Shown here: positions 1-64,000 of the stretch, in pieces | Layout: each line of letters starts with the position of its first letter | Numbering within the stretch: the stretch's first letter is position 1 | Assembly (NCBI GenBank): GCA_030789695.1 | Contig: CM061141.1 | Span: 171,382,807 to 171,446,806, forward strand | DNA length: 64,000 bases | Direction of reading: 5' to 3' | Source: Scilla litardierei | Taxonomy: Eukaryota; Streptophyta; Magnoliopsida; Asparagales; Asparagaceae | The notes under the pieces: generated by a model | The model's database searches: none | What the model saw: only the letters and a program-made list of their open reading frames with translations | Told to the model about the DNA's origin: nothing | Position numbers and translations under genes: made by a program

Positions 1-60
1 TGGCCAGCAATTGGGCTCCTGGGCTCGTGTCTTTTGGGTCTCGGTCAAATAGGCGTAACA
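1..60 (-). mobile_element. LTR terminal fragment, E3 (Tat-lineage) family
   Basis: Read on the minus strand from position 60 it starts TGTTACGCCTATTTGACC and continues through GAGACCC and GCACGAGCCC. This is the same order as the first ~60 bases of the E3 5' LTR at 42067, with a few substitutions. It is therefore the outer edge of a second copy of that family, in the opposite orientation, running off the left end of the window. A 5-bp target duplication would begin at 61 but its partner is outside the window. Confidence 0.8.
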
Positions 61-1068
61 CTACTATTTTGGGCAACAGTTGCACAGTTCCAATTTAAAT
101 TACATGGGAATAGAGGAAACAACATCCACTACGCATATAAAGAACGTTTACTCTCCATTTGTCCTAATATTCCTCCAAAACTCCCATGAATTTCGTGTGA
201 GTCCCAGAAATCAGAGATGGGTGACATTGCTTGTGTTTTGAATCCAAGAGTAAATTCTTTTAGTTTTTCCATAGAAAATGATGGTGACCCCCTTTCAGAA
301 GCTCAGGAACGAATATTTCGATCGTACGAGGCCGAGAATGCCATTCTTCATTCATTAGAGTAAGCTAGGGCACCCAGAAACCGAAAAATACTTCAAACCT
401 GTTATTTCAGGCACCCGTTGGGCAATTCCAATTATTTCATAAGAACAAGGAACCCTACCTCCTCTCCATTAGAAACAACGTTTACTCTCCATTTGTCCTC
501 ACATTCCACCAAAGCTCCCACGAATTCCGTGTGAGTCCCAGAAATCAGTGACGGCTGCCATTGCTTATGTTTAGAATTCCAGAGTAAATTCTGATAATTT
601 TTCGGTAGAAAACGATGGTGATGCACTATCGGAAGCTAAGGAATGAGGATTTCGATGAGGACTATAATAACATCTTTCATCCATTAGAGTAAGCTAGTGC
701 AGCTAGAAACCGAAAAATGCTTTAGACCTACTATTTTGGACAACCGTTGGGCAATGCCAATTGAAATTTCATGGGAATAGAAGAAACAACCTCCACTATG
801 CATTGAAACAACATTTACTCTCCATTTGTCCTCATATTCCTCCAAAACTCCCACGAATTCCGTGCGAGTCCCAAAAGCAGAGACAAGTGCAATTTCTTGC
901 GTTTTAAATCCAAAGTAAATTCTTGCAGTTTCTCTGTAGAAAACAATGGTGACGCACTATCGGAAGCTAAGGAATGAAGATTTTGATTGTTTGAGGCCTA
1001 GAATGCACTCCATCATCCATTAGAGTGAGCCAAGGCAGCCAGAAACCGAAAAATACATCAAACCTCCT
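61..1068. repeat. ~335-bp tandem repeat, three copies
   Basis: Three head-to-tail copies start near 61, 398 and 728, each with a CTACTATTTTGG-like block followed by CCGTTGGGCAA. A partial fourth start lies at ~1064. Shared internal landmarks are TTTACTCTCCATTTGTCCT, GAGTCCCAGAAATCAG and CATTAGAGTAAGCTAGG. Copies differ by many substitutions and small indels. No coding frame survives in all copies, so I read it as a second satellite family unrelated to the 147-bp one. Confidence 0.75.
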
Positions 1069-1180
1069 ATTTTGAGAAGATCGCCATATTCTGGAAAGCA
1101 TTTTACGGGAGATCGCCATCTTTAATAAACCGAAAAATACATCAAACTAGAAAAAAAGCCCAAAGCTAAGAAAAATCTGC
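1069..1180. repeat. Mosaic junction between the two satellite families
   Basis: After the ~335-bp repeat, a 147-bp-satellite fragment (GAGATCGCCAT) alternates with a second copy of CCGAAAAATACATCAAAC from the ~335-bp repeat (1043 and 1131). The regular 147-bp array then begins. The mixing suggests illegitimate recombination at the array edge. Confidence 0.55.
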
Positions 1181-4100
1181 AAAAATGTCTGTTGGAACAG
1201 GAAGATCTCCATATTCAACTGAAAAAAATTGAGAAGACAAAATTAGTCTACAAAAATCTTGTCCTTTAATAAAGAGATCCATATCTTTAATAAAATGTAG
1301 AAAATTGTCTGGAGCTCAGAAAAATCAGCAAAAATGTTTGTTGGAACCGGGAGATCGCCATCTTCAACAGAAAAATAAGAGAAGAAAAAATTAGGATATA
1401 AAAATCATATCAATTAATATAAAGAATCTTATCTTCCAGAAAGTGTACAAAATAGCCCCTAGCTCAGAAAAATCTGAAAAAATATCAGTTGGAACCGGGA
1501 TATCGCCATCTTCAACTAAAAAAAATAAGAGAATACAAAATTAGGCCAAAATATCATATCATATAATAAAATGATACATATCTTCGAAAGATGTGGAAAA
1601 TAGCCCAGAGCTAAGAAAATTCCTCAAAAATGTCAGTTGGAACTAGGAGATCGTCATCTTCAACAGAGAAAAATAAGAGAAGAAAAAATTAAGTTAAAAA
1701 TCATTTCATTAAATAAAAAGATCCATAATTCCTGAAAATGAAGAAAAATAGCCCCGTGCTCAGAAAAATAGACAAAAATGTACGTGCGAACCGGGAGATC
1801 GCCATCTTCAACTAAATAATAAGAGAAGACCAAATTAGGTTATAAAAATCATATCATTTAATATAAAAATTCATATCACACAAAAAATGTAGAAAATAGC
1901 TCGGAGCTCAGAGAAATCTGAAAAATGTCTGTTGGAACCAGGTGATCTCCATCTTCAACTGAAAAATAAAAGAGGATAAAATTAGGCCAAAAATCATATC
2001 ATTTAATAAAAAGATACATATCTGCCATAAATGTAGAAAATAGCACCGAGCTTAGAAAAATTCGCACAAATGTCTTTTCGAACCAGGAGATCGCAATATT
2101 CAACTGAAAAAATAGAAGACAAAATTAGGCCAAAAATCATATCATTTAAAAAAATTATATCAAGAAAATGTAGAATCCCCCAAAGTTAAGAAAAATCCGG
2201 AAAAATGTCCGTTGGAACCGAGAAATCGACATATTCAACTGAAAAATATGAGAAGACAAAATTAGGCCACAAAAATCTTGTTATTTAATAAAGAGATCTG
2301 TACCTTTAATAAAATGTTGAAAATAGCCTGAGCTCAGAAAATACTCAAAAAATGTCTGTTGGAACTGAGAGATCACCACTTCAACTGAAAAAATAAGAGA
2401 AGAAAAATTAGGATATAAAAATCATATCATTTAATATAAAGATTCTTATCTTCTAGAAAATGTACAAAATAGCCCCGAGCTTAAATCTGCAAAAATGTCC
2501 GTTGGAACCGAGTGATCGACATTGGACAATTGCACAATGATACATATCATTTAACAAAATATCATATCATTTAACAAAATGATACATATCTTCCAAAAAA
2601 TTGGACAATTGCACGGAGCTCAGAAAAATCCGCAAAAACGTCCATTGGAACCAGGAGATCGCCTTCTTCAACCAAAATATAAGGGAAGAGAAAATTAGGC
2701 CAAAATATCATATCATTTAAAAAAAGATTACTATCTTCAACTGGAAAATAAGAGAAGGCAAATTTAGGCTATAAAAATCATATCAATTAATAGAAAGATT
2801 CGTATCTTTCATAAAATGTAGAAATAGCACAAGCTTAGAAAATGATATATAAAAACATTATTAGTGGAAGATGGCAATTTCTGGTTTCAACGGACATTTT
2901 TCGGCCTAATTTTGTCTTCTATGATATCATTTAATAAAACGATCCATATCTTCCAGAAAATGTGAAAAATAGTCTGGAGCTAAGAAAATTCCGCAAAAAT
3001 GTCTGTTAGAACCGAGAGATCGCGATCTTCAACCGAAATATAATCGAAGACAAAAATGGCCAAAAAATCATATCATTTAATAAAAAGAACACCATCATCA
3101 ACTGGAAAATAAGAGAAGACAAAATAGGCAACAAAAATTATATCAATTAATATAAAGATCCTTATCTTCCAAATGATATGGAAAATAGCCCCGACCTCAG
3201 AAAAATACGCAAAAATTTCAGTTGGAAACGGGAGATCGTCCTATTAAACTGAAAATAAAAGAAGACAAAATTAGGACATAAAAATCATATCATTTAATAA
3301 AAAGATCCACATCTTATGGAAAATATAGAAAATAGCACAGAGCTAAGAAAAATCCGCAAAATGTCCCTTGGAACCGGGAGACAGCCACCTTCATCTAAAA
3401 ATAAGAGAAAACAAAATTAGGCCATAAAAATCATATCATTTAACATAAAGATTCATATCTTACAAAAAAATGTAGAAAACAGATCGGAGCGTCCACAAAA
3501 TTTTCATTTGGAACTGAGAGATCACCATATTCAACTAAAAATAAGAGAAGAAAAACTTAGTCTATAAAATCACATTATTTAATAAAACGATCAATATCTT
3601 CAATAAACTGTAGGAAATAGTTTCGAGTTTAGAAAAATCTACAAAAGTGGACATTAGATCAGGGAGATCGACATATTTAACTAAAAATCAGGGAAAACAA
3701 AATTAGGCTATAAAATCATATAATTTACCATAAATATTTATATCTTACAGAAAATTTAGAAATAGCCTGAAGCTCAGAAAAAATCCTTTAAAATATCACT
3801 TGGAACCGGGCGATCGACATCTTCAATGGAAAAATAAGAGAAGACAAAATTAGACCTAAAAATCATATCATTTAATAAAAGATCTATAACTTTTCGGAAA
3901 TGTAGAAAAATAGCCCCAAGCTCAAAAAAGACGCAAAAATATCTGTTGGAACTGAGAAATCGCCATCTTCAACTAAAAAAATAAGAGAAGACAAAATTAG
4001 GCTATAAAAATCATATCACTTAATATAAAAATCCATATCTTCCAGAAAATTTAGAAAATAGCCCGGATCTTAGAAAAATCTACACAAATGTTTGTTGGAA

Positions 4101-5951
4101 ATCGGAGATCTTCTTCTTCAACTAAAAGAAGAAGACAAAATTAGGTCAAAAAATCATATCATTTAATAAAAAGATCTATAACTTTCCGAAAATGTAGAAA
4201 AATAGTCGCAAGCTCAGAAATATCTGCAAAAATGTCCGTTGAAAGCGGGAGAACAACATCTTCAAGTGAAAAATAATAGAAGACAAAATTAGGCTAAAAA
4301 TTCATATCATTTGATAAAAAGAGTCATATATTCAATAAAATAAAGAAAATAGCACCAAGCTCAAAAAAATCCACAAAAATGTCTGTTGGAATATGGAGAT
4401 TGCCATTTTCAACTGAAAAAATAAGAGAAGACAAAATAAGGCTATAAAAGTCATATTATTTAATTAAAGTTATATATCTTACAGAAAATGTAGAAAATAG
4501 CACAGAGATAAGAAAAATCCGCAAAATGTCTGTTGGAACCGGGAAATCGTCATCTTCATCAGAAAAATATGTGAAGATAGAATTCGCAAAAATCTCCATT
4601 GGAACCGTGAGCGCGCCATCTTCAACTGAAAAATAAGAGAAGATAACATTATGCCAAAAATCATATCCTTTAAAAAATGATCCATATCTTCATAAAATGA
4701 AGAAAAATAGCCCCAAGGTAACAAAAATCAATAAAAATGTCCGCTGGAATTGGTAGATCGCACTATTCAATTGAAAAATAAGAGAAGAAAAACGTAGGAT
4801 ATAAAAATCATATTATTTAATAAAAAAATTCATATCTTCCATAAAATGTAGAAAATAGCACCGGGCTTCAAAAAATCCGCAAACATTTTCGTTGGGACTG
4901 AAAGATCGCCATCTTCAACTGAAAAATAAGAGTAGACAAAATTAGGCCAAAAATCATATCATTTTTTAAAAATATCCACATCTTCAAGAAAATTTAGAAA
5001 ACAGCCCCGAGGTCAGAATCATATGCAAAACTGTCCATTGGAATCGGAAGATCTCCATCTTCAATTGATTAATAGGAGAAGACAAATTCTGTCCAAAAAT
5101 CATATCATTTAACAAAAAGATTCATAACTTCACAAAAATGTAGAAAAATAGTCTCGAGCTCAGAAATATCCACAAAAATGTCCATTGGAACAGGGAGATT
5201 GCCATCTTCAACTGAAAATAAGAGAAAACAAAATTAGGCTAAAAATCATATCATTTAATAAGATTCATTTCTTCAATAAAATATAGAAAATATCACTGAG
5301 CACAAAATCCCCAAAAATACCCGTTGGAACAGGGAGATTGGCATCTTCAAATAAACAATAAGGGGTAATAAAATTTGGCCAAAAATGATATCATTTAATA
5401 ACATGATACATATCTTCTAGAAAATGCAGAAAATATGAGCCCAGAAAAATCCACATAAATGTCCGTTGGAACAGTGAGATCGCTATCTTCAATTGAAAAA
5501 TAAGAGAAGGAAAAATTAAGCAAATAATCATATAATTGAACTAAAAGATGCATATCTTCCAAAAAATACAGAAAATAGCTCCGAGCTAAGTAAAATCTAC
5601 AAAAATGTCTGTTTGAACCGGGAGATCACCATCTTCAACTGAAAAATAAGAGAAGACAAAACTAGGCTAGAAAAATCATATCTCTTATTTTAAAGATACA
5701 TATCTTATAGAAAATTTAGAAAAGAACCAGTAGCTAAAAATGCAAAAACGTCCGTTGGAACTGGGAAATCACCATCTTAATCTGAAAAATAAGAGATGAC
5801 AAAATTAGGCATAAAAACCAAATTATATAATAAAAAGATCCATATCTTCCAGAAAATGTAGAAAATAGCTTCGACGTCAAAAAAATCCGCAAAAATATCC
5901 GTAGGAACAGAGAGAACGCCATCTTCAACAAAAAAATAAGAAAAGACAAAA
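1181..5951 (+). repeat. 147-bp satellite array, forward, segment A1
   Basis: Successive monomers carry GTTGGAACCGGGAGATCGCC, CTTCAACTGAAAAATAAGAG, AAGACAAAATTAGGC, AATCATATCATTTAATA and AGATCCATATCTTCC in that order. Spacing between successive GTTGGAAC blocks is mostly 143-149 bp (for example ~1183, ~1330, ~1476). Monomers are diverged and some are shortened. Open frames here are chance readings of the repeat. The segment ends where E1 cuts the monomer at GACAAAA. Confidence 0.93.
2838..2925 (-). repeat. Strand-switch module in the satellite (M1)
   Basis: Within the forward array, the text AGCTTAGAAAATGATATATA is followed by a piece of satellite in reverse orientation (GAAGATGGCAATTT, then GGCCTAATTTTGTCTTCT). 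The forward repeat then resumes at GATATCATTTAATAAAA. The same switch point recurs near 20283, 24355 and 26637. Confidence 0.7.
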
Positions 5952-6528
5952 TGTAACGGTCTGTTTTCGTTGTACGTTTTACGTGCACGTAGATTTGATT
6001 GTGCACGTATTTATTTTAGACTTTATTTGTTTTGAACACTTTAGTGTGATATGTCGTTGTGATCATCTCTGAGAGTATTAAATTGTGGCACTAATTTGGA
6101 ACGACATTTCTCGGGTCGTTCTCCCACAATTTGATCTTATTCGAAGAGACGTTGCGATTTTCACTTTTGACGAGAGACGTTTCTATTTTTAGTTTCATCA
6201 CTCGACGTCAAAATTGAGATCTGTCTTCTTAGTTTTCCTTCTCTCGTCGTCCCGATCACCCCAATATTTATTTCACAATTTTCGGATTTCATTTGACCTA
6301 CTTTACTTTTTTAGCAAAGCTTTAAATATTTTTAAATACTAAGTTTTAAAGTATTTTCGACCCAATATAATTTCTATTAGATTATAACTCTTCAAAACTA
6401 TTTTTGACCCAAGCCCCTAGCCTTGGCCGCACCCACACATGCTTGGGTGTTGGTGAGGGTGAATAATTGGGTTTAAAATCAATTTTAAATTCAAATATTA
6501 ACCATAGACCAAGTCAACCCTCATACCC

Positions 6529-6536
6529 TATTTAAA
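6529..6536 (+). promoter_or_regulatory. Probable TATA box, E1 5' LTR
   Basis: TATTTAAA lies in the context CCTATTTAAAC. The same motif and context occur in the E1 3' LTR (14308-14315) and in both E2 LTRs (37898, 53662). A start site about 30 bp downstream would leave a leader of about 2.1 kb before gag. Confidence 0.6.
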
Positions 6537-7452
6537 CAACCCCTAGGATAACCCATTTTCACAAGAGAACAAACCCTAGCCGCCCCCACAACTCAAAATC
6601 TCGCATGCGACGTTCGTCGCAACGTAGCCCCGCAGCCGCCCGCACCGACCGAAGGATTCCCCCACATCGCCCGCTCGCCCGCTCCGTTGCAACTTGCAAC
6701 GTTGCAACCCCGCTCCGCAAGCGCCCGACCGACGCTTCCGCAGTGTCTGACCGACCAAAGCACCCGCACCGCCGCTCGTTGCAACCCCCGCTGCGTTGCA
6801 ACACCCGCCCGCAGTGTCTGGCCGAGAGAAATCCTCGCAGCGACCTGTGTCTAACCGAGCGACGTTCGTCGCAACGTCGCAACTCTCGCACCGCTTGCCA
6901 CCGTGGGCCCCCAAGTTCTTCAGAGTTGTTGTGGGTCCCCCATTGACCCCTAGAACTGCTGTGGGTCCCAACCAAGTGCTTCTTCTTTGCCGTTGGACTA
7001 TTTTGACGTTGCGATACGTCGTAGCCCGTCGTCGCACGTTCTAGCTTTGGAATCTTGGTTCGTTGAACTGGTTGCTGCCCAGGCCATTCGAGCGAGGAAT
7101 CTATTTTGGAATTTGGACTAGGAGCGCGTTCTTATTTTCCAACCCCTGGCGTCGCTACCCGACGCCAGTGTAGCTTTCGCGTCGTGTTGAGGTAACGCTT
7201 TGCACCCCTAGGACCCCCAACCTATTGCATGTTAATCAAGACTAAAATCGATGTTTTTAAATGTTTTGGAATCACTAATCAAGATAATTTAAAATGGGAA
7301 TGTAGGCTGGTGGACTTGTGCACGTAGGTTGTTTGTGACTTTGGACTCTTTGGACGGTGTTTTTCAGACGTCGGTTTTCAGGCAAGTGAAACTTGTCCGT
7401 TGCTTGTTTAGGCCATATTTTAGGTCACTTTTGTACCGTAGCGTAAAAGAGA

Positions 7453-8272
7453 CTAGGCAGTGAAATGATAGCTGCCTAGACGCCTAATTGATCTAGTTTG
7501 ACAACGAAACTAGATCCGTCACCTCATTTGATCTAGCTTGACAACGAAGCTAGATCCAACCCTTTAACTTGTTTTGTTCATGCATTTGTAACTGCAATGT
7601 TTAAATTCCTTAACTGTACGCGTTTAAATTACAGCTTGACATGTCATGCCATCCATGTCTGATTGTTGCATTCGTAGCACACGCTACTATACTTGTACTT
7701 GCTTGTTGATGCTAGGTGCACCCCTATGCCATATTGAAAAACACTTCCTGGCTCGTGATCCAGAAGCGAGCATTCATGTTCGGGGGTAAAGCCCTGGCTC
7801 TATACACGTGGAGGGGTAGGGTTGAGCGACCACTCAGCTTAGAAGTGTGCCCGTACAGCCACTTCAGCTGTAAGGCATGAACTCTGTGCACGACATGAAA
7901 ACGTGATTTGTGATTGTTAGTAGTTTGCTACTCTTGCCATGCCATGCTAGTTGCCTGTCGTACTTTACTTTTCCTGTTGCACTCATACTTTAATTGCCAT
8001 GTCATTGCATCATGCTAGAACTGCTAGGTTGCTTGCTTTACTTTAAGTTTCCTTGCACAAGTCTTTTTAGACTTGCTGACATGTGCCCCTTGCTCTCTTG
8101 GGTGTCACATGTTAGACCCTGAGCCAGAGACCGTTGCTGAGGACGTGGTGTTTGCTGACGCTGAACCGGAGCCCACGTTTGACGAGGAGTTTGTGGACAC
8201 CGTAGACCAGTCTTAGAGACTGTTCTGAGTTACTTCTTTTTAGATTGATGTTAGCTGTCGGTGCGTAGCACC
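7453..8272 (+). other. Conserved hairpin series in the E1 leader RNA
   Basis: Seven types of short inverted repeat occur in the same order as in E2. HP1 7453-7479: arms CTAGGCAG/CTGCCTAG, 11-nt loop. HP2a 7490-7516 and HP2b 7530-7556: 10-bp stems, loop GACAACG. HP3 7751-7771: GCTCG/CGAGC. HP4 7919-7932: AGTAG/CTACT. HP5 8058-8075: CAAGTC/GACTTG. HP6 8079-8112: ACATGTG/CACATGT. HP7 8260-8272: GGTGC/GCACC. HP1 shows two compensatory pair changes against E2, and HP2a against HP2b shows one (T-A versus C-G). Loops are conserved. This supports RNA folding; the role (packaging, dimerisation, translation) is unknown. Confidence 0.65.
8109..8216 (+). CDS. Acidic 35-aa micro-ORF in the E1 5' LTR
   Basis: ATG to TAG, 35 codons, beginning MLDPEPE and ending FVDTVDQS. 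It has 13 Asp/Glu and no Lys or Arg. The same 35-codon frame without indels is present in all four chromovirus LTRs of the window (8109, 15889, 39142, 54906). Between E1 and E2, 18 codons are identical, 8 differ synonymously and 9 change the residue. It lies upstream of gag in the leader, so it could act as an upstream ORF or encode a small acidic peptide. The ATG lies in the 3' arm of hairpin HP6. I do not recognise the peptide. Nucleotide-level constraint on the leader could also explain part of the conservation. Confidence 0.5.
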   Translation: MLDPEPETVAEDVVFADAEPEPTFDEEFVDTVDQS

Positions 8273-8556
8273 TTTACTTTCCGTACGTTGTACTTTTGTT
8301 GGCCATGCTTGGGCCTTAGACCCTTTTTTCTTTTCAGCCTGGTGGCTTTTTGTGATGTTGGAACTTATTGTTGGACATTCTGAGATTGGTTATTTTATGT
8401 CTCTCTCTTTTTTATTATTATTGTTTCGTATCGCATTTGCAAGGACCTGCCATTTAAAGTTCATTGACGCTTATCAGACTTGCAGCTTCGCAGCTTCAAG
8501 TCTGAGCGGACCTACTCACGTCTCGCCTCCATGTTTTTGGGAAGCGGGGCGTGACA

Positions 8557-8701
8557 GGTTTTGTTGGTGGCCCATGTAGGTTTCCTCTTGCAACTGCAAA
8601 TTATCGGAACAACGATAGTAACAGAATGTCCAGTAAATAAATCACAACATCCAAGTCATAAGCTTTGAGTCTAATTTTTGTTCGTTTTCCTATGTCATTA
8701 G
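8557..8701 (+). promoter_or_regulatory. E1 untranslated leader after the LTR, primer-site region
   Basis: The first 20 bases, GGTTTTGTTGGTGGCCCATG, are identical to those after the E2 LTR, so they are probably functional and the likely place for the primer-binding site. They do not match the initiator-Met tRNA complement (TGGTATCAGAGC) usual in this lineage, and I could not assign a tRNA. The stretch ends TCATTAG directly before the gag ATG and has a TAG/GTTTCC donor-like site near 8579. A leader intron is possible but weakly supported. Confidence 0.5.
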
Positions 8702-9852
8702 ATGGCCGAAAGACGACAGACCCGAGCTGGTGGTGGGCCCAATCGTGTTGAGGAGCCGGATAGAGAGCCCACCAATGCTGAGATCATGAAGATGATGCAT
8801 CAGATGATGCAGGTGAAGCAGGGTATGCTTCAGAATACCCAAAATGCCTCTCGCTTCGAGCCGGGAGCAAAGCAGTTTCGGGAGCTGGGCCCGACTCACT
8901 TTGATGGATCTGAAGGACCGTTAGCTGCTGAGGAGTGGATCAGAAATACTGAAGATAATTTGAAGATGTCAAAGATCAACCCGGCTGGATGGGTTGAGTT
9001 GGTGAAGAAGCAGCTCAGGGATAATGCCCGCAACTGGTGGGATGCAGAAGAGGAGCTGTTGGTGAAGCCGATACCTTGGGCTACTTTCAAGTCCAGGTTT
9101 GATGATGAGTACTTTTCGAAGGCTGTCAGGAGGGAGATGTTGCAGCGATTCATTAAGTTGAAGCAGGGAAATCTGATGGTGGACCAGTACCATCAGGAGT
9201 TCACCAGGCTGAGTCGTTTCGCACCGAAGATGGTGGAGGATGCTGAGGAGAAGGCTCAGAGGTTTCTGCAGGGCCTTTCCCTAGACTTGCAGAGCCTGAT
9301 GTCTTCGTCAGATCTGGATTCGTATCAGAAGTTGCTGGTAGCTGCTAGGAGGCAGGAGCTGATTGCGAGGCAGAAGAGAGGACAGATTCTGGAGCTGGGA
9401 AGAGGCCTATGGAGCAGGCCAGAGGAGTGGTTAGGCCTGGGTTCAAGCCTAATCAGCCAGTGCAGTTCAAGAGGCCAGGAGGGCCTACTCAGAAGACTTG
9501 CCATTTCTGCGGCAAGACTGGCCACATCAAGGAGCAATGCAGGAGATTTCTGGGGCAGTGCCTGATCTGTGGAGATGCTACTCATGTAGCGAAGGATTGT
9601 CAGCATGCGAACCAGATGAGGAGAGGACCTGATGGAGCACAGTTACAGAGGAGACCAGTTGCAGCCCAGCCCTTGCAGCAGAGAGCACCTATACCTGCTG
9701 GACGTGGAGCGCCTCTCATTCCGCAGAAGCAGGCATTTCAGCATGCTGTTCAGCCGAGGAGGCAGGCTTTCCTGATGACTGCAGTAGAGAGTGAGGCTGT
9801 GGATGAGGTTATCGCAGGTAACCCTCTGTCTAGTTGTCCCTTCCTTAGTTAG
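8702..9852 (+). pseudogene. gag: E1 gag (frameshifted)
   Basis: Capsid/nucleocapsid protein of E1. It starts at ATG 8702 (MAERRQTRAGG). The retrotransposon-Gag domain spans roughly residues 55-200, with landmarks ARNWWDAEEELL, FKSRFDDEYF and DQYHQEFTRLSRFAPKMV. A 1-base deletion near 9385, relative to E2, moves the frame; the second half reads from about 9409. Two CCHC zinc knuckles (CHFCGKTGHIKEQC and CLICGDATHVAKDC) lie at 9499-9600. Read without splicing, the frame enters intron 1 at 9818 and stops at 9852 after a short tail. If spliced, it continues into protease. The frame, knuckles and E2 alignment make the identity secure. Confidence 0.88.
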
Positions 9853-10377
9853 TTTGGTTGTTAGCTTATGTTTGGTTGCTTGCATATGATTGTTTGTTAG
9901 AATAGGGTTTGATTGTTAGATTGTCTGTTAGGTGTGATTTTGGTTTGCACATTTCCTACACGAGTCCTCTTTGACTCTGGTGCATCGATGTGCATTATAT
10001 CCCGGAGCTTCGTGGAGTCCTCTTTGACTCTGGTTCATCGATGTGCATTATATCCCGGAGCTTCCTGCACGAGTCCTCATTCCGCAGAAGCAGGCGTTTC
10101 AGCATGCTGTTCAGCCGAGGAGGCAGGCTTTCCTGATGACTGCAGTAGAGAGCGAGGCTGTGGATGAGGTTATCTCAGGCAACCCTCTGTCTAGTTGTCC
10201 CTTCCTTAGTTAGTTTGGTTGTTAGCTTATGTTTGGTTGCTTGCATATGATTGTTTGTTAGAATAGGGTTTGATTGTTAGATTGTCTGTTAGGTGTGATT
10301 TTGGTTTGCACATTTCCTGCACGAGTCCTCTTTGACTCTGGTGCATCGATGTGCATTATATCCCGGAGCTTCGTGGA
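9716..10377 (+). repeat. Tandem duplication across the E1 Gag/Pro junction
   Basis: About 300 bp (9716-10016) recurs at a shift of 361 bp (10077-10377), covering the gag 3' end, intron 1 and the first protease codons. Between the copies is a further ~53-bp partial copy of the protease start (CCTCTTTGACTCTGG at 9966, 10019 and 10327). E2 has none of this, so it arose in E1. In the second copy the splice donor is GC instead of GT. Confidence 0.88.
9818..10292 (+). other. E1 intron 1 (predicted), between Gag and protease
   Basis: Donor GCAG/GTAACC at 9818. Acceptor GTTAG/GTGTG after 10292; the duplicated earlier acceptor is at 9931. Joining 9817 to 10293 puts gag in frame with protease and removes the whole duplication. 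Using the 9931 acceptor gives a frame that stops at 10165-10167. E2 has a 113-nt intron at the same codon (40869-40981). Adding up the E2 exons gives a multiple of three, which supports the model. Predicted from sequence only. Confidence 0.72.
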
Positions 10378-12712
10378 GAAGCATTTCTTGAAGACATCCC
10401 CTCTTCCCAAGAGTTGGAACATCGTTACAGGAAATGGTGTGATCTCGGTGCATCGTGGTTGTAATTCTTGCCCTTTGGTGGTCTGTGGACATGAGCTTTA
10501 CGCTGATTTTATTGTCCACGACATCATCAACTATGATGCAGTGCTTGGGATGGATTGGCTAGCAAGTTTCTATGCTACGATTGATTGTCGGAGGAAGAAG
10601 GTGGTGTTCGAGATCCCTGGACATCCAGTGTTTAAGTTCAGCCGAGGTAGCAGTTCGCTTGGCCCTGTCAGATTTCGGGCCAGACCGGTGGAGATCATTG
10701 CTATGCAGATGGAGCAGAGTAGACTAGCTGTGGTGCGTGAATTCGACGACGTCTTCCCCGAGGAGAAGTCTGGATTGCCGCCCGATCGAGCTCTCGAGTT
10801 TTCAATCGATCTTATTCCGGGAGCGCAGCCTATTTCGAAGGCACCGTATCGTATGGCTCCAGCTGAGTTGGAGGAGTTGCGTAGGCAGCTGGATGAGCTT
10901 TTACAGAAGGGTAACATTAATCCCAGTGTTTCTCCGTGGGGAGCACCAGTTCTGCTGGTGAAGAAGAAGAATGGTTCGCGTCGCATGTGTGTGGACTACA
11001 GGGAGCTGAATGCTGTGACCATCAAGAATATTTATCCATTACCTCGTATAGATGACATTTTTGATCAGCTTGAAGGATCGAGGGTGTTCTCTAAGTTGGA
11101 TCAGAGGAGTGGTTATCATCAGCTCAAGGTGAAGATAGAAGATATTCAGAAGACATCGTTCAGGACGAAGTATGGTCACTACGAGTTCGTGGTGATGCCC
11201 TTCGGTGTAACCAATGCGCCCGCAGTTTTTTTGAACTTGATGAATCTGATCTTCTACGATTTGCTAGATAAGTTTGTCGTTATCTTTATTGATGACATCT
11301 TAATCTACTCAAGGTCAGAGGAAGAGCATGCGTCGCACTTGAGGACAGTGTTGGAGATTTTGAGGAAGCATCGTTTGTATGCAAAGTATTCCAAGTGCGA
11401 GTTTTGGCTGGATAGAGTTACTTTTCTCGGGCACGTGGTGTCAGGAGATGGTATATCAGTGGATCCTGAGAAGATTAAGGCTATCAGAGAGTGGCCTGTT
11501 CCGTAGTCAGCGTCTGAGATCCGGAGTTTCCTTGGACTTGCAGGTTATTATCGGCATTTCATTAAGGACTTCTCCCGTATTGCTGAGCCGATGACCAGGC
11601 TGACACGAAAGGATGTACCATTCGTTTGGTCTGATGATTGCGAGAAGGCTTTTGGTGTTCTGAAGGAGAGGTTAACGAATGCCCCTGTTCTTGCTGTGCC
11701 TGATCGGAGTGGAGGATTCGAGATCTTTTGTGATGCTTCTGGCAAAGGTCTCGGTTGTGTTTTGCACCAGCATGGGCACGTGGTTGCGTATGCTTCTCGT
11801 CATCTTAAGGCTCATGAGAAGAATTACCCGACACACGATTTGGAGTTGGCTGCAGTCGTGTTTGCGCTGAAGATTTGGAGGCACTTCCTGCTGAGTGAGA
11901 AGGTGAAGATCTTCACCGATCACAAAAGCTTGAATTACATTTTTACTCAGAAGGAGCTCAACATGCGACAGCGTCGATGGTTGGAGCTCATGGCAGATTA
12001 TGAGATTGATTTGCAGTATCACCCTGGTAAGGTGAATGTGGTTCTAGATGCGCTGAGTAGACTTCCAGCGGTGATGATGTTGACTTCGCAGTGGAGATTG
12101 CAGCAGGATTTTTGCGAGTCTGGTATTGAGATTATTCTTCCTGGAGAGGCTTCTTCGTTGATGAGTATGCAGATACAATCGACGATCGTGGATAGGATCA
12201 AGGCTGGACAGGCTGGAGATGCTAAGCTGGTGAAGATACGAGAGCAGGTGGAAGCCGGTCTGCGGACTGACTTCTTGATTCATGAGGATGGTTCGCTGAG
12301 GTATGGAGCCAGGTTGTGTGTGCCAGCTGGGGATATCAGAGAGGAGTTATTGGTTGAGGCACACAGTTCGCCGTATTCTGTACATCCGGGTGGCACCAAG
12401 ATGTATAAGGATCTTCGCCTGAACTATTGGTGGCATGGTATGAAGAGGAGTGTGGCTCGGAGTGTAGCCAAGTGTCTGGTTTGCCAGCAGGTAAAGGCGG
12501 AGCATCAGCGTACAGCAGGGTTGCTACAACCGCTTCCGATTCCGGAGTGGAAGTGGCAACACATTACTATGGATTTCGTGACTAGACTATCTCGGAGTCC
12601 GAAGCAGAATGACGCGATTTGTGTGATCGTAGACCGATTGACCAAATCCGCGCACTTTATTCCCTTCCGAGTAGGACAGTCTACTGAGACGCTAGCGAGG
12701 AGATATATGGAG
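10293..12712 (+). pseudogene. pol: E1 pol: protease, reverse transcriptase, RNase H, integrase N-terminus (one stop)
   Basis: Middle exon of the polyprotein. Protease active site DSGAS at ~10334. Reverse transcriptase follows, with [25 protein letters not shown] and the catalytic FIDDILIYS at ~11285. RNase H has [23 protein letters not shown] and FTDHKSL. Integrase begins with a zinc-binding part (the two Cys in CLVCQQ) and the first catalytic Asp in ITMDFVTRL. A TCG-to-TAG change at 11504 interrupts the RT-RNase H linker; the frame is otherwise open to 12712. E2 has TCG at that codon. The frame ends at a GT donor inside the integrase core. Confidence 0.9.
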
Positions 12713-12783
12713 GTAAATTCTTTTACTCTTCGATTTTATTTCCTTTCCCTAGTTTAGATAGTGATGTAACGTGAATCGTGCAG
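12713..12783 (+). other. E1 intron 2 (predicted), inside integrase
   Basis: 71 nt, GTAAAT to CGTGCAG, phase 0, not a multiple of three. Removing it joins RRYME to [10 protein letters not shown], the continuous integrase sequence expected of gypsy elements. E2 has a 72-nt counterpart at the same place (51912-51983). The two are very alike, including AGTGATGTAACGTGAATC near the 3' end, a plausible branch-point region. Retention would end the protein after about 15 intron-coded residues (stop at 12757), losing the other catalytic residues and the chromodomain. Confidence 0.75.
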
Positions 12784-13689
12784 GAGATCGTACGACTTCA
12801 CGGAGTCCCCGTGAGTATCGTGTCGGACAGAGACACCAGATTCACGTCTCAGTTTTGGCAGAGTCTGCAGAAGAGCTTGGGTACGAGTCTGAGTTTTAGC
12901 ACGGCGTACCACCCGCAGACGGATGGCCAGTCCGAGAGGACGATTCAGATTTTGGAGGACATGCTGAGAGCGTGCATGTTGGACTTCAAGGGATCTTGGG
13001 AGGATAATCTCCATCACGTTGAGTTTGCCTACAATAACAGCTACCAGGCGAGTATTGGTATGACGCCTTTTGCCGCGCTATATGGGAAGAAATGTCGATC
13101 GCCACTGAGCTGGGATGACATTGGAGATCGGGAGCTGTTAGGACCAGAGATGATTGTGGAGGCCGTGGATGTTGTGAGGAACATCCGGGAGAAGCTGAGG
13201 ATTGCACAGGACTGTTTCAAGCATTGGGCTGATGCTAAACAGAGGCCTTTGGAGTTTCAGCCTGGAGATCACGTCTTTCTGAAGATTTCTCCGAACCGCG
13301 GAGTTATCCGATTTGGGAAGAGAGGCAAGCTGAGTCCGAGGTACATTGGGCCGTTTGATGTCCTGGAGAGAGTGGGAGCCGTGGCTTATCGCTTGGCGTT
13401 ACCACCATCGCTGGAGGGTGTTCACGACGTATTTCACGTATCTCAGTTACGTCGATACGTTAGTGATCCGTCCCATGCTGTGGATTTCTCGGAGATCACG
13501 GTTCGTCTGGATCTTATCTATGATCAGCAGCCAGTTGAAATTCTGGATCGATGGCAGAAGCAGCTAAGGAACAAGACCGTCGACTTGGTTCGAGTGCAGT
13601 GGCGTCACGGTTCCCCTGGGGAGTCCACCTGGGAGCGTGAAGATGACATGAGAGAGCGCTTCCCGCACCTCTTCCCGAGCAGTGCTTGA
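12784..13689 (+). CDS. pol: E1 pol 3' exon: integrase core and chromodomain
   Basis: About 301 codons with no internal stop. It supplies the second catalytic Asp (IVSDRDTRF) and the Glu region ([14 protein letters not shown]) of the integrase DDE core, then the C-terminal domain ([25 protein letters not shown]). At the end (~13520-13660) is a chromodomain with [31 protein letters not shown] and a MRERFPHLF tail. Plant chromovirus chromodomains bind modified chromatin and steer integration, which fits the satellite target. The first codon comes from the intron 2 acceptor rather than an ATG. Confidence 0.88.
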
Positions 13690-13717
13690 TGTTGATTCTG
13701 ATGACGGAATCATTTCT

Positions 13718-13730
13718 AAGGTGGGGAGGA
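13718..13730 (+). promoter_or_regulatory. E1 polypurine tract
   Basis: AAGGTGGGGAGGA directly abuts the 3' LTR start TGTAACGG. E2 has AAGTTGGGGAGGA in the same place. It is the expected plus-strand primer site. Confidence 0.85.
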
Positions 13731-16337
13731 TGTAACGGTCTGTTTTCGTTGTATGTTTTACGTGCACGTAGATTTGATTGTGCACGTATTTATTTTAGAA
13801 TTTATTTATTTTGAACACTTTAGTGTGATATGTCGTTGTGATCGTCTCTGAGAGTATTAAATTGTGGCACTAATTTGGAACGACATTTCTCGGGTCGTTC
13901 TCCCACGATTTGATCTTATTCGAAGAGACGTTACGATTTTCACTTTTGACGAGAGACGTTTCTATTTTTAGTTTCGTCACTCGACGTCGAAATTGAGATC
14001 TATCTTCTTATTTTTCCTTCTCTCGTCGTCCCGATCACCCCAATATTTATTTCACAATTTTCGGATTTCATTTGACCTACTTTACTTTTTTAGCAAAGCT
14101 TTAAATATTTTTAAATACTAAGTTTTAAAGTATTTTCGACCCAATATAATTTCTATTAGATTATAACTCTTCAAAAATATTTTTGACCCAAGCCCCTAGC
14201 CTTGGCCGCACCCACACATGCTTGGGTGTTGGTGAGGGTGAATAATTGGGTTTAAAATCAATTTTAAATTCAAATATTAACCATAGACCAAGTCAACCCT
14301 CATACCCTATTTAAACAACCCCTAGGATAACCCATTTTCGCAAGAGAACAAACCCTAGCCGCCCCCACAACTCAAAATCTCGCTTGCGACGTTCGTCGCA
14401 ACGTAGCCCCGCAGCCGCCCGCACCGACCGAAGGATTCCCCCGCATCGCCCGCTCACCCGCTCCGTTGCAACTTGCAACGTTGCAACCCCACTCCGCAAG
14501 CGCCCGCTCGACGCTTCAGCAGTGTCTGACCGACCCAAGCGCACGCACCGCCGCTCGTTGCAACCCCCGCTACGTTGCAACCCCCGCCCGCAGTGTCTGG
14601 CCGAGAGAAATCCTCGCAGCAGCCTGTGTCTGACCGAGCGACGTTCGTCGCAACGTCGTAACTCTCACACCGCTTGCCACCGTGGGCCCCCCAAGTTCTC
14701 CAGAGTTGTTGTGGGTCCCCCATTGACCCCTAGAACTGCTGTGGGTCCCACCCAAGTGCTTCTTCTTCGCCGTTGGACTATTTTGATGTTGCGATACGTC
14801 GTAGCCCGTCGTCGCACGTTCTAGCTTTGGAATCTTGGTTCGTTGATCTGGTTGTTGCCCAGGCCATTCGAGCGAGGAATCTATTTTGGAATCTGGACTA
14901 GGAGCGCGTTCTTATTTTCCAACCCCTGGCGTCGCTACCCGACGCCAGTGTAGCTTTTGCGTCGTGTTGAGGTAACGCTTTGCACCCCTAGGACCCCCAA
15001 CCTATTGCCTGTTAATCAAGACTAAAATCGATGTTTTTAAATGTTTTGGAATCACTAATCAAGATAATTTAAAATGGGAATGTAGGCTGGTGGACTTGTG
15101 CACGTAGGTTGTTTGTGACTTTGGACTCTTTGGACGGTGTTTTTCAGACGTCGGTTTTCAGGCAAGTGAAACTTGCCCGTTGCTTGTTTAGGCCATGTTT
15201 TAGGCCACTTTTGTACCGTAGCGTAAAAGAGACTAGGCAGTGAAATGATAGCTGCCTAGACACCTAATTGATCTAGTTTGACAACGAAACTAGATCCGTC
15301 ACCTCATTTGATCTAGCTTGACATCGAAGCTAGATCCAACCCTTTAACTTGTTTTGTTCATGCATTTGTAACTGCCATGTTTAAATTCCTTAACTGTACG
15401 CGTTTAAATTACAGCTTGTCATGTCATGCCATCCATGTCTGATTGTTGCATTCTTAGCACACGCTACTATACTTGTACTTGCTTGTTGAGGCTAGGTGCA
15501 CCCCTATGCCATATTGAAAAACACTTCCTGGCTCGTGATCCAGAAGCGAGCATTCACGTTCGGGGGTAAAGCCCTGGCTCTATACACGTGGAGGGGTAGG
15601 GTTGAGCGACCACTCAGCGTAGAAGTGTGCCCGTACAGCCACTTCAGCTGTAAGGCGTGAACTCTGTGCACGATATGAAAACGTGATTTTTGATTGTTAG
15701 TAGTTTGCTACTCTTGCCATGCCATGCTAGTTGCCTGTCGTACTTTACTTTTCCTGTTGCATTCATACTTTAATTGCCATGTCATTGCATCATGCTAGAA
15801 CTGCTAGGTTGCTTGCTTTACTTTCAGTTTCCTTGCACAAGTCTTTTTAGACTTGCTGACATGTGCCCCTTGCTCTTTTGGGTGTCACATGTTAGACCCT
15901 GAGCCAGAGACCGTTGCTGAGGACATGGTGTTTGCTGACGCTGAGCCGGAGCCCACGTTTGACAAGGAGTTTGTGGACACCGGAGACCAGTCTTAGAGCT
16001 TGTTCTGAGTTACTTCTTTTTAGATTGTTATTAGCTGTCGGTGCGTAGCACCTTTACTTTCCGTACGTTGTACTTTTGTTGGCCATGCTTGGGCCTTAGA
16101 CTCTTTTTTCTTTTCAGCCTGGTGGCTTTTCTGTGATGTTGGAACTTATTGTTGGACATTCTGAGATTGTTTATTTTATGTCTCTCTCTTTTTTATTATT
16201 ATTGTTCCGTATCGCATTTGCAAGGACCTGCCATTTGAAGTTCATTGACGCTTATCAGACTTGCAGCTTCGCAGCTTCAAGTCTGTGCGGACCTACTCAC
16301 GCATCGCCTCCATGTTTTTGGGAAGAGGGGCGTGACA
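13731..16337 (+). repeat. E1 3' LTR
   Basis: 2607 bp, about 97% identical to 5952-8556 by eye. It has the same TATA box (14308-14315), GC-rich repeat zone (~14384-14680), hairpins and micro-ORF. The HP2b loop has a substitution (GACATCG). It ends GTGACA followed by the CAAAA target duplication. Confidence 0.92.
15889..15996 (+). CDS. Acidic 35-aa micro-ORF, E1 3' LTR copy
   Basis: Same start, length and stop as 8109-8216. Four codons differ: three change residues (V13M, E26K, V32G) and one is synonymous (GAA/GAG at 19). The G at position 32 matches E2. See the 5' copy for the description. Confidence 0.45.
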   Translation: MLDPEPETVAEDMVFADAEPEPTFDKEFVDTGDQS

Positions 16338-18749
16338 CAAAATTAGGCCAAAAATATCATTTAATAAAATGATCCAAATTTTCCTTAATATGTAGAAAAA
16401 TTGCCCCATACTTAGAAAATCTATAAAAATGTCAGTTGGAACTCGGAGATCGCCATCTTCATCTAAAAATATGAAAAGATAAAATTAGGCTAAAAATCAT
16501 ATTATTTATTAAAAAGATCCATATCTTCCATAGAATATAGAAAATAGCATCTACGTCAAAAATCCACAAAATGTTCGTTGGAACCGGGAGAACGCCATCT
16601 TAAACTGAAAAATAAGAGAAGACAATAAGGCCAAAACCTATCATTTAATAAAAAGATCATCATGAACAACTGGAAAATAAGAGAAGACAAAATTAGGCAC
16701 CAAAAATCATATCAAAAAATATAAAGATCATTATGTTCCAGAAAATATAGAAAATAGTCTCGAGCTCAAAACAATATGTAAAAAATTTCGTTGGAAACGG
16801 GTGATCGCCATCTTCAACTAAAAAATAATAGAAGACGAAATTAGACCATAAAAATCATTTCATTTAATATATAATCCATATCTTACAGAAAATGTAGAAA
16901 ATATCCCAGAGCTCAGAAAAATCAGCATAAATGTCCGTTGGAACCGGGAGATTGCCATCTTCAGTTAAAATAAGAGAAGACAAAATTAGGCCACAAAAAT
17001 CATATCATTTAATACAAACATCCATATATTCAATAAACTGTTGAAAATATTTCAGAGTTTAGAAAAATCCGTAAAATGCCTGTTGGAATTGGGAGATCGA
17101 CATCTTAAACTAACAAAATCAGAGAAGACAAAATTAGGCTATAAAAATCATATCATTTAATCTAAAGATTCATATCTTACAAAAAATTTAGAAAATAGCC
17201 CGGAGCTTAGAAAAATAATCGAAATTTGTTGTAACCGATGATCTTCATTTGCAAAAGAAGAGAAGAATAAATTATGCCTAAAAATCATAGCATTTAATGA
17301 AAAGATCCATATTTCCAGAAAATGTAGAAAATAGCATCTAGGTCAAAAAAATCCGCAAAAATCGCCGTTGGAACCGTGAGAACCCCATCGTCAATTGAAA
17401 AATAAGAGAAAATAACAATATGCCAAATATCATATCATTTAATAAAATGATCTATTTCTTCCATAAAACGAAGAAAAATTGCCCCATACTAACAACAATT
17501 AGTAAAATGTTCGCTGGAATCGATAGATCGCAATATTCAAATAAAAAATAAGAGAAGAAAAACATAGATATAAAAATTATATCATTTAACAAAAAATTCA
17601 TATCTTTCATAAAATGTAGAAATTAGTACCAAAATTCGAAAATTATGCAAAAATTTCAATTAGATCTAAAGATCGCCATTTTCACCTGAAAAATAATAAA
17701 AGACAAAATTAGACCAAAAATCTTATCATTTAATAAAAAGATAAATTTCTTCTAGAAAATTTAGAAAATAGTCTCAAAGTCAGAATAATACGCAAAATGT
17801 CTGTTCGAACGAGAGATCGCAATCTTCAACTGAAAAATAAAAGAAGACAAAATTAGGCCAAAAACATATAATTTAATAAAAAGATCCATAACTTTTCGAA
17901 AATGTCGAAAAATAGACCCAAGCTAAGAAAAATCCGCAAAAACGTCCCTTGGAACCGGGAGATCACCATCTTCATCTAAAAAAAATAAGAGATGACAAAT
18001 TAGATTATAAAAATCATATCATTTAATATAAAGATTAATATTATACAAAAATATAGTAAATAGATCGGAGCTCAAAAAATCCGCATAAATGTCATTTGGA
18101 ACCGGGAGATCGCCATCTTCAAATTAAAAAAAGAGAAGACAAAATTGGGCCAACAAATCATATCATTTCATAAAAAGATACAAAACTTCCAGAAAATGTA
18201 GAAAAATCTCCAAAAATGTCTGTTGAAGCCAGGAGATTGCCATCTTCAACTAAAAAATAACAGAATACTAACGTAGGCTATAAAAATCGTATTATTTAAT
18301 AAAACGTTCTATATCTTCCATAAAATGTAGAAAATAACACCGAGGTCCAAAAAAACCCAAATATGTCAGTTGGAACCGGAAGATTGCCATCTTCAACTAA
18401 AAATAAGAGAATACAACATTAGGGTATAAAAATCACATCATTTAATAAAAATATACATAGCTTTCGAAGATGTAGAAAATTGCCCGGAGCTCAAAAAAAG
18501 CCGCAAAAATATTCGTTGAAACCGGTAGATCACCATCTTCATCTGAAAAATATGAGAAGAAAAAATTAGGTCAAAAATTCATCTCTTTAATAAAATTCCA
18601 TTACTTCCTGAAAATGTAGAAAAATAGCCCCGAGTTCAGAAAAATCGACAAAAATGTCCGTTAGAACCGGGGGATCGCCATTTTCCACCGAATATTTAGA
18701 AAAGACAAAATTAGGTTATAAAAATCATATTATTTAATATAAAGATTCA
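16338..18749 (+). repeat. 147-bp satellite array, forward, segment A2
   Basis: The array resumes at CAAAATTAGGCC, exactly where E1 interrupted the monomer, and runs to the SINE-like insertion. The forward landmarks are the same. A shortened monomer lies near 16660, where AAAAAGATCATCATGAAC passes straight into CAACTGGAAAATAAGAG. Confidence 0.92.
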
Positions 18750-18881
18750 GGACCAATGGCCACATCGCTTAATTCTCTCAACTAACCCGGTATGCAGGGC
18801 GTGGGTCAGCCTTCCATACCCCACGGTCTGGTGCCTGACCACCCCACTTGTGAGGCGGTGCGAGAGTCCAGGTCAACAAAA
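18750..18881 (+). mobile_element. SINE-like retroposon, 132 bp
   Basis: A non-satellite insert, richer in GC than its surroundings, flanked by a perfect 14-bp duplication AATATAAAGATTCA (18736-18749 and 18882-18895) and ending in an A-rich tail (CAACAAAA). Long variable duplications plus an A tail are the signature of LINE-driven target-primed retroposition. GGTGCGAGAGTCC near 18857 loosely resembles a pol III B box, but its position near the 3' end is unusual. It could be a truncated SINE or another retroposed RNA. Confidence 0.65.
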
Positions 18882-20282
18882 AATATAAAGATTCAAATCA
18901 TACAGAAAATGTAGAAAATATATCGTAGCTCAGAAAAATCCGAAAAATGTCCGTTGGATCCGGGAGATCACCATCTTCAACCGAAAAATAAAAGAAGACA
19001 AAATTAGGTCAAGAATCATATCATTTAATAAAAAGATACATATCTGCCCTAAAATGTAGAAAATTGCACCGAACTTAGGAAAATCCGCACAAATGTCCAT
19101 TGGAACTGGGAGATCGCAATATTCAACTAAAAAGAGAGAAGACAAAACTAGGCCAAAAATCATATCATTTAATAAAAAGACTCAAATCGACAAAAATATC
19201 CGTTGAAACCAGAAGATCGCCATCTTCAACAGAATGTTAAGAGATGAAAAAATTCGGTTATAAAAATCATATCATTTAATATGAAAATTCATATCATACA
19301 GAAAATGTAGAAAATAGCTCGAAGTTCAGAAAAATCCGAAAAAATGTCCATTGAAACCGGTAGATCACCATATTCAATTAAAAAATAAAAGAAGACAAAC
19401 TTAAGCCAAAAATCATATCATTTGATAAAAAATACATATATGCCATAATATGTAGTAAATAGCACTGAGCTAAGAAAAATCTGCACAAATGACCGTTGGA
19501 ACTAGGAGATTGCAATATTAAACTGAAAAAATTGAAAACAAAATTTGGTCAAAAATTCATATCATTTAATAAAAAGATTCGTATCTTCAAGAATACGTAG
19601 AAAAAAGCCCAAAACTAAGAAAAAATCCGCAAAAATGTCTGTTGGAACCGGGAAATTGCTATCTTCAACTAAAAAAATAGGAGAAGACAAAATTAGGCTA
19701 CCAAGATCTTGTCATTTAATAAAGAGATCCATATATTTAATAAAATATAGAAAATAGCCTGGAGCTCAGAAAAATCCGCAAAAAATATCCGTTGGAACTG
19801 GGAGATCGACATCTTCAATTGAAAAATAACAGAAGAATAAATTTGGATATAAAGATCATATCAATTAATATAAAGATTCTTATCTTTCAGAAAGTGTGCA
19901 AAATAGCCTCGAGCTTAGAAAAATCTGCAAAAATGTCCCTTGGAACCGAGAGAACATCATCTTCAACCGAAATATAAGAGAAGACAAAATTAGGCCAAAA
20001 TATCATATCATTTAATAAAATGTTACATATCTTCCAAAAAGTGGAAAATAACCCGGAGCTCAGAAAAATCCGCAAAAAATGTCCGTTGGAACTGGGAGAT
20101 CACCATCTTCAACCGAAATGTATGAGAAGACAAAATTAGGCCAAAATATCATTTCATTTAATAAAAAGATCGCTATCTTCAACTTGAAAATAAGAGAAGT
20201 CAAATTTAGGCTATAAAAATCATATCAATTAATAAAAAGATCCATATCTTTCATAAAATGTAGAAAATAGCACCAAGCTCAG

Positions 20283-20365
20283 AAAACGATATATAAAAAT
20301 CTTATCAGTTGAAGATGGTGATTTACAGATATAGATGAAGATGGCGATTTCCTAGTTCCAAGCTG
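20283..20365 (-). repeat. Strand-switch module in the satellite (M2)
   Basis: GAAAACGATATATAAAAATC leads into reversed satellite (GTTGAAGATGGTGATTT, then GATGAAGATGGCGATTTCC). Forward repeat returns at AAAAAATCCGC. It is a shortened relative of the module at 24355. Confidence 0.65.
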
Positions 20366-23279
20366 TAAAAAATCCGCAAAAATGTCTGTTGGAACCGACA
20401 ATCGTCATTTTCAACTTTAAAAAAATAAGAGAAGACAAATTTAGGCCAAAATCCTATTATTTAATAAAAAGATGCATATCTTCCAAAAAATTAGGAAAAT
20501 AGCCCCGAGGTCAGAATAATCTACAAAAATGCCCGTTGGAACTGGGAGATCGCCAAAAATCATATTATTTCATAAAAATACATATCTTATAGAAAATAAA
20601 AAAAGTTGTCCCAAGCTATGAAAAGTCTGCAAAAATGTCCGTTAAAACCGATAGATCGCCTCCTTCACCTTAAAAATAAGAGAAGAAAAATGTTGGCTAT
20701 AAAAATCTTCCATAAAATGTATAAAATAGCACCGAGCTCAGAAAAATCCGCAAAAATATTAATTGGAACCGGGAGATCGCCAATTCAACTGAAAAATAAG
20801 AGAATGCAAACTTAGGCCAAAAATTAAATCATTTAATAAAAGATCCAGATCTTCCAGAAAATTTAGAAAATAGCCCCGAGGTAAGAATAATCTGCAAAAA
20901 ATGTCTAATGGAATTGGGAGATTGCCATCTTCAACTTAAAAATAAGAGAAGACAAACTTTGGCAAAAAAATCATCTCATTTAATAAAAAGATTTATAAAC
21001 TTCCCAAAAATGTAGAAAAATAGACCTGAGCTCAGGAAAAATCCGCCAAAATGTCCATTGAAACCGGGAGAACGCAATCTTCTACTAAAAAAATAAGAGA
21101 AGACAAAATTATTCTATAAAAATCATTTCTTTTAATATAAATATCCATATCTTATAGAAAATGTAGAAAATAGGCCGGAGCTCAAAAAAATCCGCACAAA
21201 TGTAAATTGGAACCGGGAGATCGCCATCTTCAACTGAAAAAAGAGAAGACAAAATTGGGTCAAAAAATCATATCATTTAATAAAAATATCCATATCTTCT
21301 AGGAGAGGAAGAAAAATAATGCAAAACAAAAAAAAATCTGTAAAACTTTCTGTGGAAACAGGTAGATCGCCATTTCAACTGAAAAAATTAGAATATAGCA
21401 ATCCACAAAAAATTCTGTTGGAACAGGGAGATCGTAAAATATAGAAAATATAGAAAATATAGAAAATAGAAAATCAATCATTTACTAAAAAGATCCTTAA
21501 ATTCATAAAATATAGACAATAACACCGAGCTCATAAAAATCCACAAAAAAGTCTGTTGGAACAGGAATATCGTCATTTTCAACTGAAAAATAAGAAAAGA
21601 TAAAATTAGGCCAAAAATTATATCATTTAATAAAATGATACTTATATTCCAGAAAATTTAGAAAATAGCCCCGAGGTCAGAATAATATGCAAAAAATGTA
21701 TGTTGGAACTGAAAGAACGCCATATTCAACTGAAAAATAAGAGAATAAAAAATTAAACCATTAAAATCTTATCATTTAATATCTTCCAACATATGTAGAA
21801 AATAGTCTAGAGTTCAGAAAAATCCAAATTTTCGTTGGAACCGAGAGATCTCCATCTTCAACTAAAAAAATAAGAGAAGACAAATATAGGCTATAAAAAT
21901 AATACCATTTAATAAAAAGTTCTTTATCTTCCATAAATTTTAGAAAAAAGCACCGAGCTCAAAAAAATCCGCAAAAATGTTCATTAGAACCATGGTCGCC
22001 ACCTTCAACTGAAAAAATAAGAGAAGCCAAAATCAGGCAATAAAAATCGTATCATTTAATATAAAGATTCATATCTTATAGAAAATGTAGAAAATATCCT
22101 GGAGCTCAAAAAATCCGTAAAAATGTTCGTTAAAACCGGGAGATCATCATCTTCGTCTAAAAAACAGAGAAGACAAAAATTAGGCCAAAAAATCACATCA
22201 TTTCATAAAAAGATCCATATCTTCAAGAAAATGTAGAAAAATAGCCTCAAGTTAAAAAATCTGCAAAAATATCCATTGGAACCGGGAGATCGCCATCTTC
22301 AACTGAAGAAAATAAGAGAAGACAAAAGTAGTCTATAAAAATCATATCATTTATAAAAATGTAATAAACAGTACCGAGCTTATAAAAATCTGCAAAAATG
22401 TCTGTTGGAACAGGAAGATCACCATCTTCAACTGAAAAATAAGAGAAGACAAAATTAGGCAAAAAATCTTATCATTTAATAAAAAGATCCATATCTTCCA
22501 GAAAATTTAGAAAATAATCCCGATGTCAGAATAATAGGCAAAATGTCCAGTAGAAATGGGAGATCGCTACCTTCAACTAAAAAAATAAAAGAAAAGACAA
22601 TGATGCCAAAAGTCATATCATTTAAAAAAACATCCATAACTTCTCGAAAATGTTGAAAAATAGCCCCGAGCTCAGAAAAACCTGCAAAAATGTCCCTTGG
22701 ATCATGGAGATCGACATCTTCAACTGAAAAATAAGATACGACAAAATTAGGTTATAAAAATCATATCATTTAATGAAAAGATTCATATTATACAAAAAAT
22801 ATAGAAAATATCCCTAGTTCAAAATAAATTCGCACAAATGTCCATTGGATCTGGGAGATCGCCATCTTCAAAGGAAAAAAAAAGAAGACAAAATTAGGCC
22901 AAAAAATCATATCATTGCATAAAAGATACATATCTTCCAGAAAATATAGAAAATTAGTCTCAAGCTAAAAAAATCTGCAAAAATGTTTGTTGGAACTGGG
23001 AGATCGCCATCTTTAACTGAAAAAATAAGAGAAGACAAACGTAAGCTACTTAAATCATATTATTTAATAAAAAGTTCTATATCTTTCATAAAATGTAGAA
23101 AATAGCACCGAGCTCAAAAAATACGCAAAAATGTCCTTTCTGGAACCGAGAGATTGCCATCTTCAATCAAAAAATAAGAGAATACAAACTTATGCTATAA
23201 AATCATATCATTTAATATTAAGATACAAAACTTTCCAAAAATTTAGAAAATAGCACTGAGCTCAGAAAAATCCGCAAAA

Positions 23280-26200
23280 ATGTTTGTTGGAACCAGGGGA
23301 TCACCATCTTCAACTGAATAATAAGAGAAGACAAATTAGGTTATAAAAATCATATCATTTAATATAAGGATTCATATCATATAGAAAATGTAGAAAATAG
23401 CTCGGAGCTCAGAAAAATCCGAAAAAATGTCCGTTGGAACCGAGAGATCGCCATCTGCAACTGAAAAATATAAGAAGACAAAATTAGGACAAAAACATAT
23501 CATTTAATGAAAAGATACATATCGACCATAAATGTAGAAAGTAGCACCGAGCTCAGAAAAATCTGCGTAAATGTCCGTTGGAACTGGGAGATCGCAATAT
23601 TCAACTGAAAAAAGAGAAGACAAAATTAGGCCAAAAATCATATCATTTCATAAAAAGATTCATATCTTCCAGAAAATGTAGAAAAAAAGCCCAAAGCTAA
23701 GAAAAATCCGTAAAAATGTCCGTTGGAGCCTGGAGATCGCCATCTTCAACTGAAAAATATGAGAAGACAAAAATTAGGCTATAAAAATCTTGTCATTTAA
23801 TAAAGAGATCCATATCTTTAATAAAATGTAGAAAATAGCAAGGAGATCAGAAAAATCCGCAAAAATGTCCGTTCGAACAGGAAGATCACCATCTTTAACT
23901 GAAAAATAAGAAGAAAAAATAGGATATACAATTCATATCATTTAATATAAAGATTCTTATCTTCCGAAAGTGTACAAAATAACCCCCAAGCTCAGAAATT
24001 TCTGCAAAAATGTCCGTTGGAACCGGGAGATCGCCATCTTCAAATAAAAAAATAAAAGAAGATAAACTTAGGCCAAAATAGCATATCATTTAATAAAATG
24101 ATACATATCTTCCAAAATGTGGAAAATAGCCCAGAGCTCAAAAAATTCGCAAAAATGTCTGTTGGAACCGGGTGATCAGCACCTTCAACTGGAATATTAG
24201 AGAAGAAAAACTTAGGCTAAAAATTATATCATTTAATAAAAAGATTCCATCTTTAACTAGAAAGGTTGAGAAGACAAACTAAGGCTATAAAAATCTTATC
24301 AAGTAATAAAAAGATAATTTTCTTTCATAAAATATAGAAAATAGCACCAAGCTCAGAAAATGATATATAGAATCTTATCTGTTGAAGATGGCGATTTTTC
24401 GGTTACAACAGACATTTTTATAGATGAAGATGGCGATTTCTCAGTTCCAAATTTTGTCTTCTCTTATATTTCAATTGAAGATGTCGTTTTCCCCTGTTTC
24501 AACAGACATTTTTGGCCAAAATTTTCTTCTCTGATGTCATTTAATAAAATGTTCCATATCTTCCAGAATATGTGAAACATGGTCCGAAGTTTAGAAAGAT
24601 CCGCAAAAATGTCCGTTAGAACCAGAAGATCGCTATCTTCAATCGAATATATCAGGAGACAAAATTAGGCCAAAAAATGATATCGTTTAATAAAAAGATC
24701 GCCATCATCAACTGAAAAAGATGAGAAGACAAAAGTTGGCAACAAAAATCGTATCAATTAATATAAAGATCCTTATCTTTCAGAAAATATGTAAAATAGC
24801 ACCGAGCTCAGAAAAATAAGCAAAAAATTTCGATGAAACCAAGAGATCGCCATCTTCAACTGAAAAAATAAGAGAAGACAAAAAATATACTATAAAAATC
24901 ATATCATTTAATATAAAGATCTAAATCTTTCAGAAAATGTAGAAAATTGCCCGGACTTAGAAAAATCTGCAAAAAGTCCGTTAGAACAAGGAGATCGCCA
25001 TCTTTAACGAAAAAAAATAAGAGAATACAAAATTAGTCCAAAAATCATATCATTTATAAAAAGATACATATCTTCCAGAAAAAGTAAAAAAATAGTCGCG
25101 AACTCAGAAAAATCCGCAAAAATGTCTGGAGCAAGGAGATCGCCAACTTTAACTGAAAACTAAGAGAAGACAAACTTATGCAGTACAAATCATATCATTT
25201 AATAAAAAGATAAATATCTTCCATAATATTTAGAAAATAACCCCGATATCAGAAAAATTCACAAAAATTCCATTGGAAACGGGATATCACCATCTTCGAC
25301 TGAAAAAGATGAGAAGACAAACATAGTCAATAAAAATCATATCATTTAATAAAATGAACCACATCTTCAATGAACTATAGAAAATATTCCCAAGCTCAGA
25401 AAATCGACAAAAATGTTTGTTGGAAACAGGAATTTGCCATCTTCAAATAAAAAATAAGAGAGGACAAAATTAGGGCAAAAATTCATATCATTTAATAAAA
25501 AGTTCCATAACTTCCCAAAATATAGAAAAATAGTTCAGAAAAATCCGCAAAAATGTTTGTTGGAACCAGGGGATCGCCATCTTCAATTGAATAATAAGGG
25601 AAGACAAAATTAAGTTATAAAAATCATATCATTTAATATAAGGATTCGTATCATATAGAAAATGTAGAAAATAGCTCGGAGCTCAGAAAAATCCGAAAAA
25701 ATGTCCGTTGGAACCGAGAGATCGCCATCTGCAACTGAAAAATATAAGAAGACAAAATTAGGACAAAAACATATCATTTAATGAAAAGATACATATCGAC
25801 CATAAATGTAGAAAATAGCACCGAGCTCAGAAAAATCTGCGTAAATGTCCGTTGGAACTGGGAGATCGCAATATTCAACTGAAAAAAGAGAAGACAAAAT
25901 TAGGCCAAAAAATCATATCATTTCATAAAAAGATTCATATCTTCCAGAAAATGTAGAAAAAAAGCCCAAAGCTAAGAAAAATCCGTAAAAATGTCCGTTG
26001 GAACCTGGAGATCGCCATCTTCAACTGAAAAATATGAGAAGACAAAAATTAGGCTATAAAAATCTTGTCATTTAATAAAGAGATCTATATCTTTAATAAA
26101 ATGTAGAAAATAGCAAGGAGATCAGAAAAATCCGCAAAAATGACCGTTCGAACAGGAAGATCACCATCTTTAACTGAAAAATAAGAACAAAAATAGGATA

Positions 26201-26640
26201 TAAAAATCATATCATTTAATATAAAGATTCTTATATTCCAGAAAGTGTACAAAATAACCCGAGCTCAGAAAATTCTGCAAAAATTTCTGTTGGAACTGGG
26301 AGATCGCCATCTTCAAATAAAAAAATAAAAGAAGATAAAATTAAGCCAAAATAGCATATCAATTAATAAAATGATACATATCTTCCAAAAATGTGGAAAA
26401 TAGTCCGGAGCTCAAAAAATTCGCAAAAATGTCTGTTGGAACCGGGTGATCACCATCTTCAACTGGAATATTACAGAAGAAAAAATTATGCTAAAAATTA
26501 TATCATTGAATAAAAAGATTCCATCTTTAACTGGAAAATTAGAGGAGACAAACTAAGGCTATAAAAATCTTATCAATTAATAAAAAGATAAATTTCTTTC
26601 ATAAAATATAGAAAATAGCACCAAGCTCAAAAAAAGATAT
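23280..26640 (+). repeat. Multi-monomer duplication within the array (offset ~2275 bp)
   Basis: The block at ~23280-24360 recurs at ~25553-26640 with few differences. Shared peculiarities include ACCAGGGGATC followed by GAATAATAAG, TATAAGGATTC, CATATCGACCATAAATGTAG, ATCTGCGTAAATG and GAAAAAAAGCCCAAAGCTAAG. Neighbouring monomers are much less alike, so this is a recent multi-monomer (higher-order) duplication. Confidence 0.75.
24355..24535 (-). repeat. Strand-switch module in the satellite (M3), longest copy
   Basis: AAAATGATATATAGAATC introduces ~175 bp of reversed satellite (GTTGAAGATGGCGATTTTTC, GATGAAGATGGCGATTTCTC, CCAAATTTTGTCTTCTCTT). Forward repeat resumes at GATGTCATTTAATAAAATG. Its reverse complement closely matches ~30550-30750 and the sequence split by E2 at 37126-37168/55358-55515, so one module is shared by both array orientations. 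Confidence 0.75.
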
Positions 26641-26649
26641 ATAGAAATC

Positions 26650-26711
26650 TTATCTGTTAATTTTGTTTTCTCTGATTCTTAAGTTGAAAATTTCGATCTC
26701 CCAGTTCCAAC
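26650..26711 (-). repeat. Start of reversed satellite, cut by the copia-like LTR (M4)
   Basis: After AAGATATATAGAAATCTTAT the sequence is reversed satellite (TTTGTTTTCTCTGATTC, GTTGAAAATTTCGATCTCCC). Unlike M1-M3 it does not return to forward: an LTR begins at 26712 and everything beyond it is in reverse orientation. Confidence 0.7.
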
Positions 26712-27853
26712 TGATAAAGTATTTACAGTCGCCTGTAGAATTACAGTCGCCTGTGAAATGGTCATCTATAGTTTGAAGTCGTAAGTGTAAAAGTTGCATT
26801 TTTCTCAGCTCCTTTCCATCTCTAGTGACAGTCGCCTGCTGAATGATATTCAGTCACCTATGAATTCCTCTACAGTCGTCTGTGCACAACTTGTATTTTC
26901 TAGGCTTCATCCCAATGTGCAAGTCAGTTGACTGATGAAGTTTTTACACTCGCATGTCTATTTATAGTTGCCTGTGTAGCCTTCTACAGTCGCCAGTCCT
27001 GGCTCAGATTATAGCCGTTGGGAATTTTATAGCCGTTGACCAGTAGACTGTCAGTTGTTCATCAGTCGACTGCCTGTGCCATAAACTGCCAAAATCTAGC
27101 CGTTGCAGATTTATTCATTTTGGATTTTTGCTTGGGTTTGAGGGTTTCTTTTGGCTTCCTAAATATAGGAGATGGCTGAGTTCATTAGGACTCCTTGGAA
27201 CTATTGAAGATCATTTGAGAATCATTAAGCCACTCTCAAACTCTTTCATTTCCCTCTTAAAGCTCATTCTCTCCTTCATGCATTGAAGTCAAGTTCAAGG
27301 GAAATCATCCAAGTGCTTTCAAGCTAATCTCATCACTTGGAGATCATCTTCTATGCCTTACGTTCATTAATGAGTAAGTTCATCTCAAGTCATAGGTAAG
27401 AGTATTTGTTTTACTTTATGTTTTCAACCCTAATTCTCTTTGTGGGAATTAGATACTCTCTTTGTGGGAGTTTAGTGTCCTAGTGTAGGACTAACCCTAA
27501 TTCTCTATGTGGGAGTTAGTAATTCTCTGTGTGAGAATTTGACCCTTGAGTAGGGTTGGTTTGGTTCTTGTATAGGACAAAATCCTCTGTGTGAGGTACC
27601 TCTTTGTGAGATTGTATTCACTTCTCTTTGTGGGAATTATTGTGAATATTGGTGTGGATAGACGTACCCATGTTTGGGGAACTAAGGTGAAATATTGTGT
27701 TTATGTTTGGATTGATTGTGTTAATTAATTCCACTTGTATTTATTATTCTGTATTTTCAAATTAATTTTTAATTGCACAATTTATTGCCATTAATCTATT
27801 CAACCCCTTAAAGAGTGTTTATTGTTAGTATTGCAAGGTAGACGGTCCTTACA
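26712..27853 (+). mobile_element. Probable solo LTR, Ty1/copia-like, 1142 bp
   Basis: A non-satellite block with TG...CA ends (TGATAAAGTATTTACAG ... GGTCCTTACA) and a possible TATA region CCTAAATATAGG near 27163. There are two motif clusters: CAGTCGCCTG-like repeats at ~26735-27080 and TCTCTTTGTGGGA-like repeats at ~27430-27640. No coding sequence is present. The flanks CCAAC and ATATT do not form a target duplication, and the satellite phase differs on the two sides, so rearrangement after insertion is likely. The copia assignment rests on general look and size only. Confidence 0.5.
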
Positions 27854-30800
27854 ATATTTTGGCCTAATTTTGTCTTCTCTTATTCTCCAGTTAAAGATTG
27901 CAATCTCCCGGTTCATACAAACATTTTTACGGATTTTTCTAAGCCCATGATTATTTTCTATACTTGCTGGAAGGTATGGATCTTTTTATTACATTATATG
28001 AATTTTGTAGCTTAATTTTGTCTTCTATTATTTTTAAGTTGAAGATGGCAATGTCCCTGTTCCAACGGACATCTTGGCCGATATTTTTGAGCTCAGGACT
28101 ATTTTCTACATGTTCTGTAAATATGTATATTTTTAAATGATATGATTTTTCTACCCTAATTTTGTCTTCTTTTATTTTTCAATTAATGATGGCAATGTCC
28201 CGGTTTCAAAGGAAATTTTTGCGGATTTTTTGAACTCATGGATATTTTCTACTTTTTATTTTAGATATGGATCTTTCTATTAAATGATATGATTTTTATA
28301 GCCTACGTTTGTCTTTTCTTATTTTTCACTTGAAAATGCCGGTTTCCCGGTTCCAACGGAAATTTTTGCGGATTTTTCTAACATCCGGGCTATTTTCTGT
28401 ATTTTTTGGAATATTACGATCGTTTTATTTAATGTGATGATTTTTTTCTAATTTTGTCTTCTCTTAGCTTTTTGGTTGATGATGGCGATCTCCCGATTCC
28501 CACAGATATTTTTGAGGATTTTTCTAAGCTCTGTGCTATTTTTTGTATTATCTGGAAGATATCGAACGTTTTATTAAATGATATGATATTTTGGCCTAAT
28601 TTTGTGTAGATTTTTCCGAGCTTGGGGATATTTTCAACATTTTATGGAAAATAAGAATCTTTATATTAAATGATATGATTAAATTTATTGCCTAATTTTG
28701 TCTTCTATTATTTTTCAGTTGAACATAACGATCTCCCGGTTCTAACGGACATTTTTGCGGATTTTCTATGCTCTGTGCTATTTTCTTTATTTTATGGAAG
28801 ATATGGATCTTTTTATTAAATGATATGATTTTTATAGCTTAAGTTTGTCTTCTATTATTTTTAAGTTGAAGATGTCGATCTCCCGGTTCCAACAGACATT
28901 TTTGCAGATTTTTTGTAGCCCAATGCTATTTTCTACATTTTATGGCAGATATGGATATTTTTATTAAATGATAAGATTTTTATAACCTAATTTGTCTTCT
29001 CTTGTTTTCTAGTTGAAGATGGTGATATTTATATTGAATGATTTGATTTTTGGCCTAATATTGTCTTTCTTATATATCAGTTGAAGATGGAATTCTCTTG
29101 GTCCGAACAGACATTTTTGGGCATTTTTCTGAGCTTCAGGTTATTTTCCACATTTTCCAGAAGATATGGATCGTTTTATTAAATGATATGATTTTTGGCC
29201 TAATTTTGTCATCTCTTATTTTTTCGGTATAAGTTGGCGATCTCCCGGTTCCAACTGATATTTTTGCGGATAGTTCTGAGTTGCGGCTATTTTTCACATT
29301 TTCTAGAATATATGGATCGTTTTGTTTAATGATAGCAGAGAGGACAAAATTAGGCCAAAAATGTCCTTTGGAACCGGGAAATCATGATCTTTCGGTTTCA
29401 ATGGACATTTTTGCAAATTTTCCTGAGATTGGAGTTATTTTCTGCATTATCTAGAAGATATGGATCTTTTTATAAATGATATGATTTTTCTAGCCTAATT
29501 TTGTCTTTTCTTATTTTTGACTTGAAGATATAGGTCTCCCAGTTCCAACAGACATTTTTGCGTATTTTTCTGACCACGAGACTATTTTCTGTATTTTTCT
29601 GAAAGATATCGATCATTTTATTAAATGATATGATTTTGACCAATATTTATCTTCTCATATTTTTTCGTTGATGATAGCGATCTCCCAGTTCCAACGGATA
29701 TTTTTGCGGATTTTTCTGAGCTCTGGGGTATTTTCTGTATTTTCTGGAAGATATCGATCAATTTATTAAATGATATGATTTTTGGCTGATAGCATGTCTT
29801 TTTTAAAAATTTAGCAATCTCCCAGTTCCGACAGATATTTTTATGGATTTTTTGAGCTCCGGGATATTTTGTACATTTTTTGGAAAATAATAATCTTTAT
29901 ATTAAATGATATGATCTTTATTGTCAAATTATGTCTTCCCTAATTTTTTCATTTGAACATAGCGATCCCCGGTTCCAATGGACATTTATTCGGATTTTCT
30001 GAGATCGGTGCTATTTCTTTATTTTATGGAAGATATGGATGTTTTTATTAAATGATATGATTTTTATTATTTAAGTTTGTCTTCAATTATTTTTAAATTT
30101 AAGATGGCGATCTCCCGGTTTCAACGGACATTTTTGCGGATTTTTCCGATGTGAGTGATATTTTCTGCATTTTTGAAAGATAAGAATCTTTTTTAAAATA
30201 ATATGATTTTATAACCAAAGTTTGTCTTCTCTTATTTTTCAATTGAAGATGGCGATCTTTATAGAAGATGATTTTTTTCGCCTAATTTTGTCTTCTCTTA
30301 TATTTTAGTTGAAGATGTGATTCTCTCGGTCCCAAAGGACATTTTTGCGGATTTTTTTGAGCTCCGGGTTATTCTCCACATTTTCTGGAAGATATGGATT
30401 GTTTTATTAAATGATACGATTGTTGGACTAATTTTGTCTTCTCGTATTTTTCCTGTTGAAGTTGACGATCTCACGGTTCCAACTGCCATTTTTGCGGATA
30501 TTTTTAAGCTCCAGACTATTTTCCACATTTTTCGAAAGGTGTGGATCGTTTTATTAAATGATATCGAAAAAGACAAAATTAGGCCAAAAATGTTTGTTGG
30601 AACCAGGAAATCATCATCTTCAATTTAAATATAAGAGAAGACAAAATTCGGAACCGGGAAATCACCATCTTCTTCTATAAAAATGTTCATTATAACCGGG
30701 ATATCGTCATCTTCAACTTAAAAGATTTTTATATATCATTTTCTAAGCTTGTTGCAATTTTCTACATTTTATGAAAGATAGATACTATTTATTGAATGAC

Positions 30801-33800
30801 CAGATTTTTCGGCCTAATTTTGTCTTCTCTTCCTTTTAAGTTGAAGATGGCGATCCCACTGTTCTAACAGACATTTTGCCGATATTTCTTAGATCGGTGC
30901 TATTTTCTGTCTTTTCTGGAAGATATGGATTATTTTTTAAATGATATAATTTTTTGGTTGATTTTGTCTTCTCTTATTTTGTTGTTGAAAATATCGATCT
31001 CCCGGTTCCAACAGACATTTTTTTTCGATTTTTATGAACTCTGTGATAATTTCTACATTTTCTGTATGATATAGACCTTTATATTAAATGATATGATTTT
31101 TAGGTTTTAAATTTGTCTTCTCTTATTTTTTATTGAAAATGTCGATCTCTCGGTTCCAACAGACATTATTTGGACTTTTCTGTCTCGGTGCTATTTTCTA
31201 AATTTTATGGAAGATATGGATCTTTTTATTAATTGGTATGATTTTTATCATCTCTGTTTATCATCTCTTATTTTTTAGTTGAAGATGGGGTCTCCCGGTT
31301 TAAACGGAAATGTTTGCAAATTTTTATGGGCTCGGGCTATTTTCTGCACTTTCTGGACGATATGGATCGTTTGATATGATTTTTTTACCTAATTTTGGTT
31401 CTCTTATTTTTCATTGAAGATGGCGATCGTTTGGTTCCAACGGACTATATTTGCAGATTTTTTTGAACTACGTGCTTTTTTCTACATTTTCTGTAGGATA
31501 TGAATCTTGATAAATGATATGTTTTTATAACCTAATTTTGTCTTCTCTTCTATTTTCGATTGAAGAAGGCGGACCCCATGTTCCAACGGAATTTTTTGCG
31601 GTTTTTTCTAAGCTCGGGGCTATTTTCTACATTTTCCATAACATATGAATCTTTATATTAAATGATCTGATTTTTGTAGCCTAATTTTATTTTCAACATT
31701 TTCTGTTTGATATGATTTTTACCTAATTTTGGCTTCTCTTATTATTTTCATTGAAGATGGTGATCACTTGGTTCCAACGGACTTATTTATGGATTTTTTA
31801 AGCTACGTGCTTTTTTTTTACATTTTCTGTAGGATATGAATCTTTAAAAATGATATGATTTTTATAACCTAATTTTGTCTTCTCTTCTGTTTTCGGTTGA
31901 AGAAGACGGTCTCCATGTTCCAACGGACTTTTTGCGGTTTTTTCTAAGCTCGGGGTTATTTTTTTACATTTTCTATAAGATATGAATCTTTATATTAAAT
32001 GATATGATTTTTGTAGCCTAATTTTATTTTTCTCTTATTTTTCAGTTGAATATGATGATCTCCCGATTCCAATGGACATTTTACAGACTTCTCTGACCTC
32101 CGGACTATTTTCTATATTTTTTGGAATATATGGATCTTTCTATTAAATGATATGATTTTTGGCCTAATTTTATCTTTCCATTGTTTAGTTGAGGACGATG
32201 ATCTCCTGGTTCCAACAAACATTTTTAGCAGATTTTCTGAGCTCGACACTATATTTTACATTTTCTGTAAGATATGGATCTTTATAATAAAAGATATAAT
32301 TTTTAAATCCTAATTTTGTCTTCCCTTATTTTTCAGTTGTAATGGCGATCTCCCAGTTCCACGGACATTGTTGCAGATTTCTCAGAACTCGGGATTATTT
32401 TCTTCATTTTCTGAAAGATATGGATGTTTTATTGAATGATATGATTTTTATAACCTAAGTTGATGGTGATTCCCGTTTTCAATGGAAAGTTTTGCATATT
32501 TTTATGAGCTTCGGCCTATTTTCCACATTTTTGCAAGACGTGGATAGTTTTATTAAATGATATGATTTTTAGGCCTAATTTTGTCTCCCCTTATTTTCCA
32601 ATTGAAGATGGCAATCTCCCGGTTCCAACTGACATTTTTGCAGATTTTTCTGAGCTCAGGGCTATTTTCTACATTTTCTTGAAGATATGAATATTTTATT
32701 ACTTTATATGATTTTTGTAGGCTAATTTTGTCTTCTATTATTTTTCAATGGAAGATGGCAATATTCCTGTTCCAACGGACATTTTTACCTATTTTTCTGA
32801 GCTCGAGACTAGTTTCTACATTTCTATAGGATATTGATATTTTTATTAGATGATATGATTTTTCTATCCTAATTTTGTTTTCTCTTTATTTTTTTTGAAT
32901 TGAACATAGCGATCTCCCGATTTCAACGGAAATTTTTGCGAATTTTTTAACCTCGACGCTATTTTCTGTGTTTTATTGTCGATATGAATATTTTTTTAAA
33001 TTATAAGATTTTTGTAGTCTACATTTATCTTCTCTCTTTTTTTACTTGAAGATGGCACTCTGCCAGTTCCAACAGACATTTTTGCGGATTTTTCTGAACT
33101 CGGTGCTATTTTCTGAATTTTCTGGAAGATACCGATCGTTTTATTACATGTTTTGATTTTTTTGGCCTAATTTTTCTTTCTCTTATTTTTAAGTTGAAAA
33201 TTCCAATCTCCAGTTCCAACTGATATTATGCCGATTTTTCGGAGCTCGGGGCTAGTTGTACATTTTTTGAAAGATGTGGATCTTTTTATTAAATGTTATC
33301 ATCGTTAGCCTAATTTTGTCTTCTCTTAGTTTAAGTTGAAGATGGCGATCTCACTGTTCCAACTGACATTTTGTCGATTTTTCTGAGAACGGGGCTATTT
33401 TTCTGCATTTTCTGGAAGATATGGATCGTTTTATGAAATGATATTATTTCTTGGTTTAATTTTGTCTTCGCTTATTTTTTTTCGTTGAAAATATCGATCT
33501 CCCGGTTCCAACGGACATTTTTGTGGACTTTTTCGAACTCTGGGATAATTTCTACATTTTCTGTATGATATGGCCCTTTATATTAAATGATATGATTTTT
33601 AGGTTTTAATTTTGTCTTCTCTTATTTTTTTCTATTGAAAATGTCGATCTCTCGGTTCCAACAGACATTTTTTGGACTTTTCTGTCTCGGTGCTATTTTC
33701 TAAATTTTATGAAAGATATGGATCTTTTTATTAAATATATGATTTTTATCGTCGTTGTTTATCATCTCTTATTTTTCAGTAGAAGATAGCAATTTCCCGG

Positions 33801-36800
33801 TTCCAACGGATATTTTTTGCAGAATTTTATGATCTCCGGGCTATTTTCTACATTTTCTGTAAGATATGGATCTTTATTAAATGATATGATTTTTATATCA
33901 TAATTTTGTCTTCCCTTATTTTTTTCAGTTGAACATGGCGATTTCTCGGTTCCAACATACATTTTTGCAGATTGTTTTATAATTTGGTGCTATTTTCTAC
34001 ATTTTATGGAAGATATTGGTCTATATATTAAATGATACGATTTTTTAGGTTCTAATTTTGTCTTCTCTTATTTTTCTTTTGAAGATGGCGATCTCTCGAT
34101 TCAAACGGACATTTTTTCGGATTTTTCTGAGCTCGGTGATATTTTTTAAATTTTATGGAAGTTATGGATCTTTTTATTAAATGATCTTCTCTTATTTTTT
34201 CAGTTGAAGATGGCGTCACCTGGTTCAAATGAAATTTTTTGCGAATTTTTATGAGCTCGGGGCTATTTTTTACATTTTCTGGAAGATATGTATCGTTTGA
34301 TATGATTTTTTTGGTTTAATTTGGTCTTCTATTATTTATTTGTTGAAGATGGCGTCCTCTTGATTCCAATAGACATTTTTGTGGATTTGTTTGAGCGAGC
34401 TATTTTCTACATTTTCTGTAAGATATGGTTCTTTGTAAATGATATGATTTTTATAGTCTAATTGTGTCATCACTTATTTTTCATTTGATGATGGCGATCT
34501 CCTGGATCCAACAAACTTTTTTACGGATTTTTTTGAGCTCGGGTCTATTTTCTACATTTTCTGAAAGATACATATTTTTTATTAAATGATATTATTTTTG
34601 GACTAATTTTGTTCTCTTTTTTTGGACGTAGAAGGCAATCTCCTAGTTCCAACTTACTTTTTAAACGATATTATTTTTGGACTAATTTGTTCTCTTTTTT
34701 CGGTTGAAGAAGACGATCTCCCGGTTCCAACTTACTTTTTGGCGGATTTTTCTTAGCTCGGGGCTATTTTCTATATTTTCTGTAAGATATGGATCTTTAT
34801 TTTAAATGAAATGTTTTTATAGCCTAATTTTATCTTCTCTTATTTTTCGATTGAATATGACAATCTCCCGGTTCCAACGAGCATTTTGCGGACTTCTCTG
34901 AGCTCTGGACTATTTTCTATATTTTCTGAAAGATATGGATCTTTTTATTAAATGATATGATTTTTGGCCTAATTTTGTCTTTGTTTTTTATTTGAAGATG
35001 ACGATCTCCCGGTTCCAACAAACAATTTACGGATTTTTTAAGCTTAGCGCTATATTTGGCATTTTTAGTAAGATATGTATCTTTATATTTAATGATATGA
35101 TTTTTAAATCCTAATTTTGTCTTCTCTTATTTTTTCAATTGTAGATGTCGATCTCCCGATTCCATCGGATATTGTTGCAGATTTTTCTAAGCTTGGGTTA
35201 TTTTCTACATTTTGTGGAAGATATGGATGTTTTATTAAATGATATGATTTTTATATCCTACGTTTTTCTTCTCTTATTTTTCAGTTGAAGATGGCGATCT
35301 TTCGATTCCAACTGATATTTTCGCTGATTTTTCTGAGCTCGGGGCTCTTTCTAATTTTTTTTGAAAGATATTGATCTTTTTATTAAATGATAGGATTTTT
35401 GGCCTAATTCTATATTCTCTTATTTTTCAATTGAAGATGGCGATCTCCCGGTTCAAACGGACATTCTTTGTATTTTTCTGAGCCCATGACTATTTTCTAC
35501 ATTTTCTGGAAGATTGGATCTTTTGAATCGAAATATAATATTTTATTGCCTAATTTTATCCCCTCTTATTTTTAGTTGAAGATGGCGATTTCCCAGTTGC
35601 AATAGAAATTTTTGCAGATTTTTCTAAGGTCGAGTGTATTTTTAAATTTTATATAGTATATGGATCTTTTTATTAAATGATATGATTTTTATAGGCTAAT
35701 TTTATCTTCACTTATTTTTCAGTTGAAGATGGCAATCTCCACTAACCAACTGACATTGTTACAGATTTTTCCGAACTCGGGCCAATTTCTACTTTTTATG
35801 GAAGATATGTATCTTTTTATTAAATACTATGATTTTTTGGCTTAATTTTGTCTACTCTTATTTTTCAATTGAATATGACGATCTTTCGGTTCCAACGGAC
35901 ATTTTTGCGGATTTTCTGAGCTTGGGGCTATTTTCCGTATTTTGGAGAAAATATGGATTTTAATTAAATGATTTGATTGTTCTAGCCTAATTTTGTCATC
36001 TCTTATTTTTCACTTGAAGATGGCGGTCTCCCGGTTCCAACTGATGTTTTTGCAAATTTTTCCGACATCGGGGCGATTTTCTGAATTTTCTGAAAGATAT
36101 TGATCATTTTATTAAATAATATGATTTATGGCCAAATTTTATCTTCTATATTTTTTCGTTGATGATGGCGATCTCCCGGTTCCAACAGATATTTTTGCAG
36201 ATTTTTCTTAGCTCCGTGCTAGCTTGTATTAACTGGTAGATATCGACCGTTTTATTAAATGATATTATTTTTGGCCGAATTTTTTTTAATTGTTAAATTC
36301 AGTGATCTCTCGATTTCAACGAATATTTTTGTGGATTGTTCTGAGCCCTGGACTATTTTCTATATTATCTGGAAGATATCAACCGTTTTATTAAATGATA
36401 TGATTTGTTAGCCAAATTTTGTTTTATTTTTTTGTTAAATTTAGTGATCTCCCGGTTCCGACAGATATTTATTTGGATTTTTTTGAGCAGGTGATACTTT
36501 CTACATTTTATGGAAAATAAGAATCTTTATGTTAAATTATTTGATTTTTATTGCGAAATTTTGTCTTCTATTATTTTTAAGTTGAACATAGCGATCTCCC
36601 AGTTCCAACGGACATTTTTTGGAATTTCTGAGCTTGGTGCTATTTTATTTATTTTATAGAAGATATGGATCTTTTTATTAAATGATATGATTATTAGCTT
36701 AAGTTTGTCTTCTATTATTTTAAAGTTGAAGATGCGATCTTGTGGTGTTCCAACTTACATTTTTGCGGATTTTTCTGAGCTCGGGGCTATTTTCTAAATT

Positions 36801-37168
36801 TTATGGAAGATATGGAGCTTTTTATTAAATGAAATTATTTTAATAACTAATGTTTGTCTTCTCTAATATTTTAGTTCAAGATGGCATTCTCTTGGTCCCA
36901 AGGGACATTTTTGCTGATTTTTCTGAGCTCCAGGATTTTTTCCACATTTTCTAGAAGATATGGATCGTTTAATTAATTGAAATGATTTTTTGGCCTAATT
37001 TTGTCTTCTCTTATTTTTCCAGTTGAAGTTGGCGATCTTCCAGTTCCAATGGACATTTTTGCGGATATTTCTGAGATCCAGTCTTTTTCCACATTTTCTG
37101 GAAGATATGGATCGTTTTATTAAATGATCCATATGGAAAACAAAATTTGGCCAAAAAATGTTTGTTGG
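27854..37168 (-). repeat. 147-bp satellite array, reverse, segment B1
   Basis: The landmarks appear as reverse complements in order: GGCCTAATTTTGTCTTCTC, TTATTTTTCAGTTGAAGATG, GCGATCTCCCGGTTCCAAC, GGACATTTTTGCGGATTTTT, CTGAGCTCGGGGCTATTTTC, GATATGGATC, TTTTTATTAAATGATATGA. There are roughly 60 monomers. Short forward islands lie at ~29335-29390 and ~30556-30750, and a shortened monomer at ~29020. The segment ends where E2 enters the module at GTTTGTTGG. Confidence 0.92.
30556..30750 (+). repeat. Strand-switch module in the reverse array
   Basis: In the reverse array this island reads forward (GACAAAATTAGGCC, GTTGGAACCAGGAAATCATC, GAAGACAAAATTCGGAACC). It leaves through TTTTTATATATCATTTTCT, the reverse complement of the switch text seen at 24355. 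The same module, split by E2, lies at 37126-37168 plus 55358-55515. Confidence 0.72.
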
Positions 37169-37459
37169 TGTAACGACTGGTTTTCATGTATCGGGATTTA
37201 TTATATTATATTATGAGTTTTGGTGGATTTTCTCTATATATGTGGTTTTCGTCTCCGTAACTTTCATTCTCGATCGTATCGTCGTGTTTTCTAGCTTCTT
37301 TCTTAGAATCGTCGATTTTGGAGCAAGTCATTCGTGACGGGCTTCGTATCGGTCATATCTTATTGTTAGATCAAGCCTAGGAGTCTTAGGAATTGATCCC
37401 GGAGCTTCGCGCTCCATTTTGGAACTTTTGGTGCACATTAGCCGGTGTGAGAAGGGGCA

Positions 37460-37860
37460 ATGACCGACTAGATGACGATCCAGTCGGTCGGCAATCCTTC
37501 TTGAACCGACTAGTTGGCTTTCTAAATTTCTCAGGAGTTACTGTTTATCGTTAGTCGGTCTAAGAACGTTGGTTGACCGACTAGGTTGCAAACTAGTCGG
37601 TCGGCAATGCTTCTTTAACCGACTAACACATCATCTAAATTTTGGTATCAGTACTGTTCATTCTTAGTCGGTCTAAGTTCATATCTCGACCGACTAGTTG
37701 TCGAACTAGTCGGTCAGCAGTTGTTCATTGACCGACTAAATCTAAATCCTAATTCTGTACAGGAGTTACTGTTTACACTTAGTCGGTCTGCGTTGGTCAA
37801 CCGACCGACTAGTTCCCAAACTAGTCGGTCAGTGGTTGCTCTTTGACCGACTAATCTGTG
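37460..37860 (+). repeat. ACTAGTCGGTC motif array in the E2 U3
   Basis: About four ~114-bp units (TTAGTCGGTC at 37551, 37664 and 37779, with a degenerate first unit at ~37466). Each full unit has the motif in alternating orientation: TTAGTCGGTC, GACCGACTAG, ACTAGTCGGTC, GACCGACTAA. The spacer often reads AGGAGTTACTGTTTA. It is repeated in the 3' LTR at ~53225-53620. Lying just upstream of the TATA box, it could be a cluster of transcription-factor sites or fold into hairpins. Confidence 0.85.
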
Positions 37861-37897
37861 TTAAAACCCTAATTTCTGGGCAGCCGCCAGCCCATCC

Positions 37898-37905
37898 TAT
37901 TTAAA
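37898..37905 (+). promoter_or_regulatory. Probable TATA box, E2 5' LTR
   Basis: TATTTAAA in CATCCTATTTAAACCCC, about 40 bp after the motif array. It is matched in the 3' LTR (53662-53669) and in the E1 LTRs. Confidence 0.6.
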
Positions 37906-38175
37906 CCCCTCCCAAACGTTTTCTTCTTCCTCCTCGCGACCTAAAACCCTACTTTCTCCCCCATTGAGCCCCCTTCTCCCCCAAACCATTATTCCTTCAT
38001 CCCTAGCCCAAGATCCATCATCCAAACTCTCCCTCAACACATTCTACCTCTCATCTTCCCCAAAATCTCATCAAATCCCCAAAATCCCCCCAAAACCCTA
38101 GTTCTCCAAAACTTCTCCATTCGTTTCCAGATCTGGTCCTTAGGTTCTCCGGAGTGTTTCTTCCGCCTCCTCACG

Positions 38176-38270
38176 GTAAGAAATCGATCTCTTGATGTTT
38201 TCCTAACCCATATGTTTTATGAAACCCTAATGAAATTACATGTTGTTTAATGATTGTTTCTCCATAACAG
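38176..38270 (+). other. Possible leader intron in the E2 LTR
   Basis: A strong plant-like donor (CACG/GTAAGAAAT) and an acceptor preceded by pyrimidines (TTTCTCCATAACAG/CG) enclose 95 AT-rich nucleotides. Both ends are kept in the 3' LTR, although its donor reads CATG/GTAAG. No reading frame is available to test it. Confidence 0.35.
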
Positions 38271-38404
38271 CGACCTCCCCGTAGATTAGCATCCGCGAGA
38301 CGAACCCTCGTTGATCGTCATCCTCGGTGCTAGGCAAGTGAAACTTGCCACTTAGGGTTTAGGCCATGTTTTAGGCCATTTGCTTGTTGTAGGCGTAAAA
38401 GAGG

Positions 38405-39308
38405 CTAGGCGACGAAATGATACTCGCCTAGGCGTAATTTTAGGAACTAGCTTGACAACGAAGCTAGATCCGACATTTATCATGTTGCACAATTACCATG
38501 TCATGTTTAAATTCCATTAACAGTACACAAATTAATTGTCATGTCATTGCATTCCTTAAGTGATCCCGTGATTGCGTAGCATCGCTACAATACTTGTGTT
38601 TCCTGGCTCGTGACCAGAAGCGAGCATAATGAGTTGCTAACCCCAACGCTCGATATTGAATTGTGATCTAGGAAAACAAGCTCCCGTGCGGGGCAACCCT
38701 GGCTCATTTACTGGGCTCATGTACAGGGCTCCTGGCTTGTTTACGTGTGGGATGGGGTAAGAGTTAAGCGGTCATTCAACTGGGAGTCTGCCTGATCAGC
38801 AACTGCAGTTGTAAGGCGTAAACTCTGGGGTGGGGTAGTGTTAAGCGGCCAATCAGCGTGAATGCTATACCATTCAGCTGTAAGGCGTAAACATCTACAA
38901 ACAACCGTGAAACGTGAATAGTGAATTGATTGAGATTGTTAGTAGCTTGGCTACTCTTGTCTTGTCCCGATAATTGTTCTCTTGTACTTATTGTTCACCA
39001 TGTCTTGCTTGTGCACTCATGTTATAACTGCCATGTCATGCATACTAAAACTGCTAGGTTGCTAGTTGCCTTACTTTCAGTTTCCTTGCCCAAGTCTTTT
39101 AGACTTGCTGACATGTGCCCCTTTACTCTTTTGGGTGACACATGTTAGATCCCGAGCCTGAGTACCTTGTTGAGGACGAGGTGTTTGCTGACGCCGAGCC
39201 CGAGCTTATGTTTGACGGGGAGTACGTGGACACTGGGGACCAGTCCTAGTGTCTTCGTTGTGTTTTCCTTTTGTTTAGACTGCTGTTTTGTTGTCGGTGC
39301 GTAGCACC
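38405..39308 (+). other. Conserved hairpin series in the E2 leader RNA
   Basis: Same order as E1. HP1 38405-38431: arms CTAGGCGA/TCGCCTAG, 11-nt loop containing GAAATGATA. HP2 38447-38467: CTAGCTT/AAGCTAG, loop GACAACG. HP3 38606-38625. HP4 38941-38955: AGTAGC/GCTACT. HP5 39091-39107: CAAGTC/GACTTG. HP6 39111-39145: ACATGTG/CACATGT. HP7 39296-39308: GGTGC/GCACC. Relative to E1, the two innermost HP1 pairs changed on both arms together (A-T to G-C, G-C to A-T), while the loop core stayed. Confidence 0.65.
39142..39249 (+). CDS. Acidic 35-aa micro-ORF in the E2 5' LTR
   Basis: 35 codons, ATG to TAG, starting MLDPEPEYLVED and ending YVDTGDQS, rich in Asp/Glu and without Lys or Arg. It aligns with the E1 micro-ORF without gaps, whereas the sequence just after the stop aligns only with gaps. 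The function is unknown. It would be an upstream ORF on the genomic RNA. Confidence 0.5.
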   Translation: MLDPEPEYLVEDEVFADAEPELMFDGEYVDTGDQS

Positions 39309-39593
39309 TATACTTTGTCACGTTGTTGCTTTTGTTGGCCTTGTTCTGGGCCTTTAGACTCTTTCTTTTAGCCTGGTGGCTTTTCTGGATGTTGGACTTA
39401 TTTCCGCGTTGGACATTATGAGATATGAGAATTTTATTTCTATCTCTCCTTGTGTTATTATTGTTGTTCCGTTTGTGGTTACATGGACCTGCTTATGTTT
39501 TATTGACGCTTATCGGGTTTGGGGCTTCACAGCTCCACTCTCGTGCGGACCTATTCACGTCTCGTCTCCATTTTAGGGAAGCGGGGCGTGACA

Positions 39594-39736
39594 GGTTTTG
39601 TTGGTGGCCCATGCAGGTCCTTCTGTAACTGCGATTGTCGGAATAACGATAATAATATTAGAATGTCCAATAAACTAAGTTCGACGTCCGAGTCATATGC
39701 TATGAGTCTAATCTGCTTCGTTTTCTGTGTCACTAG
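39594..39736 (+). promoter_or_regulatory. E2 untranslated leader after the LTR, primer-site region
   Basis: It starts with GGTTTTGTTGGTGGCCCATG, identical to E1. The rest is about 70% alike and ends TCACTAG before the gag ATG. No tRNA complement was recognised. A CATGCAG/GTCC donor-like site falls where E1 has TGTAG/GTTT. Confidence 0.5.
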
Positions 39737-40909
39737 ATGGCAGGAAGACGATTCACCCGTGGTGGGGGTAGTGGTGCGCTCCTTCATGATGAGGAGCCTG
39801 AGCGGGAACCCACCAACGGAGAGATGATGCGGATGATGCTCCAGATGATGCAAGTGCAGCAGGGCGTGCTCCTGCAAGTCCAGAATGCTCCACTTGCTCG
39901 AGCTGCCCGGGCTCTTCCGGATGTCCCTCGCTCCGAGCCAGGAGCGAAGCAATTTCGGGAGCTGGGTCCCGCATATTTTGATGGGTCTGAGGGTCATCTG
40001 GCTGCCGATGAGTGGATTCGGAACATTGAGGATAATTTGAAGATGGCCAAGATCACCCCGACTGGATGGGTTGATTTGGCGAAGAGGCAAATTAAGGATA
40101 ACGCTCGGAACTGGTGGGATGCGGAAGAGAAGATGCTGGTGGAGCCGATAGCTTGGACTACCTTTAAGTCCAGGTTTGATGAGGAATTCTTTCTGAAGGC
40201 TGCTAAGAAGGAGATGCTGCAGCGCTTCATTGATCTGAAGCAAGGGAGCTTGACGGTGGACCAGTACCACCAAGAGTTCACTAGGCTGAGTCGGTTCGCA
40301 CCGAAGATGGTGCAGGATGCTGATGAGAGGGCTCAGAGGTTCCTGCAGGGACTTGCTTTGGAGCTCCAGGGTTTTGTGTCTTCCTCCGATCTGGACTCCT
40401 ATCAGAAGGTTCTGGTCGCTGCGAGGAGGCATGAGCTGAACCTGAGTCAGAGGAGAGGACATGTTTCTGGTGCTGGGAAGAGGCCTATGGAGCAGGCCAG
40501 GGCGGTGGTTAGGCCTGGTTTCAAGCCTAATCAGCCAGCTCAGTTCAAGAGGCCAGGAGGGCCTATTCTGAAGACTTGCCATTTCTGCGGCAAGCCTGGC
40601 CACATCAAGGACCAGTGTCGGAAGTTTTTGGGCCAGTGTCTGGTTTGTGGTGATGCTTCCCATGCCGCGAAGGATTATCGGCATGCGAGTCAGCTGCGGA
40701 GGGCACCTGTTGCAGCACAGCCGTTGCAGCAGCGAGCGTCTGTTCCTGCTGGACGTGGAGCAGCTCTTGTCCCGCAGAGGCAGGCTTTCCAGCAGGCTGT
40801 TCCGTCGAGGAGGCAGGCTTTTCTAATGACCGCTGTGGAGAGCGAAGCTGTGGATGAGGTTATCGCAGGTAATCCTCAATCTAGCTGTTACTTTCCTAGC
40901 TGGTTTTGA
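39737..40909 (+). CDS. gag: E2 gag
   Basis: Open from ATG 39737 (MAGRRFTRGGGSG), with no frameshift. The Gag domain (ARNWWDAEEKML, FKSRFDEEFF, DQYHQEFTRLSRFAPKMV) is followed by the first CCHC knuckle, CHFCGKPGHIKDQC. The second knuckle has lost its last cysteine (CLVCGDASHAAKDY). The spliced exon ends at 40868. Without splicing, translation runs about 13 codons into intron 1 and stops at 40909, giving a stand-alone Gag of ~390 aa. It is about 30 aa longer than E1 near the N-terminus. Confidence 0.88.
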   Translation: MAGRRFTRGGGSGALLHDEEPEREPTNGEMMRMMLQMMQVQQGVLLQVQNAPLARAARALPDVPRSEPGAKQFRELGPAYFDGSEGHLAADEWIRNIEDNLKMAKITPTGWVDLAKRQIKDNARNWWDAEEKMLVEPIAWTTFKSRFDEEFFLKAAKKEMLQRFIDLKQGSLTVDQYHQEFTRLSRFAPKMVQDADERAQRFLQGLALELQGFVSSSDLDSYQKVLVAARRHELNLSQRRGHVSGAGKRPMEQARAVVRPGFKPNQPAQFKRPGGPILKTCHFCGKPGHIKDQCRKFLGQCLVCGDASHAAKDYRHASQLRRAPVAAQPLQQRASVPAGRGAALVPQRQAFQQAVPSRRQAFLMTAVESEAVDEVIAGNPQSSCYFPSWF

Positions 40910-40981
40910 TTGTTAGATTGTGTTGTTTGCTTGAATATGGTTGTTTGCTAGACTAGGGTTTGATTGTTAATTGCTTGTTAG
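40869..40981 (+). other. E2 intron 1 (predicted), between Gag and protease
   Basis: 113 nt, donor GCAG/GTAATC, acceptor TTGTTAG/GTGTG. Removing it joins VIAG to the VVLVCTFPA protease start in frame, at the same codon as E1 intron 1. The interior has diverged between E1 and E2 more than the exons, but the splice sites are kept, as expected of a real intron. Confidence 0.75.
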
Positions 40982-42066
40982 GTGTGGTTTTGGTGTGCAC
41001 ATTTCCTGCATGAGTCCTCTTTGACTCTGGTGCATCGATGTGCATTATTTCTCAGAGCTTCGTGGAGAGGCATTCCTTGTCAACGTCCCCTCTTCCCAAG
41101 AGTTGAAATATCGTTACAGGGAATGGCGTGGTCTCGGTGCATCGTGGTTGCAATTCTTACCCGTTGGTGGTCTGTGGACATGAGCTTTTCGCTGATTTCA
41201 TTGTCCACGACACCATCAACTATGATGCGGTTCTTGGGATGGACTGGCTTGCGAGCTTCTATGCTACGATCGACTGCAGGAGAAAGAAGGTGGTGTTCGA
41301 GATTCCTGGACATCCAGTATTTGAGTTCAGTCGTGGTAGCAGTTCGCTTGGTCCGGTCAGATTTCGGGCCATACCGGTGGAGGTTGTGGCTATGCAGATG
41401 GAGTTGGAGAGGCCAGCTGTGGTGCGATATTTTGATGACGTCTTCCCCGAGGAGATGTATGGACTGCCACCTGATCGAGCTTTGGAGTTTTCTATTGATC
41501 TTATTCCAGGTGCACAGCCCATTTCGAAGGCACCATATCGTATGGCACCCGCTGAGTTGGAGGAGTTGCGGAAGCAGCTGGATGAGCTTTTGCTGAAGGG
41601 TTATATCAATCCTAGTGTGTCTCCGTGGGGAGCACCGATGCTACTGGTGAAGAAGAAGGATGGTTCGCGTCGCATGTGCGTGGACTATCGGGAGTTGAAT
41701 GCGGTGACCATCAAGAATAAATACACGTTGCCTCGCATCGATGATATTTTTGATCAGCTTGGAGGCTCGAGGGTGTTTTCTAAGTTGGATTTGAGGAGGG
41801 GTTACCATCAGTTGAAGGTGAAGAAGGGATATGTTCCGAAGACAGCGTTCAGGACGAAGTATGGACACTACGAGTTTGTGGTTATGCCTTTCGGCGTAAC
41901 TAACGCACCTGCAGTTTTCATGAATCTGATGAACCTGATTTTCTACGACTTTCTGGATAAGTTTGTCTTTATCTTTATTGACGACATTCTGATCTATTCA
42001 AGGTCGGAGGAAGAGCATGCCTCGCACTTAAGGACGGTGTTGGAGATTTTGAGGAAGCATCGTTTG
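40982..42066 (+). pseudogene. pol: E2 pol 5' part: protease and reverse transcriptase (two stops, cut by E3)
   Basis: The protease DSGAS motif is present, but TGA stops lie at 41011 (CGA in E1) and 41104 (TGG in E1). The frame is then open from ~41128. RT landmarks are [45 protein letters not shown] and the catalytic FIDDILIYS at ~41974. E3 enters after KHRL at 42066. The rest of RT continues at 50577. Confidence 0.88.
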
Positions 42067-43012
42067 TGTTACGCCTATTTGACCGAGACCCATAAAGCAC
42101 GAGCCCAAGAGCCCACCTGCATCCTGAAAGCCCATTCGACAAAGGCCCTACAAGGGAACTTCTCGAAACGTCGATCCGACCCGGCCCCGATAACCCGTTG
42201 GTCGTTCGCCCACTCCTGCGAAAACCGCTCCCCCGGACACGCGACCACTAAATGGCGATAATGGGGAGGTGCTGGCATGGCGGAGAGGGCGGCGGCGAGG
42301 GGGGACGGATGGGGCACGATCGATGGCGGGCGTGGGACGTGGGCCAGAGCCAATCACGCTGGGAGCTCTACAAAAGGGTCAGGAAGACGACGAAGAAAGG
42401 GACCGCATCTCAGGTAACAAAACCTAAGGTACTCCATCAACGACCTCGTTCCCCCCAATTCATCTCCTTCCTCCCCCGCTCGCGCCGAGAGACGCCGTCA
42501 CGATCTCCTCACGAGTCGGACCGTCTCCGCCGGGCCTCCTTTCTCAGATCTCTATCTGACTTAGGCATCGGAGGGGATTTGGCCGGAACCAAGGTCCGGC
42601 CCCCTGACGAGCGTTCTCGTCTACGCAGGTGGACAACGGACCAACGGGCCGAGGCTACCCCTCGCCCCTCTCCGACCACTCGATCAACCGGACAGTGAGG
42701 CTTCCCCTCACCATCAGCCTTCCGTGGCCGAGCACGCCCTACCGAGGCCGAGCGTCCTAATCGGGTCCGAGACTCACCCTCGCCACCCGACGGCCGTGCA
42801 TCTACCCGGGCGACTGAGGCTACCCCTCGTCCCCCTCCCAGCCGAGGCCGAGCACGTCCGTCCGAGGCCGAGCGTCTCAACCAGGGCCGAGGCTTCCCCT
42901 CGCCCCTTCTGCACCGATTCGAAGCCCCCGAGGGACCCAAAGCGGGCCCCTTGACCACGTTGACCGGGTTCTCCACGGTCAACGCATTGTAGTGAGAAAA
43001 CACTCTGAAACA
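42067..43012 (+). repeat. E3 5' LTR
   Basis: 946 bp. A TATA-like CTCTACAAAAGGG lies at ~42366. The distal half (~42640-42910) repeats GCCGAGGC(T)TCCCCTCG-type and GGCCGAGCACG-type motifs several times, producing spurious open frames on both strands. Confidence 0.92.
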
Positions 43013-43014
43013 TC

Positions 43015-43030
43015 TGGCGCCGTCTGTGGG
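43015..43030 (+). promoter_or_regulatory. E3 primer-binding site
   Basis: TGGCGCCGTCTGTGGG starts two bases after the LTR. TGGCGCCGT complements the 3' end of plant tRNA-Asp (…ACGGCGCCA); the following bases do not extend the match. The position is as expected for minus-strand priming. Confidence 0.7.
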
Positions 43031-43069
43031 AACGAAAACTGTCCCACGAAGAAACAAACCACATCTGCG

Positions 43070-46000
43070 ATGACGCGGCCCCCCTCCTCTCGGCGAAAGA
43101 AGGGCGAGGCCCCGACGCGGGGCGACATGCCCCGCCATCGTTGCCAAGAATGGGCACGGGACCGACGCGAGGAGAGTCGTGAGGAAAGGGCCGGGGTGCC
43201 CTCCCCTTCCCCACTGGTTGGGAGACCGAGTGCGCCCGTAACGGCACGCAGCTCGGACGTGGCTTTGGTGGTATCAGTGGTCATAGACACTACCTTAGTG
43301 CGACGGCTGCTTGTCGACACCGGCAGCTCCTGTGACGTCCTATTTATGTCAACCCTGGAGAAGATGGGCCTGCAGAAAGGAGACTTGCGACCTCGTTCGG
43401 GTCCCGTGGTCGGATTCACGGGTCACTCCACCCCCATCATCGGCACTATCCATCTCCCGGTAATGCTCGGAAACACACCAGACTCTGTGACCCTAGCGGT
43501 GGAATTCATCGTATTGGGGATCGGGTCGGAATACAATGGGTTCATCGGCCGACCCCTACTCAACGCCGTCGGCGCGATGGTCTCGACCCTCCATCAGACC
43601 ATTAAGTTCCGAACGCCGGGGGGGATGGGGCAAGTCGAAGGCGACGCGGGGAGACCGAATACCTGCTATCAACTGGCGGAGGGAGGTCCTGAGGATCAAC
43701 TAGCTGACCGGATGGCCGCGCTCGACTTGAGGAGTGGGCCCAGGCCCACCCCTGCGGAGGAGCAGGAGCTAATCCCGGTCACGGACATCGAGGGCCGGTT
43801 CGTCTCGATCGGGAGAGGGCTGAGCCCGGACCTAAGGGACCAGCTGATCGAATGCCTGGAGGCGAACCTGGACATCTTCGCCTGGTCACCTGAAGACATG
43901 CCCGGCGTGGACCCCCAGGTGATTGTCCACCAGATCAACGCCGACCCCAACTTCAAACCGGTTAGGCAGAAGAAGCGTAACCTGGGCGGCGAGAAGATGA
44001 AGGCAGCCTCCGAAGAAGTGGAGCGTCTCCTCGATGCCGGCTTCATACGAGAAGTCTGGTACCCGGAGTGGCTGTCGAACGTAGTGATGGTCAAAAAACC
44101 TAGCGGGAAGTGGCGAATGTGCGTGGACTTCAGTGACCTCATCAAGGCCTGCCCCAAGGATAGCTACCCCCTGCCGCGCATCGACCACCTGGTGGACAAC
44201 GCCTCGGGATACGAGATGCTAAGCTTCATGGACGCTTACTCCGGGTACAATCAAGTCCAGATGGACCCCCGGGACGAAGAGATGACAGCCTTCACGACGG
44301 ACCGGGGAACCTACTGCTACAAGAAGATGCCCTTTGGCTTGAAGAACGCGGGGGCCACCTACCAGAGAATGGTCAACAAGGTGTTCAGCTCCCAGATCGG
44401 GAGGAACCTAGAAGTCTACGTCGACGACATGCTTGTCAAGTCAAGGCGACCGGAAGACCACATCGCCGACTTGCGGGAGACCTTCGAGCGGTTGCGGCGA
44501 CACCACATTCGGCTCAACCCCGCGAAATGCACGTTCGGGGTAAGATCTGGCAAATTCTTGGGATTTATGATAACTAATCGTGGTATTGAAGCTAATCCCG
44601 ACAAGATTGAGGCGCTGGTTAACATGCGCGAGCCGACGACGATCAAGGAGCTACAGAGGCTGAACGGGCGCATCGCAGCCCTGGGGCGATTCCTTTCCAA
44701 ATCAGCGGAAAGATCGCTTCCCTTCTTCAAGGTCCTGAGGAAAGCAATCGCGGAACCTCCGAACAATAGGAAGACGATACTCTGGGACGAAGACTGCTCC
44801 CGGGCGTTCGGGGACCTCAAAGAGTATCTCCGCAGCCCCCCTCTCCTGTCTAAACCCCGGGAAGGGGAGTCGCTGAGCCTTTACCTGGCGTGCGCAGAGG
44901 AAGCTGTGAGTTCGGTGCTGATCCGGGAGGACAACGGGGTGCAATGGCCGGTATATTACACGAGCCGGATCTTGAAGGGGGCGGAGGTGCGATACTCGCC
45001 CATGGAGAAACTGGCGTACGCCCTCGTCCTCTCAGCACGAAGGCTCCGACCCTATTTCCAGGCCCACACCATACTAATCCTGACCGACTCACAGCTAGAA
45101 CAGAACCTCAAGAGATTCGATCGAATGGGAAGGATGCTAAACTGGGGAGTGGAGCTGAGCGAGTTCGACCTCCGATTCAAACCGCACACGACCATCAAGG
45201 GACAGGCCCTAGCCGACTTCATCGCCGAATGCACGACGGAAGGAAACGACCCCCCAGAGGGAGAAGGCCCAGGGACGGTAACTGCTCAACCCTTGTCCTT
45301 TCTTTCGGCTGACCACTTTCAGCCAGAGGATCCAGGAGCGTGGATAGTTCATGTGGACGGGTCGGCCACACAGTCAGGAGGAGGGGCCGGGATTGCGATC
45401 CGATCTCCGGAGGGGAACATCGCGGAATATGCGTTGCGGTTCGAGTTCCAGGCCACGAACAACATGGCGGAATACGAAGCTGTGATCAACGGCCTGAGGC
45501 TGGCCCTGGAGCTCGGGGCCGAGTCCGTCCGCCTCCTCAGCGACTCGAAGCTCATTGTCAACCAACTCTTAGGGAGTTACGAGGCACGGGAGGAGGCGAT
45601 GCAGAGATATCTCCCAGTCGCCAGAGCGGCGATGTCCAAATTCAAGGACGTGGAGGTCTTACACCTCCCACGATCAGAGAATGCGCGGGCCGATGCGTTA
45701 TCAAAACTGGCCTCGTCCTCGCCAAAGGAGCTGGGCCGCACCATCTACGTAGAGAACCTGCCGTCCCCCAGCACGATGGAGCACGAGGTGATGGCGATCG
45801 ACCAAGAGCCCACCTGGATGGACCCGATCATCCGATACCTCACCCACGGAGAGGTGCCGGCCGATGGGGATGAGCGCCGAACCCTGGAGAGAACAGCACT
45901 CCGATACGTGATCCATGAGGGGACGCTCTACCGGAGACGCTGGACCAAGACGGACGTCCTCCCATACCTGAAGTGCATCGGACCGCAGGAAGCTGACTAC

Positions 46001-47062
46001 GTCCTACAGGAGGTTCACGACGGGATCTGCGGGAATCACCACGGGGGCAAGATAGTCGCGCAGAAGATCTTAAGGCAGGGGTACTACTGGCCGACCTTGA
46101 CCAAAGATGCTACAAGCTACGTGCAGAAATGCCAAGAATGCCAGAGATACGCCCACCACATCTCGACTCCTCCGTCAGAGCTCATCCCCATCGTGAGCCC
46201 CCTCCCCTTTGTGAAATGGGGGCTCGACATCCTCGGACCGTTCAAGCCAGGACGAGGGCAGCGGAAGCACCTGATCGTGGCAGTGGACTACTTCACCAAG
46301 TGGATCGAGGCCGAGCCGTTGGCAACCATCACGTGGAAGAAAGCGAAAAGCTTCGTGTGGAATTCCATCATCTCCCGATTCGGAGTACCACGGGCCATCG
46401 TCACAGACAACGGGAAGCAGTTCGATTCAGCAGGGTTTAAAGATTTTTGCGAGGAATGGGGAATCAAGCTCCTCTTTGCCTCGGTGGCACACCCCCAAAC
46501 CAACGGGATGGCAGAGGCGGCCAACAAGTGTATCATAGAACCCCTCCGAAAGAAAATAAAGGACGCCGAAGGGAACTGGCCGGAAGAGCTCCCCGGGATA
46601 CTCTGGTCATACCGGACGACCCACAAGGAGGCTACTGGCGAGACCCCCTTCATGCTCACCTACGGGGCCGAGGCGGTGGTACTGGTCGAATTGGGGGAAG
46701 AATCTCTTCGCCTCAAATACTTTGACGAAGACCGGAACTCGCAGGGCCTAGGGCTCAGCCTGGAGCTCCTCGACGAGCGACGGGAGCAGTCACTGGCCAC
46801 CATCGTCCGCCAAAAGCAGAAGGTGGCCCGATACTACAACGCTCGGGTGCGAGGGAGAAGCTTCCACCTCGGGGACCTGGTCCTCCGGAAAGCGGGCTTC
46901 ACCACCGATACCGCTCGCAAAGGGAAGCTCGCGGCTAGATGGGAGGGACCCTACAAAGTCGTCGAGGTCCTCGGACCCGCAGCCTACCGACTAGCCGACA
47001 TGGAAGGGAGAGTTCTCACTCACACTTGGAATGCGGAATATTTACGCAAATACTTTCAATAG
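43070..47062 (+). CDS. pol: E3 pol polyprotein, intact, 1330 aa
   Basis: Uninterrupted from ATG 43070 (MTRPPSSRRKK) to the stop at 47062; the frame is also open upstream into the LTR without an ATG. A basic N-terminal ~50 aa may be a remnant of Gag. Protease DTGSS near residue 83. Reverse transcriptase with KACPKDSYPLPRIDHL, FMDAYSGYNQV and YVDDM (~residue 450). The first RNase H lacks the usual Asp of the DAS motif (LACAEEAVSSVL), so it is probably inactive. A second, archaeal-type RNase H near 755-880 keeps its acidic residues (VDGSA, AEYEA, SDSKL, RADALS). Integrase has a zinc-binding N-terminus, LDILGPF (~1050), VTDNGKQF and NGMAEAANK. There is no chromodomain. It lacks gag, so particles would need Gag from elsewhere. 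Confidence 0.93.
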   Translation: MTRPPSSRRKKGEAPTRGDMPRHRCQEWARDRREESREERAGVPSPSPLVGRPSAPVTARSSDVALVVSVVIDTTLVRRLLVDTGSSCDVLFMSTLEKMGLQKGDLRPRSGPVVGFTGHSTPIIGTIHLPVMLGNTPDSVTLAVEFIVLGIGSEYNGFIGRPLLNAVGAMVSTLHQTIKFRTPGGMGQVEGDAGRPNTCYQLAEGGPEDQLADRMAALDLRSGPRPTPAEEQELIPVTDIEGRFVSIGRGLSPDLRDQLIECLEANLDIFAWSPEDMPGVDPQVIVHQINADPNFKPVRQKKRNLGGEKMKAASEEVERLLDAGFIREVWYPEWLSNVVMVKKPSGKWRMCVDFSDLIKACPKDSYPLPRIDHLVDNASGYEMLSFMDAYSGYNQVQMDPRDEEMTAFTTDRGTYCYKKMPFGLKNAGATYQRMVNKVFSSQIGRNLEVYVDDMLVKSRRPEDHIADLRETFERLRRHHIRLNPAKCTFGVRSGKFLGFMITNRGIEANPDKIEALVNMREPTTIKELQRLNGRIAALGRFLSKSAERSLPFFKVLRKAIAEPPNNRKTILWDEDCSRAFGDLKEYLRSPPLLSKPREGESLSLYLACAEEAVSSVLIREDNGVQWPVYYTSRILKGAEVRYSPMEKLAYALVLSARRLRPYFQAHTILILTDSQLEQNLKRFDRMGRMLNWGVELSEFDLRFKPHTTIKGQALADFIAECTTEGNDPPEGEGPGTVTAQPLSFLSADHFQPEDPGAWIVHVDGSATQSGGGAGIAIRSPEGNIAEYALRFEFQATNNMAEYEAVINGLRLALELGAESVRLLSDSKLIVNQLLGSYEAREEAMQRYLPVARAAMSKFKDVEVLHLPRSENARADALSKLASSSPKELGRTIYVENLPSPSTMEHEVMAIDQEPTWMDPIIRYLTHGEVPADGDERRTLERTALRYVIHEGTLYRRRWTKTDVLPYLKCIGPQEADYVLQEVHDGICGNHHGGKIVAQKILRQGYYWPTLTKDATSYVQKCQECQRYAHHISTPPSELIPIVSPLPFVKWGLDILGPFKPGRGQRKHLIVAVDYFTKWIEAEPLATITWKKAKSFVWNSIISRFGVPRAIVTDNGKQFDSAGFKDFCEEWGIKLLFASVAHPQTNGMAEAANKCIIEPLRKKIKDAEGNWPEELPGILWSYRTTHKEATGETPFMLTYGAEAVVLVELGEESLRLKYFDEDRNSQGLGLSLELLDERREQSLATIVRQKQKVARYYNARVRGRSFHLGDLVLRKAGFTTDTARKGKLAARWEGPYKVVEVLGPAAYRLADMEGRVLTHTWNAEYLRKYFQ

Positions 47063-47170
47063 ATGTATCACTTCCTATGAAATAAATTTGTTTTAAATTC
47101 ACTCCTTTCCAGATAAAGCGAAAAGGCATACAGAGGGATACGCGAAGAGGTCGAGGGGCATTCCCCTCTC

Positions 47171-49314
47171 TCATCCTTCTCCGGGGGCACCGGTGGAGCC
47201 ACAAGCTGGCAGCTCACTAGGGTCTCCCCCCTTGCTCTGTTCGGCGTCAGTGTACATCCGAAGTTTCTCGAAGTCAATCCCCGAGAGCGGGAACTTCTTT
47301 TGGATCTCGGACTGGCACCGGGCGAAGCCCTTCTCGTACGACGTCGCCAAGTCGGTCTCCACAAAGGAGGTGGCATACTCCGCCACGGCATCCCGAGCGA
47401 TCCGGGCCGGATCCACCTCCTCGAGACCACGCAGCTGGGCCTCTAGGGTCTCTACCTGGCGTTGGTGCTCCGCCCTCTCCTTCTCGATCTCCCGGGATTT
47501 CTCTCCTAGTTGGGCAGCAAGGGCCCTCGCCTGCTCCTCCGCCGCATCCAGACGATCGGAGAGCTCCGAGGCGTCGGGGGCAGCAGCCAGGCCGGGGATC
47601 TGCCTGACTCCTCCAGACGCGTCGACGTCTTTTAAAAGAGAGGCGAGCTGCGTCTCGACCTCGGACTTCGCGGCCAGAGCCACGGCTCTCTCGCGATCCG
47701 CCGCCTCCAGGGCAGAGGACAGCTCAGTTATGCGGGAGTTCAGGGATTGGACCCGCGCTTCCTCCAACTGACCAGCTTCCTCCTCTTCCTCGCCAGGGAC
47801 CTCAGGGCCTAGCCCAGCCACGGATTTGTCTTTGGGAAGAGCCGCGAATTGGCGCCTCATCGAGAGGCCCACCGAGGACAACTGTGCCAAAGCAACGAAG
47901 GTAAGAGGACAAAAGCGGCTAGAGAACGGGGGGACAAGCAGAGACGCACTACCTGTTGACCAGCCTGGATCACGAAGGTAGCCAAGCAATCACCTCTGAC
48001 TCCGTCCAACACCGCCTGGTCGGGAGGGAGACAACAGTTCTCGGCCACTCGAGCGGCGGCTCCACGGCTCGAGAACACCGACTCCTTCTCACCCACTGGA
48101 AAGCGTGGACAAAGAAGACCCTCCCCGGACGAAGGGAACTCGCCAGAAGCGGAGCGGAACGCCCCCAGATACCGACTGTAAGCATCAGGGAGAAAGCCGT
48201 CCGGAAGAGGTGAAGGGCCGGCCCACGGCCAAGCAACCTCAACGGGAGCGGGATGAGGTCGGTCAGCAGTCGGCTGAACGTCGGCCCCCTCGACCCCCCC
48301 ACAGAGCCTCTCAGGAGATCCCTGCAAGGGGAGAGAGGGAGACGACATCTTCTTTCGCTTCGAGCCTCCGGATACGGTCACAACCCGCTGCTTCTTCCGG
48401 ACCGCTAACACATGGTCCCTTCTACGCGGATCCGGGTTTGAAGCCTGCACGAGAGCGCTGGCAGGAGAAGGACCGAGGGGGAACCCACCTGCACTCAAAG
48501 GACAAATGAGAGACAGAGCAGAACCTGGGTGATCTTGAGGGGCGAACGCTCGGAGCCGCTTACCTAGGGGCCACACCGTCTTACGCAAATTAAAGTCACT
48601 AAAGAGGAAGTCGATCGAGCGCTCCCTCGGAGGAATCGCCAACATATCCCTCGCCGTCTGCTGCTCAGCGACCGTCGGCTCACCCAGATTAAGAACAACG
48701 GCACCGGCCGCCACCCACCGTGTCGGGAAGTGTACGCTCGAGGGGAATGTGACGAACACATATTCCCCCTTCCAGCGTTTCAGAGAACTCGGCAACCCCA
48801 GCACCAGGGACATCTTCGGGCGGGCGCTGATGTAAATCCACGCCCCCGATTGGTGGAGGCTCAGGCGGTAGAACTGGGCAAAGAGGCGGAGAGAGGGCAC
48901 CACACCCTTCAGCATGCAGACGACAACGAACCCGACGAGGATCCCGACGGCGTTGGGACAGAATTGACACAAGCACACATTGTGGGCCTGAAGGAACTCA
49001 ACGATAAAAGGATGAAGCGGGAAACGGAGCCCGAAGTGGAAGCACTTCTCATATATTCCGACCTCATTAGGACCAGGAGAGCAGATCCGCTCGTCAGCCC
49101 CAGGGGCACGAGCCGAGCAGGGCGGGAGTAGGTAGGAGGAGCGCATGCTCCCGATGGCGGTGGCACAGATCGACGAAGGCCACGCCAAGACCTCAGGAGG
49201 AACCCCTGAAAGATCATCCCCGTGCTGACTGATCGCCGAAGGAGTGCCACCCGCCAGACCCGGAGCCGCATCGCGCTCCAACCGAACCGAGCCCGTAGCA
49301 GAGGAAGACGACAT
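47171..49314 (-). CDS. E3 antisense spliced gene, Transposase_28-like plus coiled coil, 690 aa
   Basis: On the minus strand exon 1 is 49314-47953 (454 codons) and exon 2 is 47881-47171 (236 aa). They are joined in phase 0 across a 71-nt GT-AG intron. Residues ~85-260 resemble the plant 'putative gypsy type transposon' domain (Transposase_28): FHFGLRFPLHPFIVEFLQAH, FCPNAVGILVGF and DFLFSDFNLRKTVWPLG. Exon 2 is rich in Glu, Ala, Arg and Lys with heptad-like spacing (~490-610), suggesting a coiled coil. It converges on pol with 108 bp between the stops. Extra antisense ORFs are known in Tat-lineage elements; their function is not settled. Upstream (49315-49611) I see no clear promoter. Confidence 0.7.
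47882..47952 (-). other. Intron of the E3 antisense gene (predicted)
   Basis: On the minus strand: donor CAACAG/GTAGTGCG at 47952, pyrimidine-rich interior, acceptor TTTGGCACAG/TTGTCC at 47882. Removal joins FVIQAGQQ to LSSVGLSMRR. Without splicing, exon 1 reads on ~31 codons to a stop at 47857. Confidence 0.65.
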
Positions 49315-49613
49315 GGGGGAAAGCTCAGACAGAAGGGGGATCAGCGCAAAGAAGAAAGACGATGGGATGGCAGCTCACGAATCCCTCGGCTTCTCCACTT
49401 AAGACAACTCCGCGAGCGGCAGGGATAAGCTTGCCGCTACACGTGGCAACATCTGAAGGCCGACGGCGCTTCGGAACCCGCGCCTTAAAAACATCGAACG
49501 GGCTAACTCATGATGACGACTAATAAATGAGTCGGCATCGACTGGAGAGCCTGTCAAAATCGGCAGAGGTCACATCGGCCGAGCCGAACCGGCCGAGGCC
49601 GATCAACCCGACC

Positions 49614-49625
49614 GATGGGGGCAAT
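49614..49625 (+). promoter_or_regulatory. E3 polypurine tract region
   Basis: GATGGGGGCAAT directly before the 3' LTR start TGTTATGCC. It is the only purine-rich run at this edge. Confidence 0.65.
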
Positions 49626-50571
49626 TGTTATGCCTATTTGACCGAGACCCATAAAGCACGAGCCCAAGAGCCCACCTGCATCCTGAAAGCCCATTCGACA
49701 AAGGCCCTACAAGGGACCTTCTCGAAACATCGATCCGACCCGGCCCCGATAACCCGTTGGTCGTTCGCCCACTCCTGCGAAAACCGCTCCCCCGGACACG
49801 CGACCACTAAATGGCGATAATGGGGAGGTGCTGTCATGGCGGAGAGGGCGGCGGCGAGGGGGGACGGATGGGGCACGATCGATGGCGGGCGTGGGACGTG
49901 GGCCAGAGCCAATCACGCTGGGAGCTCTACAAAAGGGTCAGGAAGACGACGAAGAAAGGGACCGCATCTCAGGTAACAAAACCTAAGGTACTCCATCAAC
50001 GACCTCGTTCCCCCCAATTCATCTCCTTCCTCCCCCGCTCGCGCCGAGAGACACCGTCACGATCTCCTCACGAGTCGGACCGTCTCCGCCGGGCCTCCTT
50101 TCTCAGATCTCTATCTGACTTAGGCATCGGAGGGGATTTGGCCGGAACCAAGGTCCGGCCCCCTGACGAGCGTTCTCGTCTACGCAGGTGGACAACGGAC
50201 CAACGGGCCGAGGCTACCCCTCGCCCCTCTCCGACCACTCGATCAACCGGACAGTGAGGCTTCCCCTCACCATCAGCCTTCCGTGGCCGAGCACGCCCTA
50301 CCGAGGCCGAGCGTCCTAATCGGGTCCGAGACTCACCCTCGCCACCCGACGGCCGTGCATCTACCCGGGCGACTGAGGCTACCCCTCGTCCCCCTCCCAG
50401 CCGAGGCCGAGCACGTCCGTCCGAGGCCGAGTGTCTCAACCAGGGCCGAGGCTTCCCCTCGCCCCTTCTGCACCGATTCGAAGCCCCCGAGGGACCCAAA
50501 GCGGGCCCCTTGACCACGTTGACCGGGTTCTCCACGGTCAACGCATTGTAGTGAGAAAACACTCTGAAACA
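49626..50571 (+). repeat. E3 3' LTR
   Basis: 946 bp, about 99.4% identical to 42067-43012. Substitutions I see include TTACG/TTATG at the start and GAGCGTC/GAGTGTC near the end. It is followed by the GTTTG target duplication and the rest of E2 RT. Confidence 0.93.
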
Positions 50572-50576
50572 GTTTG

Positions 50577-51911
50577 TATGCTAAGTTTTTGAAGTGCGAG
50601 TTTTGGCTAGATAGAGTTGCTTTCCTCGGGCATGTGGTGACTGGAAATGGAATTTCAGTGGATCCCGAGAACATTAGGGCCATCAGAGAGTGGCCAGTTC
50701 CGTCGTCTGCGTCTGAGATTCGGAGTTTCCTTGGGCTTGCTGGTTACTATCGGCGTTTCATTAAGGACTTTTCCCGTATTGCTGAGCCAATGACCAGGTT
50801 GACGCGGAAGGATGTACCTTTTGTTTGGTCGGGTGATTGTGAGAGTGCTTTTGGTGTTCTGAGAGAGCGGTTGACGACTACCCCTATTCTTGTTGTGCCT
50901 GATCGCAGCGGTGGATTTGAGATCTTTTGCGATGCTTCGGGCAAGGGTCTCGGTTATGTGTTGCATCAGCACGGGCATGTTGTGGCGTATGCGTCTCGTC
51001 AGCTTAAGGTTCATGAGAAGAATTACCCGACGCATGATTTGGAGTTGGCTGCCGTTGTGTTTGCTCTTAAGATTTAGAGGCACTTCCTGTTGAGTGAGAA
51101 AGTGAAGATTTTCACCGATCACAAAAGCTTGAAGTATATTTTTACTCAGAAGGAGCTCAACATGCGACAGTGTCGATGGTTGGAGCTCATGGCGGATTAT
51201 GATTTTGATTTGCAGTTTCACCCTGGCAAGGTGAATGTGGTTCCTGATGCGCTGAGTAGGCTTCCTGCGGTGATGATTTTGACCTCGCAGTGGAGATTGC
51301 AGCAGGATTTTTGCGAGTCTGGCGTGGAGATTGTTCTTCCTGGGGCGGCTTCATCGTTGATGTACATGCAGGTACAGTCAACGATCGTGGATCGGATTAA
51401 GGCTGGCCAGGCTGAGGATCCGAAGCTGGTGAAGATTCGGGAGCAGGTGGAAGCCGGTCTGCGGACTGACTTTTTGATTCATGAGGATGGCTCGCTGAGG
51501 TTTGGAGCCAGGTTGTGTGTGCCGGCTGGGGATATTAGAGAGGAGTTGATGGTGGAGGCACACAGTTCGCCGTATTCTGTGCATCCTGGTGGCACCAAGA
51601 TGTACCAGGATCTTCGTCTGAATTATTGGTGGCATGGTATGAAGAGGAGTGTGGCTCGGAGTGTGGCCAAGTGCTTGGTTTGTCAGCAAGTGAAGGCGGA
51701 GCATCAGCGTGCGGCCGGGTTGCTACAACCGCTTCCGATTCCGGAGTGGAAATGGCAACACATCACTATGGATTTCGTGACTGGACTACCTCGGAGTCCG
51801 AAGCAGAATGACGCGATTTGGGTGATCGTGGATCGATTGACCAAATCCGCGCACTTTATTCCATTCCGAGTGGGACAGTCCACTGAGGCGCTAGCGAGGA
51901 GATATATGGAG
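50577..51911 (+). pseudogene. pol: E2 pol middle part: RT end, RNase H, integrase N-terminus (one stop)
   Basis: It resumes right after the E3 duplication with [12 protein letters not shown], in frame with 42066. RNase H has [23 protein letters not shown] and FTDHKSL. A TAG at 51075 replaces the TGG present in E1 within KIWRHF. Integrase has the zinc-binding CLVCQQ and the first catalytic Asp in ITMDFVTGL. The frame ends at the intron 2 donor after RRYME. The other codons are open. Confidence 0.88.
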
Positions 51912-51983
51912 GTAAATTCTTTTACCCTCCGTTTTTATTTCCTTTTTCCTAGTTTGGATAGTGATGTAACGTGAATCGTGCAG
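51912..51983 (+). other. E2 intron 2 (predicted), inside integrase
   Basis: 72 nt, GTAAAT to CGTGCAG, matching E1 intron 2 in place and closely in sequence. Retention gives a tail beginning VNSFTLRFYFL, as in E1, and a stop at 51974. Confidence 0.75.
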
Positions 51984-52886
51984 GAGGTCGTGCGACTTCA
52001 TGGAGTCCCCGTGAGTATCGTGTCGGACAGAGACACGAGGTTCACATCTCAGTTCTGGCAGAGTTTGCAGAAGAGTTTGGGTACGCGTCTGAGTTTCAGC
52101 ACGGCGTACCATCCGCAGACGGATGGCCAGTCCGAGAGGACGATTCAGATTTTGGAAGACATGCTGAGGGCGTGCATGTTGGATTTCAAGGGTTCGTGGG
52201 AGGACCATCTACATTTGGTGGAGTTCTCTTACAATAACAGCTTCCAGGCGAGTATTGGCATGGCGCCTTTCGCTGCTCTTTATGGGAGGAAATGTCGATC
52301 GCCATTGAGTTGGGATGATGTTGGTGATCGGGAGCTGTTGGGACCTGAGATGATCGTGGAGGCCGTGGATATCGTCAGGAATATTCGGGAGAGGTTGAGG
52401 ATTGCTCAGGACCGTTTTAAGCATTGGGCGGATGCTAAACAGCGTCCTTTGGAGTTTCAGCCGGGCGACCACGTGTTCTTGAAGATTTCCCCGAATCACG
52501 GTGTGATTCGTTTTGGGAAGCGAGGGAAGTTGAGCCCGCGATACATTGGACCGTTTGACATTTTGGAGAGGATTGGCGAGGTAGCTTATCGCTTAGCCTT
52601 GCCGCCATCTTTGGAGGGAGTTCACAATGTTTTCCATGTGTCACAGCTTCGTCGATACATTGGCGATCCATCTCATGCGGTGGATTTTTCGGAGATTACC
52701 GTTCGCCCCGATTTGACGTATGACCAGCATCCGGTGCAGATTCTGGACAGGCGTCAGAAGTCACTTCAGAACAAGATTGTCAATCTTGTGAGGGTGATGT
52801 GGCGACACGGCTCACCTGGAGAGTCTACTTGGGAGAATGAGGATGAGATGCGAGAACGTTTCCCACTTTTGTTCCCGGACACGTGA
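51984..52886 (+). CDS. pol: E2 pol 3' exon: integrase core and chromodomain
   Basis: 300 codons plus stop, no internal stop. Integrase IVSDRDTRF and [27 protein letters not shown] and [12 protein letters not shown]. The chromodomain (~52730-52860) has [28 protein letters not shown] and MRERFPLLF. It is very close to E1 throughout. Entry is through the intron 2 acceptor. Confidence 0.88.
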
Positions 52887-52919
52887 GTGTTGGGAAATTC
52901 CGAGGACGGAATTTTTCTT

Positions 52920-52932
52920 AAGTTGGGGAGGA
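52920..52932 (+). promoter_or_regulatory. E2 polypurine tract
   Basis: AAGTTGGGGAGGA directly abuts TGTAACGACTGG of the 3' LTR. The same tract with one change is in E1. Confidence 0.85.
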
Positions 52933-55357
52933 TGTAACGACTGGTTTTCATGTATCGGGATTTATTATATTATATTATGAGTTTTGGTGGATTTTCTCTA
53001 TATATGTGGTTTTCGTCTCCGTAACTTTCATTCTCGATCGTATCGTCGTGTTTTCTAGCTTCTTTCTTAGAATCGTCGATTTTGGAGCAAGTCATTCGTG
53101 ACGGGCTTCGTATCGGTCATATCTTATTGTTAGATCAAGCCTAGGAGTCTTACGAATCGATCCCGGAGCTTTGCGCTCCATTTCGGAACTTTTGGTGCTC
53201 ATTAGCCGGTGTAAGAAGGGGCACCGACCGACTAGATGACGATCCAGTCGGTCGGCAATCCTTCTTGAACCGACTAGTTGGCTTTCTAAATTTCTCAGGA
53301 GTTACTGTTTATCGTTAGTCGGTCTAAGAACGTTGGTTGACCGACTAGGTTGCAAACTAGTCGGTCGGCAATGCTTCTTTAACCGACTAACACATCATCT
53401 AAATTTTGGTATCAGTACTGTTCATTCTTAGTCGGTCTAAGTTCATATCTCGACCGACTAGTTGTCGAACTAGTCGGTCAGCAGTTGTTCATTGACCGAC
53501 TAAATCTAAATCCTAATTCTGTACAGGAGTTACTGTTTACACTTAGTCGGTCTGCGTTGGTCAACCGACCGACTAGTTCCCAAACTAGTCGGTCAGTGGT
53601 TGCTCTTTGACCGACTAATCTGTGTTAAAACCCTAATTTCTGGGCAGCCGCCAGCCCATCCTATTTAAACCCCTTCCAAACGTTTTCTTCTTCCTCCTCA
53701 CGACCTAAAACCCTAGTTTCTCCCCCATTGAGCCCCCTTCTCCCCCAAACCATTATTCCTTCATCCCTATCCCAAGATCCATCATCCAAACTCTCCCTCA
53801 ACACATTCTACCTCTCATCTTCCCCAAAATCTCATCAAATCCCCAAAATCCCCCAAAAACCCTAGTTCTCCAAAACTTCTCCATTTGTTTCCAGATCTGG
53901 TCCTTAGGTTCTCCGGAGTGTTTCTTCTGCCTCCTCATGGTAAGAAATCGATCTCTTGATGTTTTCCTAACCCGTATGTTTTATGAAACCCTAATGAAAT
54001 TACATGTTGTTTAATGATTGTTTCTCCATAACAGCGACCTCCCCGTAGATTAGCATCTGCGAGACGAACCCTCGTTGATCGTCATCCTCGGTGCTAGGCA
54101 AGTGAAACTTGCAACTTAGGGTTTAGGCCATGTTTTAGGCCATTTGCTTGTTGTAGGCGTAAAAGAGGCTAGGCGACGAAATGATACTCTCCTAGGCGCA
54201 ATTTTAGGAACTAGCTTGACAACGAAGCTAGATCCGACATTTATCATGTTGCACAATTACCATGTCATGTTTAAATTCCATTAACGGTACGCAAATTAAT
54301 TGTCATGTCATTGCATTCCTTAAGTGATCTCGTGATTGCGTAGCATCGCTACAATACTTGTGTTTCCTGGCTCGTGACCAGAAGCGAGCATAATGAGTTG
54401 CTAACCCCAACGCTCGATATTGAATTGTGATCTAGGAAAACAAGCTCCCGTGCGGGGCAACCCTGGCTCATTTACTGGGCTCATGTACAGGGACCCTGGC
54501 TTGTTTACGTGTGGGATGGGGTAAGAGTTAAGCGGTCATTCAACTGGGAGTCTGCCTGATCAGCAACTGCAGTTGTAAGGTGTAAACTCTGGGGTGGTGT
54601 AGTGTTAAGCGGCCAATCAGCGTGAATGCTATACCATTTAGCTGTAAGGCGTAAACATCTACAAACAACCGTGAAACGTGAATAGTGAATTGATTGAGAT
54701 TGTTAGTAGCTTGGCTACTCTTGTCTTGTCCCGATAATTGTTCTCTTGTACTTATTGTTCACCATGTCTTGCTTGTGCACTCATGTTATAACTGCCATGT
54801 CATGCATACTAAAACTGCTAGGTTGCTAGTTGCCTTACTTTCAGTTTCCTTGCCCAAGTCTTTTAGACTTGCTGACATGTGCCCCTTTACTCTTTTGGGT
54901 GACACATGTTAGATCCCGAGCCTGAGTACCTTGTTGAGGACGAGGTGTTTGCTGACGCCGAGCCCGAGCTTGTGTTTGACGGGGAGTACGTGGACACTGG
55001 GGACCAGTCCTAGTGTCTTCGTTGTGTTTTCCTTTTGTTTAGACTGCTGTTTTGTTGTCGGTGCGTAGCACCTATACTTTGTCACGTTGTTGCTTTTGTT
55101 GGCCTTGTTCTGGGCCTTTAGACTCTTTCTTTTAGCCTGGTGGCTTTTCTGGATGTTGGACTTATTTCCGCGTTGGACATTATGAGATATGAGAATTTTA
55201 TTTCTATCTCTCCTTGTGTTATTATTATTGTTCCGTTTGTGGTTACATGGACCTGCTTATGTTTTATTGACGCTTATCGGGTTTGGGGCTTCACAGCTCC
55301 ACTCTCGTGCGGACCTATTCACGTCTCGTCTCCATTTTAGGGAAGCGGTGCGTGACA
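52933..55357 (+). repeat. E2 3' LTR
   Basis: 2425 bp, ~98.6% identical to the 5' LTR by eye. It contains the U3 motif array (~53225-53620), the TATA box (53662-53669), the hairpins (one HP1 arm has a substitution, TCTCCTAG) and the micro-ORF. It ends GTGACA followed by GTTGG and satellite. Confidence 0.93.
54906..55013 (+). CDS. Acidic 35-aa micro-ORF, E2 3' LTR copy
   Basis: Identical frame and length to 39142-39249, with one residue change (ATG to GTG at codon 23). It is described under the 5' copies. Confidence 0.45.
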   Translation: MLDPEPEYLVEDEVFADAEPELVFDGEYVDTGDQS

Positions 55358-56733
55358 GTTGGAACCGGGAAATCGCTATCTTCAACTGAAATATAAGAGA
55401 AGACAAAATTCGGAAACATGAAATCACCATCTTCATCTATAAAAATGTCCATTGTAATATGGATATCGCAATCTTCGACTGAAAAAGATTTTTATATATC
55501 ATTTTCCGAGCTTGGTGCTATTTTCAACATTTTATGAAAGATATGGATCTTTTTATTAAATGATACGATTTTTCTAGCCTAAAATTTTCTTCTCTTATTT
55601 TCCAGTTGAAGATGGCGATATCCCGGCTCCAATGGATATTTTTGCGGATTTTTCTGAGCTCCAGCATATTTTCCACATTTTTGGAAGACATGGATCGTTT
55701 TATTAAATAATATGATATTTTGGCATAATTTTGTCTCCTCTTATTTTACTGTTGAAGATGGCGATCTCTTGATTCCAACAGACATTTTTACAGATTTTTT
55801 GAGCTCAAGGCTATTTTCTACATTTTATAGAATATATGGATCTTTTTATTACATTATATGCTTTTTGTTTACAAATTTTGTCTTCTCTTATTTTTTAGTT
55901 GAAGATGGAAATTTCCCAGTTCCAATGGACATTTTGCCGATATTTCAGAGCTCGAGACTAGTGTCTACATTTTCTGTAAGATATAAAACTTTTTATTAAA
56001 TGATACGATTTTTCTATTCTAACGTTGTCTTCTCTATTTTCCAGTTGAAGATGGCAATCTGCCGGTTCCAACGGAAATTTTTGCGAATTTTTCTGATCTC
56101 GACATTATTTTCTGCGTTTTATAGTCGATACGAATATTTTAATTAAATGATATGATTTTTATAGCCTACGTTTATCTTCTCTTATTTTTCGCAGGAAGAT
56201 CGCGGTCTCTTAGTTCCAACGGACATTTTTGCGGATTTTTCTGAACTCGGGGCTATTTTCTGTATTTTCTGGAAGCTATCGATTGTTTTATTAACTGTTA
56301 TGATTTTTTGACGTAATTTTTTCTTCGCTTATTTTTTTTCGTTGATGATGGCGATCTCCAGGAACCAACAGATATTTTTGCGGATTTTTCCGAGCTATGG
56401 CCTATTTTCTGTATTATCTGGAAGATATCGATCGTTTTATTAAATGATAAGATTTTTTGCCTTAATTTTGTCTTCTCTTTTTTGTTAAATTTGGGGATCT
56501 CTTGGTTTTGATGGATATTTTTGCGGATTTTTCTGAGATCCAGAATATTTTCTACATTTTATGGAAAATAAAAATCTTTATATTAAATGATATGATTTTG
56601 ATTGCCAAATTTTGTCTTCTCTTATTTTTCAGTTGAACAAGGCGATCTTCCGATTCCAACGGACATTTTTTCGGATTTTCTGAGCTAGGTGTTATTTTCT
56701 TTACTTTATGGAAGATATGGATCTTTTTATTAA
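55358..56733 (-). repeat. 147-bp satellite array, reverse, segment B2
   Basis: The first ~155 bp are the forward-reading remainder of the strand-switch module split by E2 (GTTGGAACCGGGAAATCGC ... TTTTTATATATCATTTTCC). About eight reverse monomers follow, up to TTTTTATTAA next to the CACTA terminus. Confidence 0.9.
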
Positions 56734-56950
56734 CACTACTGGAAAATAGAGCAACAGCCACGGAACATCTGCCACGGAACAATTCCGTGGAAAATATTTC
56801 TTTATTAGCCACGGACGATTCGTGGCTATTATTCCGTGGCTAAAATAGTAAAAGCCACGGAAATTCAGTGGCAAATACAAAATGGTAAGTGGAGATTATA
56901 GTTGCCACGTACGCAACGAAAACCTGGCGGCAAATTTTGGCGGGTAAACG
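56734..56950 (+). repeat. CACTA left terminus with subterminal GCCACGGAA repeats
   Basis: After the terminal CACTACTGG there are about eight copies, in both orientations, of GCCACGGAA/TTCCGTGGC or shorter forms between ~56757 and 56875. Looser GCCACGT and GGCGGCAA forms follow. Subterminal repeat clusters of this kind bind the element's own TNPA-like protein in En/Spm. Confidence 0.75.
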
Positions 56951-57026
56951 AAAAAAACATAATGAAAATTTATTTCCTTACATAAAAATATAACGAAAAC
57001 GAAAATTTTTATAACAAACCCCAATT

Positions 57027-57052
57027 CCTCTCTCTCTCTCTCTCTCTCTCTC
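57027..57052 (+). repeat. CT microsatellite
   Basis: About 13 CT repeats, with a second short CT run just after (57055-57064), in the presumed 5' untranslated region of the CACTA gene. Confidence 0.85.
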
Positions 57053-60000
57053 ATGCTCTCTCTCGACGAATTCCGGCGACAATCGCTCTCTTGAGCGACG
57101 AAACCTGGCGACGATCAAGTTACTCATGGACAAGACCAAGTGATGAAACCAGCTCGACGATCCGACGATCTCCAGAGATATCTGGCGAAAAAAACTAGGG
57201 TTTCTTTTCGCCGCTGATCTACGTGTTCTCAGGCGACGGTGGACTCAGGCCGGTAGCTATAATCCTCACTCTATCTATTCTAACAAATTAGGGCTTTTTT
57301 CCGCAGACGAACTAACCAAACAAATTACGAATTTTTGACTTTGATAACGCCGGTGACGACGAAAATGTTCTGATTTTGTTTTTTCTTCAATATTTGAAAA
57401 TTCCTCAAAGTTAGTGTTGATATTGATATTGATTTCTGTTTGATTTCTGTTTGAAATTACTTCATTGTTTGATTTTATGTGGTGGGATGTTGGATATTAA
57501 TTTTTATGATCAGAATCTCCATTACATGTGTTTTTAGGAATCATTTGTTAATGAAAACTCTACCCATGAAGTCTTCTGGTGGAACGTTGGGTTGTGTTTC
57601 AGTTTATTAATCCATTTAATGGATAATTTATTTTACTTGTTTCTGGGACCATAATGGCATACTGATGATGGTATTAAAGCTTAGAAATCTTGAGGTGGAT
57701 GACATAATAATTTTAGGTGATGTTAAAATTTGGTTTTTATTATGATTGATATAATTGATTCATATTTCCTTGTATGTTTTCTTGGCAGCATCGGTTGTAT
57801 CTACAATTTCTTAAGAGGTATTAATTTCATCGATCGCCTAGCTTTATAATCTTATTTCCAAAAGATGCTTTTGCCTTAATATTTTGTTCTACCCTATTTT
57901 TTTGGGTGTCAGCATCGGTCCTAGCTCACTTGGTTTGTATTTTAATAAACCATATTCGATTAGTCCATTCATTCTATCAATTGTACCCGTATCCTGTCTT
58001 TTGGGGATTTACGTTCTACACGTGTCATTTTTACTGTATCCAAGTTGATTATGTGCATGCACCTGTCTTTTTTGGTGCTAATTTCATCACCAATCTAACT
58101 TTGAAGTCACGCCGTAGTTGTTAAAATGATGACATCTAAAATGTTTAAGTAACAATGTGAATATTTTGTGCATTGGAGATTTTGTGCATTCCTCCTAAGA
58201 TAACAAGTGAACAACTATATTTCCAAATTTCATATGATCAAATATAATTGTTAGGAAACGCCCAATACACCGTATTTTATTTAGCATCCATGTTACGAGT
58301 TACATGGATCACCACTGTCACATTTATGAGAGTGGTAAGAAGTTCCTTGGAAATAAACTCAATTTCCAGGTGTTGAGATGGCATGTGTTGAGTTTAAATA
58401 CTCAAAATAGGTAATGAATCTAACTCTTATTTATTTAAAGGTGCCTGATGGATCTTTGAAATTGCAAATATATCCTATTAACTGTAAAGTGTAAAATTTA
58501 ATTTATCTGTGTTATAGAAGGCCGTTATGGTATTGTTTGCATCAAGCTCTCATAAACTAAAACCTTTACCAGCAATAGTTCTGTAGGTGTAATATTGATG
58601 CTAGACAGTGAAGATGCAAACATGTTATATTTTAATGATTTTGCATATTTACTTGATTTGCTTTTTTTAAACTGTAAAACTATAAATTTTCATTAGTTGG
58701 TTATGTGTCACCAGTCAATTGCATATGTATCAAAATAGCTTATTAGCCAATCTATGGCTTCAAGACTTGAAGTATTTGTTGCTACTACCAGATTGGCTTC
58801 TATAGTATGAATCTTGCCTTGGATTAGCTATACATCACGAACGAATTAGTAATGAGCAAAGGAAGGAAGTTTTATATAAGTAGGGAAAATATGACTGTAA
58901 TGATGCTTAATTTCAGTATGTGTTTGTATTAACATGTCCCATGAAAAATTAATTAGTGGGCAAACTGTATGTAGCCAAATTTATCATATTCTGTTGGAAA
59001 CAAGACTAATTAATATAAGCTGTCTGTTTAATCTCTGTCGGCGTTAGATAATTAAGTTATTATGATTATATTGTTGGATTACCTTGTATGAAAAAAATCT
59101 TATGGGAAACAACATACATATCAATATCTATGTACTAAAATATTTGTATGAAACAAGATGCAGGTCTAATTAAGTTTGGAAAGCATAGAAAGAGTTTTAA
59201 TACTAAGTGCACTCCCAATCAGCTAAGATATCCTCTTAGAACGTGTCGTTGAACCAACATATTGGCATAAATTTTCCCTAATAAGTACATACAGTAAATA
59301 CAAGTATATGTTGATCTAAAATTGAAGTGTACACATATGGTATGAGCCAAAATATCTGCAATCAAATTCAACAGACAAATATGATGACATCGATGTATGT
59401 AGAGGTTGATCTAAATATATTTGTATTTATTGTCTCTTCATGATGGTTGATGACCAAAACAAAATTCATAGCAAGAAGTTCATGATAAAGGAGGAATTTC
59501 ACGATATCATGGAGTAGATGTTTCCTATTAGAGATGGTAGATATCCTTGCAAGGGTGATGGGTATCCTTAAAAAAGTAGAAAAGATAATGGTTCGTGTGA
59601 AGAAGTGCACAATCATGATGAAAGATTCATTATAAACAAGCAGATAAAGAAGGGATAAGGTTGTATGAGAGGCATATGTGCCAAGAGCAAGAATACATGT
59701 GAAATGAAGATATTGCCTTAAAAATGATGGTGAAATGTCTTTAAAAAAGTAGATATTTTAAGAATACATATAATGGATAGCATACCTATTATATGGTTTG
59801 TATTTTAACAAATCATCACAAGGGCACTACACCATGACAATGACACACATGATATAGTTTAACAAATCAGCACCGTGATTTGTTAAAATACGTGTTGTAT
59901 TTTCACTGCAACAAAATTAAATTTACTGTTGCAAATCAACACTCTCAAATGAAAGCCATTGAATGTCAGTATTTTCTTGGTTGGCTTTCTATACAGTGTG

Positions 60001-60072
60001 TTTTAGATTTTTTTGTCAGCTTAGTTGTGTGATATCAAATAAACTTATATCTCATTTTGAAATTTATTATAG
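57053..60072 (+). other. CACTA non-coding 5' region
   Basis: Three kilobases of mostly AT-rich sequence without a convincing protein. The first ~200 bp (GCGACGATC, CCGACGATCTCC, AACTAGGGTTTC) look like a 5' untranslated exon with a possible donor near 57250 (GGCCG/GTAGCT). Open frames inside, such as 57906-58124, show no recognisable domain. The transposase ATG follows at 60073 after an AT-rich, acceptor-like stretch (TTTATTATAG). An unrelated CACTA-type end is embedded at 59825. Confidence 0.55.
59825..59945 (+). repeat. Possible second CACTA-type terminus (fragment)
   Basis: CACTACACCATGACAATGAC is followed by two perfect or near-perfect hairpins: TTTAACAAATCA/TGATTTGTTAAAA around CACCG, and TGCAACA/TGTTGCA. 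Terminal CACTAC plus subterminal hairpins is typical of CACTA ends. The opposite end and a 3-bp target duplication were not found. Confidence 0.35.
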
Positions 60073-60410
60073 ATGTGGGTGGTTCCTGACAAGTCATTTA
60101 TGAAAATATCAAATGAAGATAGGCATAAAGACCAACAATACCAAGATGGGATAGACGAATTTTTAGCGTTCTCTGACAGTAACCCAATACGATTGTCAAC
60201 TTTCGATGTTTATTGTCCGTGTAAGAAATGTCAGAACAATTTTAAATATCACAAGGTTATTTTTTTTCTATTTGTTTGCAAATGGATTCGACCCTCACTA
60301 CAAGTTTTGGAGTAACCACGGTGAAGGTGTGGTAATTGAGGAGATACTTCAAGCGGAGCCACGGATACTGCATGCAGGTCAACATGCACATGACACAGGT
60401 GCCTGCTAGA
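60073..60410 (+). pseudogene. TNP2 transposase N-terminus (transposase-associated domain)
   Basis: MWVVPDKSFMKISNEDR begins the frame. YQDGIDEFLAF and the zinc-binding-like CPCKKCQNNFKYHK match the plant Transpos_assoc domain found at the start of CACTA TNP2 proteins. The continuation (LFANGFDPHYKFWSNHGE) lies in another frame after a run of eight T near 60260, so a 1-base slip has broken the gene. Further stops follow before 60590. Confidence 0.75.
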
Positions 60411-60590
60411 AGACATTCTTGTTGCACCGTTTACGACCGATAATTTTTCAGAGGATGCACAGACATCAAGTGACGTCGATCCTTTGATTAAATTAGTGAA
60501 CGACAACGAGTCGGATTTATACGAAGGATGCGAGTTTACGAGGCTATCATTCTTGATCAGACTTCTTCATATCTAAAACCTTAGCAGAAT

Positions 60591-62740
60591 GGCAGTTATA
60601 CATTTTGAGATGTTGTTGGATTTGTTTAGAAGGGTAATTCCTGGAGGTGAGAATAGCATTCCTGATACTCATTAGGAAGCTAGCAAGATCATTGATACGT
60701 TAGGGCTCGATTATAATAAAATTGATGCATGCCCAAATGATTGCATCCGTTATTATAAAGAGAATAAGGATTTAAATGAATGCCCATCCTGTCATGTACC
60801 ACAGTGGACAGTTCAACAAAGTATATGTTCAAATAAGGAAGGTCATACAGTCCAAAAGAAGAAGAAAAAGATTGCTGTAAAGGTTCTCTGTTATTTCCCA
60901 ATTATTCCTAGGCTGTAGAGGTTATTCATTTTTGCTGAATTGGCTGGGAAAATGTGATGGCACGCAACCGAACGTGTAGATGATGGAAACTAAGGCATCC
61001 TGTGGATTGTGAGGCATGGAAGCATATTGATAGAATTTATCCAGACTTTTCAATGGAGCAACGAAACATTAGACTTGGTCTCGCAAGCGATGGATTTAAT
61101 CCTTTTGGAGTGATGAGCTCTGGGTGGTCAACATGTCCAGTGTTGGTGACCCCGTATAACCTTCCTCCTCATATGTGTATGAAGCAGCCACATATGATAT
61201 TGTCACTCTTGATCCCTGGGAAATATTCACCGGGTAATGATATCGATGTTTTCCTGCAGCCGTTGATTGATGATTTGAAGCTTTTATAGGAAGAGGGTGT
61301 GAACACATTCGATGCCTTTACAAAGCAAAACTTTCGCATTCAGGCAATTGTTTTATGGACAATTAATGTCTTTCCCACATATGGTAACCTATCTGGTTGG
61401 TCGACAAAGGGTAAATTTGCATGTCCAGTTTGCACGACAAGCTATGAGGGAAAGTACTTGAAATTTAGCCATAAGCAATGCTTTTGGCAGCACAGAAGAT
61501 GGTTGATTGCAGATCATAAATATAGAAGACATGGAAGATTATTTGATGGTGAAATCGAATCGAGAGGAGTACCAAAACAGCTAAGTGGAGAGGACATATT
61601 CGAGGCGCTTCATCCTTTGCCTAGAGTAAAGTTTGGAAAGAAAAGATATAGCTAGGAGAATCCACTTGGTGTGAGAAGGAAGATTGCAAAGGGAAAGAGA
61701 ACGAGAAAGGAGAAATCAAGAACAAGAAAGCAACGAAAGCCTCAACCAGAAGAATACACAACAGAGAGGACAATACTCCCAGTTGGATGGACAAAGTTCA
61801 GTATTTTCTTTCAGTTGCCATATTGGATGAGTTTGAAAATACGTCACAACCTGGACGTCATGCACGTAGAAAAGAATATTTGTGAAAATCTCTTCTACAC
61901 CATTTTACAAGACTCGACCAAGTCGAAAGATGGATTAAAGGCGAGACTTGATTTAAATCAATTGGAGGTACGTCCTGAATTGCTGGCCATTCAGAAGGAA
62001 AATAAAAAGTACGAACTGCCACCATAGTATGCTACACTTTCTACATATGAGACCCATAACCTCCTTATGTTTCTTAAGTCCTTGAAGACACCTGATAGAT
62101 ATGCTTCAAATATATCTAGATGTGTGCATGTAAATGAAAGGAAGATTTTCGATTTGAAAACCCATGATTAACATATCTTGTTGCATCAGATGCTTCCGGT
62201 TGCAGTTCGTCATGTTGATAAGAGGCTGGCTTCAGTTTTGGGACCATTCTGTGGTTTCTTTAAGCAGGCGTGCTCTAAGGTGATAGATGTCGCTGAGTTT
62301 GAGGAGTTAGAGAGACGTGTCATCCTTACACTGTGCAATATGGAAAAACTTTTCGCGCCCTCTTTCTTCACGATCATGGTTCATCTCACTGTGCACCTGG
62401 CACAGGAGGCACGCATTGCAGGACCAGTACAATATCGGTGGATGTATTCCGTTGAGAGGTATATGCTTATTCACTTTAATGCTTTTTGATGGAGACAATC
62501 AGTACAGCCATACATTTAATTATTTTTATGATTTTAACCTGCAGGTTTCTAGGGTTTATTAAACAACTAGTGCACAATCGTGCAAAACCTGAAGGTTCTA
62601 TAGCTGTAAATTATTCATCACACAAAACTCTGATATTCATCTCTCGTTATTTGCATGATGTTGAAACAAAGCTCAATCGAAAGCCAAGAGTGATGGATGT
62701 TATCTTCTATAATGATTGTAGGGGAGGACACACGATTTAA
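60591..62740 (+). pseudogene. TNP2 transposase core (Transposase_21 and DUF4218-like), decayed
   Basis: Successive pieces follow TNP2 order: DTLGLDYNKIDACPNDCIRY, LASDGFNPFGVMSSGWS, YNLPPHMCMKQPHMILSLLI, ACPVCTTSYEGK, RHNLDVMHVEKNICENLF, PVQYRWMYSVER, then FIKQLVHNRAKPEGSIAVNY. In-frame stops include TAG at ~61287 (where a Trp codon is expected), 61653 and 62025. An 86-nt GT-AG intron (62459-62544) separates VER from FLGFIKQ, as in related genes. The protein would recognise and cut the CACTA ends; this copy cannot make it. Confidence 0.82.
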
Positions 62741-62882
62741 TATGATGGATCTTGGCCAAGCCCATGCATATGTTCTAAACAATCTACCGATATTTGACTT
62801 ATATCGCAGGGTATAAAGCTGAGTATTTTGCCTGTTTAATGATGTATATGTTTAAATCCAATGTTATATAAGCTTTCTTTAT

Positions 62883-63664
62883 TTGTATCGCAGTCGTCAC
62901 AAGATAGAGGTATTAAAAAAGTTGAATGCCAAAACTTTTAGCAAAAAAGTTGCGGACGCACATTCCAAAGAATTTCCTGGATGGTTGAAAATTCAGGTAT
63001 GTGCGCAGATTAGACATGTTAACTATATACTTATAATAAAATTAATATCAAGCTTATTAATATAGTAATATCTTTTATCTTTTTCATGAAGGTTCAACGA
63101 CAAATTAAGGGAGGTGTACATCTATCTGATGCCATTCAAAGCTACGCCAGAGGTCCTCATAGCACAATACATCGTTATGGGGGTATTGTATCAATGGTTT
63201 TAGATTTAATTCCATTGACGTCGAGAAGGAACGATGTATGCAGAATAGTGGAATCTTCTCATCTTTCTCTCAATTATCATATGCAAGTAGCAAAGATCAA
63301 CAACCAAAAGAAGGCCAGATCTTCTACTATGGACATGTTGAAGATGATGTTGAGATTTTCTATGGCTATCAAAAGGATGTTAGTCATGTGTTATTTAAGG
63401 TTCGTTGGTGTGAGCAGGGTAAACAAAAGGACCTATTTGGCTACACGGATGTAAATCTAAACAAGGAAATTTACAAGAATGACAAGTATATGCTTGTTAC
63501 CCATGCTAAACAATGTTTTTGTAAAAGATATAATGGTATACGATGCTTGGGTTGTTCTTAGAAATCTGCCAAGAGCCTATGCATACGAAGATGTTACAGA
63601 TGATGATAATGAAGAAGAAGAAGACGTAATCTTAGTCGATGAAGTTGTGGCCGAGTTTTCAACC
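62883..63664 (+). pseudogene. TNP2 transposase C-terminus (DUF4216-like), decayed
   Basis: FPGWLKIQ ends at a GT-AG intron of 95 nt (62997-63091), and VQRQIKGGVHLSD follows. Then come ERCMQNSG and FYYGHVEDDVEIFYGYQKD with VLFKVRWCEQG, the conserved C-terminal region of plant TNP2 transposases. At least one frameshift lies near 63190. An acidic tail (DDDNEEEEDV) precedes the abrupt passage into satellite. Confidence 0.75.
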
Positions 63665-64000
63665 ATGGTTCTTTTTATTAAATGATATGATTTTTATAAG
63701 GTAAGTTTGTCTTCTCTTATTTTCTAGTTGAAGATGGTGATCTTTATATTGAATAATTTGATTTTTTGGCCTAATATTGTCTCCTTATATTTCAGTTGAA
63801 GATGGCATTCTCTAGGTCCCAACAGACATTTTTGGGCATTTTTCTTAGCTCCGGGTTATTTTCCACATTTTTTGGAAGATATGGATCGTTTTATTAAACA
63901 ATATGATTTTTGGCCTAATTTTGTCTTCTCTTATTTTTCCAGTATAACTTGGCGATCTCCCAATTCCAACAGATATTTTTGTGGATATTTCTGAGCTGCG
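63665..64000 (-). repeat. 147-bp satellite array, reverse, segment B3
   Basis: Reverse landmarks resume (TTATTAAATGATATGATTTT, GTTGAAGATGG, GGCCTAATTTTGTCTTCTC). It contains a shortened monomer (GAAGATGGTGATCTTTATATTG) and GACATTTTTGGGCATTTTTC. Both match 29016-29140, so it is another copy of the same multi-monomer unit. It runs off the window. Confidence 0.92.

Follow-up and report, generated by a model that had tools for sequence, protein, structure and literature searches.

A selected hairpin chain in the long leader of a plant chromovirus, with a possible role in dimerisation or packaging of the genomic RNA

Two LTR retrotransposons in the genome of Scilla litardierei, E1 and E2, carry the same series of short inverted repeats ahead of gag, and the question is whether these form an RNA structure maintained by selection and, if so, what the RNA would use it for. 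Both elements lie in a 64,000-nt stretch of DNA, hereafter the window (GenBank assembly GCA_030789695.1, contig CM061141.1, positions 171,382,807 to 171,446,806 of the forward strand). Coordinates below refer to the window, and all listed features lie on its plus strand. The original prediction held that paired changes between E1 and E2 mark a selected structure in a leader of ~2 kb, plausibly for packaging, dimerisation or translation.

E1 is a Ty3/gypsy element (5952–16337) whose 5′ LTR (5952–8556, TG...CA) and 3′ LTR (13731–16337) are 97.2% alike, with a CAAAA target duplication. E2 (37169–55357; LTRs 98.7% alike; target duplication GTTGG) is interrupted by a nested second LTR element at 42067–50571. 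The LTRs of the latter are 99.4% identical, so its insertion is probably young. Pfam matches in E1 fall in separate ORFs in the order Ty3-type gag, PR, RT, RH and INT, and those in E2 comprise gag and the integrase end. A Tf2-1-like SH3 domain was found by Pfam alongside the Ty3-type gag and pol domains, and chromodomain matches lie in the right place at the integrase C-terminus with sub-threshold scores of 20.0 and 22.0 bits (Pfam cut-off 25.1). Their long LTRs suggest that E1 and E2 may belong to the Tekay clade.

The only TATA-like box common to both elements is TATTTAA (6529–6535 in E1; counterpart at 37898 in E2), with a transcript start predicted ~30 nt downstream. The predicted leader up to gag, which in E1 is an ORF with a Pfam match at 8702–9565, then measures ~2.1 kb in E1 and ~1.8 kb in E2, and the unspliced leaders hold 31 and 32 ATGs, respectively, ahead of gag. 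The hairpins lie between the TATA-like box and gag; the leader position originally proposed needs one amendment, namely that they sit inside the LTR (5952–8556) and hence occur in both LTRs of each element.

The chain begins in E1 with HP0 (7381–7397, GGCAAGT-GAA-ACTTGTC), which is nearly invariant. HP1 (7453–7479) has an 8-bp stem and the loop core GAAATGATA; as predicted, it differs from its E2 counterpart (38405–38431) by exactly two double changes with the loop core unchanged. In the 3′ LTR copy of E2, HP1 has one broken pair. The two tandem HP2 copies of E1 (7490–7516, loop GACAACG, and 7530–7556) are one T-A/C-G pair apart, again as claimed. They are followed by HP3 (GTAGC/GCTAC, 7674–7687) and HP4 (7748–7771), in which CTGG/CCAG overlaps GCTCG/CGAGC (7751–7771, present in E1 and E2) as a possible pseudoknot. 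HP5 (7816–7887) is an irregular four-helix hairpin with a bulge, non-Watson-Crick pairs and the apical loop CCGTACA, which contains the palindrome GTAC. Then come HP6 (GTAG/CTAC, 7920–7931), HP7 (CAAGTCT/AGACTTG, 8058–8075), HP8 (CTGACATGTG/CACATGTTAG, 8076–8115), which brackets the start codon of a small upstream ORF, and HP9 (GGTGC-GTA-GCACC, 8260–8272). The E2 chain extends from 38333 to 39308, where HP9 ends, and includes two tandem HP5 units (~38755–38898). Other loci show similar tandem duplications: E2-like elements often have a second HP5 unit, and E1-like ones repeat HP2, with three HP2 copies in locus L053.

The earlier claim that the hairpins share their order in both elements and that HP4 to HP7 keep their stems came without coordinates for HP3 to HP7, and it fared unevenly in the 54 copies described below. 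Three of the stems that we located, GTAGC/GCTAC, CAAGTCT/AGACTTG and GGTGC/GCACC, are 95–97% canonical (97% for HP3, where changes are too few for a test; 97% for HP7, with G-C replaced by A-T in three copies; and 95% for HP9, where the null maximum is likewise 95%). GCTCG/CGAGC is 65% canonical in a poorly aligned stretch. In that stretch, CTGG/CCAG reaches 90% (null maximum 93%) and HP6 66%, leaving HP4 and HP6 unsupported. No Rfam family matched at gathering score anywhere in the window; within 7370–8300, the sole match up to E 1 (E 0.74) is on the minus strand and below gathering score.

Inverted repeats are abundant in this region. Perfect arms of at least 8 nt number three in E1 (7370–8272), against a shuffle mean of 0.22 and none of 60 shuffles with as many, and one in E2 (38322–39310), matched by 8 of 60 shuffles; for arms of at least 7 nt, the observed number was reached by 1 of 60 shuffles in each element. 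The upstream part of the LTR is at least as enriched, with the strongest excess ahead of the TATA-like box in the U3 of E2; the abundance of arms is therefore no proof of an RNA structure by itself. Inverted repeats in U3 cannot act in the proposed leader RNA, and their enrichment there counts against the explanation that we favour. In E2, U3 holds a palindrome array built from TAGTCGGTC/GACCGACTA (37462–37853, upstream of the TATA-like box), which was not found in E1; it is probably a DNA-level element and resembles the palindromic LTR motifs of Sireviruses.

Given this upstream enrichment, and since two members cannot prove covariation, the host genome (3.68 Gb) was sampled. A pattern fixing unpaired bases only (GTAAAAGAG, GAAATGATA and GACAACG, gaps free) gave 19,892 forward and 19,781 reverse matches, or 39,673, counted as LTRs rather than elements, and its reversed control gave none. 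The variant pattern GTGTAAAAGAG gave 1,212 and 1,196 matches, with none for its control. HP1 arms occur in the genome as CTAGGCAG/CTGCCTAG, CTAGGCGA/TCGCCTAG, CTAGACAG/CTGTCTAG, CTAGACGG/CCGTCTAG, CTAGTCAG/CTGGCTAG and other forms; the CTAGTCAG type or near variants made up 29 of the 100 matches listed (the first in genome order, read by eye). Beyond this genome, scans of viral contigs for copies gave no hits apart from one weak zinc-knuckle match and two contigs each for a 17-mer and an 18-mer, the hairpin anchor being absent from all these loci, and a genome-contig scan gave 16 stretches, none a relative. A protein search turned up one gag relative, on a contig of 1.6 kb and with 50% identity.

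Covariation was scored by an R-scape-like custom script on a FastTree tree, with one LTR per presumed element and a null in which each branch's inferred substitutions were moved to random columns. LTRs were assigned to elements by their spacing among the listed matches, and L093 and L094 may be a single element; the resulting 54-copy set leaves out L017, L018, L020, L023, L025–L028 and L032, which have no exact anchor, and L031. Of the 92 pairs preselected for this set, significance was reached by HP1 pair 5 (E = 2e-4) and pair 7 (E = 6e-4) and by no other scored pair, and one pair was too close together for scoring. For the HP0–HP2 part, 95 copies could be compared, and there an HP2 pair (C-G in 53 copies, T-A in 38; preselected E 0.0016) comes first among 22,416 column pairs, HP1 pairs 5 and 7 rank third and fourth (preselected E 0.010 and 0.012), and the second-ranked pair lies outside the proposed stems. 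The predicted covariation over many copies is therefore borne out among preselected pairs, in HP1 and HP2, but not over all pairs: no column pair was significant among the 1133 columns of the 54 copies (best E 0.175, which is HP1 pair 5), and the best HP2 pair has an all-pairs E of 1.0.

HP5, ~72 nt long with four short, bulged helices, is the strongest module of the chain. A loose expression was fitted by 64 units from 75 copies, of which 55 are distinct and were aligned as units. Out of 2,844 column pairs, the top four share one helix register; among them is pair 12-68, A.A or G.G by eye, which was outside the preselected list. Preselected E-values are 0.003 for pair 23-59 (C-G 38, T-A 15), 0.018 for 14-67 (G.U 43, A.G 10) and 0.028 for 10-70 (T-A 45, A-T 10), and the best listed pair has E 0.37 in the all-pairs test. 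In the 95-row and the 55-row samples alike, the four strongest covariation signals include three pairs from the proposed stems. Canonical cells amount to 90% in HP5, falling to 35–40% when the pairing is slid by one to three columns, with a null mean of 79% and maximum of 86%. By manual count, 21 of the 29 units shown adopt the proposed structure in minimum-energy folding; a different minimum-energy fold is predicted for the isolated E1 unit and for the first of the two E2 units. Compensatory evolution in HP1, HP2 and HP5 is established at the level of sequence.

Starting from a canonical pair, 54 pair changes on internal branches of the tree keep pairing and 15 break it, compared with 55 kept and 122 broken on terminal branches (p = 1.7e-11). 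This count leaves out six HP5 pairs that are poorly aligned or unpaired in E2-like rows, and the omission helps the result, two of them being unpaired in those rows; with the six included, the counts are 58/27 internal and 62/129 terminal (p = 4e-8). Double changes on internal branches are compensatory in 18.9 cases and not in 0.8 (22.4 and 2.7 with the six pairs). We infer that terminal branches mostly record decay after insertion and internal ones the lineages that replicated. HP0 does not follow the trend, with 0 changes kept and 4 broken on internal branches, and was rejected as a covarying stem.

The strand on which the structure acts was approached through G-U pairs, since alifold scores of the hairpin windows are strongly negative on both strands, as inverted repeats give. 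A structure in plus-strand RNA, unlike DNA dyads or minus-strand RNA, predicts that single changes to G-U are tolerated over those to A-C on internal branches. The observed ratios of G-U to A-C are 15:6 internal and 37:53 terminal (p = 0.015), or 15:10 and 43:56 with the six HP5 pairs included; the preference for G-U on internal branches only points to plus-strand RNA. With the covariation in HP1 and HP2 among preselected pairs, and with the hairpins downstream of the shared TATA-like box from which the start is predicted, the original reading of a selected RNA structure gains clear support, and we regard it as very probably correct.

The apical loop of HP5 carries a further signature. It contains a self-complementary tetramer in 53 of the 55 distinct rows, and the word differs between families (GATC 26, GTAC 25, ACGT 1, GCGC 1). 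The two non-palindromic loops, GACC and GTGC, both arise on terminal branches. A hexamer palindrome, TGATCA, is present in 13 rows, and the palindrome of E1-like loops is only four bases long. In simulations, 0 of 1000 attained 53 palindromic rows (mean 25.2) and 4 of 1000 attained four words, in a test devised post hoc with the loops already inspected. Among the other tetramer columns of the unit, the best reaches 58% palindromic rows, with one word. Palindromic tetramers are nearly absent from other hairpin loops (1 of 396), but this control is weak: the HP1 core and HP2 loop were set by the search expressions themselves, the loops of HP3, HP7 and HP9 span 2–4 nt, and HP8 (1 of 50) alone allows a fair comparison. 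In the second tandem HP5 unit, the palindrome is usually missing (present in 2 of 8). A kissing-loop dimerisation site would be expected to show such a loop, one whose word changes while its self-complementarity is kept.

Copies that cannot start gag separate the hairpins from coding. The LTR end followed by the primer site was seen in 27 of 123 oriented loci, some of which are the same place. A gag ATG is missing at the conserved position in L050, L052, L053, L059, L061 and L065 (L088 is the same place as L061), and L095 and L104 have the ATG but, by eye, run into a stop within a few codons. The ~3.56-kb internal region between LTRs L053 and L054, L137, has no ORF longer than 71 aa and no gag or pol similarity by tblastn (all E above 1); it is the sole internal region read, the other copies being called non-autonomous from the lost gag start alone. 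L137 is a non-autonomous LTR element of the same lineage, with a leader common to its coding relatives. LARDs are non-autonomous elements whose LTRs flank a long non-coding internal region; L137 resembles them in that region and differs in its covarying leader, common to coding relatives.

Six copies judged non-autonomous (L053, L061 and L065, with L049, L051 and L058 assigned through a neighbouring LTR presumed to be of the same element) retain canonical pairing in 437 of 447 cases (98%), against 544 of 551 in ten copies of elements with a gag start, one of which, L106, was judged from L107. The pairs counted are those of HP0–HP3 and HP7–HP9 and 17 of HP5, with HP3 and HP7–HP9 available in only five of the ten copies; the use of E1 to define the stems makes E1-like copies canonical in part by design. 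Between the E1-like L008 and L053, 6 of 79 pairs differ, comprising five double compensatory changes, one single change that keeps pairing and none that breaks it. Between L008 and L051 there are four double compensatory and four broken among 69 pairs, and between L053 and L047 seven and nine among 79.

A small acidic upstream ORF shows a different pattern from the stems in these copies. It encodes 35 aa, MLDPEPE...DQS (8109–8216, stop included; E2 counterpart 39142–39249), and is intact with its DQS end in 36 of 54 copies. Its dN/dS is 0.12–0.17 in four comparisons of E1-like with E2-like copies, 0.22 for L047/L079 and 0.45–0.91 in five more distant comparisons. In the copies lacking a gag start, truncation leaves 16 codons of it in L053, L058, L061 and L065, and 8 in L051; the L049 ORF is intact. 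The hairpins are thus kept where the gag start is missing and, in most of these copies, the small ORF is truncated, which separates them from coding and favours a cis-acting function of the RNA.

Putative splice sites frame the same region. In E1, a candidate leader intron of 114 nt (GAG/GTAACG ... TAG/GC, 7192–7305, slashes at the junctions) ends at an acceptor-like TAG just before HP0, an arrangement found in E1-like and several other families. E2-like families have an unrelated candidate, CG/GTAAG...AACAG (95 nt, 38176–38270 in E2). A donor-like site is present in 16 of 19 loci examined, and between the predicted start and this site there is no ATG in E2 and one in E1. A further candidate acceptor (AG, 8700–8701) abuts the gag ATG, with CTAAT, a U-rich tract and TTAG/ATGG; CTAAT precedes gag in 11 of the 12 loci in which a gag ATG was found, L116 having CTGAT. 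L039 has an E2-like leader without its relatives' donor-like site upstream of HP0, possibly through precise intron loss.

The primer binding site, TGGTGGCCCATGCAGGTC (18 bases; 8565–8582 in E1, 39602–39619 in E2), starts 8 nt after the LTR, is exact in E2 and has two differences in E1. It is complementary to the 3′ end of tRNA-Ile(AAT) with CCA added; a genome search with the tRNA-Ile(AAT) arm gave 37 matches, and the one fetched was named by ARAGORN. Self-priming was also considered and rejected, since no 8-nt complement of the post-LTR stretch was found in the LTR and the tRNA-Ile primer fits instead. We infer that the hairpins and the primer site lie between the leader donor and the gag acceptor, so that if splicing joins these two sites, both would be found in unspliced RNA only.

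We propose that this stretch forms the structured R-U5 leader at the 5′ end of the chromovirus genomic RNA, whose plus strand would fold into a hairpin chain upheld by selection. The chain may act as a cis-acting signal of the genomic RNA, much like a retroviral packaging region. HP5 would be the dimerisation site, its loop tetramer kissing the same loop on a second genomic RNA, and the Gag nucleocapsid may read the neighbouring hairpins. With hairpins and primer site between the splice donor and the gag-start acceptor, the signal would be carried by unspliced RNA only. Of the roles originally suggested, gag translation suits the data less well than packaging or dimerisation, given that the hairpins persist in copies lacking a gag start; dimerisation or packaging is in our view the most likely role, an assignment made from sequence and with modest confidence. 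More tentatively, and as something we can only call possible, the element would be a plant chromovirus with a retrovirus-like packaging region, in which selected hairpins with a lineage-specific palindromic kissing loop lie inside a leader intron, only unspliced RNA is dimerised and packaged, and an abundant gag-less partner family keeps the signal and is carried in trans.

Other readings of the same stems must be weighed against this one. With 31 and 32 upstream ATGs, plain scanning to gag is unlikely, and the hairpins and upstream ORFs might instead allow ribosome shunting or internal entry to gag past ~30 ATGs; the conserved small ORF with its low dN/dS, and HP8 bracketing its start codon, speak for such a role. 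We consider it unlikely, since the stems are kept without a gag start in copies of which five of six have the small ORF truncated. The Caulimovirus shunt leader, as outlined in PMC5902531, is similarly long, with many short ORFs and stem-loops and a packaging signal, but its configuration, a 5′-proximal short ORF ending before one large stem, differs from the one seen here, where the short ORF (8109–8216) comes after many ATGs, the next hairpin has 5 bp and there are several separate hairpins. The inverted repeats could also work in DNA, as dyad sites for transcription factors in the LTR. The strong enrichment in U3, including the E2 palindrome array, would fit this, as would the Sireviruses, whose plant LTRs carry many dyad, palindromic repeated motifs upstream of the TATA box, discussed as transcriptional in the account of PMC2829016. 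Against this, the TATA-like box is upstream of the hairpin chain, HP5 has an irregular build (a bulge, an internal loop, G-U pairs), internal branches alone prefer G-U to A-C, and the HP8 G-U pair is kept in 51 of 54 copies; action as DNA is accordingly quite improbable.

A role in reverse transcription, in which the structure would aid placement of the tRNA-Ile primer or the first strand transfer rather than packaging, agrees with the R-U5 position upstream of the primer site and with retention in copies lacking a gag start, which need these steps too. Its chances appear small, given that HP9, the last hairpin, ends 292 nt before the primer site and the covarying hairpins lie earlier, and that a varying palindromic loop suggests RNA-RNA contact between copies, not with the primer. 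It is very improbable that selection is absent altogether and that shared ancestry, with local duplication or gene conversion between arms, mimics covariation: the all-pairs tests were non-significant and HP2 and HP5 are tandem duplicates, but terminal branches, also exposed to such mutation, mostly break pairs where internal branches keep them.

Packaging or dimerisation, the reading preferred here, has its closest parallel in retroviruses. In HIV-1, MMTV and MPMV, the loop of the dimerisation hairpin differs by lineage yet stays palindromic. The present leader resembles theirs in being structured ahead of gag, in its palindromic apical loop that varies between lineages and in its possible position behind a splice donor. 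It differs in belonging to a plant Ty3/gypsy element, with a ~2-kb leader that is mostly LTR, a chain of separate hairpins, a palindrome of 4–6 bases and a tRNA-Ile primer.

Among plant elements, BARE, a Ty1/copia element of barley, is described as keeping separate RNA pools, with spliced RNA for Gag and another for replication, and its particles package a partner family unable to make Gag (PMC3735527). BARE differs in that its intron is at the end of gag, and the portion of its description considered here mentions no covarying leader structure (PMC3735527). The Beta vulgaris chromoviruses are likewise seed-plant chromoviruses, the Tekay clade included, and are described with a tRNA-Met site within three nucleotides of the LTR, whereas here a tRNA-Ile site lies 8 away (PMC3605345). 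A 2025 review of the plant LTR retrotransposon life cycle treats packaging through capping and granules, and a search of its available text finds none of the terms dimeri-, stem-loop, secondary structure or psi (PMC12786077). Our literature search on hairpins and leader structure found no covarying leader reported for plant Ty3/gypsy elements, which does not prove absence. Little appears to be known of how genomic RNA is selected and paired in plant LTR retrotransposons, and the present candidate offers a covariation-supported structure, a specific putative dimerisation loop and 39,673 pattern matches in one genome, together with gag-less copies that separate the RNA signal from coding functions.

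Two minor features of the locus complete the description. E1 contains a tandem duplication of ~300 bp near the gag-protease border (9715–10017 and 10076–10378, 98% identical). Both E1 and E2 are inserted beside arrays of a degenerate satellite of ~147 bp, present in both orientations at ~1077–5967, 16354–26634, 27878–37118, 55396–56728 and 63761–64000 of the window.
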